Of a DNA stretch of 64,000 bases, positions 1-64,000 are shown piece by piece (position 1 is the first letter of the stretch; each line of letters begins with the position of its first letter). This DNA comes from Pseudomonas sp. S35 (GTDB lineage: Bacteria; Pseudomonadota; Gammaproteobacteria; Pseudomonadales; Pseudomonadaceae): positions 3,286,001 through 3,350,000 of the forward strand of contig NZ_CP019431.1 of assembly GCF_009866765.1 (NCBI RefSeq), given 5' to 3'. The notes beneath the pieces were generated by a model. That model made no database searches and had not been told where the DNA came from. It saw only the letters and a list, made by a program, of their open reading frames with translations. A program made the position numbers and the translations under genes.

Positions 1-147
1 AAAAAGCCCCGTCATAAGGGCGCCGGATAAAAACGAAAAAACAAATGTTATGGCAATAATTCTCTTAATCAAAAGTAAAGAAATAACACCTCTAGAAAAA
101 CGATTTGGAAATCTATGTAACGCAGTGTGCTTATAGAAACGGCGCAT
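1..147 (-). CDS. Small membrane protein (minor coat-like), partial, copy A
   Basis: This is the N-terminal part of the 61-residue protein seen whole at 8326-8511. Its C-terminus lies outside the window. It has a basic N-terminus followed by a hydrophobic segment. Confidence 0.6.
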   Translation of the reverse strand, partial: MRRFYKHTALHRFPNRFSRGVISLLLIKRIIAITFVFSFLSGALMTGLF

Positions 148-169
148 GATTCAACCCATTATATTAAGC

Positions 170-196
170 AAAAAAAAGGACGCCCGAAGACGTCCA
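170..196 (-). terminator. Rho-independent terminator after the major coat gene, copy A
   Basis: Read on the minus strand, a 7-bp stem (GGACGTC pairing GGCGTCC, one G-U pair) is closed by a TTCG tetraloop and followed by seven T residues. It sits 20 bases after the coat stop codon. Filamentous phages commonly have a strong terminator here, which keeps coat mRNA abundant relative to downstream minor coat and assembly genes. The same element is at 8534-8560. Confidence 0.85.
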
Positions 197-216
197 GGTC
201 GAACAGGGATAAAGCC

Positions 217-441
217 TTAACCGCGCAGGAAGCCCAGAACGATACGAGCGCCTTTGATACCGGCGTAAACACCAGCAAGAATGCCAGCAACAGCCAGAAC
301 ACCAACTGAAATGGTGCTGAAGTCGATGGATGAAGTCAGACCGCTGTAATCCCAGGCAACAGGATCAGCAGCGAAAACTGAAGAAGCCGAAACAGCGAGA
401 ACAACAGCGGAAACAGCTACAGCACTAGATTTTTTGAACAT
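217..441 (-). CDS. Major coat protein (pVIII-like), copy A
   Basis: The 74-residue precursor forms the virion tube. It has a basic start (MFKKS), a hydrophobic signal peptide with probable cleavage after VFA (about residue 24), and a mature protein of about 50 residues. The mature part has an acidic/polar N-terminus, one membrane helix and a basic C-terminal tail, which is the classic pVIII layout for DNA contact. The gene is followed directly by a strong terminator. The assignment rests on architecture and position rather than on a specific family motif. Confidence 0.88.
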   Translation of the reverse strand: MFKKSSAVAVSAVVLAVSASSVFAADPVAWDYSGLTSSIDFSTISVGVLAVAGILAGVYAGIKGARIVLGFLRG

Positions 442-450
442 GGGAAATAC

Positions 451-675
451 TCAGGATTGTTTGATGAAATTTAAAAACGCGCGTATTCCCATCGACATAA
501 CCATAAAGCTGGCTACTAATGTGAATCCGGCGCCAAAAGCTTGAGCCAAAATAACTGGATCAAGTTGTGAAGGATCAAAAGGGACAGTGTAAGGAACAGA
601 AACCCAATCGATCGAGCACGAAGGAACACCGCCCTGAATGATTAAATCACCGGGGCAATGCAATAAACCGGACAT
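451..675 (-). CDS. 74-residue membrane protein, inovirus, copy A
   Basis: This gene lies between the ssDNA-binding protein and the major coat gene, starts at the base where the upstream gene stops, and ends 9 bases before the coat start. It has a polar N-terminal half with two cysteines (residues 7 and 20) and a C-terminal hydrophobic helix (about 46-66) ending in a short basic tail. This looks like a minor coat or assembly protein inserted in the inner membrane. I do not recognise a named family. Confidence 0.7.
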   Translation of the reverse strand: MSGLLHCPGDLIIQGGVPSCSIDWVSVPYTVPFDPSQLDPVILAQAFGAGFTLVASFMVMSMGIRAFLNFIKQS

Positions 676-971
676 TACGTAGACTTCTGCGGTGTCGAAG
701 AACCAGGAGCACCGGAACTAATACGACGACCTTGACGAGGATCGACTTCAAAAATCAGACGATCATCGCGAACTTGCGCGTTCACATCACATTCATACTT
801 TCCAGGCTGAGGAACCTGCTGGGGAGTCTCAGCGTAAAAAGTGCATTTCTGCGGGTATGGAATATTTGGCAAGTGAGCATATGCTTCAAACATGCAATAT
901 GGTTTTCCCGACTTGGCAGCAGTACCACTGCGGTGATTGCCGGTTACTTCAACTACGATAACATTAGACAT
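675..971 (-). CDS. ssDNA-binding protein (pV-like), copy A
   Basis: This 98-residue protein probably coats newly made viral ssDNA and switches replication from double-stranded to single-stranded product, as gene V proteins do. The pattern SGTAAKSGKPY near residues 15-25, followed by PYPQKCTFY at about 38-46, resembles the Pf1 gene V protein. The last 20 residues are a polar, low-complexity tail (Gly, Ser, Pro, Thr), as in several SSBs. Its start overlaps or abuts the neighbouring small genes in one polycistronic unit. Confidence 0.82.
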   Translation of the reverse strand: MSNVIVVEVTGNHRSGTAAKSGKPYCMFEAYAHLPNIPYPQKCTFYAETPQQVPQPGKYECDVNAQVRDDRLIFEVDPRQGRRISSGAPGSSTPQKST

Positions 972-980
972 GTAATGCCC

Positions 981-1241
981 TTATCTCAGTGTTGGAAAGC
1001 CTGGAACAGTGCCGGGCTTACGGTATGCCCAACTGGGCGCAATAGCCTCAGGGTTACGCCTGAAGGTTTTGAATTTTCGTGAAGAGCGCTGACGTTCTAC
1101 TTCTTGCTGAGCCAATGCAGATAGAAACAAGCGCATAAGACTATTAATCCCAGCACGTTCATCACATTGAGGGTTGTTGAGAGCATTAAGAAACTCCATT
1201 TCTACTGCAAAGCGTAGATTTTGATAAGCAACCCTATCCAT
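981..1241 (-). CDS. Small inovirus protein of unknown role (86 aa), copy A
   Basis: This is an 86-residue, charged, soluble-looking protein with a helical N-terminal half and a basic C-terminal half rich in Arg and Lys. It begins on the base where the upstream 70-residue gene ends and stops 9 bases before the ssDNA-binding protein gene. Position in the replication module suggests a replication accessory role, but I recognise no family. Confidence 0.6.
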   Translation of the reverse strand: MDRVAYQNLRFAVEMEFLNALNNPQCDERAGINSLMRLFLSALAQQEVERQRSSRKFKTFRRNPEAIAPSWAYRKPGTVPGFPTLR

Positions 1242-1453
1242 CAGAAATTCACCCAGTCGGCAATGCAGAGTGTTCCTTTTTCTTCGTAATCAAAAAACCA
1301 CCGCTCTTTTAGAGCTTCTACAGCCTTGATCGCTTCTTCAACCTGCTGAGCAAGAATAGGATTGATAAAAGAGCTGCGCACATGCTGCTGTTCAGCTAGA
1401 CGACGACGCTGGCCAGCAGTAAGTACGGTGGCATCAAACTTAACTGTTTTCAT
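1241..1453 (-). CDS. Small inovirus protein of unknown role (70 aa), copy A
   Basis: This 70-residue protein has a basic N-terminal half (QRRRLAEQQ motif) and an acidic/helical C-terminal half. Its start overlaps the replication gene's stop by 4 bases (ATGA), so it is likely translationally coupled. It has no membrane segment and I do not recognise a family. Confidence 0.6.
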   Translation of the reverse strand: MKTVKFDATVLTAGQRRRLAEQQHVRSSFINPILAQQVEEAIKAVEALKERWFFDYEEKGTLCIADWVNF

Positions 1454-2580
1454 GCAGCGACCTGCTGGAGATGATTTGCTCGTTGATACCAGGACGGAAT
1501 AGCCAAGGTGGACTTAGTGACCTCACGGCACTGTCGCACAAATATTGGAGCAAACCGGCTGGTGTCGCAGGCGTTACGAATGTTGATACCGATGCGATTT
1601 AGCTTGGCTGCGTGATCCTGAACTTGTCGCTTCTTAAAATCAAAACGCTGACCATGCATCCACTGAATGGCATAAAGAGCCGTTGTATTTGCAGCGCGAG
1701 TAGTGTCAACAATGTTTTCTACCAAGAGTTGCTCGCTAATGCTAACGATATCCATAGCAGTCACCTTCAGCTTTTCATCAATTTTAAGAAACTCACAGTG
1801 GAGCTTGGCTAAACGCCCTTCATCAAATAGGCCCCAATAACAAAGGGCTTCGCGCTGCAAAAATTCACTTTTAAGCTCTTGCTCTAGACGCACTACACCT
1901 TCAGTAGTGCAGTAATCTCGAATGCGCTGAACATATTTGTATTCGGCTGAGTCCTCACCAAAAATACGTTTGATTTTTGGCAAGGAGTTTTGATCCATTT
2001 CAAAAGTCTTGTCATAAGCCTTTCGATACTGCAAACGACCACCTTGACCGTTACCTTTCGGAGTCCATGCAACAGTACGACCATTGGGATACAAGAAGCC
2101 GATAGAGTGGCCAATGCGTTGACTTGATACGCCGCGCAAGTAAGCCAAAACATTGCCTTCGCCCAACGCAAAATTGGTTGTTAGGTCGATACGTTCGATT
2201 TTTGCGCCGTCAGCAATCCGATCGCCAGAGCTGGCACCCGAAGCACCTTGGCGAATATCGAGGCGAGTACAACGAGTAAAACCAGGCAAGCCATATTCGC
2301 GAAGAAGCTGGTTGTAGACAGAAACGCACTGCTCAATGGTTGTAAAACCAAAAAGATTGTCCAGCCGCCCTACTCTGCTTGGATTGCCCTCAACTCGAAT
2401 CTTTCGGCCTTGGACATGAATAGTGACGGAGGTCGAATAACTGGCTTCGTGTTTGAAACGAGGTTGTTTGGTGCTCAAGACTTCGTTGGTGTTGGAATCG
2501 ACAGTCAGCGTAAAGATTCCGCATACGATCGGTAGATCATGCTGATGCTCCTGCGAAATTGTGAGCCAATCGATGAACAT
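1450..2580 (-). CDS. Phage replication initiation protein (gene II/X type), copy A
   Basis: This 376-residue protein should nick the double-stranded replicative form and start rolling-circle synthesis. It begins MFIDWLTISQEH, a pattern I associate with the phage/plasmid gene II/X replication family. A core follows with CTRLDIRQG near residue 105 and a QYRKAYDK segment near 185, which may carry the catalytic tyrosine. Length is normal for the family. It is the first gene of the leftward unit and is divergent from the repressor across a 130-base control region. A RstA-type replication initiation factor is an alternative label for the same role. Confidence 0.8.
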   Translation of the reverse strand: MFIDWLTISQEHQHDLPIVCGIFTLTVDSNTNEVLSTKQPRFKHEASYSTSVTIHVQGRKIRVEGNPSRVGRLDNLFGFTTIEQCVSVYNQLLREYGLPGFTRCTRLDIRQGASGASSGDRIADGAKIERIDLTTNFALGEGNVLAYLRGVSSQRIGHSIGFLYPNGRTVAWTPKGNGQGGRLQYRKAYDKTFEMDQNSLPKIKRIFGEDSAEYKYVQRIRDYCTTEGVVRLEQELKSEFLQREALCYWGLFDEGRLAKLHCEFLKIDEKLKVTAMDIVSISEQLLVENIVDTTRAANTTALYAIQWMHGQRFDFKKRQVQDHAAKLNRIGINIRNACDTSRFAPIFVRQCREVTKSTLAIPSWYQRANHLQQVAA

Positions 2581-2710
2581 CCGAAATCCTTGTCAAGCCA
2601 ATACACGACGCAGGCAAGACTACGTCATGTGTTAGGCTATTTGCAAGAGATACGTAGCAGCTTAACCATCGATGTGTGTTAGCTGTACAAAAACACAGGA
2701 GGTATAGTCA
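2581..2710. promoter_or_regulatory. Divergent rep/repressor control region, copy A
   Basis: These 130 bases separate the leftward replication gene from the rightward repressor, so they should hold both promoters. GTGTTAG occurs twice, at 2629-2635 and 2676-2682, 47 bases apart in the same orientation. Two more copies lie at 3292-3298 and 3313-3319. A strong AGGAGG ribosome site (2697-2702) fixes the repressor start at 2711. The repeats are candidate repressor operators by inference. The region recurs at 10945-11074. Confidence 0.5.
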
Positions 2711-3118
2711 ATGACTCATGAGCATTCAGATGAAGCGGCGATGAACATCGGAGAGAACATCAGAAACAAGCGAGCACTCAAAAAGGTGTCGCAAAAAATT
2801 GTGGCTGAGGCGGTTGGAGTAGCAGAAAACACAGTCGCCAGCTGGGAAAAGGGTAAAAACCTGCCGCCGCCTGACAAAGTGATAGCGATTGCAAAGTACT
2901 TCAAATGCACCACCGATGAGATCTTGCTGAGCGATGAGGAACGAGGGTTGGAGATACAGATGTTGGGCCTACTCCGACGATTCGGAAGCCTGAACGAAAC
3001 CCACAAACCTATAGCCCTCAATGTGATCGGCTCGATTCTCCAAGGCCTGGAAATGGAAGAGTACATGAAGGGTGAACGCAACGAAGGCAGCAAGAGATTA
3101 GGTGTGTTGGGGGACTAA
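2711..3118 (+). CDS. Cro/C1-type helix-turn-helix repressor, copy A
   Basis: This 135-residue protein probably represses the replication gene and maintains lysogeny. The HTH spans about residues 12-68. It includes SQKIVAEAVGVAENTVASWE (recognition helix around AENTVASWEKG) and the typical DKVIAIAKYFKCTTDEIL end. The C-terminal half (about 75-135) is helical and charged and may dimerise. It is the only phage gene on the plus strand, divergent from rep, with AGGAGG 8 bases before the ATG. It has no LexA-like peptidase residues that I can see, so RecA-driven self-cleavage is unlikely. Confidence 0.85.
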   Translation: MTHEHSDEAAMNIGENIRNKRALKKVSQKIVAEAVGVAENTVASWEKGKNLPPPDKVIAIAKYFKCTTDEILLSDEERGLEIQMLGLLRRFGSLNETHKPIALNVIGSILQGLEMEEYMKGERNEGSKRLGVLGD

Positions 3119-3140
3119 GGATCGCGGGAAACCGCGGTAA

Positions 3141-3166
3141 AGTGGGGGTGTAACAGCACCCCCACT
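3141..3166. terminator. Perfect 10-bp hairpin after the repressor, copy A
   Basis: AGTGGGGGTG and its exact complement CACCCCCACT flank the 6-base loop TAACAG, 22 bases after the repressor stop. There is no T run, so it may be a Rho-independent-like hairpin or part of the phage replication origin. It recurs at 11505-11530. Confidence 0.55.
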
Positions 3167-3212
3167 CCGATGGCTCCGAAAGCACGCTAAAAGCTCAGAA
3201 TGCTTAAAACAG

Positions 3213-3251
3213 AAAACCCCCCCAAGGATCTATGAATCACTGGGGGTTTTT
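3213..3251 (+). terminator. Terminator-like inverted repeat, copy A
   Basis: AAAACCCCC and GGGGGTTTT(T) form a 9-bp stem around a loop of about 20 bases, with a T-rich tail on the plus strand. It probably ends repressor transcription. It recurs at 11577-11615. Confidence 0.6.
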
Positions 3252-3419
3252 CTTTGGCGGGCACTTGGGAAAACAGGTAAATGCCCCCCAAGTGTTAGTA
3301 GTTGCCCCTCAAGTGTTAGTGGTTGGAAGGGGCTTTCTATGCGGACACCAGATGAGAATTTGCTATCAAAAAACGAACGGCGAATGCCTTAGAAAGAGCC
3401 TTGATGTCAACGCTGAAAC

Positions 3420-3683
3420 TCAATCAAAAACGCGCTTAACACCAACTCGTTGCTGAGCTGGTGACCCGGCAGCCGCTTCCAAAAACTGCACATCCAAAAT
3501 CTGATAGCTCTCAGATTTGCCTGTAGAAAGATTTCGCACCACTGCGTCTTTAGGTGTCAGATCCTCGCTAGTAACGAGGTACATTTCTGCGCCATTCACG
3601 CTTCCGCGAAGCTGTAAAACCGAACCGTCAGGCTTAGTAACAACGAAGACATCAGGATAAGCAAAATCGTCAAAACTACTCAT
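3420..3683 (-). CDS. Small phage protein of unknown role (87 aa), copy A
   Basis: I chose the start MSSFDDFAYPDV because AAGGAG lies 6 bases upstream; an in-frame ATG 19 codons earlier lacks a ribosome site. The protein is soluble, beta-rich and acidic in the first half. It stands alone between the origin-like region and the attachment site, apart from the main phage operon, and probably has its own promoter. No family is recognised. An identical gene is at 11784-12047. Confidence 0.65.
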   Translation of the reverse strand: MSSFDDFAYPDVFVVTKPDGSVLQLRGSVNGAEMYLVTSEDLTPKDAVVRNLSTGKSESYQILDVQFLEAAAGSPAQQRVGVKRVFD

Positions 3684-3771
3684 ATCAACTCCTTCTGAAG
3701 GCCGGGCCGGCCAATATAGAAGGGGCATTTTACCATGCATTCAGAACGTCGTTTTTCACCAGGGACTGCCA

Positions 3772-3881
3772 CGCATAATGCACGCTATGTGTAAATCAGC
3801 CGCCGGGGCTGCGCGATTTTCCCGGCGCCTGATTCGTCCTGCAGGACGGCTTCGCTAACATAACGTACGTCGAATTATGCG
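3772..3881. other. Xer attachment region between the two prophage copies (attP(+)-like)
   Basis: Two dif-like Xer sites face each other. The first has CGCATAA (3772-3778), a 6-base spacer and a TATGTGTAAAT-like arm (3786-3796). The second, on the opposite strand, has CGCATAA (3875-3881), an 11-base spacer and TTATGTTA (3856-3863). Between them are a CGCCGGG/CCCGGCG stem (3801-3807 with 3821-3827) and a 14-base palindrome (3835-3848). Folding one strand pairs the two sites with an unequal central bulge. CTXphi uses this arrangement for XerC-mediated integration of single-stranded phage DNA. Copy identity ends exactly at the XerC-type arm. Confidence 0.75.
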
Positions 3882-3915
3882 AACCGTCCTATACGGAGCT
3901 GGGGGGCTCTGTCGG

Positions 3916-4428
3916 TCAGATTTGAAGCCTGGCACTAGCTGGTTGACGGGTCATTTCCTCCAACACCTGATCCAGGTGCGGCGCGAGCTTCAACACATCC
4001 AGGTCAATGCCTTGAACCGAGTTGGCTTCATATGGATATCGAGTGCCAACGAAAAGCTTGGAGCAAGTTGTGATCCATTTTTCCAGTTGAAAGCCTGGAG
4101 CCAATCTCTCTGACGTTTCACGCACCTGGTTGGCCATCTCAATAGGAATGGCGTTGTACAGATCGATCAGGCCATGCCTGTTTCCAGGCAAGCCGGTGAC
4201 CAAACGCAAATATCCTTCGGGATCATATTCAGACCTTGGAAATCTAGGGTCAGCCTCAACAAGAAATGACTTAAGAAGCAGCTCAGACGCGAGCGCGGAA
4301 TTCATCGCGGCTGGCCAGTAGAGATTGGAATCACCGTTTGAGGCACATTGTTCGAGAATCTGTGCGGCCCTCAAAAAAGAACGCGCTTCCTCGATAACCC
4401 AGGTACTCGGCAAACGCTCATAGTCCAT
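3916..4428 (-). CDS. HEPN-like cargo protein (170 aa)
   Basis: This soluble helical protein lies at the phage end, between the secretin gene and the attachment site, where CTX-type phages carry extra (moron) genes. WPAAMNSALASELLLKSFL (about residues 38-56), HGLIDLYNAIP (about 85-95) and FVGTRYPYE (about 126-134) resemble the helical pattern of HEPN-domain proteins, which often act as RNases or in defence. I do not see a textbook RxxxxH active site, so nuclease activity is unproven. It is separated from the secretin by a 38-base palindrome that could terminate transcription, so it may be expressed separately. Function is unknown. Confidence 0.6.
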   Translation of the reverse strand: MDYERLPSTWVIEEARSFLRAAQILEQCASNGDSNLYWPAAMNSALASELLLKSFLVEADPRFPRSEYDPEGYLRLVTGLPGNRHGLIDLYNAIPIEMANQVRETSERLAPGFQLEKWITTCSKLFVGTRYPYEANSVQGIDLDVLKLAPHLDQVLEEMTRQPASARLQI

Positions 4429-4526
4429 AATCCATTACCCTTTATAGTGAATATATCGACGGCTAAGGATGAGCTTACCCTAGGTCATTGGGTGAGCTAC
4501 CCTCCTCCATTTTTAATAACAATTAA

Positions 4527-4564
4527 ATATAACTAAACTAAATAGTCATTTAGTTTAGTTATAT
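4527..4564. repeat. 38-base AT-rich palindrome (copy 1)
   Basis: Two perfect 17-base arms (ATATAACTAAACTAAAT and its complement) surround the loop AGTC and overlap the secretin stop codon. A second copy at 12903-12940 in the host has the same plan in the opposite orientation. In that copy one base pair of the stem is changed on both sides, and the loop is GACT. It could serve as a bidirectional terminator; its recurrence in phage and host suggests a dispersed element family. Confidence 0.75.
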
Positions 4565-5808
4565 TGATTGACCAACACAGGTGTCAAAAACAGGACAAGC
4601 TCAGTGCTGGTGGATACCGTCGAGTTGCTGGTGAACAACCATTTGAAGCCAGGAATTTTGCCCAAGAACGGCACGCTTCTAACGACGGTTGTATCCAGAT
4701 CCGAATAAACACCACCCACGGCAATGGTCTGGCCGAACGGCGAAAAAACCCGGGACGTCAGCGAGGTTGTGTTGATCGGCGGCACGCCATTCATGGCATT
4801 GGAATAGTCAGGCTCATCCTTTGAAAGGATTACATCCAGCAGCACGCCCTTATCGTTAACGATCGGAGTCACGTCGAGCGACAAAGCAGCCTGCTTGAAG
4901 GATGTCGACGTTGCACCATCGCCGGCCGATTGCTGATAAGGAACCTGAGAGCCTTTAACAATTTTGGCTTGATGACGGTCAGAGGTATAAACGCGAGGAC
5001 TGGAAATCACCCTGCCCTTACCTTCCTGCTCCATGGCTGAAAGCCTGGCATCGAGCGTCAGAGCGCTTGAGACAATGCCAACAGCCCCGATGGCACCAGA
5101 GGCAAAGCCAAGCGGCACAGAGCCTGAAACAGTGCCAGCACCGCTGCCTACAGTGCCACCCCATTGAACACCCAGATTCTTGGAATACGAGCGATCCACC
5201 TCGACAATACGAGCCTGGATCATCACTTGCTTCCTGGAGTAATCAACAGCAGCAATCAAGGTTTTGAGCTGCTCTAAACGCGCCTTGCTCATCCTGGCAA
5301 CGATGACAGAAGAACCGTCTTCAAAATTTAGAGTCTCTCCAGGATCGAGAGGAAATGCTTTTATTGCGTCGGACGCCAAAATGTTATGCACCTTGAAGAT
5401 CGAAACATCAAAAGAGTTGACGCCAAAGGAAGGACTACTTTGAATTTGCTGGTCTTGGGCAGCAACATATGAATTTGTTGAATATGAATCACCTGGGCGT
5501 GGATAACCACTAACACGAAGAAACTTACCTTCAATGGTATATAAAAGCCCCTTTGCCGAAGTCACATACTCAATGGCTTCATCCCAGGTCACATCCTTCA
5601 TACGCATAGAAAGTGAACCACGGACATTTTCGTCCAGCACAAGATTCAAGCCCCTGTAATCGGCAAGAAGCTGTAAAGCGGACGAGACCTGAATAGTTTG
5701 AAAATCAAAAGTCAGTTGCTGAGGGACTGTTTCCGCTTGGGAAAAGGAAACAAAGAAAAACAGAAAGACAGAGACATAGAGGCCGCGAAGAAACTTACAG
5801 GTATTCAT
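4555..5808 (-). CDS. Phage secretin (pIV-like outer membrane channel)
   Basis: This 417-residue protein should form the outer membrane pore through which virions leave. It has a signal peptide (residues 1-25, ending SQA), and a STN/N0-like domain at about 30-85 (FQTIQVSSALQLLADYRGLN pattern shared with PilQ and GspD). An N1-type domain follows near 130-200, then a C-terminal secretin core (about 230-415) ending with the signature SVPFLGKIPGFKWLF and a terminal beta-strand. It follows zot after 53 bases. Having its own secretin distinguishes this phage from CTXphi, which borrows the host type II secretin. Confidence 0.9.
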   Translation of the reverse strand: MNTCKFLRGLYVSVFLFFFVSFSQAETVPQQLTFDFQTIQVSSALQLLADYRGLNLVLDENVRGSLSMRMKDVTWDEAIEYVTSAKGLLYTIEGKFLRVSGYPRPGDSYSTNSYVAAQDQQIQSSPSFGVNSFDVSIFKVHNILASDAIKAFPLDPGETLNFEDGSSVIVARMSKARLEQLKTLIAAVDYSRKQVMIQARIVEVDRSYSKNLGVQWGGTVGSGAGTVSGSVPLGFASGAIGAVGIVSSALTLDARLSAMEQEGKGRVISSPRVYTSDRHQAKIVKGSQVPYQQSAGDGATSTSFKQAALSLDVTPIVNDKGVLLDVILSKDEPDYSNAMNGVPPINTTSLTSRVFSPFGQTIAVGGVYSDLDTTVVRSVPFLGKIPGFKWLFTSNSTVSTSTELVLFLTPVLVNQYN

Positions 5809-5861
5809 GGGGTGATTTCCGGCTGATTGGTCAATTAATTGGGCGCGGTCTTAGCGCTACG

Positions 5862-6896
5862 CTAAAGACCACCCCCAATTAATCCACCTGTAATTGGATT
5901 AGGTTTTTTTAATGACCAATTAGTGATCTTGAAACCATCAACCAAGCAATAAGCCTCAGTAAAGTCTGGGAAATATCGACAATGAGAAAAAGAAATGTAA
6001 CGAGTATTTCCATTGTTATCAGCTACCAGGGCAAGAGCTTCAGATACAGCCTTTGAAGATGGATCAGGCTTTGACGGATGAACAAAGCCAACAAGCCGCC
6101 AAGTGGTTGAAATCGGAAGCTCAGCAGGTGAACTAGGTTGTTTTGGTGTAGAAACAGACACTGAGTGCTTCACACCAGGTTGATCAGTAGTAAAGAACTT
6201 TTTGACAAAATAAACACCCAGGACAATGCAAACAACAAAACAACCCAGTGCCGACCACAAACCAAAAGAACGCAAAATACTTGAACGACCATCTGCCGAA
6301 GATTCATCACCCACGGCACCAGAGTTTGATTGAGTAGCAGACTTATAGAATGAATAAACAGACTGCTTAAAGGTTCCGGCAGTGGTTCTGATTAACTTTG
6401 TTTTTGAAGGTGCATCACCAGTAACAGCACCATTGTAAATATCTACCTTGAAAGTCTTCTTTGTGATTTTTCGAATTCGATAGGTGGTCTCAATCAAAAG
6501 ACGTACCCATGACGAAATTTGAGCAAGGTCTTGAGTCACAAGAACCACACGCATCGAATTGTTCTTTGCATCAACACGGTGCCTATGTTCAGCAAGCAAG
6601 GACTTATCAGTAAGGTTGGCTTGGTTCACATTTTTACCTGCGGGCCACCTCCTCCAACATTCGTCGATAATCGCAACAGATCCAGGTGGAATAATCTCGG
6701 AAAGGTCATCAAGCTCAAACCAATTATCAGGCAGTTGAGTAATATTTCCTCCATAAACAGACAACAAATCATCAATGGACAACGGAATATTAGTAACCAC
6801 ATGCCTGTCTTGCTTAAGAGACGGAATTACAACGTGCTCAACGACGCCGTAGCTTTTGCCGTGACCTGGTTTACCAACATAAGCATGGATTGCCAT
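5862..6896 (-). CDS. zot: Zot/pI family phage assembly ATPase
   Basis: This 344-residue inner membrane motor extrudes and packages the filament. It has a Walker A near the N-terminus (GKPGHGKSYG, about residues 7-16) and a Walker B-like VAIIDECWRRWP at about 74-85. The cytoplasmic domain runs to about residue 210, then comes a single membrane helix (about 212-232) and a periplasmic tail with two cysteines that may form a disulfide. This is the standard Zot/pI layout. It begins 3 bases after the pVI-like gene and precedes the secretin, its probable partner in the trans-envelope complex. Confidence 0.92.
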   Translation of the reverse strand: MAIHAYVGKPGHGKSYGVVEHVVIPSLKQDRHVVTNIPLSIDDLLSVYGGNITQLPDNWFELDDLSEIIPPGSVAIIDECWRRWPAGKNVNQANLTDKSLLAEHRHRVDAKNNSMRVVLVTQDLAQISSWVRLLIETTYRIRKITKKTFKVDIYNGAVTGDAPSKTKLIRTTAGTFKQSVYSFYKSATQSNSGAVGDESSADGRSSILRSFGLWSALGCFVVCIVLGVYFVKKFFTTDQPGVKHSVSVSTPKQPSSPAELPISTTWRLVGFVHPSKPDPSSKAVSEALALVADNNGNTRYISFSHCRYFPDFTEAYCLVDGFKITNWSLKKPNPITGGLIGGGL

Positions 6897-6899
6897 AAA

Positions 6900-7190
6900 T
6901 CACCCAATAAACGGAATGCGACGAACAAGGAAGCGCAACAAATAGGCGCTGCTAACAACAGTAATCCCAAAAGGTAACTGCATCAAATTCATGAAATACC
7001 AAACAGATGGAGAAATGTTAGTAAACAACTCTCCCGAACTTGTAAGTAATCCCATGATGAAACTGGAGCTAATCAACTCTAAAAGTGATTGCCAAAGCCA
7101 ATCAGCAACTTGAATTATCAGATCAACAAAAAATTGCAAAATCTCGCGGAGAATCGATAGCAGCCAATCACCGAAAGCAGACATAAACAC
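6900..7190 (-). CDS. Minor coat protein (pVI-like)
   Basis: This 96-residue, strongly hydrophobic protein has three predicted membrane segments (about 10-30, 40-60 and 68-90). It lies between the pIII-like adsorption protein and zot, which is where gene VI sits in inoviruses. pVI helps anchor pIII and terminate assembly at the virion tip. The family call is by position, size and hydrophobicity. Confidence 0.78.
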   Translation of the reverse strand: MFMSAFGDWLLSILREILQFFVDLIIQVADWLWQSLLELISSSFIMGLLTSSGELFTNISPSVWYFMNLMQLPFGITVVSSAYLLRFLVRRIPFIG

Positions 7191-7212
7191 CTCAAATTTT
7201 TAGCGGCTAAAA

Positions 7213-8250
7213 TTACGCGGACAGGAAAATACGCAAGGCAAGGATTGACCAGGCCGCCAGAAATACAGCTGCAAGAATTGAGGAAACCGAATCAAACAAT
7301 GCGCAATGCGCATCGAAAGTAATCATGGTTCCAAGGAGCTGAACAGTGGCGGTGGGACAGGCTGCCAGAGAGCCACCAGCAGCCATTTTCTGATTAAATT
7401 CAGTAAGAGCCTTACCGAATCCTGACTCATTTAAATCGGCTTCCATGCCACGGACAAAGGCATCGTAGTGAACAGCGTTAACCTCACTATCAAGAATTGA
7501 GTCCCCCTTTAGTGATCCTGGATTATTGAAAGAAAGCTCACCGTCAAAACCGGAATCACCATCCCCACCGTTACCACCATCGCCATCGCCGCCGTCATTC
7601 CCACCACCAGGATTGGTGCCACCATCGCCGCCGTCGCCAGGATCAGTACTGGGAGTGAGAGGATCTCCAACGGACGGCGACTTATACCCGGACTCAGCAC
7701 CGCACGAAGGACTCGCGGTATTAAGACCCACGAAGTAGTTACAAAAACCAGTGACTGTAGAGCCTGGAGACAGATAGCAGGTGCTACCGGAGGCGGAACT
7801 AGCCAGGTAAGAACAAGAGTTGTGACAAACATCAGCAGTAACAGAACCAACTGACCACGCGACATAATATTTATCTCCTGATTTTATTGCAGCAGCATCG
7901 GGGCCACGAGTCTCGACTGTTTCAGGGCAAACGGCAGCCTCCTTAACAATATCGACACTATCATTAAAAGGAGACCCATAAAAAGTCCAGGAATAAGCAC
8001 AGCTTGCATTTGAAGTACCGTTCATGGTGCAAGAGCCAGCAGTGTACCCAATTTTATTTGGGTTTGTATTAGCCGACTTAACCGCATTTACGAATGCGGT
8101 TATAAACGACTCAGGCGTGTCCTGGACACTGGCGGCAGAACATTCACTGGAATAAGAGGCCGCATATGAAGAAGTGCACTTCCAGCCAGCAGAAGCGGTC
8201 GATGAGAACGCAGCGAGAAGTAAGAAATAAATGAGATAAAGATACTTCAT
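7213..8250 (-). CDS. Adsorption protein (pIII-like minor coat)
   Basis: I chose the start MKYLYLIYFLLL because it opens a clean signal peptide cut near ASA (about residue 21); an in-frame ATG 19 codons upstream would spoil it. The 345-residue precursor has a Cys-rich, beta-rich N-terminal part with pairs of cysteines (likely disulfides). A Gly/Asp repeat linker follows (about residues 205-240), then a C-terminal domain, and a final membrane helix ends the protein. This domain plan matches phage pIII, which binds the host pilus and Tol proteins. Receptor specificity cannot be read from sequence. Confidence 0.8.
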   Translation of the reverse strand: MKYLYLIYFLLLAAFSSTASAGWKCTSSYAASYSSECSAASVQDTPESFITAFVNAVKSANTNPNKIGYTAGSCTMNGTSNASCAYSWTFYGSPFNDSVDIVKEAAVCPETVETRGPDAAAIKSGDKYYVAWSVGSVTADVCHNSCSYLASSASGSTCYLSPGSTVTGFCNYFVGLNTASPSCGAESGYKSPSVGDPLTPSTDPGDGGDGGTNPGGGNDGGDGDGGNGGDGDSGFDGELSFNNPGSLKGDSILDSEVNAVHYDAFVRGMEADLNESGFGKALTEFNQKMAAGGSLAACPTATVQLLGTMITFDAHCALFDSVSSILAAVFLAAWSILALRIFLSA

Positions 8251-8325
8251 ATCACCACCCGGAAAAGACGGCAAACGAGCAACCAGATCCAATGCAGAAC
8301 ATGGCAAAATAATAGAGCTGATCCA

Positions 8326-8511
8326 TTAGGAATATAACCTCAACGCCCAACCAAGACCTGCGTAAAAAAGCCCCGTCATAAGGGCGCCGGATAAAAACGA
8401 AAAAACAAATGTTATGGCAATAATTCTCTTAATCAAAAGTAAAGAAATAACACCTCTAGAAAAACGATTTGGAAATCTATGTAACGCAGTGTGCTTATAG
8501 AAACGGCGCAT
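8326..8511 (-). CDS. Small membrane protein (minor coat-like), copy B
   Basis: This 61-residue protein has a basic first 20 residues, two hydrophobic stretches (about 20-42 and 44-56) and a short polar end. It lies downstream of the coat terminator and 18 bases upstream of the longest open frame of the pIII gene. The place and size suit a pVII/pIX-like tip protein, but homology is not visible. No strong ribosome site precedes the ATG, so translation may be low or the start may differ. Confidence 0.6.
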   Translation of the reverse strand: MRRFYKHTALHRFPNRFSRGVISLLLIKRIIAITFVFSFLSGALMTGLFYAGLGWALRLYS

Positions 8512-8533
8512 GATTCAACCCATTATATTAAGC

Positions 8534-8560
8534 AAAAAAAAGGACGCCCGAAGACGTCCA
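8534..8560 (-). terminator. Terminator after the major coat gene, copy B
   Basis: Identical to the copy A element at 170-196: a 7-bp stem with TTCG loop and a run of seven T on the minus strand. Confidence 0.85.
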
Positions 8561-8580
8561 GGTCGAACAGGGATAAAGCC

Positions 8581-8805
8581 TTAACCGCGCAGGAAGCCCA
8601 GAACGATACGAGCGCCTTTGATACCGGCGTAAACACCAGCAAGAATGCCAGCAACAGCCAGAACACCAACTGAAATGGTGCTGAAGTCGATGGATGAAGT
8701 CAGACCGCTGTAATCCCAGGCAACAGGATCAGCAGCGAAAACTGAAGAAGCCGAAACAGCGAGAACAACAGCGGAAACAGCTACAGCACTAGATTTTTTG
8801 AACAT
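8581..8805 (-). CDS. Major coat protein (pVIII-like), copy B
   Basis: Identical to the copy A gene at 217-441: a 74-residue precursor with a signal peptide cut near residue 24 and a roughly 50-residue mature coat protein. Confidence 0.88.
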   Translation of the reverse strand: MFKKSSAVAVSAVVLAVSASSVFAADPVAWDYSGLTSSIDFSTISVGVLAVAGILAGVYAGIKGARIVLGFLRG

Positions 8806-8814
8806 GGGAAATAC

Positions 8815-9039
8815 TCAGGATTGTTTGATGAAATTTAAAAACGCGCGTATTCCCATCGACATAACCATAAAGCTGGCTACTAATGTGAATCCGGCGCCAA
8901 AAGCTTGAGCCAAAATAACTGGATCAAGTTGTGAAGGATCAAAAGGGACAGTGTAAGGAACAGAAACCCAATCGATCGAGCACGAAGGAACACCGCCCTG
9001 AATGATTAAATCACCGGGGCAATGCAATAAACCGGACAT
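8815..9039 (-). CDS. 74-residue membrane protein, inovirus, copy B
   Basis: Identical to the copy A gene at 451-675. It has one C-terminal membrane helix and may be a minor coat or assembly protein. Confidence 0.7.
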   Translation of the reverse strand: MSGLLHCPGDLIIQGGVPSCSIDWVSVPYTVPFDPSQLDPVILAQAFGAGFTLVASFMVMSMGIRAFLNFIKQS

Positions 9040-9335
9040 TACGTAGACTTCTGCGGTGTCGAAGAACCAGGAGCACCGGAACTAATACGACGACCTTGAC
9101 GAGGATCGACTTCAAAAATCAGACGATCATCGCGAACTTGCGCGTTCACATCACATTCATACTTTCCAGGCTGAGGAACCTGCTGGGGAGTCTCAGCGTA
9201 AAAAGTGCATTTCTGCGGGTATGGAATATTTGGCAAGTGAGCATATGCTTCAAACATGCAATATGGTTTTCCCGACTTGGCAGCAGTACCACTGCGGTGA
9301 TTGCCGGTTACTTCAACTACGATAACATTAGACAT
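9039..9335 (-). CDS. ssDNA-binding protein (pV-like), copy B
   Basis: Identical to the copy A gene at 675-971, with the PYPQKCTFY core and the polar C-terminal tail. Confidence 0.82.
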   Translation of the reverse strand: MSNVIVVEVTGNHRSGTAAKSGKPYCMFEAYAHLPNIPYPQKCTFYAETPQQVPQPGKYECDVNAQVRDDRLIFEVDPRQGRRISSGAPGSSTPQKST

Positions 9336-9344
9336 GTAATGCCC

Positions 9345-9605
9345 TTATCTCAGTGTTGGAAAGCCTGGAACAGTGCCGGGCTTACGGTATGCCCAACTGG
9401 GCGCAATAGCCTCAGGGTTACGCCTGAAGGTTTTGAATTTTCGTGAAGAGCGCTGACGTTCTACTTCTTGCTGAGCCAATGCAGATAGAAACAAGCGCAT
9501 AAGACTATTAATCCCAGCACGTTCATCACATTGAGGGTTGTTGAGAGCATTAAGAAACTCCATTTCTACTGCAAAGCGTAGATTTTGATAAGCAACCCTA
9601 TCCAT
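9345..9605 (-). CDS. Small inovirus protein (86 aa), copy B
   Basis: Identical to the copy A gene at 981-1241. Charged and soluble; role unknown. Confidence 0.6.
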   Translation of the reverse strand: MDRVAYQNLRFAVEMEFLNALNNPQCDERAGINSLMRLFLSALAQQEVERQRSSRKFKTFRRNPEAIAPSWAYRKPGTVPGFPTLR

Positions 9606-9817
9606 CAGAAATTCACCCAGTCGGCAATGCAGAGTGTTCCTTTTTCTTCGTAATCAAAAAACCACCGCTCTTTTAGAGCTTCTACAGCCTTGATCGCTTC
9701 TTCAACCTGCTGAGCAAGAATAGGATTGATAAAAGAGCTGCGCACATGCTGCTGTTCAGCTAGACGACGACGCTGGCCAGCAGTAAGTACGGTGGCATCA
9801 AACTTAACTGTTTTCAT
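9605..9817 (-). CDS. Small inovirus protein (70 aa), copy B
   Basis: Identical to the copy A gene at 1241-1453. It overlaps the replication gene by 4 bases; role unknown. Confidence 0.6.
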   Translation of the reverse strand: MKTVKFDATVLTAGQRRRLAEQQHVRSSFINPILAQQVEEAIKAVEALKERWFFDYEEKGTLCIADWVNF

Positions 9818-10944
9818 GCAGCGACCTGCTGGAGATGATTTGCTCGTTGATACCAGGACGGAATAGCCAAGGTGGACTTAGTGACCTCACGGCACTGTCG
9901 CACAAATATTGGAGCAAACCGGCTGGTGTCGCAGGCGTTACGAATGTTGATACCGATGCGATTTAGCTTGGCTGCGTGATCCTGAACTTGTCGCTTCTTA
10001 AAATCAAAACGCTGACCATGCATCCACTGAATGGCATAAAGAGCCGTTGTATTTGCAGCGCGAGTAGTGTCAACAATGTTTTCTACCAAGAGTTGCTCGC
10101 TAATGCTAACGATATCCATAGCAGTCACCTTCAGCTTTTCATCAATTTTAAGAAACTCACAGTGGAGCTTGGCTAAACGCCCTTCATCAAATAGGCCCCA
10201 ATAACAAAGGGCTTCGCGCTGCAAAAATTCACTTTTAAGCTCTTGCTCTAGACGCACTACACCTTCAGTAGTGCAGTAATCTCGAATGCGCTGAACATAT
10301 TTGTATTCGGCTGAGTCCTCACCAAAAATACGTTTGATTTTTGGCAAGGAGTTTTGATCCATTTCAAAAGTCTTGTCATAAGCCTTTCGATACTGCAAAC
10401 GACCACCTTGACCGTTACCTTTCGGAGTCCATGCAACAGTACGACCATTGGGATACAAGAAGCCGATAGAGTGGCCAATGCGTTGACTTGATACGCCGCG
10501 CAAGTAAGCCAAAACATTGCCTTCGCCCAACGCAAAATTGGTTGTTAGGTCGATACGTTCGATTTTTGCGCCGTCAGCAATCCGATCGCCAGAGCTGGCA
10601 CCCGAAGCACCTTGGCGAATATCGAGGCGAGTACAACGAGTAAAACCAGGCAAGCCATATTCGCGAAGAAGCTGGTTGTAGACAGAAACGCACTGCTCAA
10701 TGGTTGTAAAACCAAAAAGATTGTCCAGCCGCCCTACTCTGCTTGGATTGCCCTCAACTCGAATCTTTCGGCCTTGGACATGAATAGTGACGGAGGTCGA
10801 ATAACTGGCTTCGTGTTTGAAACGAGGTTGTTTGGTGCTCAAGACTTCGTTGGTGTTGGAATCGACAGTCAGCGTAAAGATTCCGCATACGATCGGTAGA
10901 TCATGCTGATGCTCCTGCGAAATTGTGAGCCAATCGATGAACAT
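9814..10944 (-). CDS. Phage replication initiation protein (gene II/X type), copy B
   Basis: Identical to the copy A gene at 1450-2580. Two tandem copies place two nick sites in cis, which would allow a unit-length circle to be copied out of the chromosome by rolling-circle replication without excision. Confidence 0.8.
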   Translation of the reverse strand: MFIDWLTISQEHQHDLPIVCGIFTLTVDSNTNEVLSTKQPRFKHEASYSTSVTIHVQGRKIRVEGNPSRVGRLDNLFGFTTIEQCVSVYNQLLREYGLPGFTRCTRLDIRQGASGASSGDRIADGAKIERIDLTTNFALGEGNVLAYLRGVSSQRIGHSIGFLYPNGRTVAWTPKGNGQGGRLQYRKAYDKTFEMDQNSLPKIKRIFGEDSAEYKYVQRIRDYCTTEGVVRLEQELKSEFLQREALCYWGLFDEGRLAKLHCEFLKIDEKLKVTAMDIVSISEQLLVENIVDTTRAANTTALYAIQWMHGQRFDFKKRQVQDHAAKLNRIGINIRNACDTSRFAPIFVRQCREVTKSTLAIPSWYQRANHLQQVAA

Positions 10945-11074
10945 CCGAAATCCTTGTCAAGCCAATACACGACGCAGGCAAGACTACGTCATGTGTTAGG
11001 CTATTTGCAAGAGATACGTAGCAGCTTAACCATCGATGTGTGTTAGCTGTACAAAAACACAGGAGGTATAGTCA
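10945..11074. promoter_or_regulatory. Divergent rep/repressor control region, copy B
   Basis: Same as 2581-2710, with GTGTTAG at 10993-10999 and 11040-11046 and the AGGAGG ribosome site before the repressor. Confidence 0.5.
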
Positions 11075-11482
11075 ATGACTCATGAGCATTCAGATGAAGC
11101 GGCGATGAACATCGGAGAGAACATCAGAAACAAGCGAGCACTCAAAAAGGTGTCGCAAAAAATTGTGGCTGAGGCGGTTGGAGTAGCAGAAAACACAGTC
11201 GCCAGCTGGGAAAAGGGTAAAAACCTGCCGCCGCCTGACAAAGTGATAGCGATTGCAAAGTACTTCAAATGCACCACCGATGAGATCTTGCTGAGCGATG
11301 AGGAACGAGGGTTGGAGATACAGATGTTGGGCCTACTCCGACGATTCGGAAGCCTGAACGAAACCCACAAACCTATAGCCCTCAATGTGATCGGCTCGAT
11401 TCTCCAAGGCCTGGAAATGGAAGAGTACATGAAGGGTGAACGCAACGAAGGCAGCAAGAGATTAGGTGTGTTGGGGGACTAA
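11075..11482 (+). CDS. Cro/C1-type helix-turn-helix repressor, copy B
   Basis: Identical to the copy A gene at 2711-3118. Two repressor genes may double the dose that holds the tandem prophage silent. Confidence 0.85.
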   Translation: MTHEHSDEAAMNIGENIRNKRALKKVSQKIVAEAVGVAENTVASWEKGKNLPPPDKVIAIAKYFKCTTDEILLSDEERGLEIQMLGLLRRFGSLNETHKPIALNVIGSILQGLEMEEYMKGERNEGSKRLGVLGD

Positions 11483-11783
11483 GGATCGCGGGAAACCGCG
11501 GTAAAGTGGGGGTGTAACAGCACCCCCACTCCGATGGCTCCGAAAGCACGCTAAAAGCTCAGAATGCTTAAAACAGAAAACCCCCCCAAGGATCTATGAA
11601 TCACTGGGGGTTTTTCTTTGGCGGGCACTTGGGAAAACAGGTAAATGCCCCCCAAGTGTTAGTAGTTGCCCCTCAAGTGTTAGTGGTTGGAAGGGGCTTT
11701 CTATGCGGACACCAGATGAGAATTTGCTATCAAAAAACGAACGGCGAATGCCTTAGAAAGAGCCTTGATGTCAACGCTGAAAC
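11483..11783. other. Non-coding phage region (candidate origin), copy B
   Basis: Same as 3119-3419. It holds the 10-bp hairpin (11505-11530), the terminator-like repeat (11577-11615) and the paired GTGTTAG repeats (11656-11662 and 11677-11683). Confidence 0.45.
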
Positions 11784-12047
11784 TCAATCAAAAACGCGCT
11801 TAACACCAACTCGTTGCTGAGCTGGTGACCCGGCAGCCGCTTCCAAAAACTGCACATCCAAAATCTGATAGCTCTCAGATTTGCCTGTAGAAAGATTTCG
11901 CACCACTGCGTCTTTAGGTGTCAGATCCTCGCTAGTAACGAGGTACATTTCTGCGCCATTCACGCTTCCGCGAAGCTGTAAAACCGAACCGTCAGGCTTA
12001 GTAACAACGAAGACATCAGGATAAGCAAAATCGTCAAAACTACTCAT
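11784..12047 (-). CDS. Small phage protein of unknown role (87 aa), copy B
   Basis: Identical to the copy A gene at 3420-3683, with the same AAGGAG ribosome site. Confidence 0.65.
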   Translation of the reverse strand: MSSFDDFAYPDVFVVTKPDGSVLQLRGSVNGAEMYLVTSEDLTPKDAVVRNLSTGKSESYQILDVQFLEAAAGSPAQQRVGVKRVFD

Positions 12048-12135
12048 ATCAACTCCTTCTGAAGGCCGGGCCGGCCAATATAGAAGGGGCATTTTACCAT
12101 GCATTCAGAACGTCGTTTTTCACCAGGGACTGCCA

Positions 12136-12249
12136 CGCATAATGCACGCTATGTGTAAATCAGCCGCCGGGGCTGCGCGATTTTCCCGGCGCCTGATTCG
12201 TCCTGCAGGACGGCTTCGCTAACATAACGTACGTCGAATTATGCGTAAT
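12136..12249. other. Right prophage/host junction (attR, dif-like)
   Basis: The same paired Xer sites as at 3772-3881 end here. The XerC-type arm TTATGCG (12239-12245) is followed by host bases TAAT instead of the phage AACC seen at 3882-3885. Only the XerC-side outer bases change, so the crossover point lies at or just before TTATGCG, as expected for XerC strand exchange. The left junction is outside the window, so the original host dif sequence cannot be rebuilt here. Confidence 0.72.
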
Positions 12250-12342
12250 ACCATGTGCCGGCCAGCCAGTCCTAGGCTTGGAGAATTCACGCACCACCAC
12301 AGCATTATTTGACCGGCCGATGGCAACCCCCTCAATCGTCAT
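12246..12342 (-). pseudogene. Possible host gene start interrupted by the prophage
   Basis: An open frame begins with ATG at 12342 and runs leftward for 32 host codons (MTIEGVAIGRS...KPRTGWPAHGI) before entering phage sequence at 12245. The KPRTGW pattern recalls the tail of MazE/AbrB-type antitoxins, but the match is weak. It may be chance. It leaves only 42 bases to the divergent lipoprotein gene. Confidence 0.2.
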
Positions 12343-12384
12343 CTTTACTCGTCCCCACGGACATCGGTGCCTTGGAGGTTTTGC

Positions 12385-12873
12385 ATGAAGCGATTCGCAG
12401 TCTTGTGGTGCTCACTCGCGTTGCTCAGCGGATGCGACATCAGCTTCAACCAGAACACGCCCAAGGTCACCGCAACCGATCCCGGTACGCCGCAACAGCA
12501 ACAGCAAGTGTTCGATACCGCTCGGGCATTTCTGGCTTTGCTGGATGCCGGTACAGCGCAAATGACTTGGCCTGCAGTCAGCCCGGTGCTGCAGGCCAAG
12601 ACATCTCAACAGGTGTGGGTCACCAGCCTCAAAGGTTTGCGGCTTGGGCTGGGCTCATTTCAGAAACGAGAGCCCGTGGCGCTTGGTTTTATCGATCAAT
12701 TACCTGACGCGCCTGCCGGGAATTACGCGGTGATCGAGTTCGCCTCGACGTTTGCCATGACCACCGTCCAGGAAAAAGTCATCCTGCGCGATGATGACAA
12801 GCACTGGGGAATCGCGGGGTATTTCGTCCATAAGCGCGTGGATTTCGCTGACCAGGATAAGAAGGCCCCCTAG
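12385..12873 (+). CDS. DUF4019-like lipoprotein
   Basis: I chose the ATG at 12385, preceded by GGAGG 6 bases upstream, which gives a lipoprotein signal peptide ending in the lipobox LLSGC (Cys at residue 15). An in-frame ATG 6 codons earlier lacks this fit. The mature part starts with a Gln-rich linker. A compact globular domain of about 130 residues follows, with the FLALLDAGTAQMTWPAVSP pattern that I associate with DUF4019 proteins. It is probably anchored in the outer membrane. Function is unknown. It is the first intact host gene beside the prophage. Confidence 0.72.
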   Translation: MKRFAVLWCSLALLSGCDISFNQNTPKVTATDPGTPQQQQQVFDTARAFLALLDAGTAQMTWPAVSPVLQAKTSQQVWVTSLKGLRLGLGSFQKREPVALGFIDQLPDAPAGNYAVIEFASTFAMTTVQEKVILRDDDKHWGIAGYFVHKRVDFADQDKKAP

Positions 12874-12902
12874 CCCGGCCAAACCCGCATTATTCAATAA
12901 TA

Positions 12903-12940
12903 ATATAACTCAACTAAATGACTATTTAGTTGAGTTATAT
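12903..12940. repeat. 38-base AT-rich palindrome (copy 2)
   Basis: Perfect 17-base arms (ATATAACTCAACTAAAT and complement) surround the loop GACT, between the convergent ends of the lipoprotein and chemoreceptor genes. Relative to the phage element at 4527-4564 it is inverted and differs by one stem base pair changed on both sides. A bidirectional terminator role fits this convergent site. Confidence 0.75.
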
Positions 12941-12965
12941 ATGAGCGCCGCTCGCCAACTCGTTG

Positions 12966-14579
12966 CTAGAGCTGAAAGCGGTCCACAGATTGCGACAGTT
13001 TGCCCGCCAAGTTGGACAATTCGTCCGTCGTTGACGCGGTCTGCCCGATTACCCGGCTGTTGTTTTGCGACATGCTGGCGATCATTTCCACTTGATGGGA
13101 GATTTCATTGCTGGCCAGGCTCTGCTCACCGATGGTGCGCGAGATATCGTTGACCAACTCCGTGGTATTCAACGTGGCCTGCAAGATTTCGCGGATGGCC
13201 CGTTCCACCTCGGCTGTCACGGCCATGCCTTTGTCCACTTGAGCAACGCCCTCCTCCATGCTCGTCACGGCCTCGCGGGTGTTTTGCTGGATGCGGCCGA
13301 CCATGCTGGCAATTTCCTGGGTTGACGCGCTGGTGCGTCCCGCCAGGCTGCGTACTTCATCGGCAACTACCGCAAAGCCCCGGCCTTGCTCACCCGCACG
13401 GGCCGCTTCAATCGCAGCATTCAGGGCCAGTAGATTGGTCTGGTCGGCGATCCCCTTGATGACCTGGATGATGCTGTAGATCGCCTCGGACTCTTTGTCC
13501 AGCGTGCGGATCACCTGGGCCGACTGTTGCGCTGAACGCGCAATGCCATCCATGTCGCTGACGACTTGGTGAATCACCCGGCCGCCATCCTTGGCCAGGG
13601 TTTCGGCTTGGTTTGCCATGTCCAGGGCGCGACCGGCATGCCGGGTGATTTCTTCAATGCTGGCGGTCATTTCACTTGCCGCCGCGGCCATCGTGCTGGC
13701 AGCGGTACTTTGTTGCTGGCTGCTGTCGGCGACCTGGTGGCAGCCTTGGCTCAATTGTTCGCTCATGCCGTTGACGCCGTGGGCATTGCTGCGCACCACT
13801 TCGATCATGCCGCGCAGGTCCCGCTGCATGGTCGCGAGGCTGCGAATCAACACACCTGCTTCGTCCTTGCGTCGCGGCTCCACAATCGGCTCGCTCAAAT
13901 TGCCCCTGGCGATACTTGCCGCAATGCGGCTGGCAGCCTGCAACGGGCCCATGATGCTCAAAGTGACCCAGCGGCCCTGGGCCAATAACAGTAAAAGGCT
14001 GGCAATCAACACTGCGCCCAAGGTCAGGTTGGCCGTGGCGATGGTCTGCCGCGTGCCGGCGCTGGTTTGTTGGGTCTTGGTTTCGATCAGTTCGCTCAGG
14101 GCTGCCATCTGGTCTTCCAACTGGCTGAACGCGGTATGGAAACTGTCCAGCTCTGCGCGCGCCGCTTCAGGATTGTCCAGCGCCAGGGCGACAATGCGTT
14201 CGCCGGCACTGACATAGGTATCCAGGCTGGGTTTGATTTTTTCCAGGCTGGTCTTGAGCGTATCGTCCAGCGGCAGCTTGAGGTTATCGCCCAGTACCTG
14301 GCGGAAATGCTCGGCATGTTCCTTGAGTGAGCTCTTGACGTCGGCCTGGGTGCTGGTGCTCTTGCCCAACCCCACCAGCATGGCTGACAACACATCGGCA
14401 CGCAGGGCGTCGTGCATCATGTCGGCCTCCATGTGGTTGCGCAGCACGGTCATGCTCACCTCGTTTTCCTGCACGGCATCGCCCATCCGTGAGTTCCCCA
14501 GGTAACTGGCCAGGCTCATGACCAAGGCTGTAAGCAGCCCGGTCGCAATCAACAGCATCAAGCGTAATTTGATCGTCAT
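12966..14579 (-). CDS. Methyl-accepting chemotaxis protein
   Basis: This 537-residue inner membrane chemoreceptor signals to CheA/CheW. It has membrane helix 1 (about 7-28), a four-helix-bundle periplasmic domain (about 30-185) and helix 2 (about 185-205). A HAMP domain follows (to about 260), then a cytoplasmic signalling domain with the highly conserved hairpin NQTNLLALNAAIEAARAGEQ and GRGFAVVADEVRSLA. The chain ends DRFQL with no CheR-tethering pentapeptide, as in most Pseudomonas receptors. The ligand is unknown. It stands alone, convergent with the lipoprotein gene. Confidence 0.93.
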   Translation of the reverse strand: MTIKLRLMLLIATGLLTALVMSLASYLGNSRMGDAVQENEVSMTVLRNHMEADMMHDALRADVLSAMLVGLGKSTSTQADVKSSLKEHAEHFRQVLGDNLKLPLDDTLKTSLEKIKPSLDTYVSAGERIVALALDNPEAARAELDSFHTAFSQLEDQMAALSELIETKTQQTSAGTRQTIATANLTLGAVLIASLLLLLAQGRWVTLSIMGPLQAASRIAASIARGNLSEPIVEPRRKDEAGVLIRSLATMQRDLRGMIEVVRSNAHGVNGMSEQLSQGCHQVADSSQQQSTAASTMAAAASEMTASIEEITRHAGRALDMANQAETLAKDGGRVIHQVVSDMDGIARSAQQSAQVIRTLDKESEAIYSIIQVIKGIADQTNLLALNAAIEAARAGEQGRGFAVVADEVRSLAGRTSASTQEIASMVGRIQQNTREAVTSMEEGVAQVDKGMAVTAEVERAIREILQATLNTTELVNDISRTIGEQSLASNEISHQVEMIASMSQNNSRVIGQTASTTDELSNLAGKLSQSVDRFQL

Positions 14580-14736
14580 GCTGGTATCCCCGTACCTGGA
14601 CCGCCGGTTGGGAACCCAACCGCTCGAACGTCGCTAGTACTGTTATCGGCAACAGTTGCTGGTTAGTGAAGCCTAAGTTTGCGGATCTGCGCAGATCCCT
14701 TAAGCTGACCGACGTCTGTTTTGTCCGGAACTGCCC

Positions 14737-15945
14737 ATGTCACGAAGTATTGCCCACCTTGCCCTGCTCCTGGGGTTGATCACTGCTGTCGGCCCCTTCG
14801 CTATCGACGGCTACCTGCCTGCCCTGCCTACCCTAGGTGCCAGCCTGCATGCGTCACCGGCGGCGGTACAGATGAGCCTGACGGTGTTCTTCATCATCGT
14901 CGGCGTATGCCAGTTGTTCTACGGACCCATCAGCGATGTGTTCGGGCGCAAGCCGCCGATTTATGCCGGATTGGTGATCTTTACCATAGGTAGCATCGGC
15001 TGCGCCCTGGCCCCTAGCGTTGAAGTGCTGATTGGCTTTCGCGCCGTGCAGGCGTTTGGCGCATGCGCCGGGATGGTAGTGCCCCGGGCGATCGTGCGTG
15101 ACCTGTACACCGGCCATGAGGCCGCGCGGTTGATGGCCCTGCTGATGCTGGTAATGAGTGTCTCGCCGATCCTCGCACCGCTGGCCGGCAGCGTGGTGAT
15201 CGCGCTCTGGAGCTGGCGCGAAGTGTTTGTCGTATTAGCGGTGGTCGCCGTGGCGTGCCTGGTCATGACCATCGTGCAACTGCCTGAAACCCACCCGCCA
15301 GAGCGGCGTTTGGGCAAGACCCTGGGCAACGCATTCAGCAGTTATGGGGCGCTGCTGCGCGATCCGGTGTTCATGGGGTTATCGGCGGTCTGCGGGTTTG
15401 GCCTGGGGACGTTTTTTGTGTTTATCGGCAGTGCTCCGTTTGTATACATCGAATATTTCGGCCTGACGCCCACTGAATTCAGCCTGTGCTTTGCACTTAA
15501 CGCCGCGTCGTTTTTTGCCTTGAGCCAATTGACCGCGCGCCTGAGTGCACGCTTCGGCCTGGAACCGTTGATTCGCTGGTCTGTCACGGCGGTGGCGGTA
15601 ATCACCGTGTTGCTGGCGATTACCACGCTGTGGACCGACAGCCTGGCTCTGATGATGACACTGCTGTTTATAGGTTTCGGATTCCTGGGCTTGCTGTTGC
15701 CGGCGGCCGGCGTGTTGGCCCTGGAGGATCATGGCGCGGTAGCGGGTTCTGCATCTGCCTTGCTGGGTGCTATCCAGATGATCACGGGCGCGGTATCGAT
15801 GACGCTCGTCGGTGTCTTTGCCGACCACACCCCGGCGCCAATGATCATCGGCATTGCGCTGTGCGCGGTTGCGGCAATGCTCACGGTGATTTGGACATTG
15901 CGCCGTTTGCCAGCCCGCTTGGCGAGTGCCCCGCCCTCCTCCTGA
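14737..15945 (+). CDS. Bcr/CflA family drug-efflux MFS transporter
   Basis: This 402-residue protein has 12 predicted membrane helices. The start reads LLLGLITAVGPFAIDGYLPALP, the helix 1 motif of the Bcr/CflA group of proton-driven exporters. GPISDVFGRKPP (about residues 65-76) is MFS motif A, and VVPRAIVRDLYTG follows near 110-122. Known relatives export bicyclomycin, chloramphenicol or dipeptides; the substrate here is unknown. It is monocistronic, with a 157-base upstream gap to the divergent chemoreceptor. Confidence 0.9.
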   Translation: MSRSIAHLALLLGLITAVGPFAIDGYLPALPTLGASLHASPAAVQMSLTVFFIIVGVCQLFYGPISDVFGRKPPIYAGLVIFTIGSIGCALAPSVEVLIGFRAVQAFGACAGMVVPRAIVRDLYTGHEAARLMALLMLVMSVSPILAPLAGSVVIALWSWREVFVVLAVVAVACLVMTIVQLPETHPPERRLGKTLGNAFSSYGALLRDPVFMGLSAVCGFGLGTFFVFIGSAPFVYIEYFGLTPTEFSLCFALNAASFFALSQLTARLSARFGLEPLIRWSVTAVAVITVLLAITTLWTDSLALMMTLLFIGFGFLGLLLPAAGVLALEDHGAVAGSASALLGAIQMITGAVSMTLVGVFADHTPAPMIIGIALCAVAAMLTVIWTLRRLPARLASAPPSS

Positions 15946-16029
15946 ATGCGGTGACTGGGGGTAACCCTATCCCCTAGGCTGGGTGGCGCTAGAAGCGCTG
16001 AACCTGATCTCGTGGTGAGCGCCCGCTCA

Positions 16030-16944
16030 CTACAGATCAAACCGGTCTACTGCTCGACGGCGTTCGTTGTCGTCGCGCACGTCGTAGCTGGCGGTGGTCT
16101 GGATATTGGTGTGATGCGCCAACTTTTGCGCAATCGACAGATCATGTTCCTCAATCACCCGCGTGATAAACGAGCGACGAAAGTCATGGGGCATAATCTT
16201 CACCCCCACCTGCTCTCCACGTTGGCGAGCGATGTAGTAAATCGCGTGTTTGGTGATGCGTTCGCGGGTGATATGGCTGCCCCGGCGGATGCGGTTGAAC
16301 AGGAAGCTGTCGTCCTGCTCGCCTTCCTTGAGCTGCTCGCGACGAAACGCCAGCCAGGCTTGCAACTTGGCAAACGCCCAGTCGGGCGCGTACTTGACCA
16401 GTTCTTTATTGCCCTTGCCAATCACCCGCAGGCTGCGTTCTTCGAAGTTGACTTGCGCCAAGTCAAGGTTGACCGATTCTGACTTGCGCATGCCGGAGCC
16501 ATAAAGGATACCGATCACTGCGGCATCGCGCAGGCCCTGGGGCCGAGGGTCGGCGGCGCAGACTTCCATCATTTCGCGAATCAGCGTACGCCGCAGGTTG
16601 CGTCCCTGGCCCAACCGGGTACCGGATGCGGCCTTGACCGTACGCATCTTCAACAGGTGCTCCTGGCTGATCAGGCTCATGCGCCAGGCTTCATTCATCA
16701 CACCGCGCACGGCGTTCACATACAGCGAAGAGGTGTTCGGCGCATAGCCGTCCTCGCGCAGGGCCGCTACCAGGGCGATGACGTGATCGGGTTGCAAGAG
16801 GTGCCAGTCGATCTCTTCGAGGTTGATGTCCTCGAAGCCCAGGCGGTCGGCGGCGTCCTGCAGCACGTAGCGCATGGTCAGTTGGCTGGAGGGAGCCAGA
16901 CGGGTTAGATAGAGGGTCAGCGGGTTGCGGATAGACTCAGTCAA
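16030..16944 (-). CDS. Solitary tyrosine recombinase/integrase
   Basis: This 304-residue tyrosine recombinase has a SAM-like N-terminal domain (about 10-105) and a catalytic domain (about 115-300). Visible catalytic residues are R153 (GSGMRKSE), K177 or K180, H253 and R256 (HDFRRS), H278 and Y287 (TTASYDV), so it should be active. No phage or integron genes adjoin it. It sits 3.8 kb from the dif-integrated prophage. It is not the housekeeping XerC or XerD by motif context and probably belongs to a chromosomal family of lone integrases. Its target site is unknown. Confidence 0.85.
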   Translation of the reverse strand: MTESIRNPLTLYLTRLAPSSQLTMRYVLQDAADRLGFEDINLEEIDWHLLQPDHVIALVAALREDGYAPNTSSLYVNAVRGVMNEAWRMSLISQEHLLKMRTVKAASGTRLGQGRNLRRTLIREMMEVCAADPRPQGLRDAAVIGILYGSGMRKSESVNLDLAQVNFEERSLRVIGKGNKELVKYAPDWAFAKLQAWLAFRREQLKEGEQDDSFLFNRIRRGSHITRERITKHAIYYIARQRGEQVGVKIMPHDFRRSFITRVIEEHDLSIAQKLAHHTNIQTTASYDVRDDNERRRAVDRFDL

Positions 16945-17052
16945 GGTAGATCAGCCCTTGGATTAAATTCCTCGAACAAGCCTTTGATTAATCGAGGTAT
17001 TTATTGAATTGGCGAAGGGCGAGTCTAACGCAGGACTGGCCCTCGCACCAAA

Positions 17053-17865
17053 TCATGGGGCGACCTCTTCTTCTTCGGTGGCGTCCTGCGGCTGGGTTTG
17101 TGCCTGGCTCCATTCGGCGTCTTGCTTCTGCATCAGCGCGAACCAGTGCTGGCGCATGAAGGTCAGGTACGCTTCGGGGGCGTTGGCAAAGTCCTTCTCA
17201 CCGCCGTAGCAGCCCGGCAATGGCAACTCGGTGCCCTGCTCCTTGTACTGGCTGACCACTGCCTGTTGCCCGGTGACGCTGCAATCCTTGGGCAACGGCA
17301 TGCCGCGCAGTGCGCCGGCCTCTTCGTCCCACCACGCCGCACCATACCGGTCTACGCCGCGTAAACGGTACTTCTGCGACTTGCCTACATGCATGATCAG
17401 CTTGAATTCATTGGGGCTGACATCACTGGTGCAGGTTCGCGAATAACCCACGGTGGCTTGAGTGACGCCGTCGCCGGTGAGGTCAGTGACCTTGGTCGCG
17501 GCTCTATCGAAGTGTAACGCTGCGTCGAATTCGCAATGTTGCACATCGTCGTAGAGCATCCACACGCGCTTGGGACGGTTGCCGTCAACCAGGTACTGCG
17601 CCGCATACACAAACGCTGACTGCGTGCCGTCGTCTTCCCGCTCGCTGACTTGCTCGGCGAGCACCAGCAGGTTCTTGCCCTGACGATCATCCCAGGTATA
17701 GGCGGCGATCTGCTTGCCACGCACTTCCACACCGTCCGGTACTTGATCGATGCTGGTGAGCGCCACGCCGGCATCGGCCCACGCGGTGGTGACGCATGCC
17801 GCGCCCATAAACAACCCTATCAATACTGGCCGCAACTGGCCGCGTAAACGCTGCACGCTATTCAT
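17053..17865 (-). CDS. Exported protein of unknown role (M949_RS01915-like)
   Basis: I chose MNSVQRLRGQLR as start because AGGG lies about 8 bases upstream and a normal signal peptide follows (cut near AWA, about residue 32); an ATG 13 codons earlier is weaker. The mature protein of about 240 residues is periplasmic, with a beta-rich core (YTWDDRQGKNLLVL near residues 55-68) and an acidic Glu-rich tail (EEEE). From memory it resembles a family named M949_RS01915, loosely tied to surface polysaccharide synthesis. Its place beside the arn operon, on the opposite strand, fits an envelope role, but this is inference. Confidence 0.6.
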   Translation of the reverse strand: MNSVQRLRGQLRPVLIGLFMGAACVTTAWADAGVALTSIDQVPDGVEVRGKQIAAYTWDDRQGKNLLVLAEQVSEREDDGTQSAFVYAAQYLVDGNRPKRVWMLYDDVQHCEFDAALHFDRAATKVTDLTGDGVTQATVGYSRTCTSDVSPNEFKLIMHVGKSQKYRLRGVDRYGAAWWDEEAGALRGMPLPKDCSVTGQQAVVSQYKEQGTELPLPGCYGGEKDFANAPEAYLTFMRQHWFALMQKQDAEWSQAQTQPQDATEEEEVAP

Positions 17866-18276
17866 CCGATTACCCTGGCAAGAGACGGCGTACTTTACCG
17901 GCACTTGAGGGGCATTGCAGAGAAGATTCTTAAATCGTGGCCCCAGTTCTGATGGTGCTCACCCACGTTGAACTAAACGCGTTGCATACCGTTCCCATTT
18001 AACCGCGAACTAACCCTCCGTAGCGCCTCAAGGTTTAGCTGAACCCTGGCTGTCTGTCTGTTAAATAAACGAATTTTGGACTTTTCCTTCATACCTTTCC
18101 TACATTTTTGAGCTTAGTCTTTAATACAGAAGTTCAAGGTGATCCGTGCCTTGCTAACCAACCTACTGTTTAATTTCAATTTTTTTGTATTTTTTCGAGC
18201 ATTTTCACTGCGTACCCTCCCATTGATCGCTGCTGTTTCACGTGCTGGCTTGCTCTAACCCCGAGGTCACAAATCT
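17866..18276. promoter_or_regulatory. Divergent intergenic region upstream of the arn operon
   Basis: These 411 bases contain no credible gene. They should hold the leftward promoter for the exported protein and the long leader of the arn operon. The last 200 bases are strikingly AT-rich against the neighbouring genes. I looked for PmrA-like (CTTAAG repeats) and PhoP-like (GTTTA repeats) boxes and found only partial matches, so I assign none. A perfect palindrome GGTTTAGCTGAACC lies near 18032-18045. Confidence 0.45.
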
Positions 18277-19308
18277 TTGAAACCCTACCCTATTCATTGT
18301 GTGTCGATCGTTATTCCGGTCTACAACGAACAAGAAAGCCTGCCTGAATTGCTGCGTCGCACGACGGCCGCCTGCAAGCAACTGGCCTACGAATACGAAA
18401 TCATCCTGGTGGATGACGGTAGCCGCGACAACTCCGCCCAATTGCTGGAAGACGCCGCCGCGCAAGACGCCAGCAACGTAGTCGCGGTGATCCTCAACCG
18501 CAACTACGGCCAGCACGCGGCGATCATGGCCGGTTTCGAACAGTGCCGGGGCGACGTGGTGATTACCCTCGACGCTGACCTGCAGAACCCGCCGGAAGAA
18601 ATCCCGCGCCTGGTAGAGCAAGCCGCACTGGGCTACGACGTGGTCGCCACGGTGCGCAACAATCGTCAGGACTCGGCCTTTCGCCGCTGGCCGTCACGGC
18701 TGATCAACCTGGCGGTGCAACGCTCCACCGGCGTGGCCATGAGCGACTACGGCTGCATGCTGCGCGCCTACCGCCGCACCATCGTCGACGCCATGCTCGC
18801 CTGCCGTGAGCGCAGCACCTTTATCCCGATCCTCGCCAACGGGTTTGCCCGCCACACCACGGAAATCCTGGTGCACCACGCCGAGCGTGAACACGGCGAG
18901 TCCAAATACAGCGCCATGCGCCTGATCAGCCTGATGTTCGACCTGCTCACCTGCATGACCACCACGCCTCTGCGCCTGCTGTCCATTGTCGGTTTCAGCC
19001 TGGCGGCACTGGGCATGCTGTTCGCCTTTGCGCTGATTATCCTGCGCCTGGCCTTTGGTGCCGATTGGGCGGGCGACGGCCTGTTCGTGCTGTTCGCGGT
19101 GCTGTTCGTGTTTACCGGCGGCCAGTTCATTGGCATGGGCCTGCTAGGTGAATACCTGGGCCGCATGTACAGCGATGTGCGCGCCCGCCCACGTTTCTTT
19201 ATCGAAAAAGTGCTGCGCAACCAACCGGCAGCACCGGCTCCCGTGGTCGTCGTTGACGGCCTCGTGTCTTCCCATACTTCCACTTCTGCCGATCAGGTCC
19301 AGTCATGA
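18277..19308 (+). CDS. arnC: Undecaprenyl-phosphate Ara4FN transferase
   Basis: This 343-residue GT2 enzyme transfers 4-deoxy-4-formamido-L-arabinose from UDP to undecaprenyl phosphate at the inner face of the membrane. The GT-A domain fills about residues 1-230, with [14 protein letters not shown], the ILVDDGS motif and the [12 protein letters not shown] motif. Two membrane helices follow (about 235-260 and 270-295). The start is a TTG preceded by GAGGT about 10 bases upstream. It leads the operon here; in many species arnB comes first. Its stop overlaps the arnA start (ATGA). Confidence 0.93.
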
Positions 19309-21296
19309 GTTCAAAAGCTGTTGTATTCGCGTACCACGATATTGGTTGTGCAGGCATTGAAGCGCTGCTCAATACCGGTTACGACATTGCGGCTGTGTTT
19401 ACCCATGCCGACGATCCCAAGGAGAACAACTTCTATGGCTCCGTCGCCCAACTCTGCGCCCGCAAGGGCATCCCGGTGCATGCGCCGGAAGACGCCAATC
19501 ACCCGCTGTGGGTCGAGCGCATCGCCAAGCTGAAGCCGGACTACATTTTCTCGTTCTATTACCGCAACCTGTTGAGCGAACCGCTGCTGGCAATCGCCAG
19601 CAAAGGCGCGTTCAACCTGCACGGCTCGCTGCTGCCCAAATACCGTGGCCGCGCCCCAGCCAATTGGGTGCTGGTCAACGGCGAAACCGAAACCGGCGTG
19701 ACCCTGCACCGCATGGTCAAACGTGCCGACGCCGGCGCGATCCTCGCCCAGCAAACAGTCACCATCGACCGCAGCGACACGGGTGTTAGCCTGCACGCCA
19801 AGCTGCGCGATGCCGCCAGTAACCTGTTGCGCGATGCCTTGCCGCAACTGGCCCAGGGCAAGCTGACTGAAACCGCCCAGGACGAAAGCCAGGCTACTTA
19901 TTTCGGTCGCCGCACGGCGGCGGACGGCAAGCTGGACTGGAAACAACCGGCTGAAACGCTGTTCAACCTGGTTCGCGCCGTGACCCAGCCGTATCCAGGC
20001 GCCTTCTGCGCCGTCGGCGAGCACAAGCTGATCGTCTGGCAAGCCGAGGTGGTCAAGGGCAATGAAGGCCTGGAGCCGGGCCGTGTGATCAGCGTCAACC
20101 CGCTGCGCATCGCGTGCGGCGAAGACTCCCTGGTGGTCCAGTTCGGCCAGCGCAACGACAACGGCCTGTACCTGGCCGGTCCGTCCCTGGCGGACGAGCT
20201 CGGCCTGGTGGACGGTTCTGTGCTGCGCGGCGCCGAGTCCGGGCGCAAGCTGCGCCGCACCCGCGTGCTGATCCTGGGTGTGAACGGCTTTATCGGTAAC
20301 CACCTGTCCGAGCGTCTGCTGCGTGATGATCGTTACGAAGTCTACGGCCTGGACATCGGCTCCGACGCCATCGAGCGCCTGCGCAGCCACCCCAATTTCC
20401 ATTATGTGGAAGGCGATATCAGCATCCATACCGAGTGGATCGAGTACCACATCAAGAAGTGCGACGTGGTCCTGCCGCTGGTGGCCATCGCCACGCCGAT
20501 CGAGTACACCCGCAACCCGCTGCGTGTGTTCGAGTTGGACTTCGAAGAGAACCTCAAGCTGGTGCGCTACTGCGTCAAGTACAACAAGCGCGTGATCTTC
20601 CCGTCGACCTCCGAAGTCTATGGCATGTGCCAGGACCAGTACTTCGACGAAGACACCTCCAACCTGGTGGTTGGCCCGGTCAACAAACAGCGCTGGATCT
20701 ACTCGGTCTCCAAGCAACTGCTGGACCGCGTGATCTGGGCCTACGGCGCCAAGGGCCTGAACTTCACCCTGTTCCGCCCGTTCAACTGGATGGGGCCGCG
20801 TCTTGATCGCCTGGATTCTGCGCGTATCGGCAGCTCCCGTGCCATCACCCAACTGATCCTCAACCTGGTCGAAGGCACGCCGATCCGCCTGTTCGACGGC
20901 GGCGAGCAGAAACGCTGCTTCACCGACATCGCCGACGGCATCGAAGCCCTGGCACGCATCATTGATAACGACAACGACGTGTGCAACGGCCAGATCATCA
21001 ACATCGGCAACCCGGAAAACGAAGCCAGCATCCGCCAGTTGGGCGAGGAGCTGCTGCGCCAGTTCGAAGCCCACCCGCTGCGCAGCAACTTTCCGCCGTT
21101 CGCGGGTTTTCGCGACGTCGAGAGCAAGGCGTTCTACGGTACCGGTTACCAGGACGTGGCCCACCGCAAGCCAAGCATCGAAAACGCCAAGCGCCTGCTG
21201 AACTGGGCGCCGACCGTGGAAATGAGCGAAACCATCGGCAACACCCTGGATTTCTTCCTGCGTGAAGCCATGCTCGAAATCGCGGATAAAAAGTAA
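19305..21296 (+). CDS. arnA: Bifunctional UDP-GlcA decarboxylase / UDP-Ara4N formyltransferase
   Basis: This 663-residue protein carries two steps of UDP-L-Ara4FN synthesis. The N-terminal formyltransferase (about 1-300) shows [16 protein letters not shown], with the Asn and His that bind the formyl transition state. The C-terminal SDR-type decarboxylase (about 315-660) shows VNGFIGNHL (dinucleotide loop), FPSTSEVYG (catalytic Ser) and [10 protein letters not shown] (Tyr-x3-Lys). Length matches the fused enteric ArnA. It is coupled to arnC and arnD by overlapping start/stop codons. Confidence 0.95.
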
Positions 21297-22180
21297 TGAA
21301 GGCAGGCTTGCGCATCGACGTCGACACCTACCGTGGCACCCGTGAAGGTGTGCCACGGTTGCTCGAAGCCCTGGATGAAGCGGGGGTCAAGGCGACGTTC
21401 TTCTTCAGTGTCGGCCCGGACAACATGGGGCGCCACTTGTGGCGCCTGATCCGCCCGCAGTTCCTGTGGAAGATGCTGCGCTCCAATGCTGCCGGCCTGT
21501 ACGGCTGGGACATTCTGCTGGCCGGCACCGCCTGGCCGGGCAAGCCGATTGGCCGTGACCTGGGGCACTTGATGCGCCAGGCCAAGGCCGCCGGGCATGA
21601 GGTTGGCCTGCACGCGTGGGATCACCACGGCTGGCAGGCCAACACCGGGCGCTGGAGCGATGCACAGTTGGTCGAGCAGATCAGACTGGGTGTCGACACC
21701 TTGAGCGACATCCTGGGTGAACGTGTCGACTGCTCAGCCGCTGCCGGTTGGCGTGCCGATGAACGTGTGGTGCAAGCCAAGCAAGGTTTCAACTTGCGCT
21801 ACAACAGCGATTGCCGGGGTACCAGCCTGTTTCGGCCGACATTGGCCGATGGCAGCGCCGGTACGCCACAAATTCCGGTGGACCTGCCGACCTTCGACGA
21901 AGTCGTCGGGCCGGCGGTGGCTGCCAAAGACTTCAACCGCTTCATTCTTGAGCGCTTTGCCGAGACGAAGCTCAACGTCTATACGATCCACGCAGAAGTA
22001 GAAGGGATTCTGATGGCCAATGACTTCCGCCAATTGCTCGCCCAGGCTGGGCAGCGTGGCATCGACTTCACCCCATTGGGCGACCTGCTGCCCGTCGACC
22101 TCACCACCTTGCCACAGCAACACTTGGTACGCGGCGCATTGAGTGGCCGGGAAGGCTGGCTCGGGGTGCAGCAAGCATGA
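21296..22180 (+). CDS. arnD: Undecaprenyl-P-Ara4FN deformylase
   Basis: This 294-residue polysaccharide deacetylase family enzyme removes the formyl group so that the lipid-linked sugar can be moved on. It opens with [15 protein letters not shown] (metal-site Asp residues) and has [14 protein letters not shown] near 98-111 with the metal-binding histidines. No signal peptide is evident; ArnD is thought to act at the membrane interface. The start overlaps the arnA stop (TAATG), and its stop overlaps arnT. Confidence 0.93.
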
Positions 22181-23832
22181 TCCGTCGTTGGGCGCTGCCC
22201 CTGCTGCTGTTGGCGTTCGGTGCGTTTTACCTGCTGCCGCTGGCCACCCACGGTCTGTGGATTCCCGATGAAACCCGCTATGCGCAGATCAGCCAGGAAA
22301 TGCTGCTGACCGGCAAGTGGGCATCGCCGCACTTCATGGGCATCCGCTACTTCGAGAAACCCGCGGCCGGTTACTGGATGATCGCGCTGGGGCAGGCGCT
22401 CTTCGGGCAGAACCTGTTTGGCGTGCGTTTCGCTTCGGCCCTGAGTACCGGGTTGAGCATCCTGCTGGTGTACCTGATGTCGCGCCGGTTGTGGAATGAC
22501 CCGCATAAGAGCCTGGTCAGCACCGTGCTGTACATGAGTTTTGTCAGTGTTGCGGCGCTGGGCGGGTATGCCAACCTCGATCCGCAGTTCACCTTTTGGG
22601 TGAACCTGACCGGCGTGGCGTTGTGGTTTTGCTTTGACAGCACTACTCGTAACGGTCGCCTGGGGGCCTGGGCGCTGCTTGGCTTTGCCTGTGGGATGGG
22701 CTTTATGACCAAGGGTTTTCTGGCGTGGCTGTTGCCGGTGTTGATCGCTCTGCCCTATGCGATCTGGCAGAAACGCTTTGGCGAGCTGCTCAAGTTTGGC
22801 GTGGTTGCCGTGGTCGTGGCGATTGTCGTCAGCCTGCCTTGGGCGCTGGCCGTGCACCTGCAAGAGCCGGACTACTGGCACTTCTTCTTCTGGCATGAGC
22901 ACATCCAGCGCTTTGCCGGTGAGGATGCCCAGCATGCCGAGCCGTTCTGGTATTACCTGCCGCTGCTAGTGGCGTTCTCACTGCCGTGGGTGGCGTTGCT
23001 GCCGTCGACACTCAAGCAAGCCTGGCAGGACAAGCGCAGCGCAAAAATCGGCTTTGTGTTGCTGTGGCTGCTGATGCCCCTGGCGTTTTTCAGCCTGGCC
23101 AAAGGCAAGTTGCCCTCCTACATCATGCCGTGCCTGCTGCCCCTGGCCCTGTTGATGGGCTCGACCCTGGCCGACAAACTGGCCGCCGGCCGTGGCCATG
23201 CGCTGCGCATCAATGGATGGCTGAACCTGCTGGTCGGCGTTGCCGCCTTGCTGGCGCTGACTTGGTTTCAATTAAAGAAACCGGTGTATGAGCATGGGCA
23301 GGAAACCCTCAGCCTGGTCGTGGTGTTCACCTTCCTGTTCGGTTGGATCATCGTCAACCTGCTGCAAGCCGCACGGCCGATGCAACTGTGGGCCGCGCCA
23401 GCGCTTGGCAGTTGGCTGATGGTCGCCCTGCTGCCAGCCGCACTGCCCCACTCGGTGGTGTACAACAAGACCCCGGACTCATTCATCGTCGACCACCTGC
23501 CGGAACTGCAACCGGCCACTGCCTTGCTCAGCAATGACCTCGGCGCAGCGTCGGCCTTGTCGTGGCGCCTGCAACGCCCGGATGTGACGCTTTACAACAC
23601 CGTGGGTGAAGTGAAATACGGCCTCGCCTACCCGGATGCCCGTCATCACAAGGTGGATACCACCCAAGTCCAGCAGTGGATGAGCGACGCCCGCAAAAAA
23701 GGTGCCGTCGGTGTGGTGATGCGCGTTAAAGGTGACGACGAAATTGCCGAAGTTTCTCTGCTGCCCAATGACGGTCGGCGCTATGAGCAAGGCAATATCG
23801 TGATTCTTATTTTCCCGCAGGTGGCACCGTGA
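22177..23832 (+). CDS. arnT: Lipid A L-Ara4N transferase
   Basis: This 551-residue inner membrane GT39 (GT-C fold) enzyme moves L-Ara4N from undecaprenyl phosphate to lipid A phosphates on the periplasmic side, lowering polymyxin binding. It has about 12 membrane helices. The first periplasmic loop carries [18 protein letters not shown] with the catalytic-type Asp/Glu, and [15 protein letters not shown] follows. Length agrees with known ArnT. The start overlaps arnD (ATGA), and the stop overlaps arnE (GTGA). Confidence 0.95.
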
Positions 23833-24176
23833 TCACCCTGCTGCTGTTATTGGCCGCCTGCCTGTTGACCTGCATGGGCCAGGTCTCGCAGAAGTTTGCT
23901 GTGGAAAGCTGGCGCGACCAGCCCGACGGCTGGGCGCTGAAACTGCGCTCACCGTGGTTGTGGGTCGCGTTGATCTGCCTCGGGCTGGGCCTGCTGGTCT
24001 GGCTGCTGGTGTTACAACGCCTGGAGGTGGGCATCGCTTACCCGATGCTTAGCTTGAACTTCGTATTGGTCACGCTGGTGGCGCGCTTTGTCTTCCATGA
24101 GGCGATTGACCGCCGCCACTGGGTGGGCGTGTTGCTGGTGATCGCCGGTGTCGTGCTGTTGGGGCGCCAGGTATGA
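23829..24176 (+). CDS. arnE: L-Ara4N flippase subunit ArnE
   Basis: This 115-residue small-multidrug-resistance-like protein has four membrane helices. With ArnF it is proposed to flip undecaprenyl-P-Ara4N to the periplasmic face. [17 protein letters not shown] (about 61-77) and the [17 protein letters not shown] end are typical. The GTG start overlaps the arnT stop. Confidence 0.9.
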
Positions 24177-24574
24177 GCCGGGTTCAAGGCTTTGCCCTGG
24201 CCCTGGGCAGTGTCGGTCTGGTGAGTGCCGCCCAGTTGGGCATGCGCTGGAGCATGACGCGTTTGCCGCTGCCCCACGAATGGCTCACGGCTCAGATCGA
24301 TCTCGGCGCCCTGGGCGTGGTGATCCTGGCGATCTTCGCTTATGCGCTGTCGATGCTCTGCTGGCTCGGTGCGCTCAAGCACCTGCCCCTGGGTCGCGCC
24401 TATTCATTGCTGAGCATCAGCTATGCGCTGGTGTACCTGCTGGCAGCCAGCCTGCCGGTGTTCAACGAACATTTTTCCGTTTCAAAAACCCTGGGGGTGG
24501 CGCTTGTCATCCTCGGTGTGCTGATCATCAACTCTCGTCGTGCCAGTGCTACTCGTCCCAGGAATGCCCCATGA
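24173..24574 (+). CDS. arnF: L-Ara4N flippase subunit ArnF
   Basis: This 133-residue four-helix membrane protein is the partner of Arn[20 protein letters not shown] (about 78-96) mirrors the ArnE pattern. It overlaps arnE and ugd by 4 bases on each side, so the pair is translated in step. Confidence 0.9.
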
Positions 24575-25950
24575 AAATCAGTGTATTTGGTAGTGGTTAC
24601 GTCGGCCTGGTACAGGCCACCGTATTAGCCGAAGTCGGTCATGATGTGATCTGCATGGACGTCGATCAGAACAAGGTCAGGCTGTTGCAGCAAGGCCACG
24701 TGAGCATCTTCGAGCCGGGGCTGGCGGCAATGGTCAAGGAGAACCTTGAGAGTGGGCGCCTGCATTTCACCTTTGATGAAAAGCTCGCCGTGGAGCACGG
24801 TGAAGTGTTGTTTATCGCCGTAGGCACGCCTTCGGATGAAGACGGCTCGGCGGATTTGAAATACGTGCTGTCGGTGGGCGATGCCGTGGCCCGTCATCGA
24901 GTCGCCCCGGTGATCCTGGTGGAAAAGTCCACCGTGCCCGTGGGCACTGGCGATACCCTACGAGCCCATATCGAAAAGGCCCTGCGCGTGGCTGGGCGGC
25001 ATCTTGAGTTCGATATCGTCTCGAACCCGGAATTCCTCAAGGAAGGCTCGGCCGTTGCCGACTGCCGCCGCCCGGACCGCATCATCATCGGCTGCGAGCG
25101 TGAGGAAGTGCGGGAGGTCATGCGCGACCTGTACGCGCCGTTCAACCGCAACCATGACCGCATCATTTTCATGGACTTGCGCAGCGCCGAGCTGACCAAA
25201 TACGCGGCCAACTGCATGCTGGCCACCAAGATCAGCTTTATCAATCAGATTGCCGAACTGGCCGAACACTTGGGCGCCGACATCGAATCGGTGCGCCTGG
25301 GCATCGGAGCCGACTCGCGCATCGGCTATCACTTTATCTATCCTGGTTGCGGCTACGGTGGCTCATGCTTCCCCAAGGACATGCGGGCGTTGATCCATAG
25401 TGCCAAGCAGGCCAACTGTTCCAGCGACCTGTTGGAAGCCGTGGAAGCGATTAACCAACGGCAGAAGAGCAAGTTGTTTGAGCGCATCAATGCGTTTTTC
25501 AAAGGCAACCTGCGTGGCAAAACCTTCGCCCTGTGGGGCCTGGCCTTCAAACCCAATACTGACGACATGCGCGACGCCCCCAGCCGTGTGCTGATGGAAG
25601 CCCTTTGGGCGGCAGGCGCCAATGTGCGTGCGTTCGACCCGGAAGCCATGCAGGAAACCCAACGCCTCTACGGCGACGAAGCACGCTTGATGCTGATGGG
25701 CACGCCAGAGTCCACGTTGGCCGGGGCTGACGCGTTGATCGTCTGCACCGAATGGCAACAGTTCAAGGCGCCGGACTTCGACCTGATCCACCAACGCCTC
25801 AAAACCCCGGTGATCTTCGATGGGCGCAACCTGTACGACGGCGAACGCCTGTCGCGCAAAGGTTTCCAGTATTTCCCGATTGGGCGTGGCGACTCCTGCC
25901 AGTTGCCGATTCCCCAACAGCAGTGGGTGCCGCAGGTCGTGGAAGCCTGA
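24571..25950 (+). CDS. ugd: UDP-glucose 6-dehydrogenase
   Basis: This 459-residue enzyme oxidises UDP-glucose to UDP-glucuronate, the substrate of ArnA. It has an N-terminal Rossmann motif ([15 protein letters not shown], residues 7-21), [12 protein letters not shown] at about 117, and the catalytic cysteine motif [16 protein letters not shown] near 260-275. A C-terminal UDP-binding domain follows. The true start is the ATG that overlaps the arnF stop; the reading frame stays open much further upstream but only inside arnF. It supplies the pathway from within the same operon. Confidence 0.95.
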
Positions 25951-25953
25951 TAC

Positions 25954-27576
25954 GTGAACAAAGCCCGACCGTCCCTGCTGAGCGCTCCGATCCGCCGTCA
26001 ATCCCTCGGGTTGGGATTGTTGGCGTTGTTGCTGTTTATCGCCGGTAGCTGGCATCAGGCGATTATTGGTTTCGACTCACGCTTCGTGGTGTTTGCCCAG
26101 GAAATGCTGCGCCACGGGCCGGGCTTTTTTCCCACCACCTATGGCCAACCTTATGCCGATTACCTGGCCACTTCGACGCTGCTGACCTGGCTGTTGTCGT
26201 TGCCCCTGGGCGAAGTCACCAGCCTCACGGCCTGGCTGCCAACGGCGATTGCCTCGGCACTGATCGTCACCCTTGTGTACCGCCTGACCGCACCCTACGG
26301 CCAGCGTTGGGGGCTGATGAGCATTGCCGTGTTGTTACTCAGCAGCACCTTTATCAGCGAAACCCGGGCGGTGTCCCTGGACCAGATGCTCACCGCCATC
26401 ACCCTCGCGGTATTTTACCTGGGTTATGCCCACGATCACTTCGGTGCAGGCAAACGCTTGCACTGGGTGTACGTCCTCTTGATCCTGGGCTTTGCGATTC
26501 GTGGGCCGATCGGGCTGGTGGTGCCTACGGGCGTGTTGTGCAGCTACTACCTGATCAACCGACAATGGCGACAACTTTTCAGCTTAGGGTTACTGGCGCT
26601 GGCACTGTTGATGGCCTGTGTCGGCCTGCTGTTGCTGATGGCCAAGCTCAGTGGCGGCGAACACTTCATGCAGGACGTGATTCGCATGCAGTTTCTGGGG
26701 CGCATGGACGGCAGCGAAGGCTCCAGTGGCGTGCTGTATTACTTCACCAGTTCCTTGGGCAATTACGCGATGGCCTACCCACTGGCGCTGCTGGTGTTGC
26801 TGGCCATGCTGGTCAGCGGCAGGCGCGTACCGGGCCCGGCGTTGCAGTTGGTGTGGTATTGCGCTGCCGCCGGCTTGCTGGTGCTGGTTGGCTTATCGAT
26901 TCCCCAGGCGAAAAAGGCGCGCTATGTACTGCCGATGCTGCCGATGGCGGCGATGATTGCCGCGTACCCCTTCCAGGTCGCGCACGGGCGTCTGTTTGCC
27001 TGGTTGCGTAGGCTGATGCTGAGTCTATGGACACTATTGCCGGCACTGCTGATCATCGGGCTGGTGGTCGTGCGCCCACGTTATCCGGAGCAGTTGAGTC
27101 ATCTGGAGCCAGCGTTCGCAGTGCTGGGCGCGTTGCAGGCGCTGGCACTGCTGACGCTGTGCACATCTCGCCTGCGCCCAGCGGGGCCCGCTTTCGCCGC
27201 CGTACTGGCGGTGTGGGCCACTTACATACTCGTGGTGGAACCGCTGCAGCGCAGTGTCTACGACACCCGCACATTCACCTTGCAGGTTCAACAGCAGGTG
27301 CTGCAACAGCCGGCTCCCGTGGTACTGCACGGCCTGGGCAAAGACGCTAAGGCTATCAAATACATGGTCAACCTCGACTGTGACAGGGTGCCACTGTTTA
27401 CGCAGCAGGGCTCTGAGCTCACGCCACTGCAGGGGCCCGCGTGGCTGGTGATGAGTGCGACGGATTTCGCCGGTTTGAAAGACCCACGGTTTAGCGCCAT
27501 CAAGCCGACCCTCACCGCAGAGTTCGACAGGAACCCCTATGTGCTGCTGCACTTGGCCAAACCGTCGCAGCCCTGA
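25954..27576 (+). CDS. GT39 (ArnT-like) membrane glycosyltransferase
   Basis: This 540-residue, GTG-started protein is a second GT-C family transferase, 3 bases after ugd and so in the arn operon. About 11-12 membrane helices are visible. The first large loop (FDSRFVVFAQEMLRHGPGFFPTTYG, about 31-55 in part) carries acidic residues in the place of the ArnT active site. LSSTFISETRAVSLDQML is near 130-147. It is clearly diverged from ArnT. It might modify another lipid A position or another envelope glycan, or be an accessory transferase; the acceptor is unknown. Confidence 0.82.
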   Translation: MNKARPSLLSAPIRRQSLGLGLLALLLFIAGSWHQAIIGFDSRFVVFAQEMLRHGPGFFPTTYGQPYADYLATSTLLTWLLSLPLGEVTSLTAWLPTAIASALIVTLVYRLTAPYGQRWGLMSIAVLLLSSTFISETRAVSLDQMLTAITLAVFYLGYAHDHFGAGKRLHWVYVLLILGFAIRGPIGLVVPTGVLCSYYLINRQWRQLFSLGLLALALLMACVGLLLLMAKLSGGEHFMQDVIRMQFLGRMDGSEGSSGVLYYFTSSLGNYAMAYPLALLVLLAMLVSGRRVPGPALQLVWYCAAAGLLVLVGLSIPQAKKARYVLPMLPMAAMIAAYPFQVAHGRLFAWLRRLMLSLWTLLPALLIIGLVVVRPRYPEQLSHLEPAFAVLGALQALALLTLCTSRLRPAGPAFAAVLAVWATYILVVEPLQRSVYDTRTFTLQVQQQVLQQPAPVVLHGLGKDAKAIKYMVNLDCDRVPLFTQQGSELTPLQGPAWLVMSATDFAGLKDPRFSAIKPTLTAEFDRNPYVLLHLAKPSQP

Positions 27577-27767
27577 GCATAGGCGCGGAAGACTCCTACA
27601 CAGCTATGCGTAAAAACCTCTGCCATTTTCCTTTCCGGCGCCAGAGACCCGACGTTACACTCAACGGCATGAGTCGATGAATATGGACCGCCACTGAATA
27701 CGGATCACAGCAACGACGTTATAAGCCCACGCTGCTGCCGCGGGTTACTTCGCAAGAGGACAATGCC

Positions 27768-28004
27768 GTGCCAAATGATGTTTCTGCTGAAATACCTGCC
27801 TTATCGGCACGCCATGAAATACACATCGGCTATTTACCCGCGCCGCCACTGGATCGACTGATGGCACTGCGCAATGCCCTGGTGGCGATGAAAGGTCCGC
27901 TGGTCAGCGAATTGGATCTACAGGAAAACCTGCGAAAGTGCTTGTTCAGCAAAGAAGCCGATGACCGTGTGATGGGCGAGCCTACCCCGTCCAATCCCGG
28001 TTGA
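27768..28004 (+). CDS. Small hypothetical protein (78 aa)
   Basis: A GTG start with AAGAGGA about 9 bases upstream opens a 78-residue soluble protein with a central helix-rich part (PPLDRLMALRNALVAMKG). It has no membrane segment or known motif. It is isolated between the arn operon and the HPP gene. The coding call rests on codon usage and ribosome site. Confidence 0.5.
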   Translation: MPNDVSAEIPALSARHEIHIGYLPAPPLDRLMALRNALVAMKGPLVSELDLQENLRKCLFSKEADDRVMGEPTPSNPG

Positions 28005-28187
28005 TCGATTCGACTTGTTTGGATCGAAAACCTTTAAGTGCATTATTTTTGCATTTAAACCGCATTAATATGCATTGGCGCAGCACTTCCAGGCACGGCA
28101 CACTGCGCAGTGTTCCTCCCCCAAATGCAGGAACTTTCAAAGGGCTTTTCCGGGCAACCAGACAAGCCTTTTTTTTGCCCGCCGTTT

Positions 28188-28913
28188 ATGGACTTTCTTT
28201 CAATGCTCGCTCGCTGGTTCCCTGCTGCTATCAACACCCGTCCTTCTGAATGGAGCCGCGCCGCCATTGGCATGGCCCTGGGGACTATGTTCAGTGTCTG
28301 GCTGTGTGCCCAGGTCTTCGGCATGGAGGTGGCGCTGCACCTGCTTGGCCCGCTGGGGGCCTCTGCCGTGCTGTTGTTCGCCGTGTCCTCCGGTGCGCTG
28401 GCGCAACCCTGGTCGATCATCGGCAGCTACTTGTGCGCCGGTGTGGTTGCGTTACTGGTTGCTCGGGTGCTCGGACGCACCTTGGGCGGCGCCTGCCTCG
28501 CGGCGGGCATGGCGGTGGTATTGATGTGCTGGCTGCGTTGCCTGCACCCGCCGGCAGGTGGCTTGGCCATGACGCTGGTATTGGCTGATCCTGCCTCCGC
28601 AGCCCTTGGCTGGTATGAATTGGGCGCAGTGCTGTTGGGTGCGAGTGCCCTGCTCGCCTGCGCGCTGGCGTATAACAATGTCACGCGCACGCGCTATCCC
28701 AAGGGCGCTGTTGAATCACCGGCGGCAATCCTGGTCGCCCCCAACGCCCACAGTACTCCCGCCATCATCGCCGCTGATTTGAAGCTGGCACTGGCCGAAA
28801 TGGAACAGTTCTACGACGTCGAGCCCACGGCGCTTGAGCAGTTAATCCACGCTGCAGAAACCCACGCCCGGCGGCGCAGCATCGGCGAAGTGCTGGCCCG
28901 TCGGGTGGGGTGA
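28188..28913 (+). CDS. HPP family integral membrane protein
   Basis: About 241 residues from the ATG at 28188 (MDFLSMLARWFP). Longer starts exist, but upstream residues are unlike the family. It has four to five membrane helices, with LLGPLGASAVLLFAVSSGALAQPW near 55-78 and the conserved HPPAGGLA near residues 125-132 that names the family. A soluble C-terminal tail of about 60 residues carries helical Glu-rich segments. HPP proteins of cyanobacteria are linked to nitrite transport, but the role in pseudomonads is not settled. Confidence 0.85.
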   Translation: MDFLSMLARWFPAAINTRPSEWSRAAIGMALGTMFSVWLCAQVFGMEVALHLLGPLGASAVLLFAVSSGALAQPWSIIGSYLCAGVVALLVARVLGRTLGGACLAAGMAVVLMCWLRCLHPPAGGLAMTLVLADPASAALGWYELGAVLLGASALLACALAYNNVTRTRYPKGAVESPAAILVAPNAHSTPAIIAADLKLALAEMEQFYDVEPTALEQLIHAAETHARRRSIGEVLARRVG

Positions 28914-29174
28914 CACACGCGACGGAAGGCCCATCTCGCAGCTTGCAATGGGGCCTGCGCGGACTAGAGTAAATACACCACTTGAAGTTGTCTGCTGTTC
29001 ACCGTGACGTCTGGATACACGTTTTTCCAGTAGCGAAGACAAAGGAATGTCTGGCTATGGATCCATATCCATCAAGCGTCGTCGTGTATCGGTCATTGCC
29101 GTCACCCCCTCACGCTGCCTGCGCTCCTACTCGAGTGTTTCGACAGTAAATGTTGGAAGCGAGAGGGCCCGGCC

Positions 29175-30794
29175 ATGGACGCTACTTTTAAAGCGCTGTT
29201 CAGTTCCACCCTGTTTGAGCCACGACAACGACATCGTCTCAGCCTTCGGGCTTACATGGACCTAACTATCAAGCGCATGCATGCGATTTTTGATAGCGGT
29301 GCCATCAATAATGACTTGTGGTTGGGGCAACCACGTCAACGGGAGTTCGCCAATCTCTGCGAAATAATGGGCTGGCTGGGCGCATTCGATTACGCCCTGC
29401 ACTCCTCTATCGTCGACCATATGATCGCCGTCGATGCCCTGTTCAACCACGCCAGCCCTCGCCAACTGACGCGTTATCGTGATGAAGCCCTGCGCCTGCG
29501 CAAGGTCTACGCCTTCGGCTGCACGGAAGCGGCCATGGGTACCGACGTGCGCCATTTGCAAACCCAAGTGACATACGATCATCAACGACAGCGACTAATC
29601 CTCCACTCCCCCTCCCCTCAAGCCTGCAAATGCTGGATAGGCAACGCCTTGCACGCGGCCCAGGTGGTGATGGTGATTGCGCGCCTGATCGTTGGCGGCA
29701 AGGACGAGGGGCTTCACTGGTTTCGCGTGAAGATTCGCCAACGAGAAAACGGCCGCCTCAAAGACGGTGTTCGAGTAATGGCTTGCGATCCCAAGGGCGG
29801 TATTCATGCCAATCAAGTCGCGGCAATCCGCTTCGAGCATATGGAACTTCCGGTCGATGCGCTGATGCAACGACACGCGCACTTTACCCCGGAAGGAAGC
29901 TTTGTCAGCGACCTGCCGTTGGATGAACGCTTCATTGATTCGTTGAAGACCTTCCTTCAAGAGCGGCTGTTGTTCATGGCCGGCATTCGCCACAACGCGG
30001 GCCTCGCTGCGCACCTGGGGTATCGGTTTGCCCAGCACCGCCTGATCCAAGGGCCAGATGGCCGTATGCCGCTCCTCAGTCAACCGCTGTTTCGTCAGCG
30101 CCTCTACGCCATACAGCTCAAGGCCTTGGCGCTCAAATACTTGGAGCAAGCAATACGCAAGCGCTTCGAGGCGAATTGGGCGCAACTCGCCCGACGCAAG
30201 GAGTTGCACGTATTGGCCGCACTGGACAAGTCAGTCGGTGCCTGGCTGGGGCTCGACGTGATAGCCCTGTCCCGCGAGCTGTGCGGTTCCCAGGGCTTTC
30301 ACCATTACAACCAGATCGTCACGCAGCGTATGGACTGCGAAGTCGCCAATACGTTCGCCGGTGACAGCTCGGTGATGGCGTACCAAATCATCAAGAAGGC
30401 GTTGGAGCGCCCACGATTTGTCGACAACCCGCCCACCAATATCGGCCAGTGTGTGGAAGCAAAGATCGTCGCGCAATGTACCGAGGCCGGTGGGTATACC
30501 CATCAACAGGCCTTGGGCATGGCCTACGCCAGGGCACTTGACCTGATCGTTCAGGAAGTCGAAAGCCATCAACTGCCGGATCGGGAAATATGTGTCGACC
30601 TGATTCAAGTGTTCCGCCCACTGTTGCATACCTGGCTGGACGCCAGTGCCGACACCCTCAGCCAGCACGCCACCCCGGAGCGGATTGTGAGCCTGGCCGG
30701 CCTGCTCAGGCCTCCGCAGGCCCTGGTCAGCGCGCCGATCGATAAGCCTGATTACATCAGTCAATTCACGCGTCCATTGTATGAGGAGCAATGA
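29175..30794 (+). CDS. Acyl-CoA oxidase-like flavoprotein
   Basis: This 539-residue protein has the layout of eukaryotic-type acyl-CoA oxidases rather than ordinary acyl-CoA dehydrogenases. FGCTEAAMGTDVRHLQTQVTYD (about 115-136 in part) corresponds to the ACOX flavin/substrate strand, ARLIVGGKDEGLHWFRVKI follows near 174-192, and two C-terminal helical domains end the chain. Such enzymes introduce a 2,3 double bond and give H2O2, or act on acyl groups tethered elsewhere. AGAGGG lies about 7 bases before the ATG. It starts a three-gene unit with the P450-RidA fusion, whose ribosome site lies within its last codons. Substrate unknown. Confidence 0.75.
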   Translation: MDATFKALFSSTLFEPRQRHRLSLRAYMDLTIKRMHAIFDSGAINNDLWLGQPRQREFANLCEIMGWLGAFDYALHSSIVDHMIAVDALFNHASPRQLTRYRDEALRLRKVYAFGCTEAAMGTDVRHLQTQVTYDHQRQRLILHSPSPQACKCWIGNALHAAQVVMVIARLIVGGKDEGLHWFRVKIRQRENGRLKDGVRVMACDPKGGIHANQVAAIRFEHMELPVDALMQRHAHFTPEGSFVSDLPLDERFIDSLKTFLQERLLFMAGIRHNAGLAAHLGYRFAQHRLIQGPDGRMPLLSQPLFRQRLYAIQLKALALKYLEQAIRKRFEANWAQLARRKELHVLAALDKSVGAWLGLDVIALSRELCGSQGFHHYNQIVTQRMDCEVANTFAGDSSVMAYQIIKKALERPRFVDNPPTNIGQCVEAKIVAQCTEAGGYTHQQALGMAYARALDLIVQEVESHQLPDREICVDLIQVFRPLLHTWLDASADTLSQHATPERIVSLAGLLRPPQALVSAPIDKPDYISQFTRPLYEEQ

Positions 30795-30795
30795 A

Positions 30796-32412
30796 ATGGC
30801 CCTTCAGAGAAAACCTGATTTCTCAGATCCGAAAGTCATCAGCGATCCCTACCCGGCCTTCGCTTGGCTGCGCACGCACGACCCAGTGCATTGGTGCAAA
30901 CACCACAAGGCTTGGATGCTCACCCTTTTTGAGGACGTTAACGCCGCGCAGGCAGATGCAGGGCGTTACTCATCCAATCGAATGCGCCAACTGGTGGACG
31001 CGCAATTACCCCTGCAAAAACGTGCCGTGTTGGAACCCTTTGTCGAGAAGGCAAAGCGCTGGATGTACGCGCAGGATGGCAAGGAGCATGAGGCTGGACG
31101 CAGAGTGTTGGGTAAAACATTCAGCCCGGCCTCTATCGACGCGCTTGAAGGTGCGATTCAACAGATTGTCGACGACCAACTGAAGCAGTTGAGCCCTCGT
31201 CCGGAAATGATGGCTGAGCTGTTCAACAAGATTCCGGCGCTGATTCTCGCGCATTTGTTCGGTATACCAACCGAAGACGCGTTGAAAATCAGGAACTGGA
31301 CCGACGCAATTATCGTGTGCATGGTGGGCAGCACCGACCCCGCTTATGGCCCCAATGAGGCGCTACAGGCTATCGAAGAGATGTACGCCTATTTTTCGCG
31401 GCTCATTGGTCAACGCCGACGTGCGCCCGAACACGACCTGGTCAGTCAAGTGATCGCTGCTGGCGACAAAGCGGGTATGAGTGAGGAAGACGGCCTGGCT
31501 CAACTGGCATTCATCCTGGTTGCCGCCACCACCACCAGTGCCGATCAATTGGGAATCATCTTGTTCTACCTGCTGGACAAGCCCAAGCGATGGGCGCAAG
31601 TCAGGAACGACCCCGGTACGCTAAACGACGTTATAGAAGAAATACTGCGCATTTGCCCGGCGGGTCAACTCAGTCACAGGGTACTGACTGAGGATGTAGT
31701 TTTGCGCGGTAAAACGCTGCACAAAGGCGAGTTGGTGTTTCTGATGCGGGCGGCCGCCAATCGCGATCCGGTGCACTTTTCCCGCCCCGATCAGTTCAAT
31801 TTGAAGCGCCAGAAGCAAGACCACTTGGCTTTTGGGCGCGGTCCGCATTTCTGCATGGGCCGGCTGCTTTTCAAATTGGAGGCCCATATTTTGTTTACTG
31901 CCCTGCTGCAGCGTTTTCCGCACATGCGCCTCATTAAAGGGCAGCCGCCGCGCTGGCGCGACAACAGCCTGCAGTTTCGCGGTCTAAGTCGGATCCCGGT
32001 GGATTTGGCTCTGACCGATGATGTTATTACCCGTTGTTTTTCCGCGGCGCCTTGGGAAAAGAAAGGCGGCTACTGTCGCGCATTGCGCGCCGGCAACCTC
32101 ATCATGACCAGTGGCACCGTCGCGTTCGATGAGCGAGGCGAGCCTTTTGCCCACGACGATGTCTATGGTCAGACTTGGCGATGCCTGGAGATTATCGAGA
32201 CCGCGCTCAAGCAACTGGGCACCGATCGTACACGCGTGATCGCCACGCGCATGTACACCACCGACATGGCGCTGTGGCAGGAAATCCTCAAGGCCCATAA
32301 GGCGTTTTTTAACGGTTGTGAACCGACGACGATGTTGCTGTGTGTAAAGGCGCTGATCGCACCTGTATATCTGATTGAAATCGAAGCCCAGGCCATGGCT
32401 GGCAACCCATGA
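30796..32412 (+). CDS. Cytochrome P450 fused to a RidA/YjgF-like domain
   Basis: I chose the ATG at 30796 (GAGGAG 7 bases upstream). Of 538 residues, about 1-405 are a P450: I-helix AATTTS (243-248), E282-x-x-R285, and heme motif FGRGPHFCMG with C353. About 411-535 are a RidA-like domain (GNLIMTSGTVAFDERG near 433-448, LIEIEAQAM near 526-534). The reading frame is continuous. RidA deaminases have an Arg near the position of T512, and here it is absent, so plain imine deaminase activity is doubtful. I infer that a P450 product is handled by the attached domain. It is coupled to the next gene by ATGA. Confidence 0.88.
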   Translation: MALQRKPDFSDPKVISDPYPAFAWLRTHDPVHWCKHHKAWMLTLFEDVNAAQADAGRYSSNRMRQLVDAQLPLQKRAVLEPFVEKAKRWMYAQDGKEHEAGRRVLGKTFSPASIDALEGAIQQIVDDQLKQLSPRPEMMAELFNKIPALILAHLFGIPTEDALKIRNWTDAIIVCMVGSTDPAYGPNEALQAIEEMYAYFSRLIGQRRRAPEHDLVSQVIAAGDKAGMSEEDGLAQLAFILVAATTTSADQLGIILFYLLDKPKRWAQVRNDPGTLNDVIEEILRICPAGQLSHRVLTEDVVLRGKTLHKGELVFLMRAAANRDPVHFSRPDQFNLKRQKQDHLAFGRGPHFCMGRLLFKLEAHILFTALLQRFPHMRLIKGQPPRWRDNSLQFRGLSRIPVDLALTDDVITRCFSAAPWEKKGGYCRALRAGNLIMTSGTVAFDERGEPFAHDDVYGQTWRCLEIIETALKQLGTDRTRVIATRMYTTDMALWQEILKAHKAFFNGCEPTTMLLCVKALIAPVYLIEIEAQAMAGNP

Positions 32413-33260
32413 ACGTGGCCAGTGAACGTCAGGCGGTACGCGATGCAGTGGTCATGCATGTAAGCGACATCACGCTCACCACCAAGGGCGGGCCAGTGCC
32501 GGTCAGGCTGTATCGGCCGGCGCACCCGGGTCCCGCGCAGGTCCTGATGTTTTTCCACGGGGGCGGCTGGGTCGCAGGCGACCTGGACACCCATGACAGT
32601 TTCTGCCGAGTCATGTGTGAGTGGGCCGGCTGCGCAGTGGTGGCAGTGCACTACGCCCGGCCGCCGGAGCATCGTTTTCCCAGGGCGGTGGAAGACTGTT
32701 ACGCCGCTACCGAATGGATAGCACACCAAGGTCCCGACCTGGGATTGACGCCCTCGCGCATGGCAGTCGCAGGCGGCGGTTCGGGGGGAGGCTTGGCTGC
32801 CGTAATTTGCCAGATTGCCAGGGATCTGGAAGGACCCGACATAGCTTTTCAGTTGCTGCTGTATCCGGTACTTGACTGCCTGGCGCGCAATCGGTCCCGA
32901 GGGCAATTCGCCGAGGGATTTGGCTTGACCAGCAAAAAGTTGGATGAGTATCTGAACCACTACGTGCCCCGAGGTATTGCGTTGGATCACCCTTGGTTGT
33001 CGCCCGCGCGAACTGCATGCTTTAACGGGTTGCCCGCCGCTCTGATCGTTACCGCCGGCTGTGACCTGCTGCGCGATGAAGGGCGTGCTTATGCTCGCCG
33101 CCTGAAAAAAGCCGGTGTGCCGGTGCGTCACAAGGAATATCCAGGCATGCGCCACGGTTTTATCAACTACCCCTCTGCGGATCTGCAGGCCAGACGCGCC
33201 ATCCTGCTTTGCGTCGAAGCGTTGGCGGGCCATTTCAGGAGAACTCGCACCTCTGCATAA
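32409..33260 (+). CDS. HSL-family alpha/beta hydrolase with altered nucleophile motif
   Basis: This 283-residue protein has the HSL/GDXG family oxyanion motif HGGGW (50-54), a GCDLLRDEG segment with the likely catalytic Asp, and GMRHGFI with the likely His near the C-terminus. The nucleophile elbow, normally VAGDSAGGNLAA, reads VAGGGSGGGLAA (120-131). In an ungapped alignment Gly124 replaces the Ser and Ser125 is one place late. It still fits GXSXG loosely (GGSGG), so it could be active with a shifted loop, or be a non-hydrolytic relative. Its start overlaps the P450-RidA stop, so the two are translated together. Confidence 0.85.
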   Translation: MNVASERQAVRDAVVMHVSDITLTTKGGPVPVRLYRPAHPGPAQVLMFFHGGGWVAGDLDTHDSFCRVMCEWAGCAVVAVHYARPPEHRFPRAVEDCYAATEWIAHQGPDLGLTPSRMAVAGGGSGGGLAAVICQIARDLEGPDIAFQLLLYPVLDCLARNRSRGQFAEGFGLTSKKLDEYLNHYVPRGIALDHPWLSPARTACFNGLPAALIVTAGCDLLRDEGRAYARRLKKAGVPVRHKEYPGMRHGFINYPSADLQARRAILLCVEALAGHFRRTRTSA

Positions 33261-33295
33261 ATGCAAAAACGACCTGCATGATTGACGGTTGTACT

Positions 33296-33309
33296 GTGCA
33301 AATTTGCAC
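33296..33309. promoter_or_regulatory. Perfect 14-base palindrome upstream of the BCAA operon
   Basis: GTGCAAATTTGCAC lies 69 bases before the 3-hydroxyisobutyryl-CoA hydrolase start, with extra partial symmetry (TAC...GTA) outside. It is a good candidate operator for a dimeric regulator. I cannot name the regulator. Confidence 0.45.
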
Positions 33310-33377
33310 TGGTACGATCACGAGAGCGTTCGCCCACGAACCTCTTGATAAAGAACAATAAAAGCAGGGAGTTAGAG

Positions 33378-34481
33378 ATGACTGCTCAGGTTTCATCCGA
33401 AGCAAGCCGTGCCGATACACCTCAGGAAGAGGTGCTGGCCGACGTCCGCAACCATATCGGCCACCTCACCCTCAACCGCCCCGCCGGTCTGAACGCCATT
33501 ACCCTGGACATGGTGCGCCGCCTGACCCGGCAACTGCAGGCCTGGTCAGACGACCCATCGGTCTACGCCGTGGTCCTGCGCGGTGCTGGCGACAAGGCCT
33601 TTTGTGCTGGCGGCGATATCCGCTCTCTCTACGACAGCTTCAAGAACGGCGACACCCTCCACGAAGACTTCTTCGTCGAGGAGTACGCCCTAGACCTCGC
33701 CATCCACCACTACCGTAAACCCGTACTGGCGCTGATGGATGGGTTTGTCCTGGGCGGCGGCATGGGCCTCGTACAAGGTGCGGATCTACGCGTTGTCACT
33801 GAGCGCAGCCGCCTGGGTATGCCGGAAGTAGCTATCGGTTACTTCCCAGACGTGGGCGGCAGCTACTTCCTGTCACGCATTCCCGGCGAACTGGGGATTT
33901 ACCTCGGCGTCACCGGGGTGCAGATCCGCGCAGCCGATGCACTGTATTGTGGGTTGGCAGACTGGTACCTCGACAGCGCCAGGCTGGCCGAGCTGGACCA
34001 GAAGCTCGACCACCTGCACTGGCACGACTCCCCCCTCAAGGACTTGCAAGGCATGCTGGCGAAGCTGGCGGTGCAGCAACTGCCCGATGCGCCGCTGGCG
34101 ATCTTGCGCCCGGCGATCGACCACTTCTTTGCATTGCCGGATGCCCCTAGCATCGTCGAGCAATTGCAGGCCGTCACGGTCGCTGATAGCCATGAATGGG
34201 CACTCAACACGGCCCAACTGATGCAGACCCGCTCCCCCCTGGCTATGGCTGTCACCCTGCAAATGCTGCGCAAGGGCCGCCGTCTTTCACTGGAGCAGTG
34301 TTTTGCCCTGGAACTGCACCTGGACCGCCAGTGGTTCAAGCGCGGCGACCTGATCGAAGGCGTACGTGCCCTGATCATCGACAAAGACAAGACCCCACGC
34401 TGGAACCCGCCCACCCTGCATGGGTTGGCGGCTGCCCATGTCGAGAGCTTCTTCCAACAGTTCGAGCAGATTGCGAGATAA
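33378..34481 (+). CDS. 3-hydroxyisobutyryl-CoA hydrolase
   Basis: This 367-residue crotonase-fold enzyme removes CoA from 3-hydroxyisobutyryl-CoA in valine breakdown. The start MTAQVSSEAS has a GGGAG-type site upstream; an in-frame start 32 codons earlier would run through the palindrome. LNRPAGLNAITLDMV (about 35-49), FCAGGDIRSLYDS near 77-89, the oxyanion-hole segment GFVLGGGMGLVQGADLRV near 122-139 and the added C-terminal domain (to 367) separate hydrolases from short enoyl-CoA hydratases (about 260 residues). It pairs with the following dehydrogenase. Confidence 0.88.
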   Translation: MTAQVSSEASRADTPQEEVLADVRNHIGHLTLNRPAGLNAITLDMVRRLTRQLQAWSDDPSVYAVVLRGAGDKAFCAGGDIRSLYDSFKNGDTLHEDFFVEEYALDLAIHHYRKPVLALMDGFVLGGGMGLVQGADLRVVTERSRLGMPEVAIGYFPDVGGSYFLSRIPGELGIYLGVTGVQIRAADALYCGLADWYLDSARLAELDQKLDHLHWHDSPLKDLQGMLAKLAVQQLPDAPLAILRPAIDHFFALPDAPSIVEQLQAVTVADSHEWALNTAQLMQTRSPLAMAVTLQMLRKGRRLSLEQCFALELHLDRQWFKRGDLIEGVRALIIDKDKTPRWNPPTLHGLAAAHVESFFQQFEQIAR

Positions 34482-34484
34482 GCC

Positions 34485-35636
34485 ATGCAAGACATTGAAT
34501 ACACAGAAGAACAAGTCATGATTCGCGACATGGCGCGTGACTTCGCCCGGGGCGAAATCGCCCCGTACGCGCAAGCCTGGGAAAAAGCCGGCTGGATCGA
34601 CGACAACCTGGTGGCCAAGATGGGCGAACTGGGCCTGTTGGGCATGGTGGTGCCGGAAGAATGGGGGGGCACCTACGTCGATTACGTGGCTTACGCCCTG
34701 GCGGTGGAAGAAATTTCCGCAGGGGATGGCGCCACCGGCGCACTGATGAGTATCCACAATTCAGTGGGTTGCGGGCCAATCCTCAACTACGGCACAACAG
34801 AACAGAAAGAAACCTGGCTGGCCGAGCTTGCCAGCGGCCAGGCAATTGGTTGCTTCTGCCTCACCGAACCCCAGGCCGGCTCCGAAGCCCACAACCTGCG
34901 CACCCGCGCCGAACTGCGTGACGGCCAGTGGGTAATCAACGGCGCCAAGCAATTTGTGAGCAACGGCAAGCGCGCCAAACTTGCCATCGTGTTTGCTGTA
35001 ACTGACCCGGACTTAGGCAAGAAGGGCATTTCCGCCTTCCTGGTGCCCACCGACACACCAGGCTTTGTTGTCGACCGTACCGAACACAAGATGGGTATTC
35101 GTGCTTCGGACACCTGCGCCGTCACCCTCAACCAATGCACGGTGCCTGCGGCCAACCTGCTGGGCGAGCGTGGCAAAGGCCTGGCAATTGCGCTGTCCAA
35201 CCTCGAAGGCGGGCGCATCGGCATTGCGGCTCAGGCACTGGGCATCGCTCGCGCGGCGTTTGAAGCGGCGCTGGCCTATGCCCGTGACCGCGTGCAGTTC
35301 GACAAGGCAATTATCGAACACCAGAGCGTGGCCAACCTGCTGGCCGACATGCAAACCCGACTGAACGCGGCCCGCTTGCTGATCCTGCACGCCGCGCGCC
35401 TGCGCAGCGCCGGCAAGCCCTGCCTGTCGGAAGCGTCCCAGGCCAAGCTGTTTGCCTCGGAAATGGCGGAGAAGGTCTGTTCTTCAGCGATGCAGATACA
35501 TGGCGGTTATGGATACTTGGAGGATTACCCGGTCGAGCGATACTACCGGGATGCGCGGATCACCCAGATCTACGAAGGGACCAGCGAGATTCAGCGGATG
35601 GTGATTGCCAGGGAGCTGAAGAACTACCAGCTCTGA
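34485..35636 (+). CDS. Acyl-CoA dehydrogenase (isobutyryl-CoA type)
   Basis: This 383-residue FAD enzyme oxidises short branched acyl-CoAs. It has the two ACAD signatures: [18 protein letters not shown] near 125-142, and the C-terminal [34 protein letters not shown] region in part, with the catalytic Glu in YEGTSE. It starts 3 bases after the hydrolase gene. That pairing suggests isobutyryl-CoA (valine path) as substrate, by inference. Confidence 0.9.
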
Positions 35637-35675
35637 CTGACACACCGCAAACCCAATGTGGGCTCAGTCAAGGGC

Positions 35676-35709
35676 CCTGTGGCGAGGGAGCAAGCGGCCT
35701 CGCCACAGG
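35676..35709. repeat. REP-like palindrome
   Basis: CCTGTGGCGAGG...CCTCGCCACAGG is an imperfect inverted repeat around GAGCAAGCGG, in the 84-base gap between convergent genes. It resembles the abundant repetitive extragenic palindromes of fluorescent pseudomonads and may also end transcription from both sides. Confidence 0.7.
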
Positions 35710-35720
35710 CTCACGCAGGC

Positions 35721-36494
35721 TTACTTGTCTTTGAATTCCGGCGCACGCTTGGCCACAAACGCGGCCATGCCTTCCTTCTGATCCAGCGTCGCAAACGCCG
35801 CATGGAACACCCGACGTTCAAAGCGCACGCCTTCGGACAGGCTTACTTCAAACGCACGGTTCACGCTTTCCTTGACCATCATGCTGATCGGCACCGACTT
35901 GCCGGCAATCAGAGTGGCGACTTTCAGCGCTTCTTCCAGCAACTCATCGGCCGGCACGATCCGCGCTACGATCCCGCAACGCTCGGCTTCCACCGCGTCG
36001 ATAAAGCGCCCGGTCAGGCACATTTCCATGGCCTTGGCCTTGCCCACGGCGCGGGTCAGGCGCTGGGTGCCGCCCATGCCCGGCAGTACGCCGAGGTTGA
36101 TTTCCGGTTGGCCGAACTTAGCGCCGTCGCCCGCCAGGATGAAGTCGCACATCAGCGCCAATTCGCACCCACCGCCCAGGGCAAAGCCGTTAACGGCGGC
36201 AATGATCGGCTTGCGGCGGTTGGCCACGCGGTCGCTGTCGCTGAACAGGTCGTCGAGGTAGATCTGCGGGTAAGTCAGCTCGGCCATTTCCTTGATGTCG
36301 GCTCCAGCGGCGAAGGCCTTCTTCGAGCCGGTCAACACGATGCAACCGATGTTCGGGTCGGCCTCCAGGCCGTCCAGCGCCTGGTTCAATTCGCTGACCA
36401 GTTGCGCGTTCAGGGCATTCAGGGCTTGGGGGCGATTCAGGGTAATCAGCCCGACACGGCCTTGGACCTCGAGCAAAATGGTTTCGTAACTCAT
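35721..36494 (-). CDS. Enoyl-CoA hydratase
   Basis: This 257-residue crotonase hydrates enoyl-CoA, here probably tiglyl-CoA in isoleucine breakdown. [15 protein letters not shown] (about 19-33), [14 protein letters not shown] near 60-73, and [18 protein letters not shown] near 105-122 give the oxyanion hole; the catalytic glutamates are in GCELALMCD and in [14 protein letters not shown] (with its preceding E). It is the last gene of the leftward acyl-CoA operon, 11 bases after the dehydrogenase. Confidence 0.92.
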
Positions 36495-36505
36495 GTATCG
36501 GCTCC

Positions 36506-37633
36506 TTAGAGATTGCGTGAGATGACCATGCGTTGAATATCGCTGGTGCCTTCGTAAATCTGGCAGACCCGCACATCGCGGTAGATCCGCTCCAGGGGGA
36601 AGTCGCTCAGGTAACCGTAACCGCCCAGGGTTTGCAAGGCGGCCGAACAGACTTTCTCGGCCATTTCCGAGGCGAACAGCTTGGCCATTGAGGCTTCGAC
36701 CAACGCAGGCTTGCCGCTGTCCCGCAGGGCCGCGGCGTAATGCACCATCTGACGCGCCACGGCGATTTGCGTGGCCATGTCCGCCAAGCGGAATGCCACA
36801 GCCTGATGTTCGATCAGGGGTTTACCGAAGCTTTCGCGCTCACGGGCGTAGTCACGGGCCGCCTCAAACGCGGCGCGGGCCATGCCCACCGATTGCGAAG
36901 CGATGCCCACGCGACCGCCCTCGAGGTTGGCCAGAGCGATCTTGTAACCCTCGCCCTCTTCGCCCAACCGGTTGGCCACCGGCACCTTCAGGTCTTCAAA
37001 CAGGATCTGGCAGGTATCGGACGCATGCTGGCCCAGCTTGTCCTCGACCCGCGCCACGCTATAGCCCGGTGCGTCGGTGGGCACGATAAACGCGCTGATC
37101 CCGCGCTTTCCGGCTGCGGGGTCGGTCACGGCAAACACAATCACCACCCCAGCGTTTTGCCCGGAGGTGATGAACTGCTTGCAGCCGTTGAGCACGTAGT
37201 GGTCGCCTTCGAGCCGCGCGCGGGTTTTCAGGCTGCTGGCGTCGGAGCCGGCCTGCGGTTCGGTCAGGGCAAAAGCACCGAGCATGGCGCCACTGGCCAG
37301 GGGCGTGAGGAACTGTTCTTTCTGTTGCGCGTTGCCGAACTTGAGGATCGGCACGCAACCAACCGAGTTGTGCACGCTCATGATGGTCGAGCAGGCGCCA
37401 TCACCGGCGGCGATTTCTTCCAGGGCCATGGCATAAGCCAGATAGCCGGTGTCGCAACCACCCCACTGCTCCGGCACCAGCATGCCGAAAAAACCCAGTT
37501 CGGCCATTTCGCCGATGGCTTCCTTGGGAAAGCGGTGCTCGCGGTCCCATTCGGCGGCGAAGGGTTTGAGACGTTCTTGGGCGAATTGCCGGGCCGCGTC
37601 GCTGATTTGCAGTTGTTCGTCATTGGGCAGCAT
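36506..37633 (-). CDS. Acyl-CoA dehydrogenase (2-methylbutyryl-CoA type)
   Basis: This 375-residue ACAD has [18 protein letters not shown] near 124-141 and the tail [35 protein letters not shown] in part, with the catalytic Glu in YEGTSD. The operon (SDR, thiolase, ACAD, hydratase) contains each step from 2-methylbutyryl-CoA to acetyl-CoA plus propionyl-CoA, so a short-branched-chain substrate is likely. It is 9 bases downstream of the thiolase gene. Confidence 0.9.
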
Positions 37634-37642
37634 CGTGGCTCC

Positions 37643-38827
37643 TTAATACAGGCATTCAACGGCCATGGCCGTGGCTTCACCACCGCCGATGCAGATGGCG
37701 GCAACGCCACGTTTGAGGCCCTTCTGGCGCAGGGCCGAGAGCAACGTCACCAGGATGCGTGCTCCCGAGGCGCCAATCGGATGGCCGAGGGCGCAGGCTC
37801 CGCCGTGCACGTTGACCTTGGCGTGGGGGATTTCCAGCTTGCTCATGGTCACCAGGCTGACCACCGCGAAGGCTTCGTTGATCTCGAACAGATCCACTTC
37901 ATCCAGCGTCCAGCCGGTTTTGCTCATCAGCTTGCGAATCGCGCCCACCGGCGCCACGGGAAACAGGCCTGGCTCATCGGCGAACGCGGCATGCCCATGG
38001 ATCACGGCAAGTGGCTTGAGCCCACGTTTGTGCGCCTCGGACTCGCGCATCAACAGCAACGCCGCCGCACCGTCGGAAATCGAGCTGGAGTTGGCCGCCG
38101 TCACCGTGCCGCCTTCGCGGAACGCCGGCTTGAGGCTGGCGATCTTGTCCAGCTTGGCCTTTGGGGGTTGTTCATCATGCAGGATGGTTTTTTGCTCTTT
38201 ACCGACTGTGACCTGCACCGGGACGATTTCGGCGGCGAAGTTGCCGTGGGTGATCGCGTCCTGGGCACGGGTCAGGGAAGCAATGGCAAACGCATCCTGG
38301 GCCTCGCGGCTAAAACCGTTATGCAAAGCGCAATCTTCGGCGAAGGTGCCCATCAGGCGGCCTTTGTCGTAGGCGTCCTCAAGCCCATCGAGAAACATGT
38401 GGTCCAGCACACGGCCATGGCCCATGCGGTAGCCGCTGCGGGCGCGGTCCAACAGGTACGGTGCGTTGGACATGCTTTCCATGCCCCCAGCAATCACCAC
38501 GTCGACGCTGCCGGCCAACAGTGAATCATGGGCCAGGATCGCAGCCTCCATGCCTGAGCCACACATCTTGTTGAGGGTGGTGCAACGGGTGGACTTGTCC
38601 AATCCAGCGCCCAAGGCGGCTTGCCGTGCCGGCGCCTGGCCCAGACCTGCTGGCAGTACACAGCCAAACAGCACCTCATCCACGGCGTCAGTGGCGATAC
38701 CGGCACGCTCGACCGCTGCACGAATTGCGGCAGCGCCGAGCTGTGGCGCGGTCAGGCCCTTGAGGTCGCCCTGGAAGCCGCCCATGGGCGTGCGCACGGC
38801 GCTGACAATTACAATGGGATCACTCAT
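37643..38827 (-). CDS. Thiolase (acetyl-CoA C-acyltransferase)
   Basis: This 394-residue thiolase cleaves 2-methylacetoacetyl-CoA or acetoacetyl-CoA. LNKMCGSGMEAAILAHD (about 84-100) has the nucleophilic Cys, VNVHGGACALGHPIGASGAR near 340-359 the His, and CIGGGEATAMAVE the second Cys. Length is normal. AAGGAGG precedes its start just inside the 3-prime end of the SDR spacing. It lies second in the operon. Confidence 0.93.
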   Translation of the reverse strand: MSDPIVIVSAVRTPMGGFQGDLKGLTAPQLGAAAIRAAVERAGIATDAVDEVLFGCVLPAGLGQAPARQAALGAGLDKSTRCTTLNKMCGSGMEAAILAHDSLLAGSVDVVIAGGMESMSNAPYLLDRARSGYRMGHGRVLDHMFLDGLEDAYDKGRLMGTFAEDCALHNGFSREAQDAFAIASLTRAQDAITHGNFAAEIVPVQVTVGKEQKTILHDEQPPKAKLDKIASLKPAFREGGTVTAANSSSISDGAAALLLMRESEAHKRGLKPLAVIHGHAAFADEPGLFPVAPVGAIRKLMSKTGWTLDEVDLFEINEAFAVVSLVTMSKLEIPHAKVNVHGGACALGHPIGASGARILVTLLSALRQKGLKRGVAAICIGGGEATAMAVECLY

Positions 38828-38839
38828 GAATATTCCTCC

Positions 38840-39607
38840 TTACTTGGCCGCCATACGCAAGGCGCCGTCGAGACGGATCACCTCGCCGTTGAGCATGCTG
38901 TTTTCGATGATATGGCGTACCAGTGCAGCGTATTCGGCGGGCTTGCCCAAGCGTGGGGGGAATGGCACGCCAGCGGCGAGGGAGTCGCGCACCTCGGGGG
39001 TCATGCCGGCCATCATCGGGGTTTCGAAAATACCTGGGGCGATTGTCATGACCCGAATACCGAAGCGCGCCAGCTCACGCGCAGCAGGCAGTGTCAGGCT
39101 GGCAATCGCGCCTTTGGACGCGGCATACGCCGCTTGCCCAATCTGCCCGTCGAACGCCGCCACGGAGGCGGTATTGATGATCACGCCGCGCTCACCGTCG
39201 GCATTCGCTTGAGTTTCAGCGATGGCCGCAGCGGCCAGGCGCAACAAGTTGAAGCTGCCGATCAAATTGACATTGATCACCTGGGCAAAGCTCGCCAGCG
39301 CGTGGGGCCCGTTCTTTCCGAGGATTTTCTCGCCACGTACCACGCCTGCGCAGTTAACCAGCCCGTGCAAACCGCCAAAGGCGGTAACCGTGGCCTGCAC
39401 TGCGGCCTCAGCAGCGGCTTCCTGGCTGATATCAGCCACTGTGCTGCGCGCGTTGTCACCCAATTGCGCGGCTTTGGCTGCCACTGCGTCGGCATTCAAA
39501 TCCACCAGCATCACCTTTGCACCGGCAGCTACCAGCATGTCAGCAGTGGCCGCGCCGAGGCCTGAGGCGCCGCCGCTGACCAAAAAAACCTTGTTCTGAA
39601 TCTGCAT
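38840..39607 (-). CDS. SDR 3-hydroxyacyl-CoA dehydrogenase (HSD17B10-like)
   Basis: I chose [13 protein letters not shown] as start, with AAGGAAA about 6 bases upstream; an in-frame start 25 codons earlier gives a non-family extension. The 255-residue protein has the NAD loop SGGASGLG (about 11-18), NCAGV near 93, catalytic Ser in [11 protein letters not shown], and Tyr-x3-Lys in [10 protein letters not shown]. Relatives oxidise 2-methyl-3-hydroxybutyryl-CoA in isoleucine breakdown. It is first in the leftward operon. Confidence 0.9.
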
Positions 39608-39930
39608 CGTTGTTTCCTTGAGCTGTGGACCAAGTACGGAGCGTATTGGCCAAATACTCGCGCTAGCGCAGTGCTGCGGCAATGGTCAAAGCCTTCAACT
39701 TGGCTGACTGTTTTGGCCAACGCCGCCGTTGATCTATACCCAGCTGGAAACCCGCCGGGTCAGCTTGAGCCAGGGGCAGGCCTCGTGCGAAAGGATCATA
39801 AGCACGTCACTGCCCTTCCCTATACGGAACCGGTGGAGTACGTGCTCACCTGAGGTGGGTTTGACACCTGCCCTGGTCTGACCGAAGCTGACGGCCTTTG
39901 TGATAGCTGCTCAAGCTTTTGGACGCCTGC
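39608..39930. promoter_or_regulatory. Divergent region with paired TTGGCCAA sites
   Basis: These 323 bases separate the leftward acyl-CoA operon from the TPR gene. They hold no convincing gene. TTGGCCAA occurs at 39646-39653 (within the near-palindrome TATTGGCCAAATA) and again at 39713-39720, 67 bases apart and upstream of the SDR start. These are candidate operators, by inference only. Confidence 0.45.
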
Positions 39931-40989
39931 ATGTCAAAGTCACGCCGTTACGCCATCGTCGGCCTGTGCGCCCTGTTCTTCATTGTGCTGATCACCTGGT
40001 ATTTCTCACGTTCCACCCCGGTGGCGGTGGCGCCCGCCATTGCCCATGGTTATTCCAAGGCCCTTAAGCAGGCGCGTAACGGCGAGCCTGGCGCCGCCCG
40101 TGTGCTGTACCAGCAATTGGGCCGCCCGGACCTGTCCGATGAGCGCCGGGCGGCGTTACACGCCGAACTGCCCAACTACCCGAGCCCGCAGGCCCTCAAG
40201 CTGGCGGATAAAGACCTGACCAGCGACTCACCGCGGGTACGCGAAGCCGCGATCCACAGCATCATGGGCCTGGTGCCCAGCGGCCAGCGCACCCTGCTGC
40301 TGGGCCCGTTGTTGGATGACCCCGAACAAAGCGTGCGTTTTGCCGCCGCCAATGCCTTGCTCGGTCTGTCACCGGATACCCTGGGGCTGTACTTCGGACC
40401 TTTGCAGCAGGTGCTCGATGAGTTCGTAAAGACACTCAAGGCCCAGCCAGAAACCGCCGAAGGCTGGATTCAATTGGCTCGTCTGTATATCCATAGCGCC
40501 CTGCTGCCGGATGCGCAGAATGCCCTGGAACAAGCCATGCGCTTGCAGCCCGACAACCTGCAGGCCGTGGTTGCGCAAATCGAATTGTTGGATAAACAAG
40601 GCAAGACCGACGAGTCCCGCCAGTTGCTGGCCCGCCAACTGGCGGCGCACCCCGAATCCGCCTATCTGCAGAACGCCCTCGGCCTGTGGCTGCTGCACCA
40701 TGGCGAGCGGCCTTATGCGTTGCTCGGCCTGTCCAAGGCGGTGGAACTGGAGCCGGAGAACCAGGACTATCGCTACGATCTGGCCACTACCCTGCATGCC
40801 CAGCAGGAACTGGAAGCCGCGCAACGCCAATTGGAAGAGATCGTTCAACGCCACCCCGCCAACCGCAAGGCCAGGGTGCTGCTGGTCAACTATTGGAAAG
40901 AAAGCGGCCAATTGCAGAATGTCCAAGTGTTGCTCGCGCAACTGGAACAACAGAATCCGGACGACCCCGCACTGCAACAAGGCCTGTAG
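39931..40989 (+). CDS. Membrane-anchored TPR/HEAT-repeat protein
   Basis: The start is the ATG of MSKSRRYAIVGLCA; a TTG four codons upstream is less likely. About 352 residues follow: an N-terminal membrane anchor (about 6-26), a HEAT-like stretch (VREAAIHSIMGLVPSG, VRFAAANALLGLSP near 100-150), and then at least four TPR units (AEGWIQLARLYIHSALLPDAQ and onwards, about 175-345). Probably periplasmic-facing. TPR proteins assemble complexes; CcmH/CycH is an analogue in plan, but no cytochrome c genes are near. Function unknown. Confidence 0.72.
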   Translation: MSKSRRYAIVGLCALFFIVLITWYFSRSTPVAVAPAIAHGYSKALKQARNGEPGAARVLYQQLGRPDLSDERRAALHAELPNYPSPQALKLADKDLTSDSPRVREAAIHSIMGLVPSGQRTLLLGPLLDDPEQSVRFAAANALLGLSPDTLGLYFGPLQQVLDEFVKTLKAQPETAEGWIQLARLYIHSALLPDAQNALEQAMRLQPDNLQAVVAQIELLDKQGKTDESRQLLARQLAAHPESAYLQNALGLWLLHHGERPYALLGLSKAVELEPENQDYRYDLATTLHAQQELEAAQRQLEEIVQRHPANRKARVLLVNYWKESGQLQNVQVLLAQLEQQNPDDPALQQGL

Positions 40990-41100
40990 CCACTAAAAAT
41001 TGATCCATTCGTTGAACGGCTACACAGCCCTACGGTCAAGTGAACATGGCGTGTCGTGACTGGCATGCCCCTCAACCTGTACGTGACCCGAGGGCACTTC

Positions 41101-42600
41101 TTGTCTACATCCAAAGAGTTGTTCAGTGAAAAGGCGGCAACCGGCATCGAAGGTCTTGATGACATTCTGTCCGGAGGGCTATCGCGCAGCCACCTGTTCC
41201 TGCTGGAAGGCGAACCCGGCACCGGTAAAACCACCGTGGCCCTGCATTTCCTCCAGGCCGGGGCAAAAAACGGCGAACGGTCCTTGTATATCACCTTGTC
41301 GGAGACTGAGCGCGAGCTGCGCCAGGGCGCCAAGTCCCACGGTTGGGACCTGGATGACCACATCCATATTTTTGAACTCACCCCGCCGGAAAGCCTGCTC
41401 AATGCCGAGCATCAGCAGAGCCTGCTCTACTCCTCGGACCTTGAACTGGGTGAAGCCACGCGGCAGATCTTCGAGGTGGTGGAACGGGTCAAGCCGACCC
41501 GGGTGGTCATCGACAGCCTCTCCGAGATCCGCCTGCTGGCGCAGAGCTCGTTGCGTTATCGCCGGCAGATCCTCGCGATCAAACACTACTTCGTACGTTA
41601 CGACGCCACCGTGCTGCTGCTGGACGACCTGACCACCGAATCCCTGGACAAAACCGTGCACAGCGTCGCCCACGGCGTGATCCGCCTGGAAGAGTTGACG
41701 CCGAACTACGGCGCTGAACGCCGCCGCGTACGGGTAGTGAAATACCGTGGCCAGAAGTATCGCGGCGGGTTCCACGACTTCACCATCATGCAGGACGGGG
41801 TGCACGTATTCCCGCGCCTGGTGGCGGCCGAACACCGCGGTGGCTACAACCGCCAGACGCTCACCAGCGGCATCAGCGAGATGGACTCACTGCTGGGTGG
41901 CGGCATCGAGACCGGCTCCAGCAGCCTGATCCTCGGCCCGGCCGGTACCGGTAAATCGCTGATCTCGATGATCTTCGCCGCCGCCGCCGTGTCACGCGGT
42001 GAAAAGGCTGCGCTGTTTATCTTCGACGAAGAGTTGGGTCTGTTGTTCGAGCGCATGAAAAACATGGGCATCGACCTCGAAGCTCTACAGGCCACCGGCA
42101 ACCTGATGATCGAGCAAGTGGACGCCGCCGAATTGTCTCCTGGGGAGTTTTCCCACCGGGTACGCCGAGCCGTCGACGAGGCCGGCATCAAAACCGTGGT
42201 GATCGACAGCATCAACGGTTACCAGGCGGCGATGCCGGAAGAAAACGCGCTGATCCTGCACATGCACGAGTTGCTGCTGTACCTCAACCGTCGCGGTGCG
42301 GCCACCTTCATGACCGTCGCCCAACATGGATTGGTCGGTGATATGCAAGCACCGGTCGACATCACCTACCTGGCCGACACGGTGATTCTGCTGCGTTACT
42401 TCGAGGCGTTGGGCAAGGTTCGCCGTGCTATTTCAATCATCAAGAAACGCACTGGCTCCCATGAGTCGACGATTCGCGAATATCGCATCGGCAGCCGTGG
42501 CCTGACCGTCGGCGAACCCTTGGATAACTTCCAGGGCGTGTTGCGCGGCATCCCAACGTACATGGGCGCCGGCTCCCCTTTGCTCAAGGATGAGGGATAG
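41101..42600 (+). CDS. KaiC-like double RecA-domain ATPase
   Basis: I chose the TTG at 41101 (read as MSTSKELFSEKAATGI) because GAGGG lies 6 bases upstream and the protein then begins where KaiC relatives do; a GTG at 41056 would add 15 unlike residues. The 499-residue protein has two RecA/KaiC domains with Walker A motifs GEPGTGKT (37-44) and GPAGTGKS (279-286) and a Glu pair in FIFDEELG of the second. No KaiA or KaiB is present, so a clock is not implied. It overlaps the hybrid kinase gene by one base and may act with it in stress signalling. Confidence 0.87.
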   Translation: MSTSKELFSEKAATGIEGLDDILSGGLSRSHLFLLEGEPGTGKTTVALHFLQAGAKNGERSLYITLSETERELRQGAKSHGWDLDDHIHIFELTPPESLLNAEHQQSLLYSSDLELGEATRQIFEVVERVKPTRVVIDSLSEIRLLAQSSLRYRRQILAIKHYFVRYDATVLLLDDLTTESLDKTVHSVAHGVIRLEELTPNYGAERRRVRVVKYRGQKYRGGFHDFTIMQDGVHVFPRLVAAEHRGGYNRQTLTSGISEMDSLLGGGIETGSSSLILGPAGTGKSLISMIFAAAAVSRGEKAALFIFDEELGLLFERMKNMGIDLEALQATGNLMIEQVDAAELSPGEFSHRVRRAVDEAGIKTVVIDSINGYQAAMPEENALILHMHELLLYLNRRGAATFMTVAQHGLVGDMQAPVDITYLADTVILLRYFEALGKVRRAISIIKKRTGSHESTIREYRIGSRGLTVGEPLDNFQGVLRGIPTYMGAGSPLLKDEG

Positions 42601-44270
42601 TGCCCACTCTACCTGGCGTCTCCGAGCGTGCGATCATCCTGGCCCCGTTGGGGCGCGACAGTTCGTTGGCGCTGATGATGCTCAACGAAGCCGGCTATTG
42701 CGGCATCGTCGCCACCCACCTGCCGATGTTGTGCGACGCTCTGGAACAAGGCGCGGGCCTGCTCATCATCGCCGCCGAAGCGCTGCGTGGCATCGATCTG
42801 GGGCCGCTGCTGGAGCATTTGCATCAGCAACCGGCCTGGTCGGATATGCCCATTGTGCTGATGACCCATCACGGCGGCATTGAACAGAACGGCTCGTCTC
42901 ATCTGAGCGGTTTGCTGGGCAATGTGACCTTCCTGGAGCGACCGTTCCATCCCGTGACGCTGATCAGTCTGGTCAGCACCGCGTTGCGCGGTCGGCGCCG
43001 GCAGTACGACGCCCGCGACCGCTTGATCGACCTGAGCGAAAGTGAGCTGCGCCTGCAACGCACCCTGGAAACCCTCGAACAGCAAGTCGAGGAGCGCACC
43101 GCGCAACTGCGCAACAATGAAGAAGCCTTGCGCCAGTCGCAAAAAATGGAAGCCGTCGGCCAATTGACTGGCGGCATCGCGCATGACTTCAACAACATGC
43201 TCACCGGGATTATCGGTAGCCTCGAGCTCCTGCGAAGGCGTGTGTCCCGTGGCAAATTGGACGACCTCGACAGCCTGATCGACCTGGGTGTCACCTCAGC
43301 CAACCGTGCCGCCGGCCTGACGCACCGCCTGCTGGCCTTTTCCCGTCGCCAGTCCCTGGACTCCAAACCGGTGAACATCAATGAGCTGGTCAGCTCCATG
43401 GGCGAACTGCTGCAGCGCAGCATCAACGAAAGCATCACCCTGGATATGCGCCTGACCGAGCAGCCGTGGACCGCCGAGGCGGACCCCAATCAACTGGAAA
43501 GCGCCCTGCTCAACCTGGTGCTCAATGCCCGCGATGCGATGCCCAATGGCGGCAACCTGGTAGTGGAAACCACCAACCGCCATTTGGACAGTGTATTCAC
43601 CGCCGCGTACGGCACCCTCATCCCCGGTGACTACGTAGAGCTGAGCATCCGCGACAACGGTTGCGGTATCCCCGAAAGCGTTATCGGCCGGGTGTTTGAC
43701 CCGTTCTTCACGACCAAACCCATTGGCCAGGGCACGGGCCTTGGGTTGTCGATGATCTATGGCTTCGCGCGCCAATCCCACGGCCACGTCACCATTCACA
43801 GTGAAGTGGGTGAAGGCACCACCGTCAGTTTGTTCCTGCCGCGGTTTATGGGGGAAATGAAGGTGGCCGAGCCGTTGGACCTAACGCTGTTGCCGGTTGC
43901 CAATGCCGGCGAGACCGTGCTGATCGTCGAGGACGACCCCGCCGTACGCGTGTTGGTGTGTGCGGTGCTCAAGGAATTGGGCTATGGCTTTGTCGAAGCG
44001 GGAGACGCCAACACGGCATTGCCGATCATCGAGTCGGACCAGCGTATTGACCTGATGATCAGCGACGTCGGCCTGCCGGGCATGAACGGCCGGCAAATGG
44101 CGGAAATCGGCCGGCAATTGCGGCCGCAGCTCAAGGTGTTGTTCATCACGGGGTATGCCGAACATGCGGCGGTGCGGGGCGGTTTCCTCGACCCCGGCAT
44201 GCAACTGATCACCAAGCCGTTCACATTTGATCTGTTAACGGCAAAAGTACGCGAAATGATCAGGGAGTGA
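42600..44270 (+). CDS. Hybrid sensor histidine kinase with C-terminal receiver
   Basis: This 556-residue cytoplasmic protein starts with GTG, whose G is also the last base of the kaiC-like stop. It has a receiver-like N-terminal domain lacking a clear phospho-acceptor set (about 1-125), a coiled coil (about 140-175), and HisKA with GGIAHDFNNMLTGIIG (about 190-205, phospho-His in AHDF). A HATPase with DNGCGIPE and GTGLGLSM follows, then a receiver (about 435-553) with EDDPA and the acceptor Asp in MISDVGLPGMNG. The pair with a KaiC-like ATPase is found in other pseudomonads. Confidence 0.9.
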   Translation: MPTLPGVSERAIILAPLGRDSSLALMMLNEAGYCGIVATHLPMLCDALEQGAGLLIIAAEALRGIDLGPLLEHLHQQPAWSDMPIVLMTHHGGIEQNGSSHLSGLLGNVTFLERPFHPVTLISLVSTALRGRRRQYDARDRLIDLSESELRLQRTLETLEQQVEERTAQLRNNEEALRQSQKMEAVGQLTGGIAHDFNNMLTGIIGSLELLRRRVSRGKLDDLDSLIDLGVTSANRAAGLTHRLLAFSRRQSLDSKPVNINELVSSMGELLQRSINESITLDMRLTEQPWTAEADPNQLESALLNLVLNARDAMPNGGNLVVETTNRHLDSVFTAAYGTLIPGDYVELSIRDNGCGIPESVIGRVFDPFFTTKPIGQGTGLGLSMIYGFARQSHGHVTIHSEVGEGTTVSLFLPRFMGEMKVAEPLDLTLLPVANAGETVLIVEDDPAVRVLVCAVLKELGYGFVEAGDANTALPIIESDQRIDLMISDVGLPGMNGRQMAEIGRQLRPQLKVLFITGYAEHAAVRGGFLDPGMQLITKPFTFDLLTAKVREMIRE

Positions 44271-44332
44271 GAGGCGCGCAACCCTAAGGTTTACGCGATG
44301 GGCTGCTGCGCAGCCCTGATGCGCGCGGGCTG

Positions 44333-44710
44333 TCAGGCCAGCAGCTGCTGGATATGCTCGTGCAGCGTGTCGAGGTCGAACGGCTTGGCCAAGATTGGCG
44401 CATTGCGCGTAATCGGGCTGTTGCAATCGAGGATTTCCTGCGGGTAACCGCTGATAAAGATCACCTTCAACTCCGGCCGCAACTGGATCGCCGGCTCAGC
44501 GATCTGCACCCCGGAAATCCCGCCGGGCAGGCGGTAGTCGGTGACCATCAGGTCCAGGTGCGGCTTGGTCGCCAGAATCTCGAAGGCTTCCTTGCCGTTT
44601 ATCGCCTTCAGAACCCTATAGCCCAGGCCTGCCAGGTATTCACCCAGCACGAACATAATGGATTCGTCGTCCTCGACGATCAGTACGACATCTTGTGCAT
44701 CTTCACTCAT
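44333..44710 (-). CDS. Single-domain response regulator
   Basis: The start is MSEDAQDVVLIVEDDE; an in-frame start 16 codons upstream is less likely. This 125-residue receiver has the acidic pair in VEDDE, acceptor Asp in LMVTDYRLPGG, Thr/Ser position in FISGYPQ, and Lys in ILAKPFD. It has no output domain, so it passes phosphate or binds a partner. It is the last gene of the leftward signalling operon. Confidence 0.88.
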   Translation of the reverse strand: MSEDAQDVVLIVEDDESIMFVLGEYLAGLGYRVLKAINGKEAFEILATKPHLDLMVTDYRLPGGISGVQIAEPAIQLRPELKVIFISGYPQEILDCNSPITRNAPILAKPFDLDTLHEHIQQLLA

Positions 44711-44788
44711 GGGAAGCCTTTGTCCGGTCAATTGCTGCAAGTACGACCATACGGTCACGCAGAGGTTGCGTCGGGGTGACGATTGATT

Positions 44789-45982
44789 TCATGTGGACGG
44801 ACTCAGAGGCAGGCAGACACGGAACAAGGCGCCTTCGCCGATCTGGCTTTCGACTTCGATGGTACCGCCATGGGCCGCCACGATCTGCTCGGAAATAAAC
44901 AGCCCAAGGCCCAGCCCCGCCGCCACTTGGCTGGCGGATACACGCTCGAACTGCTGGAAAATACGCTTCTGGTTCTCTTCGCTGATGCCAATGCCACGGT
45001 CACGCACTTCAATCCGGGCTTCACCATGCTCGGCATACACCCGTACGTCCACTGGGCTCTTGGCCCCATAGCGCAGGGCATTGGTCAGCAGATTGGTCAC
45101 CACTTGTTCGATGCGGAACTCGTCCCAGTTGCCCTCTACAGACCCTTCGGCAACCAGTTGCATTGAGGAGTCGGCTGCGGCCACTTGCGGTGCAAAGTTG
45201 TGCACCAGGCTGCTGACCAACTGCGTCAGGTCAAAGCGCGCGGGGCGGATCGACAGCTTGCCGGTGCGGATGCGCGACACGTCGAGCATGTCTTCGATCA
45301 AACGGATCAAGCTCTGGATCTGGCGCTCATCGCGGTCAACCATTGCGTGCATCTTGTCCAGGGTGAACGCCGCTGCGTTGTCCCGGGCGAGGTGCATCTT
45401 GCGCAGCTGCGTCTCCAGGATCAGCCCGTTGAGCGGCGTACGCACCTCGTGGGCGACGATCGACATAAAGTCGTCACGCATGCGCACCGCCTGTTCCAGC
45501 TCTGCCTGAGTGGCCTGCAAGCGTGCCAACAGCAGTTCCTGCTCGCGACGGCTGCGCTCCAGGGCTTCAACCTGTTGTTTCATCGCCTTGCTCTGGCGGT
45601 ACAGGTCGACAAAGATATTGACCTTGCTCTTGACCGCATGGATATCCAGCGGTTTGTGCAAAAAGTCGACGGCGCCGCTTTCATAGCCCTTGAACGCATA
45701 GTTCAGCTCACGCCCGGCTGCACTCACGAACACAATCGGAATGTTCTTGGTCTTTTCGGTGCCGCGCATCAGTTCAGCCAACTCGAAGCCGTTCATGCCG
45801 GGCATTTGCACGTCGAGAATCGCCATGGCGAACTCGTGCTCCAGCAACAGCGACAAGGCCTCATCGGCGCTCAAGGCCTTGAAGACCTGACGGTCCTCAC
45901 GCTTGATCAGCGCTTCGAGGGCGAGCAGGTTTTCCGGCAGATCGTCGACGATCAGCAGTTTGGCCTGGACAGTACTTAACAT
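44789..45982 (-). CDS. Receiver-histidine kinase protein
   Basis: This 397-residue soluble kinase has an N-terminal receiver (about 5-125; VDDLPEN, acceptor in AILDVQMPGMNG, Lys in FLHKPLD). A coiled coil follows (about 125-165), then HisKA with SIVAHEVRTPLNGL (phospho-His in AHEVRTP) and HATPase with DRGIGISEEN and GLGLGLFIS. This order (REC first) means another kinase may control it. It overlaps cheB by 7 bases. Confidence 0.9.
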   Translation of the reverse strand: MLSTVQAKLLIVDDLPENLLALEALIKREDRQVFKALSADEALSLLLEHEFAMAILDVQMPGMNGFELAELMRGTEKTKNIPIVFVSAAGRELNYAFKGYESGAVDFLHKPLDIHAVKSKVNIFVDLYRQSKAMKQQVEALERSRREQELLLARLQATQAELEQAVRMRDDFMSIVAHEVRTPLNGLILETQLRKMHLARDNAAAFTLDKMHAMVDRDERQIQSLIRLIEDMLDVSRIRTGKLSIRPARFDLTQLVSSLVHNFAPQVAAADSSMQLVAEGSVEGNWDEFRIEQVVTNLLTNALRYGAKSPVDVRVYAEHGEARIEVRDRGIGISEENQKRIFQQFERVSASQVAAGLGLGLFISEQIVAAHGGTIEVESQIGEGALFRVCLPLSPST

Positions 45983-46575
45983 GGGGAGGATTCCAGCAAA
46001 GCCAGCAACGAGCCAATCTGGCTCAGAGTCATAATGTGGTCAGGTGTGTGTAACGCCAGGGCCGCCAGGGGCATTACGGCAATCCGCGCTTCCTTGGGGT
46101 CCTGTACCACCGTGGTGCCGCCGCACTGGTGAGCGTGGACCAGTCCGCGCGCACCGTCCTGGTTGGCGCCCGTCAGCAGAATCGCCAACAGGCCTTTGCC
46201 ATAGGTATCGGCAGCCGATGCAAACAGGTAATCAATCGCCGGCCGCGAATGGTGCACACGGTCTTCCTGGCTCAGGGACAGGCTGCGGTCATGCTCCACC
46301 GACAAGTGATAGCCAGGCCCGGCAAAATACAAGGTGCCCGCCTCGATCACTTCTTTGTCCCGCGCTTCATGTACCGGGACCCGCAGACGCCGGGCAAACA
46401 CTTCGGCCAACTGGCTGCGGCGCTCATCCGGCAAGTGCAGCACCGCAATGATTGGCAGCCCGAAGCCCTCAGGCAGGTCGGCAAAAATAGTCAGCAACGC
46501 CTCGACACCGCCGGCGGACGCGCCGACGACGATGGCTTCGATCCCGCGAACCGGGCTGGTTGCAACGTCGTTCAT
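45976..46575 (-). CDS. cheB: CheB-type methylesterase without receiver
   Basis: The start MNDVATSPVRG overlaps the cheR stop (ATGA); longer in-frame starts lie inside cheR. About 199 residues make only the methylesterase domain: VVGASAGGVEAL with the catalytic Ser, AVLHLPDERRSQ with the His, and LLTGANQDGARGL with the Asp. Chemotaxis CheB usually has an N-terminal receiver of 120 residues, absent here. With CheR and kinases next to it, it probably serves a non-flagellar signalling array or modifies the neighbouring kinase. Confidence 0.9.
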   Translation of the reverse strand: MNDVATSPVRGIEAIVVGASAGGVEALLTIFADLPEGFGLPIIAVLHLPDERRSQLAEVFARRLRVPVHEARDKEVIEAGTLYFAGPGYHLSVEHDRSLSLSQEDRVHHSRPAIDYLFASAADTYGKGLLAILLTGANQDGARGLVHAHQCGGTTVVQDPKEARIAVMPLAALALHTPDHIMTLSQIGSLLALLESSPC

Positions 46576-47402
46576 GATTTGCGGTAGATCCGTTCCTGCT
46601 TGACCAAGGGTTCGAATTGCTTGCTGTAGGCAGAAAAATCCAAGGTCTCTTTGCTGCCCAACACCAGAAAGCCGCGATGACACAGCGACTCATGAAACAA
46701 CCCAAACGCTCTATCCTGAAGCTTTTTATTGAAGTAAATCAATACGTTACGACACGAAATTAATTGAGTTTCTGAGAATACACTGTCGGTCGCCAAACTG
46801 TGGTCAGCAAAGGTGACATTCTCACGCAGCGTCTTGTCGAAGATCGCGTAATCGTAAGCCGCAGTGTAGTAGTCGGCAAATGAACGTTGTCCACCCGCCT
46901 GCTGATAGTTGGCGGTGTAGGCACGCACATTCGCCAGGGAGAAGATGCCCTGCTTGGCTTTATCCAGCGAGGCCGGGTTGATATCGGTAGCGTAGATGAT
47001 CGTGCGCTCCAGCAACCCCTCTTCGCGCAGCAGAATCGCCATGGAGTACACCTCTTCCCCTGTGCTGCAGCCAGCGATCCAGATCTTGATCGAGGGATAG
47101 GTTTTGAGCAGCGGCACCACCTCTTGGCGGATCGCCAGGAAGTGCGAAGGGTCGCGAAACATCTCGCTCACCGGGATCGTCAAGAATTGCAGCAACTGCA
47201 TAAACGCCGCCGGGTCGTGCAGCACCCGCTCCTGCAATGCCGAAATCGTCGCGCAGTCAAACTGGCGCAAGGCATGGGCCACACGGCGCTTGACCGACGC
47301 GCCGGAATAGTCGCGAAAGTCATAGCTGTATTTGAGGTAAATCGCCTCGATCAACAGGCGCAGCTCAATATCGCTGCTTTTTTCCAAAAAACAGTGCTCC
47401 AC
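46572..47402 (-). CDS. cheR: CheR-type protein glutamate methyltransferase
   Basis: This 276-residue SAM-dependent enzyme methylates glutamates of receptors. It has an N-terminal helical domain (about 10-80), SVSEMFRDPSHFLAIR near 77-92, and the SAM motif IWIAGCSTGEEVYSMAILL near 107-125. ISCRNVLIYF follows near 217-226. The start is GTG, directly abutting the stop of the upstream hybrid kinase gene, so translation is coupled. There is no TPR tail. The substrate is unknown because no chemoreceptor is in this operon. Confidence 0.92.
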   Translation of the reverse strand: MEHCFLEKSSDIELRLLIEAIYLKYSYDFRDYSGASVKRRVAHALRQFDCATISALQERVLHDPAAFMQLLQFLTIPVSEMFRDPSHFLAIRQEVVPLLKTYPSIKIWIAGCSTGEEVYSMAILLREEGLLERTIIYATDINPASLDKAKQGIFSLANVRAYTANYQQAGGQRSFADYYTAAYDYAIFDKTLRENVTFADHSLATDSVFSETQLISCRNVLIYFNKKLQDRAFGLFHESLCHRGFLVLGSKETLDFSAYSKQFEPLVKQERIYRKS

Positions 47403-50400
47403 TTAAATGCGTTCCATCTTCGGTAGCCACACGCGAATCAGCGAGAACAGACGGTCCAGGTCAATCGGCTTGGCCAGGTAATCGTTGGAGCCCGCCGCAA
47501 GGCAACGCTCCTGATCGTCCTTCATCGCCTTGGCCGTTACCGCGATAATCGGCAGTTTCTTCCAACGCGGGTCCTGGCGGATCAAGGCAGTTGCTTCGTA
47601 GCCGTCCATCTCCGGCATCATCACGTCCATCAGCACCAGGTCGATGTCTTCGACTTCATTGAGTTTGTCGATGGCTTCGCGGCCATTACGCCCGATGACC
47701 ACCACGGCGCCTTTGTGCTCCAGGGCGCTGGTCAGGGCGAAGATGTTACGCACATCATCATCCACCAGCAGGATTTTGCGCCCCTCGAAGACCTTGTCGC
47801 GGCTGCGGGCGGTCTTGAGCATCTTCTGGCGTTCATGGGACAGCTGGGATTCGATTTTGTGCAGAAAGAGTGTGACCTCATCCAGCAGGCGTTCCGGTGA
47901 ACGCGCGCCCTTGATGATGATAGAGCGCGAATATTTGCGCAGTTCGGCCTCTTCATCGCGTGTCAGGTTGCGCCCGGTGTAGACGATCACGGGCGGGAAC
48001 GAGCAGATGTCTTCGGTGGCCATGCGCTTGAGCAGCTCGTTGCCGAGCATGTCCGGGAGCTTGAGGTCGATGATCATGCAGTCGTAGACGTTGCTACGCA
48101 GCAGGTCGAGCGCTTCCTGGGCAAAGCCGACGGCGGTGATCTCGATATCGTCGTCGCCGATCAGGCGGGCGATGCTATCGCGTTGCAGGTCGTCGTCTTC
48201 GACCAGCAGTACGCGCTTGACCTTCTGGGTCAGCTTGGCTTCCAGGCGCGCAAACACGTCCTTGAGCTCTTCGCGGGTGGTGGGTTTGACCGCATACCCG
48301 ATGGCGCCCATGTGCATGGCGGCTTCGACACGGTCTTCCACGGAAATCACATGCACGGGGATATGGCGCGTGTTGGCGTGCTCCTTGAGGCGCTGCAGCA
48401 CGGTCAAGCCGGAATGGTCCGGCAAGCGCATGTCCAGCAGGATCGCGTCGGGAATGTATTCCTCGGCCAGGTTGTAGCCTTCATCGGCACCATGGGCCAC
48501 CAGGCAGTGGTAACCCAGTTCGTGGGCCAGGTCGAACAGGATGCGCGCAAAGTTGGGCTCGTCTTCCACCACCAGGATGCAACGGGTGGTGAATGGCGCC
48601 TTGTCACGGTCATCGGCAAAGCGTGGGATCAGGTTCGCATCAGCCATCGGCAACGGCGAGACCTTGACTGGCGTCGGTGCTGGCGCCGCCACGGCGTGGC
48701 GTGGTTGTTCGATGGGCGGCGCGTCTGCCTCGCGTTCTATGTACTGCTGCGGCAACACCAGGGTAAACACACTGCCCTTGCCCGGTTCACTGGTCACGCT
48801 GATATAGCCACCGAGCAAGGTGGCCAGGTCGCGGGAAATCGACAGGCCCAGCCCCGTACCGCCATAACGGCGGTTGGTGGTGCCGTCGGCCTGGCGGAAG
48901 GCTTCGAAGATGCTTTCCTGCTGGTCCGGGGCGATGCCGATACCAGAATCGCGCACGGTGAAGGCAATGCCCTCCCCCGGCGCGCGGGATACGGACAAGC
49001 TGACGTCGCCCTGCTCAGTGAACTTGACCGCGTTGGACAGCAGGTTTTTCAGGATCTGCTCCAGGCGCTGGCGATCGGTGAACAGCATGAGCGGAGCGCC
49101 GGGCTGCACTTCCACCTGGAACCCCAGCTTGCGATCAGCCGCCAGCGGCTCGAACATGCCACGCAGCCCGTCCACCAGCCGCGCCACACTGGAGTTTTCC
49201 GGGCGAACTTCCAGCTTGCCGGCTTCCACCTTGGAAATGTCCAGAATATCGTTGATCAGGTTGAGCAGATCATTGCCGGCCGAGTAGATCGATTCGGCGA
49301 ACTTGACCTGTTCGGCGCTGAGGTTTTCCTGGGGATTCTCGGCCAGCAACTTGGCCAGGATCAGCGAACTGTTGAGCGGTGTGCGCAGTTCATGGGACAT
49401 GTTGGCGAGGAATTCGGATTTGTACTTGCTGGAGCGCTGCAATTCGTCGGCGCGCTCTTCCAGCTCACGCTGGGCCTGGTTGAGCTCGATGTTCTTGTGG
49501 TCCATGGCGTCGCGCTGCTCGGCCAGCGTCTGGGTTTGCTCGGCCAGTTGCTCGTTGGTCTGTTCCAGCTCGGCCTGTTGGGTTTCCAGGTGGGCCTGGG
49601 ACTCCTTGAGGATGCGTGACTGCTCTTCCAGCTCCTCGTTGGCCGTCTTGAGTTCTTCTTGCTGCACTTGCAGCTCTTCGTTGAGCTGCTGGGTTTCGGC
49701 CAGCACTTCCTGCAGACGCTGGCGATAACGCGCGGCCTCAATGGAGGTGCCAATGTTACCGGCGATCAGTTCCAGCAATTCGACATCGCGCTCATCCAGT
49801 GTGCGCAAGAAGCCCAGCTCGATCACTCCATTGACGCGGTCGTCATCGCTGGTCGGCATCACCAGCACGCTGCGGGTGGTGCCTTCGCCGAGGCCAGAGC
49901 TGACTTTGAAGTAGTCCACCGGCACATCGTCCAGGCGAATCAGGCGATCAAGCTGTGCCGCCTGGCCGACGATGCCTTCATCGGCGTAGATCGACTGTTC
50001 CAACTGCTCCTGATCGCGGGAGAAACCATACGTGGCCACCCGCTTGAGGCCTCCGTGTTCCTCACGAACATACAGCGCCGCCACCGCCGACCCCATGTAT
50101 TGGGCGAAAAACTGCAGGATATTGCGCCCCAGCATGTTCAAGGTCAGTTGGCCCAGCACTTGCTCCGCCAGTTCGGTTTGCCCGTTGCGCAGCCAAGCCT
50201 GCTGTTCCAGGCGAAGTGCGATCTTCTGTTGTGAGGCGAGGGTCTTGGCGTAATTGCCTGATAGCGCAATTAGATTCTTCCTGCCGATATACGCCAGAAA
50301 GCCACTCAAGCCGAGTACGAACGCCAGGTAAAGGGTGACACTGATCACCGTAGTACGCGTGACTTCCTCGTTGCGGGTAAGACGGAACTGCTGCTCCATC

Positions 50401-50900
50401 GCCACGGCTTCGTCGTACTCCTTACGAATCTCATCGGTCAGGCGTTTGCCACGGCCGGCCTTGACCGCACTGCGGTAATCACCACTCTGGCGCTGCATAT
50501 CAATCATCGACTGAGCGTATGTGTTCCACTCGGCCTGCATGGCCTCCAACCTCTTCAGCCGGTCGACCTGTTGCGGGTTGTCCGCCACCAGCTCCTGCAA
50601 ATTACGCAGATCGGCAATGATCCGCGGCTTGGCCACCTCGTACGGGTCGAGGAAATGCTCGTCACCGGTGATCAGAAAGCCGCGCATGCCGGTTTCCAGG
50701 TCCACCGTCAGCTTGGACGACTCGTTGAGGTTGTTGATGACCCGGTCGGTGTGCTCCACCCACTTGATCACCGTCAGCAAATAGGTAATCAGGCAGACGA
50801 AAAACACTGCGCTGAGAACACCCACCCCGAGAGGCAGGGCCACATTTCGGCTCAGGAGGTTACGAAAGCTTTTTTCATCGACTGACGACGCGGGAGTCAT
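47403..50900 (-). CDS. CHASE3-GAF hybrid histidine kinase with three receivers
   Basis: The product is about 1165 residues from the ATG at 50900 (AAGG about 7 bases upstream); starts up to 50945 are possible. It has a membrane helix (about 22-42), a CHASE3 sensor (about 45-190; METGMRGFLITGDEHFL motif), helix 2 and a GAF domain (about 240-400). A long Glu/Gln-rich coiled coil follows (about 400-500), then HisKA (FLANMSHELRTPLNSS), HATPase (DSGIGIAPDQ, GTGLGLSIS) and three receivers with acceptor Asp in LLDMRLPDHSG, IIDLKLPDMLG and LMDVMMPEMDGYE. It leads an operon with cheR, cheB and two more phosphorelay genes. Confidence 0.92.
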   Translation of the reverse strand: MTPASSVDEKSFRNLLSRNVALPLGVGVLSAVFFVCLITYLLTVIKWVEHTDRVINNLNESSKLTVDLETGMRGFLITGDEHFLDPYEVAKPRIIADLRNLQELVADNPQQVDRLKRLEAMQAEWNTYAQSMIDMQRQSGDYRSAVKAGRGKRLTDEIRKEYDEAVAMEQQFRLTRNEEVTRTTVISVTLYLAFVLGLSGFLAYIGRKNLIALSGNYAKTLASQQKIALRLEQQAWLRNGQTELAEQVLGQLTLNMLGRNILQFFAQYMGSAVAALYVREEHGGLKRVATYGFSRDQEQLEQSIYADEGIVGQAAQLDRLIRLDDVPVDYFKVSSGLGEGTTRSVLVMPTSDDDRVNGVIELGFLRTLDERDVELLELIAGNIGTSIEAARYRQRLQEVLAETQQLNEELQVQQEELKTANEELEEQSRILKESQAHLETQQAELEQTNEQLAEQTQTLAEQRDAMDHKNIELNQAQRELEERADELQRSSKYKSEFLANMSHELRTPLNSSLILAKLLAENPQENLSAEQVKFAESIYSAGNDLLNLINDILDISKVEAGKLEVRPENSSVARLVDGLRGMFEPLAADRKLGFQVEVQPGAPLMLFTDRQRLEQILKNLLSNAVKFTEQGDVSLSVSRAPGEGIAFTVRDSGIGIAPDQQESIFEAFRQADGTTNRRYGGTGLGLSISRDLATLLGGYISVTSEPGKGSVFTLVLPQQYIEREADAPPIEQPRHAVAAPAPTPVKVSPLPMADANLIPRFADDRDKAPFTTRCILVVEDEPNFARILFDLAHELGYHCLVAHGADEGYNLAEEYIPDAILLDMRLPDHSGLTVLQRLKEHANTRHIPVHVISVEDRVEAAMHMGAIGYAVKPTTREELKDVFARLEAKLTQKVKRVLLVEDDDLQRDSIARLIGDDDIEITAVGFAQEALDLLRSNVYDCMIIDLKLPDMLGNELLKRMATEDICSFPPVIVYTGRNLTRDEEAELRKYSRSIIIKGARSPERLLDEVTLFLHKIESQLSHERQKMLKTARSRDKVFEGRKILLVDDDVRNIFALTSALEHKGAVVVIGRNGREAIDKLNEVEDIDLVLMDVMMPEMDGYEATALIRQDPRWKKLPIIAVTAKAMKDDQERCLAAGSNDYLAKPIDLDRLFSLIRVWLPKMERI

Positions 50901-51231
50901 GGGCATGCCTTGGCCAAGTGCGGAAAAACGGGAAGTTTGCCCCAAAGTCGCGGTAAAGGGCTACGTTTCTGATCATCTACGCCGATCCGCAACGGTTTAA
51001 ACCGCGGCTTGACCAAGACTCTGCGATCCAAGAATCAAACAGGTAACGCAAATGAAGGGCGTGCTGACGGGGCGTTTGACATGCTTTCTCCGCGGATGCG
51101 CAACGGGACATTTTCCTACATTCGCGTCACAATGCCTGCGCCAACGGAACTTGCCGAGATTGACGCGACTCATTAGAGAATGGTCTTTCAACCGCTAAAG
51201 ACCTGCCTTCCATTTCTCGGGAATTTTGATT
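50901..51231. promoter_or_regulatory. Divergent region between the hybrid kinase and a receiver gene
   Basis: These 331 bases hold no credible gene; short open frames lack ribosome sites. They should contain both promoters. I see no clear sigma-70 or sigma-54 consensus or long inverted repeat. Confidence 0.4.
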
Positions 51232-51597
51232 ATGTCCGCTACCCCCTCCACCATCCTTGTCGTCGAAGACGACGCTATCGTGCGCATGCTGATCGTCGAT
51301 GTGCTAGAGGAGTTGGAGTTCAAGGTGCTTGAAGCCGCCGATGCCGAAGCGGCGCTCAAAACGGTTCAAGACACCGACACTGTGATCGACCTGATGATGA
51401 CCGACGTTGGCTTGCCCGATATGGACGGCAAGCAATTGGCCATCAAAGTCCGTGAACTGCGCCCTTCCCTGCCGATCCTGTTCGCCAGCGGCTACGCCGA
51501 AAACATCGATGTTCCCGCCGGCCTGCAAGTGATCGCCAAGCCATTCTCGATCGATCAACTGCGCGACAAAGTCAAATCGATGCTGCCCAGCGCCTGA
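51232..51597 (+). CDS. Single-domain response regulator
   Basis: This 121-residue receiver starts at MSATPSTILVVEDDA; a TTG two codons earlier is possible. Acidic pair VEDDA, acceptor Asp in MMTDVGLPDMDG, FASGYAEN and Lys in VIAKPFS are all present. It resembles the receiver of the hybrid kinase at 42600-44270 and faces away from the large kinase operon, so it may be a shared phosphate sink. Confidence 0.88.
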   Translation: MSATPSTILVVEDDAIVRMLIVDVLEELEFKVLEAADAEAALKTVQDTDTVIDLMMTDVGLPDMDGKQLAIKVRELRPSLPILFASGYAENIDVPAGLQVIAKPFSIDQLRDKVKSMLPSA

Positions 51598-51730
51598 TTC
51601 TGTCGCCAGCGTCATAACGTGCCGCAGTTCACCTTGTTTGCAGGGATTAACGTGACGTTCGGGAAATAAAACCGGAAACTCGCAGCCTTCATTCCCCGTC
51701 ACCCAAAGCCCTCTGGAAGGACGCAACAAC

Positions 51731-53131
51731 ATGATTGGAAAACCGACGCGCCTGCTGTTGGCGAGCCTCTCGATACTCATGAGTACCGCCGCCTGGGCCG
51801 ATTTCACCGCGACCCCGAGCGAAGCGCGCGCCATCGCCAAGGAAGCCTACCTGTACGGCTACCCGGTGGTGCAGATGTACAAGACGCTCTACACCCAGGC
51901 CATCGACAAAGGCGGCGCGAACTTCAAGGCACCGTTCAACCGTATCGGCAATACCGCCCAGGTGTTCACCCCCAAGGACACGGCGTTCGCTACACCGAAC
52001 TCCGACACGCCCTACTCCTTCGTCTGGATGGACTTGCGCAGCGAGCCGTTGGTACTGACCCTGCCCAAGATCGAAGACAACCGTTACTACTCGGTTCAAC
52101 TGATCGACCTCTACACCCAGAACTTCGCCTACTTGGGCACCCGCAGCACCGGCAACAACGGTGGCCATTACATGATCGCCGGCCCCGACTGGAAAGGTCA
52201 GCAGCCGGTGGACGTGGACCGCGTGGTGTACAGCGAAAGCAACATCGCCTATGCCCTGTATCGCACGCAGTTGTTTGACGAGAAGGACCTGAGCAAGGTC
52301 AAGCAGATCCAAAACGGCTATAAAGTGCAGCCCCTGAGCAGCTACGTGAAGCAGGCCGCCCCGGCCAAAGCGCCGAAAGTCGAATGGCCCAAGCCCCTGG
52401 CGACCATGACCGAAGGCCCCCAGCTGTTTCGCTACCTGAATTTCATGCTGGCGTTCGCCGCGCCCCAGGACAGTGAAAAAGACCTGCTGGCGCGCTTTGC
52501 CAAAATCGGCATCGCCCCCGGCGCGCCGTTCAAGCTCAACCAACTGACTGGCGAACAGCGCAAGGCCTTGGAAGATGGCATCAGCGACGCTCGCGCCGAG
52601 TTTGCCGCGTTCAAAAAAGACAAAGTCGACACGCACCAGATCACCAGCGCAGACCTGTTCGGCAACCGCGACCACCTGAACAACAACTATCTGTACCGTT
52701 ACGCCGGTGCGGACATGGGCATCTTCGGTAACTCCAGCGATGAAGCGGCGCACATGAGCTACTTCGTCGACAGCGAAGGCAAGCCCGCCAACGGTGCACG
52801 CCACAGCTACACCCTGCACTTTGCCAAGGACCAGTTGCCACCGGCCGATGCGTTCTGGTCGCTGACCCTGTACGACGCCAAGACCAAGCTGCTGGTGCCC
52901 AACCACAAGAAACGCTACCTGATCAATTCGCACATGCTGCCCGACCTCAAGCGGGACGCCGATGGCGGCCTGACCTTGGCGTTGCAGCATCACGAGCCGC
53001 CCAAGGCGGAACAGAGCAATTGGTTGCCGGCCCCACCCGGCCCGTTTTACGCAATCCTGCGGATTTACCTGCCCAAGCCTGAGGTGGGTTCCGGTCAGTG
53101 GAAACTACCGCCACTGACACCGCTGAAGTAA
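51731..53131 (+). CDS. DUF1254/DUF1214 exported protein
   Basis: This 466-residue protein has a signal peptide (cut near AWA, about residue 20). A DUF1254 domain follows (about 45-180; YLYGYPVVQMYKTLY, TPNSDTPYSFVWMDL, YSVQLIDLYTQNFAYLG) and then a DUF1214 domain (about 330-460; SYTLHFAKDQLPPADAFWSLTLYD in part, PAPPGPFYAILRIYLPKP). It is periplasmic and beta-rich. The family is widespread and its activity is not established. Monocistronic. Confidence 0.9.
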   Translation: MIGKPTRLLLASLSILMSTAAWADFTATPSEARAIAKEAYLYGYPVVQMYKTLYTQAIDKGGANFKAPFNRIGNTAQVFTPKDTAFATPNSDTPYSFVWMDLRSEPLVLTLPKIEDNRYYSVQLIDLYTQNFAYLGTRSTGNNGGHYMIAGPDWKGQQPVDVDRVVYSESNIAYALYRTQLFDEKDLSKVKQIQNGYKVQPLSSYVKQAAPAKAPKVEWPKPLATMTEGPQLFRYLNFMLAFAAPQDSEKDLLARFAKIGIAPGAPFKLNQLTGEQRKALEDGISDARAEFAAFKKDKVDTHQITSADLFGNRDHLNNNYLYRYAGADMGIFGNSSDEAAHMSYFVDSEGKPANGARHSYTLHFAKDQLPPADAFWSLTLYDAKTKLLVPNHKKRYLINSHMLPDLKRDADGGLTLALQHHEPPKAEQSNWLPAPPGPFYAILRIYLPKPEVGSGQWKLPPLTPLK

Positions 53132-53293
53132 CACCACGTGCTCGGTCGTGTCCACGTCAGACCGGGCCGTGAATCCCAGAATCAGGCGGATACAGGGCAT
53201 TGCAACTGCACAGCACTTCCCTGAACTACCGCTGGTTTGTCACCCAATAAAACAGGTAAGGTTCGCGCGATTGCTTAGGGAGTTGCACCGCAC

Positions 53294-54844
53294 ATGACTT
53301 GCTGGAATGTCCTCGGCCTGACACCGGATGCCGATAGCCGCACGATCAAGCGCCAATACGCCGCCTTGCTGAAACAGACCCGCCCGGACGATGACCCGGA
53401 GGGGTTTCAGCGCCTGCGCGAAGCTTACGAGGCTGCACTTGCATGGAACCCGGATGAGCAGGTCGCTGGCGACGTGCTTATCGAGACCTGCGACCAAACC
53501 CTCGCCCAGCATTACCAGGCGGCCATGACCGATGGCACCGCGCTGTTGCTGGAAGTCCACCTGTTGCAGCGCTGTATCGACGGCGATCTGAATGCCGATG
53601 ACACGCGGTGGGCCTTCGAGACCTTCAGCTGGCTGACCGCTTGGCAGCGGTTGGAATTACCCGCCGAATTGATCGGCACCCTGGAGTTCCAGCAGCGAAC
53701 CCAGTTGCAGCAACCTCTGCACGAGGCCCTTGGGCACAAAGACGACGCCGCGTTCCTGGCCGCCTACGCTGCTACACGGGGCGAGTATGCCTGGGTGAAC
53801 AATCATCCCCACGCCGATTGGTTCAACGAATGGTTGGCCAGGCTGCTGGCCAATCATCACTACTGGTCGAGCACGGTATTCGAAGCGGTGTGCGCCGGGC
53901 AAAACTGGCACGGTGGCGTAGACCATGGCTGCCCGGCCGGCGATTGGGCGCAGATATTAAAACGCCAGCAAGGGCCTGCCTTTATGGCGCGCCAACGTGC
54001 ATTGGCCGCAGAACCACCGTACAGCCCACACCAGCGTGCCGCCCGTTTACTGCTGGCACCGATGAGCCTGGGCCAGCGCCGCGCCTTCGCCCAGCGTTTC
54101 GACGAATACGACTGGAAGGCCTGCCAGCAACTCAGTGCCGACATTTATGCCGACCACACCAGCGTCGCCGAAGGCATGCCCGGTGGCACGGTGTATTTCT
54201 GGCAGGGCTGGGAGTCGGCCATGGACACCTGGCCGTGGATCGTTGCACTGGTATTGAGCTGCCTGGTCGGTGCGCTGGTAAAGGCTGAAGACTTGGCCGG
54301 CAAGGTGATACCGACGTTGGGCCAGGGGATCTTGTGGTCCATCGGCGCCGTGGTCTGTGCGGGCATCGCCTGGCAGGCCTGGCGACCGCTGGCCCACCAA
54401 TACCGGGTGTTCGATGAACAGCTGAGCCAACGTTTGCCGCGCTCGCTCAGCCCAACCCACTTGCCGTTGCTGCCGATACGCGACCTGGTGCCCGGCCTGG
54501 TTCTGGCGGCAGCGTTGGGTTACGTGTTGAGCCCATTCGCCAGCCTGACCCTGGTGGTCGTGCTGGCGCTGGTAGGGTTGATCAAGCGCCCGTTCATGAA
54601 CCAGCACACACCGTGGACCGCCCGCCATCCGCGCTGGGCCGTACTCAGCGGCGCACTTTTCCTGGTCGGCGCAGTCGCGCTCTACGCCGGCTTGAAGATG
54701 CTCGACAACCAGCATCTGCTCACCCGCAATCAAGGCCTGCAACAGTGGACCGAACGCCTGTGCAGCCGCATGCCTCGCAGCGTGGTCGAGTGCCAGGCAC
54801 CCGCCACCCAGGCGCAGTGGTACGGCCAGGAGGCCAAGCCATGA
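53294..54844 (+). CDS. Atypical J-domain membrane protein
   Basis: This 516-residue protein has an N-terminal J-like domain (1-50; CWNVLGLTPDADSRTIKRQYAALLKQTRPDDDPEGF in part). The HPD tripeptide needed to stimulate DnaK is replaced by RPD. A helical middle part of about 250 residues is followed by four or so membrane helices (about 315-470) and a short Cys-containing tail. It overlaps the next gene by ATGA. The lost His suggests it no longer works as a normal co-chaperone. Confidence 0.78.
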   Translation: MTCWNVLGLTPDADSRTIKRQYAALLKQTRPDDDPEGFQRLREAYEAALAWNPDEQVAGDVLIETCDQTLAQHYQAAMTDGTALLLEVHLLQRCIDGDLNADDTRWAFETFSWLTAWQRLELPAELIGTLEFQQRTQLQQPLHEALGHKDDAAFLAAYAATRGEYAWVNNHPHADWFNEWLARLLANHHYWSSTVFEAVCAGQNWHGGVDHGCPAGDWAQILKRQQGPAFMARQRALAAEPPYSPHQRAARLLLAPMSLGQRRAFAQRFDEYDWKACQQLSADIYADHTSVAEGMPGGTVYFWQGWESAMDTWPWIVALVLSCLVGALVKAEDLAGKVIPTLGQGILWSIGAVVCAGIAWQAWRPLAHQYRVFDEQLSQRLPRSLSPTHLPLLPIRDLVPGLVLAAALGYVLSPFASLTLVVVLALVGLIKRPFMNQHTPWTARHPRWAVLSGALFLVGAVALYAGLKMLDNQHLLTRNQGLQQWTERLCSRMPRSVVECQAPATQAQWYGQEAKP

Positions 54845-55812
54845 ATCCAAAATGGTTATTACCCATCAGCATGGCATTGGGCTTGGGCCTGCTCGGCGTC
54901 GCGGGTGCCGCCAGGCCCCTGCAAAAAATGCAACTGTGGCTCGACCAGCGCGACAGCCCCCACACCGCTGCAGCCAGTGCCCTGGCACCGATCATCGATT
55001 GTGTGAACCGCGTCGACCGGGATACGCGCCTGACGTATTACCCCATCCCAGAAGGCGAGTCCGACAAACCCACCCTCGATAATTATGGCGACCGCAACGA
55101 GCCCGAGCCTTACCTTATCCGGCGCTCGGTGTGTTCGCAGCAGTACACGGTGAAGCTGGCGCGCCAGGCGCCCGCCAGCGACTTGCTCGCTGCCGCCGAT
55201 GCCTACGCACAAGCGTTGTACAACGTTACGGCACTCGCCGATGGAGTCACTCGCTTGCAGCCGCCGGCGCCTCAGGAACTCGCGCCAGAGGCCGCAAACA
55301 AGCAGTTGCAGGTGGCCCACGCTCACGTCGTCGAAAAATACCTGGCGGCATCCACGTCTCTGCGCCAGCAGTTGGCGGACGAAGACCTGCGCGTGCGTCC
55401 GGCGCAACTGGCGTTACTGCAAGCGCGTTTTGGCCGGGACATGCAGTGGCACCTGCTCAACTACATGATCACGGCGCGCCAGGCGGTCAACCAGATCGAG
55501 CAAGGCGTGCGCGCCACCAACCTGACCCCGCAGCGCGTGGCTGACTTGGCCGACGCAGTACACAAGGCCGCCGAGGACAGCCGAGTCTTTATGAATACCC
55601 TGTCCAGCAGACGGCCAGACGATGAAGCCATTTACCTTTGGTACAACATCAAGGCGCCTGCCGATGAGTACCTCAAGGCCTTGAACACCCTGCGCCAGGA
55701 CTGGCAGGACCACGCCGCGCCGCAGCAACTGAGTGACGATTATTACCTCGTCACCCGCCGCTACGACGCCCTGCTCAGCTACTACAACCGGCTGGCCCGT
55801 AATGCTTTCTAG
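54841..55812 (+). CDS. DUF3829-like exported protein
   Basis: The start at 54841 overlaps the J-domain gene stop; the frame is open further upstream but only as a shadow inside that gene. The 323-residue protein has an N-terminal signal/anchor (about 1-24). A helix-rich domain follows with the patterns IIDCVNRVDRDTRLTYY near 50-66 and YNGLA-like ends (SYYNRLARNAF) typical of the YiiG/DUF3829 lipoprotein group, though without a lipobox. Coupling to the J-domain protein suggests a joint envelope function. Its stop overlaps the convergent DUF3313 gene by 4 bases. Confidence 0.7.
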   Translation: MNPKWLLPISMALGLGLLGVAGAARPLQKMQLWLDQRDSPHTAAASALAPIIDCVNRVDRDTRLTYYPIPEGESDKPTLDNYGDRNEPEPYLIRRSVCSQQYTVKLARQAPASDLLAAADAYAQALYNVTALADGVTRLQPPAPQELAPEAANKQLQVAHAHVVEKYLAASTSLRQQLADEDLRVRPAQLALLQARFGRDMQWHLLNYMITARQAVNQIEQGVRATNLTPQRVADLADAVHKAAEDSRVFMNTLSSRRPDDEAIYLWYNIKAPADEYLKALNTLRQDWQDHAAPQQLSDDYYLVTRRYDALLSYYNRLARNAF

Positions 55813-56480
55813 TGTTTTTTCAGTTTCACATAGGACTGGTGCAGGTCGGCCGCCCAACCATCGATAACGCTTTTCACGTCATCGGCCTTCATCACCTGCG
55901 AGTCGTTTTCCAGCGGCTTGCCGGTGCCTTTGCGCACGACCTGGGCGAGCACCTTGCCGCTGGCACCGTCCAGAAACTGCGCCTCGGTCCCCAGGGTGGT
56001 TTCCTGGTCGCGAATGCCCGTGCCGGTACTCACCGCCGCCGCCACCAGGGCCACCGGGATGAATTCATAGGGCTTGAGGCCTTCGGTCTTGCTGCTGACG
56101 GCGGTGATTGCCGCGCGTACAACGATCACGCCTGGGCCTGGGCCATTCGCCAACGGCAGTGACTTGGCCAATTCGCGCTTGAGCGCCTGGTTGTAGTAAG
56201 CGTTGATGCCGTTGAGCGTGCTGTCCGGGATTTTCTCGGTGGCTTTTGGCTTGGGGTAGAACTGGGTCGGTTCGATGTACACCGCGCTGTAGCGGCTGAG
56301 GTCCAGCTTGGGATCAACCCAGCGCATCACCTCGGCACCGGAAGGCGACTGGGCTTGCTTCAATTGGCTGTAACTGGAGAGAAACCCTGAATACTCATCC
56401 GGTTGCGTGACCTTGCTGGCACACCCCGCCAAACCGATTGAGGCGATGCACAGCGTGCTGATCATTAGCCTTAGTTTCAT
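55809..56480 (-). CDS. DUF3313 lipoprotein
   Basis: This 223-residue lipoprotein has signal peptide MKLRLMISTLCIASIGLAGC with lipobox LAGC (Cys20). The mature part has SGFLSSYSQLKQ near 32-43, YSAVYIEPTQFYPKP near 66-80, and a C-terminal ADDVKSVIDGWAADLHQSY segment, which fit DUF3313. It is probably attached to the outer membrane. Role unknown. Confidence 0.88.
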   Translation of the reverse strand: MKLRLMISTLCIASIGLAGCASKVTQPDEYSGFLSSYSQLKQAQSPSGAEVMRWVDPKLDLSRYSAVYIEPTQFYPKPKATEKIPDSTLNGINAYYNQALKRELAKSLPLANGPGPGVIVVRAAITAVSSKTEGLKPYEFIPVALVAAAVSTGTGIRDQETTLGTEAQFLDGASGKVLAQVVRKGTGKPLENDSQVMKADDVKSVIDGWAADLHQSYVKLKKH

Positions 56481-56614
56481 GATTGAACTCCCTGGCGATC
56501 ATCATCGTAAGAATGAGCTCTAGGTATAGCCAATCCTGGCGAATACACCTTATTTCGCCAGTGAATGCGCCGAGCGACGCTGGACCCTGGTGGCCCCGCA
56601 TTGAGAAGGCGGGT

Positions 56615-57109
56615 TCAGGAGCGCTCTCGTGGAATCAGGCTCTGCAACTGCGCGGCGAGGAAGTTGGCGTCGAAACCGAAGGTGTCCGGGTCTTTCAGAC
56701 CATTGGTTTTCTTCCACAGCCAGTCGTTTTTCTCGGCGGGCAGCACCAGCGAAACGCTGCCGTGGCGCGCAGCTGTCAGGCCCATCACCGCTACCGAAAT
56801 CGAACCGCCCGCGCCCATCACGTCCGGCACGAACTCCACGGTTTTGCCGGTAATGTGCACATCGAGCTTCTCGGTCTTGAAGGAGGACGTCTCCACCGGC
56901 ACGCTTGGGCCGCTGGCCACATAGGCGTGACGATGGACTTCCAGCAACCCGACGCTCTTCACCGGCTCCAGCCACAGCTCGATCTGCCCGAACAACTCGC
57001 CAAGCTTCTGCGCCCAACGGGCCGACTGCAGGTCGAATTGCTGCTTCTTGTGCGCTTCGCTGTCGGCGTAATGACGAAGCATCTCGCCCAGTTGCTGTAC
57101 ATCGTCCAT
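56615..57109 (-). CDS. Hypothetical protein (164 aa)
   Basis: The start MDDVQQLGEMLRHY has AAGGA about 8 bases upstream. Longer open frame upstream runs through the idi tail and lacks a site. The protein is soluble: a helical N-terminal third (DVQQLGEMLRHYADSEAH), then beta strands (YVASGPSVPVETSSFKTEKL in part, LDVHITGKTVEFVPDVMG). I do not recognise a family. It is in the same direction as idi, 83 bases downstream. Confidence 0.6.
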   Translation of the reverse strand: MDDVQQLGEMLRHYADSEAHKKQQFDLQSARWAQKLGELFGQIELWLEPVKSVGLLEVHRHAYVASGPSVPVETSSFKTEKLDVHITGKTVEFVPDVMGAGGSISVAVMGLTAARHGSVSLVLPAEKNDWLWKKTNGLKDPDTFGFDANFLAAQLQSLIPRERS

Positions 57110-57192
57110 TGCGGATTTCCTTGGGTGAGCCATGTTGCGAAGAACGATCATGGCAGATGCAGCCGCTCGGCGTATGACTATCAGGCTTATGG

Positions 57193-57765
57193 CTACTTTG
57201 CCGGTAGTGTTTTCTCCTCCGGGCCGACCTGCGATGCAGGTGCATCGAACGTGGGATGCTCTGATAGAAGGCAACGCCACTGCATGCGAAACCAGGGCGT
57301 GAATTGCGCCGGCGACGCTGAAAGCCAGGCTGATACTTCAGCGCGTGTCAGCCACCGGGTCTCGCTGACTTCTTCAGCAACGGGTGAGAGCACCGAGTCA
57401 GATTGAGCCACCAATACATGACACAGCTCGTGCTCCGCGCCGACTGAACCAAACTGAGCGTGGTACTCAAAGCTGTAGAGAAAGCGACAGGCGGCCGAGA
57501 CGCCTAACTCCTCGCGCAGGCGGCGAGACGCGGCATCCTGAATCGTCTCGCCGGGCGCTGGGTGACTGCAGCAAGCATTCGACCAGAAGCCTGGCCAAAG
57601 CATCTTACCGGCTGCACGACGCTGAAGCAGATGCCGCGCGGTACTGTCGATCAAATGAACCGAAAATGCGCGATGAAGCTGCCCCGCGCCCAGGTGTGCA
57701 TCGCGCTTGTCACACACGCCGATCTGCACATCTTGTGCATCAACTAACACCACATCATTGGTCAT
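57193..57765 (-). CDS. idi: Isopentenyl-diphosphate isomerase, type 1
   Basis: The start is MTNDVVLVDAQD; an ATG 13 codons earlier is weaker. The 190-residue Nudix-fold enzyme interconverts IPP and DMAPP. FWSNACCSHPAPGE (about 60-73) holds the active-site Cys. RRLREELGV gives the Nudix-like helix, and GAEHELCHVL near 108-117 the metal-binding Glu residues, so it looks active. Organisms using the MEP route make both isomers with IspH and often lack idi, so the gene is an accessory here, perhaps gained by transfer or kept for terpenoid flux. Confidence 0.88.
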   Translation of the reverse strand: MTNDVVLVDAQDVQIGVCDKRDAHLGAGQLHRAFSVHLIDSTARHLLQRRAAGKMLWPGFWSNACCSHPAPGETIQDAASRRLREELGVSAACRFLYSFEYHAQFGSVGAEHELCHVLVAQSDSVLSPVAEEVSETRWLTRAEVSAWLSASPAQFTPWFRMQWRCLLSEHPTFDAPASQVGPEEKTLPAK

Positions 57766-58128
57766 CCTGTAGCCCCTTTGGTGCAATTGCACACGCTGCT
57801 CCAACCCTGTCAGCGAAAAAGGTGCGATGCGCTACGTTGGAGAGTCCCCGATGACGTCATCGGTCAGGCAACGTGTCAGCCCAGAGCATATCGGAACCAA
57901 TGGACTGCTAGCGCGCACCGATTGGTAGGCCAGCGCTGATTAGATACCGGTAGCGAGTCAAAATGTACTGTTACTTTTTACAGGTATAGACGAGCTCACC
58001 TGAACACTTGAGCAGGGATCGGTAATCAACGTGACTTGAACTGTTCCGGTGAATTTCCTGGCAACTGCCTATGACTCATGAGCCTGCGATGGGTAAGGTG
58101 AAACCCTATCTCTTGTCAGGAATATCAC
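57766..58128. other. Intergenic region between idi and the racemase gene
   Basis: These 363 bases lie between divergent genes and must hold both promoters. I see no gene, no strong hairpin and no clear repeated element. The part from 57940 to 58040 is AT-richer than its surroundings. Confidence 0.4.
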
Positions 58129-58821
58129 ATGCGCACCATCGGCCTTATCGGCGGCATGAGCTGGGAGTCCAGCGCCGAGTACTACCGCATCATCAACCAG
58201 CGAGTGCGCGACCAGCTCGGTCCGCTGCGCTCGGCACAGGTGTTGATGTACAGCGTGGACTTCGGCCCAGTGGAACAGGCCCAGCATGCGGGGCGCTGGG
58301 ATGATACGGCGCTGATCCTGGAAGATGCTGCCCGCCGCTTGCAGGCGGGTGGTGCTGACTGTGTGGTGCTGTGTACCAACACCATGCATAAGCTGGCGCC
58401 GCGTATCGAAGCGGCGGTGTCGATTCCATTCCTGCATATCGCCGATGCCGCCGGTTTGGCCGCTGTGCAAGCCGGTACGCTAACCGTCGGGTTGTTGGGC
58501 ACCGCCTTCACTATGGAGCAGGACTTTCTCAAGTCCCGCCTGGCCAACCACGGCCTGACGGTGTTGGTGCCGGACACGGATGAGCGCAAGGATGTGCACC
58601 GCATCATCTACCAAGAGCTGTGTGTGGGCGTGATCAGCGACGCCTCTCGCCAGGTCTACCAGCGGGTGATCGAGTCCCTGGCCGCGCGCGGGGCGCAGGC
58701 GATCATCCTCGGTTGTACGGAAATCGGCTTGCTGATCAAGCCCGAGCACAGCGACCTGCCGCTGCTGGACACCACCGAGCTGCATGCGCAGGCTGCGGTG
58801 GCGTTTGCCTTGCAGGATTAA
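58129..58821 (+). CDS. Aspartate/glutamate racemase family protein
   Basis: This 230-residue protein opens with TIGLIGGMSWESSAEYYR, typical of the aspartate racemase group. It has both catalytic cysteines, in VVLCTNTMHK (about 82-91) and ILGCTEIGLL near 193-202. Members racemise Asp, Glu or related amino acids without cofactor. The GTCTCTTGTCAGGAATATCAC leader gives an AGGA site before the ATG. Its 3-prime end overlaps the convergent GNAT remnant by 4 bases. Confidence 0.88.
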   Translation: MRTIGLIGGMSWESSAEYYRIINQRVRDQLGPLRSAQVLMYSVDFGPVEQAQHAGRWDDTALILEDAARRLQAGGADCVVLCTNTMHKLAPRIEAAVSIPFLHIADAAGLAAVQAGTLTVGLLGTAFTMEQDFLKSRLANHGLTVLVPDTDERKDVHRIIYQELCVGVISDASRQVYQRVIESLAARGAQAIILGCTEIGLLIKPEHSDLPLLDTTELHAQAAVAFALQD

Positions 58822-59180
58822 GCCGAGCGGCGCAGGCGCGCCATGCTCACGGTGTCGACAAACACACCGTCACGCAGGGCGTAGTCGCGCAACACGCCTT
58901 CGACCTCGAAGCCGAACTTACGGTACAGGTGTTGCGCGGCTTCGTTGTCGGCGTACACCGTCAATTCCACTCGGTGCAGGTTCATCCAGTTATCGGCCAC
59001 GTCCAGAGCAGCCGTCAACAGGCGCGAGCCGACGCCCTTGCCCTGCCAGGCCGTGGCCACGCCCATGCCGAATGAACCCACATGGGCCTGGCGCACGCGC
59101 AGGTATTGCTCCAGGGCCGCTACGGTGCGGGTATGGTCGACCATAATGCGGGCTAATCGCCGTAACCCACGCCGGTGCAA
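58818..59180 (-). pseudogene. GNAT acetyltransferase, 5-prime truncated
   Basis: The 120-codon frame holds only the acetyl-CoA half of a GNAT enzyme: VGSFGMGVATAWQGKGVGSRLL (motif A, Q/R-x-x-G-x-G/A) and YADNEAAQHLYRKFGFEVEG (motif B), ending in VFVDTVSMARL. Family members of this type have about 160-170 residues, so about 50-60 N-terminal residues are missing. The frame upstream is closed by a stop 7 codons beyond the first ATG. It abuts a DUF1176 tail remnant, which suggests that one deletion removed the front of both genes. Confidence 0.7.
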
Positions 59181-59455
59181 CGCGGCATCGCATGCAATTC
59201 ACTGAGCTGCAACTGCTTGCCATCAAACACCCAGACGGCGCCGGCGCCACAATCGCCGATGCCCCGCAGCTTGTAGAAATAGCTCAAGGTGCCGCTGGCC
59301 GGGTCAAATCCCACCGAGCCTTGCAGCGGTTTGATCCCCAGTGGCAAGGGCTCAAGGTGCATCGGGGTGTCGGCAAACGCGCAGGCACGGTGCGGGGCGC
59401 AGCATGGGGACTCTCCGTGTCGAAAACGGCGCGGATTGTCCCATGTTCCAGGTTA
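59153..59455 (-). pseudogene. DUF1176 protein C-terminal remnant
   Basis: The frame (open from a stop at 59453-59455) encodes about 100 residues whose second half, FDPASGTLSYFYKLRGIGDCG and AVWVFDGKQLQLSELHAMP, matches the end of DUF1176 proteins (normally about 350 residues, exported). An ATG at 59362 could give a 69-residue product, but no signal peptide is left. It overlaps the truncated GNAT frame by 28 bases. Confidence 0.62.
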
Positions 59456-59459
59456 GGCG

Positions 59460-60599
59460 TCAGCGCTTGAGCGCCACCCGCCACACCCGCGCAATATCCG
59501 CCGCCCGCTCACGCAACAAACGCGGCGCCTCACTGCACGCCTGTTCCAGGCTCATCGGGCCGCTAGGCAAAGCGAACGCAGCGTCGACGCCATGGGCGTA
59601 CATCTGCTCATAACCGTCGCCTAGGGTGCCTGCGATGACGATCACGGGGACGCCGTGCGCCTGGGCGATGCGAGCGACGCCAAACGGGGTTTTGCCGCGC
59701 AGGGTCTGGGCGTCGAAGCGGCCTTCGCCGGTGATGACGAGATCGGCGCCGCGCACGGCTTGATCAAGGCCCACCAGGTCCGCGACGACGTCCACCCCCG
59801 CACGGAACTGCGCACCGAGGAAGGCCTTGGCCGCAAAGCCCAGGCCACCGGCAGCGCCGCTGCCGGGTTCGTCGCGTACGTCTTTGGGCAGTACGTGGGC
59901 GCAGTGGTCGGCGAAGTGGCCGAGGGCGGCATCCAGTTGCTGCACCTGTTGCGGGTTGGCTCCTTTTTGCGGGCCGAAAATCGCCGAGGCGCCGTGGGGG
60001 CCGCACAGCGGGTTGTTCACATCGGCAGCGATTTCAAAGCGCACCCGCGCCAACCGTGGGTCCAACGCCTCAAGACTGATCCGCGCCAGGCGCGACAAGG
60101 CCAGTCCACCGGGTGCCAGCGCCTGGCCTTCGACGTCGAACAACTGCACGCCCAATGCCTGCATCGCCCCGGCCCCGCCATCGTTGGTGGCACTGCCGCC
60201 TATCGCCAGGATGATGCGCTGTGCGCCGGCATCCAGGGCGGCGCGGATCAACTCGCCGGTGCCAAAGGTGCTGCTGATGCACGCATCGCGCTGTCCTGGC
60301 GGGACGAGTTGCAGGCCGCTGGCTTCGGCCATTTCGATGATGGCTGTGTGGCTGTCGGCCAACCAACCCCAACGCGCTTGAACCGTCGTGCCCAGCGGTC
60401 CGCGTACCGATTGGCGGCGCAGTTCGCCATTGCAGGCTGCAAGCACCGAGTCCACCGTCCCTTCACCGCCGTCCGCCATCGGGCACTGGATCAACTGTGC
60501 CTGCGGCCAGACCTGTGCCAACCCTTGGGCAATGGCCTGGGCGACGCCTTCAGCACTCAGGCTGTCCTTGAAGGAGTCGGGGGCGATGATGATTTTCAT
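59460..60599 (-). CDS. glxK: Glycerate 2-kinase
   Basis: This 379-residue GK-I family enzyme phosphorylates D-glycerate to 2-phosphoglycerate. IIIAPDSFKDSLSAEGVAQAI (2-22, in part), PMADGGEGTVDSV near 40-52, AIGGSATNDGGAGAMQALG near 125-143 and VITGEGRFDAQTLRGKTP near 282-299 are family hallmarks. It lies downstream of the CdaR-type regulator in the same direction, 91 bases apart, with the transporter beyond. Confidence 0.93.
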   Translation of the reverse strand: MKIIIAPDSFKDSLSAEGVAQAIAQGLAQVWPQAQLIQCPMADGGEGTVDSVLAACNGELRRQSVRGPLGTTVQARWGWLADSHTAIIEMAEASGLQLVPPGQRDACISSTFGTGELIRAALDAGAQRIILAIGGSATNDGGAGAMQALGVQLFDVEGQALAPGGLALSRLARISLEALDPRLARVRFEIAADVNNPLCGPHGASAIFGPQKGANPQQVQQLDAALGHFADHCAHVLPKDVRDEPGSGAAGGLGFAAKAFLGAQFRAGVDVVADLVGLDQAVRGADLVITGEGRFDAQTLRGKTPFGVARIAQAHGVPVIVIAGTLGDGYEQMYAHGVDAAFALPSGPMSLEQACSEAPRLLRERAADIARVWRVALKR

Positions 60600-60690
60600 G
60601 GGCTTTCTCCGGTTTTTATGACGCCCATGCTGCCAGTTGACACCGGGAATGACGCCGGTCTAATGCACAAGTGCGGGTCAGCTTTGTTGT

Positions 60691-61797
60691 TCATTCCGAC
60701 AAAGCCTGTGGCAGCAGCTGTACGCCCAGATACAGGGCGAGCATGCCGTCCAGGGTCAGCGGGTCGACACCACTGAGTTCAGCGATGCGCTCCATGCGGT
60801 AGCGCAGACTGTTGCGGTGGATGCCCAGTGCATCGGCGCAGGCCTGGTTTTGGCCGTCGTGATCGCACCAACTACGCAGCGTGGCCAGCAGTTGGCCGTT
60901 GTTGTCCTTGGCGAGCACTTTGCGCAGCGGGTTGAGCAACTCGTCGAGGGCGTCGTCGTTGCGATGGCGCCAGAGCATCACCGGCAGACGGTAACGGTTG
61001 AGAGTCAATAGCCGCGAGTGCGGCAATACATCACGACCGTAGGCCAGCAAGTCGCCGACGCGCCGGTAGCAGCGGCGCAACCCGGCCAGCCCATCCGCCT
61101 GCCCACCGACGGCGACGCGCAGGATAGTCCAGCCCTGGCCTGCGAGTTTTTCCAGCAACCGGGGGTTGTCCACCTGCACGGCAGCCGGCCGGCACCACAA
61201 CAACGAAAACTGCGCCAAGCTGACGCACCAGCTGTCCGGATAGCGCGAGGCCAACCAGGTGCTCAACGCTTCAGCCGACTGGCCGGCCCCCAGTTCGAAC
61301 AGGTATGGCGTGCGTGCCAGCTGCGGCTTGAGCCCCAGCTGTTGAGCTTCGTCGACCAGGCGCGGGGAGTCGCCGGTGTCGGCGAGAAGTAACGCCAGCA
61401 GGTCATCGCAACGCTGGCGTCGCCATTGCTGCTCGGCTTGCTGGTGGCGATGGCTGACCAGCATTTCAGCGGTCATGCGCACCAGTTCGGCATAGGTACG
61501 CAGCAACTCGGGTTCGCCGGTGATGCCAAGTACCCCGATCAGGCGCTGATCGTGCATCAGCGGCAAGTTGATGCCGGGTTGCACGCCCTTGAGGTGCTTG
61601 GCTGTCTGGCCGTCGATTTCAACCACGCGCCCATTGGCCAGCACCAATTGCGCGCCTTCGTGGCGGGTGTTGATGCGCTCGGATTCACCACTGCCCAGAA
61701 TCAGGCCCTGGCTGTCCATGACATTGACGTTGTAAGGCAAAATCGCCATGGTCCGATCGACAATATCCTGCGCCAAGTCATGATCCAGCTCGAACAT
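60691..61797 (-). CDS. cdaR: Carbohydrate diacid regulator (CdaR family)
   Basis: This 368-residue activator has an N-terminal sugar-diacid-binding domain (about 5-135; DIVDRTMAILPYNVNVMDSQG in part, GVLGITGEP). A linker follows, then a C-terminal PucR-like helix-turn-helix (about 305-360; QACADALGIHRNSLRYRMERI in part). It senses glycerate or glucarate-type acids. It is divergent from the MFS transporter and upstream of glycerate kinase, so it likely controls both. Confidence 0.88.
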   Translation of the reverse strand: MFELDHDLAQDIVDRTMAILPYNVNVMDSQGLILGSGESERINTRHEGAQLVLANGRVVEIDGQTAKHLKGVQPGINLPLMHDQRLIGVLGITGEPELLRTYAELVRMTAEMLVSHRHQQAEQQWRRQRCDDLLALLLADTGDSPRLVDEAQQLGLKPQLARTPYLFELGAGQSAEALSTWLASRYPDSWCVSLAQFSLLWCRPAAVQVDNPRLLEKLAGQGWTILRVAVGGQADGLAGLRRCYRRVGDLLAYGRDVLPHSRLLTLNRYRLPVMLWRHRNDDALDELLNPLRKVLAKDNNGQLLATLRSWCDHDGQNQACADALGIHRNSLRYRMERIAELSGVDPLTLDGMLALYLGVQLLPQALSE

Positions 61798-61958
61798 GAG
61801 TCTAAATTCCTAAAAAAGCATGGTTGTTCATCGGCACAGCGCAAAGCAGGCTTCACTGTGCGCGAGCACAAAGACAGCACCCCGCCAGGTGGCCGAGACT
61901 CGTGGGGCGATCAACGTTACCCTCGCATCGCGAAAAATCATAATAAAGAGAGAACACC

Positions 61959-63269
61959 ATGTCACAGAGCGCCGCTGCCACACTGGCCACCGATGACGAT
62001 AAAAACGCCATCTACAAGCGCATTACCCTGCGCCTGATCCCCTTCATTTTCATCTGCTATCTGTTCAACTACCTCGACCGGGTCAACGTTGGCTTTGCCA
62101 AGTTGCAGATGCTCGATGCGCTGAAATTCAGCGAAACCGTCTACGGCCTGGGTGCCGGGATTTTCTTCATCGGCTACGTGCTGTGCGGCGTGCCGAGCAA
62201 CCTGGCGTTGACCAAGTTCGGCCCAAGGCGCTGGATTGCGCTGATGATGATCGTGTGGGGCACGTTGTCCACGTGCCTACTGTTTGTCACCACGCCGACA
62301 CACTTCTACACCCTGCGCCTGTTTACCGGTGCCGCCGAAGCCGGTTTCTTTCCCGGCGTGGTGCTGTACCTGTCGCAGTGGTTCCCGACCTTTCGCCGTG
62401 GGCGGATCATGGCGTTGTTCATGTCGGCGATCCCGGTGTCGGGCTTGCTCGGCAGCCCGTTCTCCGGCTGGATCCTCAACCACTTCGCCGCCGGCCAAGG
62501 CGGTTTGGCGGGCTGGCAGTGGATGTTCCTGCTGCAAGGCATCCCGACGGTGATTCTCGGCGCCCTCGCCTACTTCCTGCTCAGCGACAGCTTTGCCAAC
62601 GCCAAGTGGCTCAAGCCCCACGAGCGAGCAGTGCTGGAAGCCGACCAGGCGACCGACCTGGCCAACAAGCCCAAGACCACCACCGATTCCCTCGCCGAGG
62701 TGTTCAAGAACCCGGCGATCTGGGCATTCGGCCTGATCTACTTCTGCATCCAGAGCGGCGTGTACGCGATCAACTTCTGGCTGCCGTCGATCATCAAGAA
62801 CCTGGGGTTCAGCGATAACCTGGTAATCGGCTGGCTCAGCGCGATCCCGTACTTGCTGGCGGCAGTGTTCATGTTGCTGGTGGGTCGTTCCGCCGACTTG
62901 CGCAAGGAGCGCCGCTGGCACTTGGTGGTGCCGATGTTGATGGGCGCGATTGGCCTGGTGATTGCGGTTAATTTCGCCACGACCCCAGCGATTGCGATTC
63001 TTGGCCTGACCATCGCCACCATGGGCGCCCTCACCGGCCTGCCGATGTTCTGGCCGGTGCCGACGGCCATGCTCAGCGCAGGCGCGGCGGCGGGTGGTTT
63101 GGCGTTGATCAACTCCATGGGGCAGATGGCGGGTTTTCTCAGCCCTTATATCGTCGGCTTTGTGAAGGATGCCACCGGGTCGACGGATATCGCGTTGTAC
63201 CTGCTGGCGGCGGTGATTGTGGCGGGTAGCGTTCTGGCCCTGCGCATGACACGTACCCTCAAGGTATAA
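61959..63269 (+). CDS. MFS transporter, glucarate/galactarate or glycerate type
   Basis: This 436-residue member of the anion:cation symporter group has 12 membrane helices. RITLRLIPFIFICYLFNYLDRVNVGFA (about 18-44, in part) is the family opening, with the NYLDRVN signature. PSNLALTKFGPRRWIA is motif A near 78-93. Beside CdaR and glycerate kinase it probably imports a sugar diacid, glycerate or related acid. AAAGAGAG lies before the ATG. Confidence 0.88.
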   Translation: MSQSAAATLATDDDKNAIYKRITLRLIPFIFICYLFNYLDRVNVGFAKLQMLDALKFSETVYGLGAGIFFIGYVLCGVPSNLALTKFGPRRWIALMMIVWGTLSTCLLFVTTPTHFYTLRLFTGAAEAGFFPGVVLYLSQWFPTFRRGRIMALFMSAIPVSGLLGSPFSGWILNHFAAGQGGLAGWQWMFLLQGIPTVILGALAYFLLSDSFANAKWLKPHERAVLEADQATDLANKPKTTTDSLAEVFKNPAIWAFGLIYFCIQSGVYAINFWLPSIIKNLGFSDNLVIGWLSAIPYLLAAVFMLLVGRSADLRKERRWHLVVPMLMGAIGLVIAVNFATTPAIAILGLTIATMGALTGLPMFWPVPTAMLSAGAAAGGLALINSMGQMAGFLSPYIVGFVKDATGSTDIALYLLAAVIVAGSVLALRMTRTLKV

Positions 63270-63280
63270 ACGCAGTCAAT

Positions 63281-63305
63281 GTGGGAGGGGCAAGCCCCCT
63301 CCCAC
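63281..63305. terminator. GC-rich hairpin (REP-like terminator)
   Basis: Perfect 10-bp arms GTGGGAGGGG and CCCCTCCCAC surround the loop CAAGC, 11 bases after the MFS stop. The sequence is typical of repeated palindromes in fluorescent pseudomonads and probably ends transcription of the transporter. Confidence 0.75.
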
Positions 63306-63308
63306 TGT

Positions 63309-63374
63309 TTACAGCAGACCGCCGCCGTCGATATCGATCACACTGCCGACCTTGATGAATTGCCCCGGCACCCA
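63309..63374 (-). pseudogene. Tiny SDR-like C-terminal remnant
   Basis: A 21-codon frame between stops reads WVPGQFIKVGSVIDIDGGGL plus one Leu and a stop. The GSVIDIDGG pattern matches the last strand of many SDR enzymes. Upstream frame is closed at once, so at most it is the relic of a deleted gene. Confidence 0.3.
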
Positions 63375-63465
63375 CTAAACCTGTCATTTATGACAGTATC
63401 TTGTGTTCACTTCGTCTCTTAGTCTGTCTATCCCGAAGCGCCTTCAATGACTGAGGACCATCGTG

Positions 63466-64000
63466 ATGACAACTAAACCTCAAGCAACCACAAGCAGTGG
63501 CCATCTCACCGCAGCGTCCAGCGGCAGTCACACTCACGCATTTGTGTCCGATCTGGACAGACAGCACATCTTCAAAGCCGCAGGGCAGTGGCGTTTCAGT
63601 GGAGTTCAACTGCAAAGTAGCGACCCACACCAGAATTTCTATGGGCTCAGCGTGGTACTTCCAGCCAGCCTCGAAGAAAACGGCAAAGAGCACCTCTACA
63701 CATTCCCTGACCAGGCCACCGGCTTTGTCCTTTCGCCCTCTCCTACTGGCACAGGGATTTCGGTTTATCAGATTGTGGGTGGAAAGATAACCGTCGCAGT
63801 GCAAAATGATGAGATGAAAGCAACTTTCCATTTATCTTCCATCTTTAACAAAGAGCACATAGACGTTGCCAGCGGTGCGCTCCACTTGCAGGGAATATCG
63901 TACCCAAAAGCCAATGCAGGCAGCTTCAAAGGAACATTTGATGGCAGCCCATTCAACCCGTACGAGGATTTTGTGGCCGCGACTGCTGGCATTATCAGCC
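63466..64000 (+). CDS. Unrecognised protein, 3-prime end beyond the window
   Basis: An open frame begins MTTKPQATTSSGH with GAGGA about 8 bases upstream and runs without a stop for 178 codons to the edge. It is polar, Ser/Thr/His-rich at the start, then beta-rich with segments such as AAGQWRFSGVQLQ and ATGFVLSPSPTGTG, and no signal peptide or membrane helix. Base composition is lower in GC than the neighbouring genes, a hint of transfer. A frame on the opposite strand (63388-63831) is probably its shadow. Function unknown. Confidence 0.65.
   Translation, partial: MTTKPQATTSSGHLTAASSGSHTHAFVSDLDRQHIFKAAGQWRFSGVQLQSSDPHQNFYGLSVVLPASLEENGKEHLYTFPDQATGFVLSPSPTGTGISVYQIVGGKITVAVQNDEMKATFHLSSIFNKEHIDVASGALHLQGISYPKANAGSFKGTFDGSPFNPYEDFVAATAGIIS

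Follow-up and report, generated by a model that had tools for sequence, protein, structure and literature searches.

A rare Pseudomonas cassette encoding an ACOX-type flavoenzyme, a P450-Rid protein and an HSL-type hydrolase

Described systems and the layout of the locus

The pairing of an acyl-CoA oxidase with a cytochrome P450 (Aco/Cyp17) in avenolide formation is the nearest described system to the locus studied here, and by analogy the cassette may work like it. According to excerpts of three papers, the Streptomyces butenolide autoregulator avenolide needs both the acyl-CoA oxidase gene aco and the P450 gene cyp17 (PMC5744401, PMC5575351, PMC7670052). With regard to the Rid family, sections of one article state that RidA imine deaminases bind the substrate carboxylate through a conserved Arg (Arg105 in TdcF), that about 10% of RidA proteins carry Ser at this position, and that Arg-less Rid subfamilies appear not to hydrolyse imines, their functions being called unknown (PMC4433059). 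A catalytic Glu on helix G is, in the available part of another article, reported for only two known acyl-CoA dehydrogenases (PMC10925408). Our search of an open literature library returned no paper on an ACOX-P450-Rid-hydrolase gene set. The initial annotation of this DNA knew of no standard pathway with such a set; the literature search agrees with this as far as the whole set is concerned, whereas Aco/Cyp17 is a partial precedent. The cassette is undescribed in searchable papers, and it is an unusual, dedicated combination of ordinary superfamilies with two informative active-site departures.

We analysed a stretch of 64,000 nucleotides (hereafter the window) from the 6.61-Mb genome of Pseudomonas sp. 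S35. The genes of an ACOX-type flavoenzyme (29175–30794, 539 aa), a P450-Rid fusion protein (30796–32412) and a LipP1-like HSL-type alpha/beta hydrolase (32409–33260, 283 aa) follow one another on the + strand. Together with a leader they make up an insert (28908–33252, + strand) between two core-genome genes of the same strand, which encode a TM_HPP membrane protein on the left (28110–28913) and an ECH_2, 3-hydroxyisobutyryl-CoA hydrolase-type protein on the right (33282–34481). The first ORF scored 43.2 bits for ACOX_C_alpha1 and 34.7 for Acyl-CoA_dh_M, the hydrolase ORF scored 233.4 for Abhydrolase_3, and the p450 (87.8) and Ribonuc_L-PSP/Rid (71.1) domains share one reading frame, at 30796–32010 and 32026–32409 (+), respectively. 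A GAGGAG motif (30783–30788) is embedded in the last codons of ACOX, 7 nt 5′ of ATG 30796, which itself lies one base past the ACOX stop codon (30792–30794). Although the longest ORF runs from 30781 (543 aa), the P450-Rid start is most likely ATG 30796, since most aligned relatives start at that point. The P450-Rid and hydrolase genes overlap as ATGA (32409–32412). The initial annotation had described three coupled genes with an internal ribosome site and an ATGA overlap, a P450 fused to a RidA-like domain and an HSL hydrolase; all of these were recovered here, the last as an HSL-type alpha/beta hydrolase with an Abhydrolase_3 match, HGGG and the triad.

Elsewhere in the window, a segment on the - strand (1450–10944) has a GC content of 45–50% against about 60% in the rest, and carries genes of the filamentous-phage type, for a secretin, a Zot-type protein and two G2P replication proteins that are both 376 aa long and score identically in Pfam; from its sequence it looks like tandem inovirus prophages. 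Genes for a glycosyltransferase, a formyltransferase-epimerase, a polysaccharide deacetylase, a PMT protein and a UDP-glucose dehydrogenase occupy 18277–25950 (+), a run that resembles the lipid A aminoarabinose (arn) operon. A hybrid histidine kinase of 1180 aa with CHASE3, GAF and three receiver domains is encoded at 47403–50945 (-).

The cassette shares with aco/cyp17 an ACOX-type enzyme and an adjacent P450 in a small locus, as seen in all 17 Pseudomonas loci examined. On the other hand, its insert has no ScbR/AvaR-type receptor, its flanks are the HPP and ECH_2 core genes, Rid and HSL steps are added, and the host is Gram-negative. Streptomyces plasmid loci with ACOX-type genes were also inspected: in L073 the gene lies near a TetR gene and in L075 beside a P450, and L074, on a linear plasmid of Streptomyces sp. 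NBC_00998, has an avenolide-type layout, in which the ACOX-type gene is accompanied by a P450 and three ScbR-family receptors. The three plasmid Aco candidates were 28–29% identical to the window ACOX, had the standard Glu (EGDN) and no helix-G Glu, and fell outside the window ACOX clade into a separate one (100/100). The window P450 was only 26% identical to the P450s beside the Streptomyces Aco candidates. Orthology with Aco was rejected for these three plasmid candidates, which do not include SAV_3706 itself, on the basis of identity, catalytic layout and clade.

Distribution, empty sites and the leader element

The ACOX, P450 and hydrolase genes were each found in 9 of 398 Pseudomonas genomes, and the nine were identical for all three genes (G000, G016, G074, G083, G122, G263, G303, G337 and G352); at the thresholds used (E ≤ 1e-60 for ACOX, E ≤ 1e-60 for the P450 and E ≤ 1e-75 for the hydrolase), none of them was present in the other 389 genomes. 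The hydrolase threshold was chosen after orthologues had been seen to share at least 57% identity, against at most 48% for other family members. G016, G074, G083, G122 and G303 coincide with named loci and were counted once. All 17 Pseudomonas loci, namely the window, 13 loci from a scan of genome contigs and three added later, show the order ACOX-P450-Rid-hydrolase on one strand; because L021 and L022 are almost the same, the number of independent loci is about 16. The nearest ACOX relatives were those of P. trivialis and P. cedrina (81% each). A failure of the trio to co-occur in other genomes had been named in the initial annotation as evidence against it, and the opposite was found.

Two trio-free relatives were chosen among 38 for their closest orthologues of the upstream glycosyltransferase. 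In one (L089, genome G017), blastn colinearity with the window was broken at 28907/33253, and in the other (L090, genome G004) the breakpoints lay within about 10 bases of these positions; the difference at both empty sites comprises the three genes plus the leader. Thus, the three genes are one unit, inherited together and gained or lost as a whole. Third-position GC was 0.65–0.69 in the trio against 0.72–0.77 in four neighbours, which may be read as a mild compositional sign of a different origin, and the insert itself holds no gene-sized integrase or insertion sequence. We also noticed that the stop codon of the hydrolase gene lies inside TGCATAAATGCA (33253–33280); since this sequence is found at both empty sites too, it seems that the recipient site supplied the end of the gene. 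Two neighbours were considered as further members and rejected. The TM_HPP gene adjoins the cassette in 17 of 17 loci, yet it is kept at both empty sites. The downstream ECH_2/ACAD genes are likewise core genes at both empty sites, and they are not downstream in L023 and L024.

Upstream of ACOX lies a leader element of about 70 bp (28988–29056, +) with the form TTGTCTGC..GTCTGG..CCAGTAGCGAWGACA..GTCTGGC, a candidate operator array or 5′ leader RNA. When up to 5 edits were allowed, all 17 loci had its core 5′ of ACOX, with about 41 to 258 bases between the start of the core and that of the gene, and 39 columns were invariant across the 11 loci (of 17) that were aligned. The exact core occurred as one copy, upstream of ACOX, in each of the nine cluster-bearing genomes and was absent from the other 389 of the 398 genomes, a search that would miss looser copies. 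It should be noted that presence in the nine genomes is partly built in, because the pattern was derived from these loci (two of the 17, L017 and L018, are missed by it), and that the informative part of the scan is the absence elsewhere together with the single copy. Small indels within the core argue against a coding frame. No Rfam match was obtained at E ≤ 1 in 28800–29300; a hairpin was predicted, with 0 covarying base pairs. A sigma-70 scan of 28880–33420 gave one site against 1.5 expected, and none in the leader. The first half of the element had no second exact copy in its own genome, and its core had none in any of the 398 genomes; as far as exact copies go, membership of a shared regulon was rejected.

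Active sites, gene fusions and relatives

The ACOX fold is present in the window flavoenzyme, C-terminal half included. Its full-length best matches are acyl-CoA oxidases, and Foldseek matched 5y9d over 514 residues, with 15–19% identity in the Foldseek alignments. The catalytic Glu of the TFEGEN loop (Glu421 in rat ACO-II) is replaced by Ala in 16 of 16 aligned rows and also in L028 and L034. An invariant Glu (E263) aligns instead with the helix-G Glu of L037 (YER) and L041 (QER); in the predicted model, E263 lies on helix 249–288 and A395 between helices. This is the IVD/LCAD-type layout, with a helix-G Glu and a non-Glu residue in the J-K loop. Compared with peroxisomal ACOX1, the likeness is thus one of fold over most of the length, whereas ACOX1 has about 660 aa and the Glu in TFEGEN, and the window enzyme has 539 aa, Ala at that place and a helix-G Glu. 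IVD and LCAD have their catalytic Glu (QER/YER) where the window enzyme has E263, and they share its Ala at the standard catalytic place, but the window enzyme has the ACOX-type C-terminal half and is only 22% identical to the LCAD-like protein of the same genome. The protein would therefore combine an ACOX fold with a different active site, and because the Glu is at helix G instead of the standard place, canonical ACOX chemistry cannot be assumed. The designation 'eukaryotic-type acyl-CoA oxidase' in the initial annotation holds for the fold and fails for the active site.

The P450s of all 17 loci keep the heme-ligating Cys (FGxGxHxC) and ExxR. At the I-helix acid position they have Thr (15 of 17, including the window) or Asn (2 of 17), so that the acid-alcohol pair is missing. 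Some active P450s lack the I-helix acid; judged from the residues, ordinary hydroxylation is not assured. In the Rid domain (PTTM in the window), the Arg site for imine hydrolysis, placed by aligning the Rid of L021 to solved Rid proteins, is occupied by Thr in 16 of 17 loci and by Leu in the remaining one (L061). Among solved structures, the stand-alone Rid of L021 was closest to 3i7t (53.6 bits). The cassette Rid resembles the Arg-less, 3i7t-like proteins of the Rid4-Rid7 type in its fold and in the missing imine-hydrolysis Arg, and differs from them in being fused to or encoded beside a P450 and in having Thr or Leu at the site. For the 'acyl or amino-acyl compound' originally suggested, amino-acyl chemistry is therefore not implied. 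The hydrolases of all 17 loci keep HGGGW and the Ser, Asp and His residues, with GGSGG around the nucleophile (GGSGA in L017). LipP1-type HSL esterases share HGGGW and the triad, but have GDSAG around the nucleophile; the NCBIfam LipP1 score of the window hydrolase, 308.5 bits, is under the curated cut-off of 350.

The gene products are joined in different combinations. P450 and Rid form one protein in 9 of the 17 Pseudomonas loci and are separate, with Rid as its own gene, in the other 8. ACOX and P450 form one protein in a single locus (L062) and also in seven full-length protein clusters of a large database (P0028, P0029, P0050–P0052, P0055 and P0056), among which P0052 is the match to L062. 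The Pseudomonas members are a clade in the ACOX tree (support 99/99), which was built without L036 (Yersinia alsatica), whose ACOX frame lies in two pieces. When 11 rows of uncertain fusion state were left uncounted, a single change (100/98) accounted for the P450-Rid fusion, and that of ACOX with P450 required at least two, either a repeated gain or a gain plus a loss. These varied fusions suggest that the gene products probably act together. A further database protein, P0058 (545 aa), has a MaoC-type dehydratase domain, another acyl-thioester-type domain, joined to a P450 that is 37% identical to the window P450.

Outside Pseudomonas, the ACOX clade was found in Lentzea, Saccharopolyspora, a Nocardia and Streptomyces aureocirculatus, as well as in Providencia, Yersinia and Pectobacterium (the last as protein only). 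In the actinobacterial loci, whose genes were called by GC3, one Abhydrolase_1 family follows in 7 of 7 and a Zn-dependent ADH in 6 of 7. In the enterobacterial loci an FA_desaturase-family protein is next in 2 of 3, the contig of L036 ending there; the clade occurred in 2 of 119 enterobacterial genomes surveyed, both already among the known loci, so that few loci underlie this context. The recurrence of an ACOX-type enzyme with a hydrolase and/or an oxygenase is more in keeping with small tailoring modules than with central fatty-acid degradation. In L029, a salicylate-synthase gene (354 bits, cut-off 325), a large LuxR-type regulator, a P450 and PKS-domain genes all lie within 10 kb, and by sequence clustering such neighbours are shared by L032 and partly by L027. 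Plasmid-borne copies of the clade were looked for and rejected, since the 14 plasmid records that matched did so at no more than 29% identity and none over 80% of the query.

Proposed function and alternative explanations

We propose, with about even confidence, that this self-contained cassette of four activities converts a bulky or branched acyl thioester into a small specialised metabolite. The ACOX-type flavoenzyme, according to its predicted fold, would desaturate the acyl thioester at C2-C3 with Glu263 as base, and the P450 would oxidise the same molecule at another carbon by direct hand-over, as the gene fusions suggest. The Arg-less Rid might then act on the oxidised intermediate, perhaps by cyclisation, tautomerisation or water addition and not by imine hydrolysis, and the HSL-type hydrolase would free the product from the thioester or open an ester or lactone. 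Judging from its conservation, the dedicated leader element would control expression. The insert contains no genes for a carrier protein, CoA ligase, transporter, ferredoxin or regulator; substrate, electrons and control would thus come from elsewhere, which counts against biosynthesis, as does the missing I-helix acid of all 17 P450s. The enzymes encoded alongside are different ones in Actinobacteria and Enterobacterales, so that other members of the clade may not share this chemistry.

A rare, patchy cassette suits a catabolic accessory function nearly as well. Such a module, which we rank second as a possible though rather doubtful explanation, would help to break down an acid or ester that is branched, terpenoid or of plant origin: its hydrolase would open the ester, the P450 oxidise, the ACOX-type enzyme desaturate the CoA thioester, and housekeeping beta-oxidation complete the route. 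Bulky esters and branched acyl-CoAs are fitting substrates for HSL-type hydrolases and LCAD/IVD-type active sites, only 9 of 398 genomes carry the genes, and valine-type acyl-CoA genes lie on the right flank; those flanking genes, however, belong to the core genome and remain where the cassette is absent. That the insert brings along neither an uptake gene nor a CoA ligase nor a regulator speaks against degradation too, and the ACOX-P450 fusions suggest a direct hand-over from desaturation to oxidation that a feeder of beta-oxidation would not need. That the same nine genomes, a fixed order in 17 loci, gene fusions and empty sites should all reflect chance neighbours or a normal chromosomal segment is refuted by these results; nothing of weight favours it beyond the fact that all three proteins belong to common superfamilies.

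It is unlikely that the locus is a Gram-negative synthase of an avenolide-like butenolide signal, in which an ACOX-type 2,3-double bond and a P450 oxygen would give a 4-alkylbutenolide tuned by the hydrolase. The requirement of avenolide for aco and cyp17 and the side-by-side ACOX-type gene, P450 and ScbR-type receptors of L074 favour such a route, but the low identity, standard EGDN Glu and separate clade of the Aco candidates, the distance between the P450s and the lack of a receptor-type gene in the insert do not. Quite improbable, in our view, is a flavoenzyme with a carrier-bound or aminoacyl substrate, or with flavin oxygen chemistry, whose nitrogen-containing product P450 and Rid would finish: over its full length it matches acyl-CoA oxidases best, the insert has neither a carrier protein nor an adenylation gene, and the Rid lacks the Arg for imine hydrolysis. 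A more specific and speculative reading, which we regard as unlikely, is a new type of desaturase-P450-Rid synthase of a diffusible Gram-negative signal or antimicrobial, butenolide-like or a related cyclised acyl product, in which the Arg-less Rid would close or isomerise the ring and the leader would sense product or precursor.

An ACOX-type clade with a helix-G Glu spans Pseudomonas, Enterobacterales and Actinobacteria. In addition, the fixed association of an Arg-less Rid with a P450 and a desaturase-type enzyme opens the function of this domain to direct testing, and the compact three-gene unit is easy to delete or express. In Pseudomonas, the cassette probably points to an undescribed natural product.
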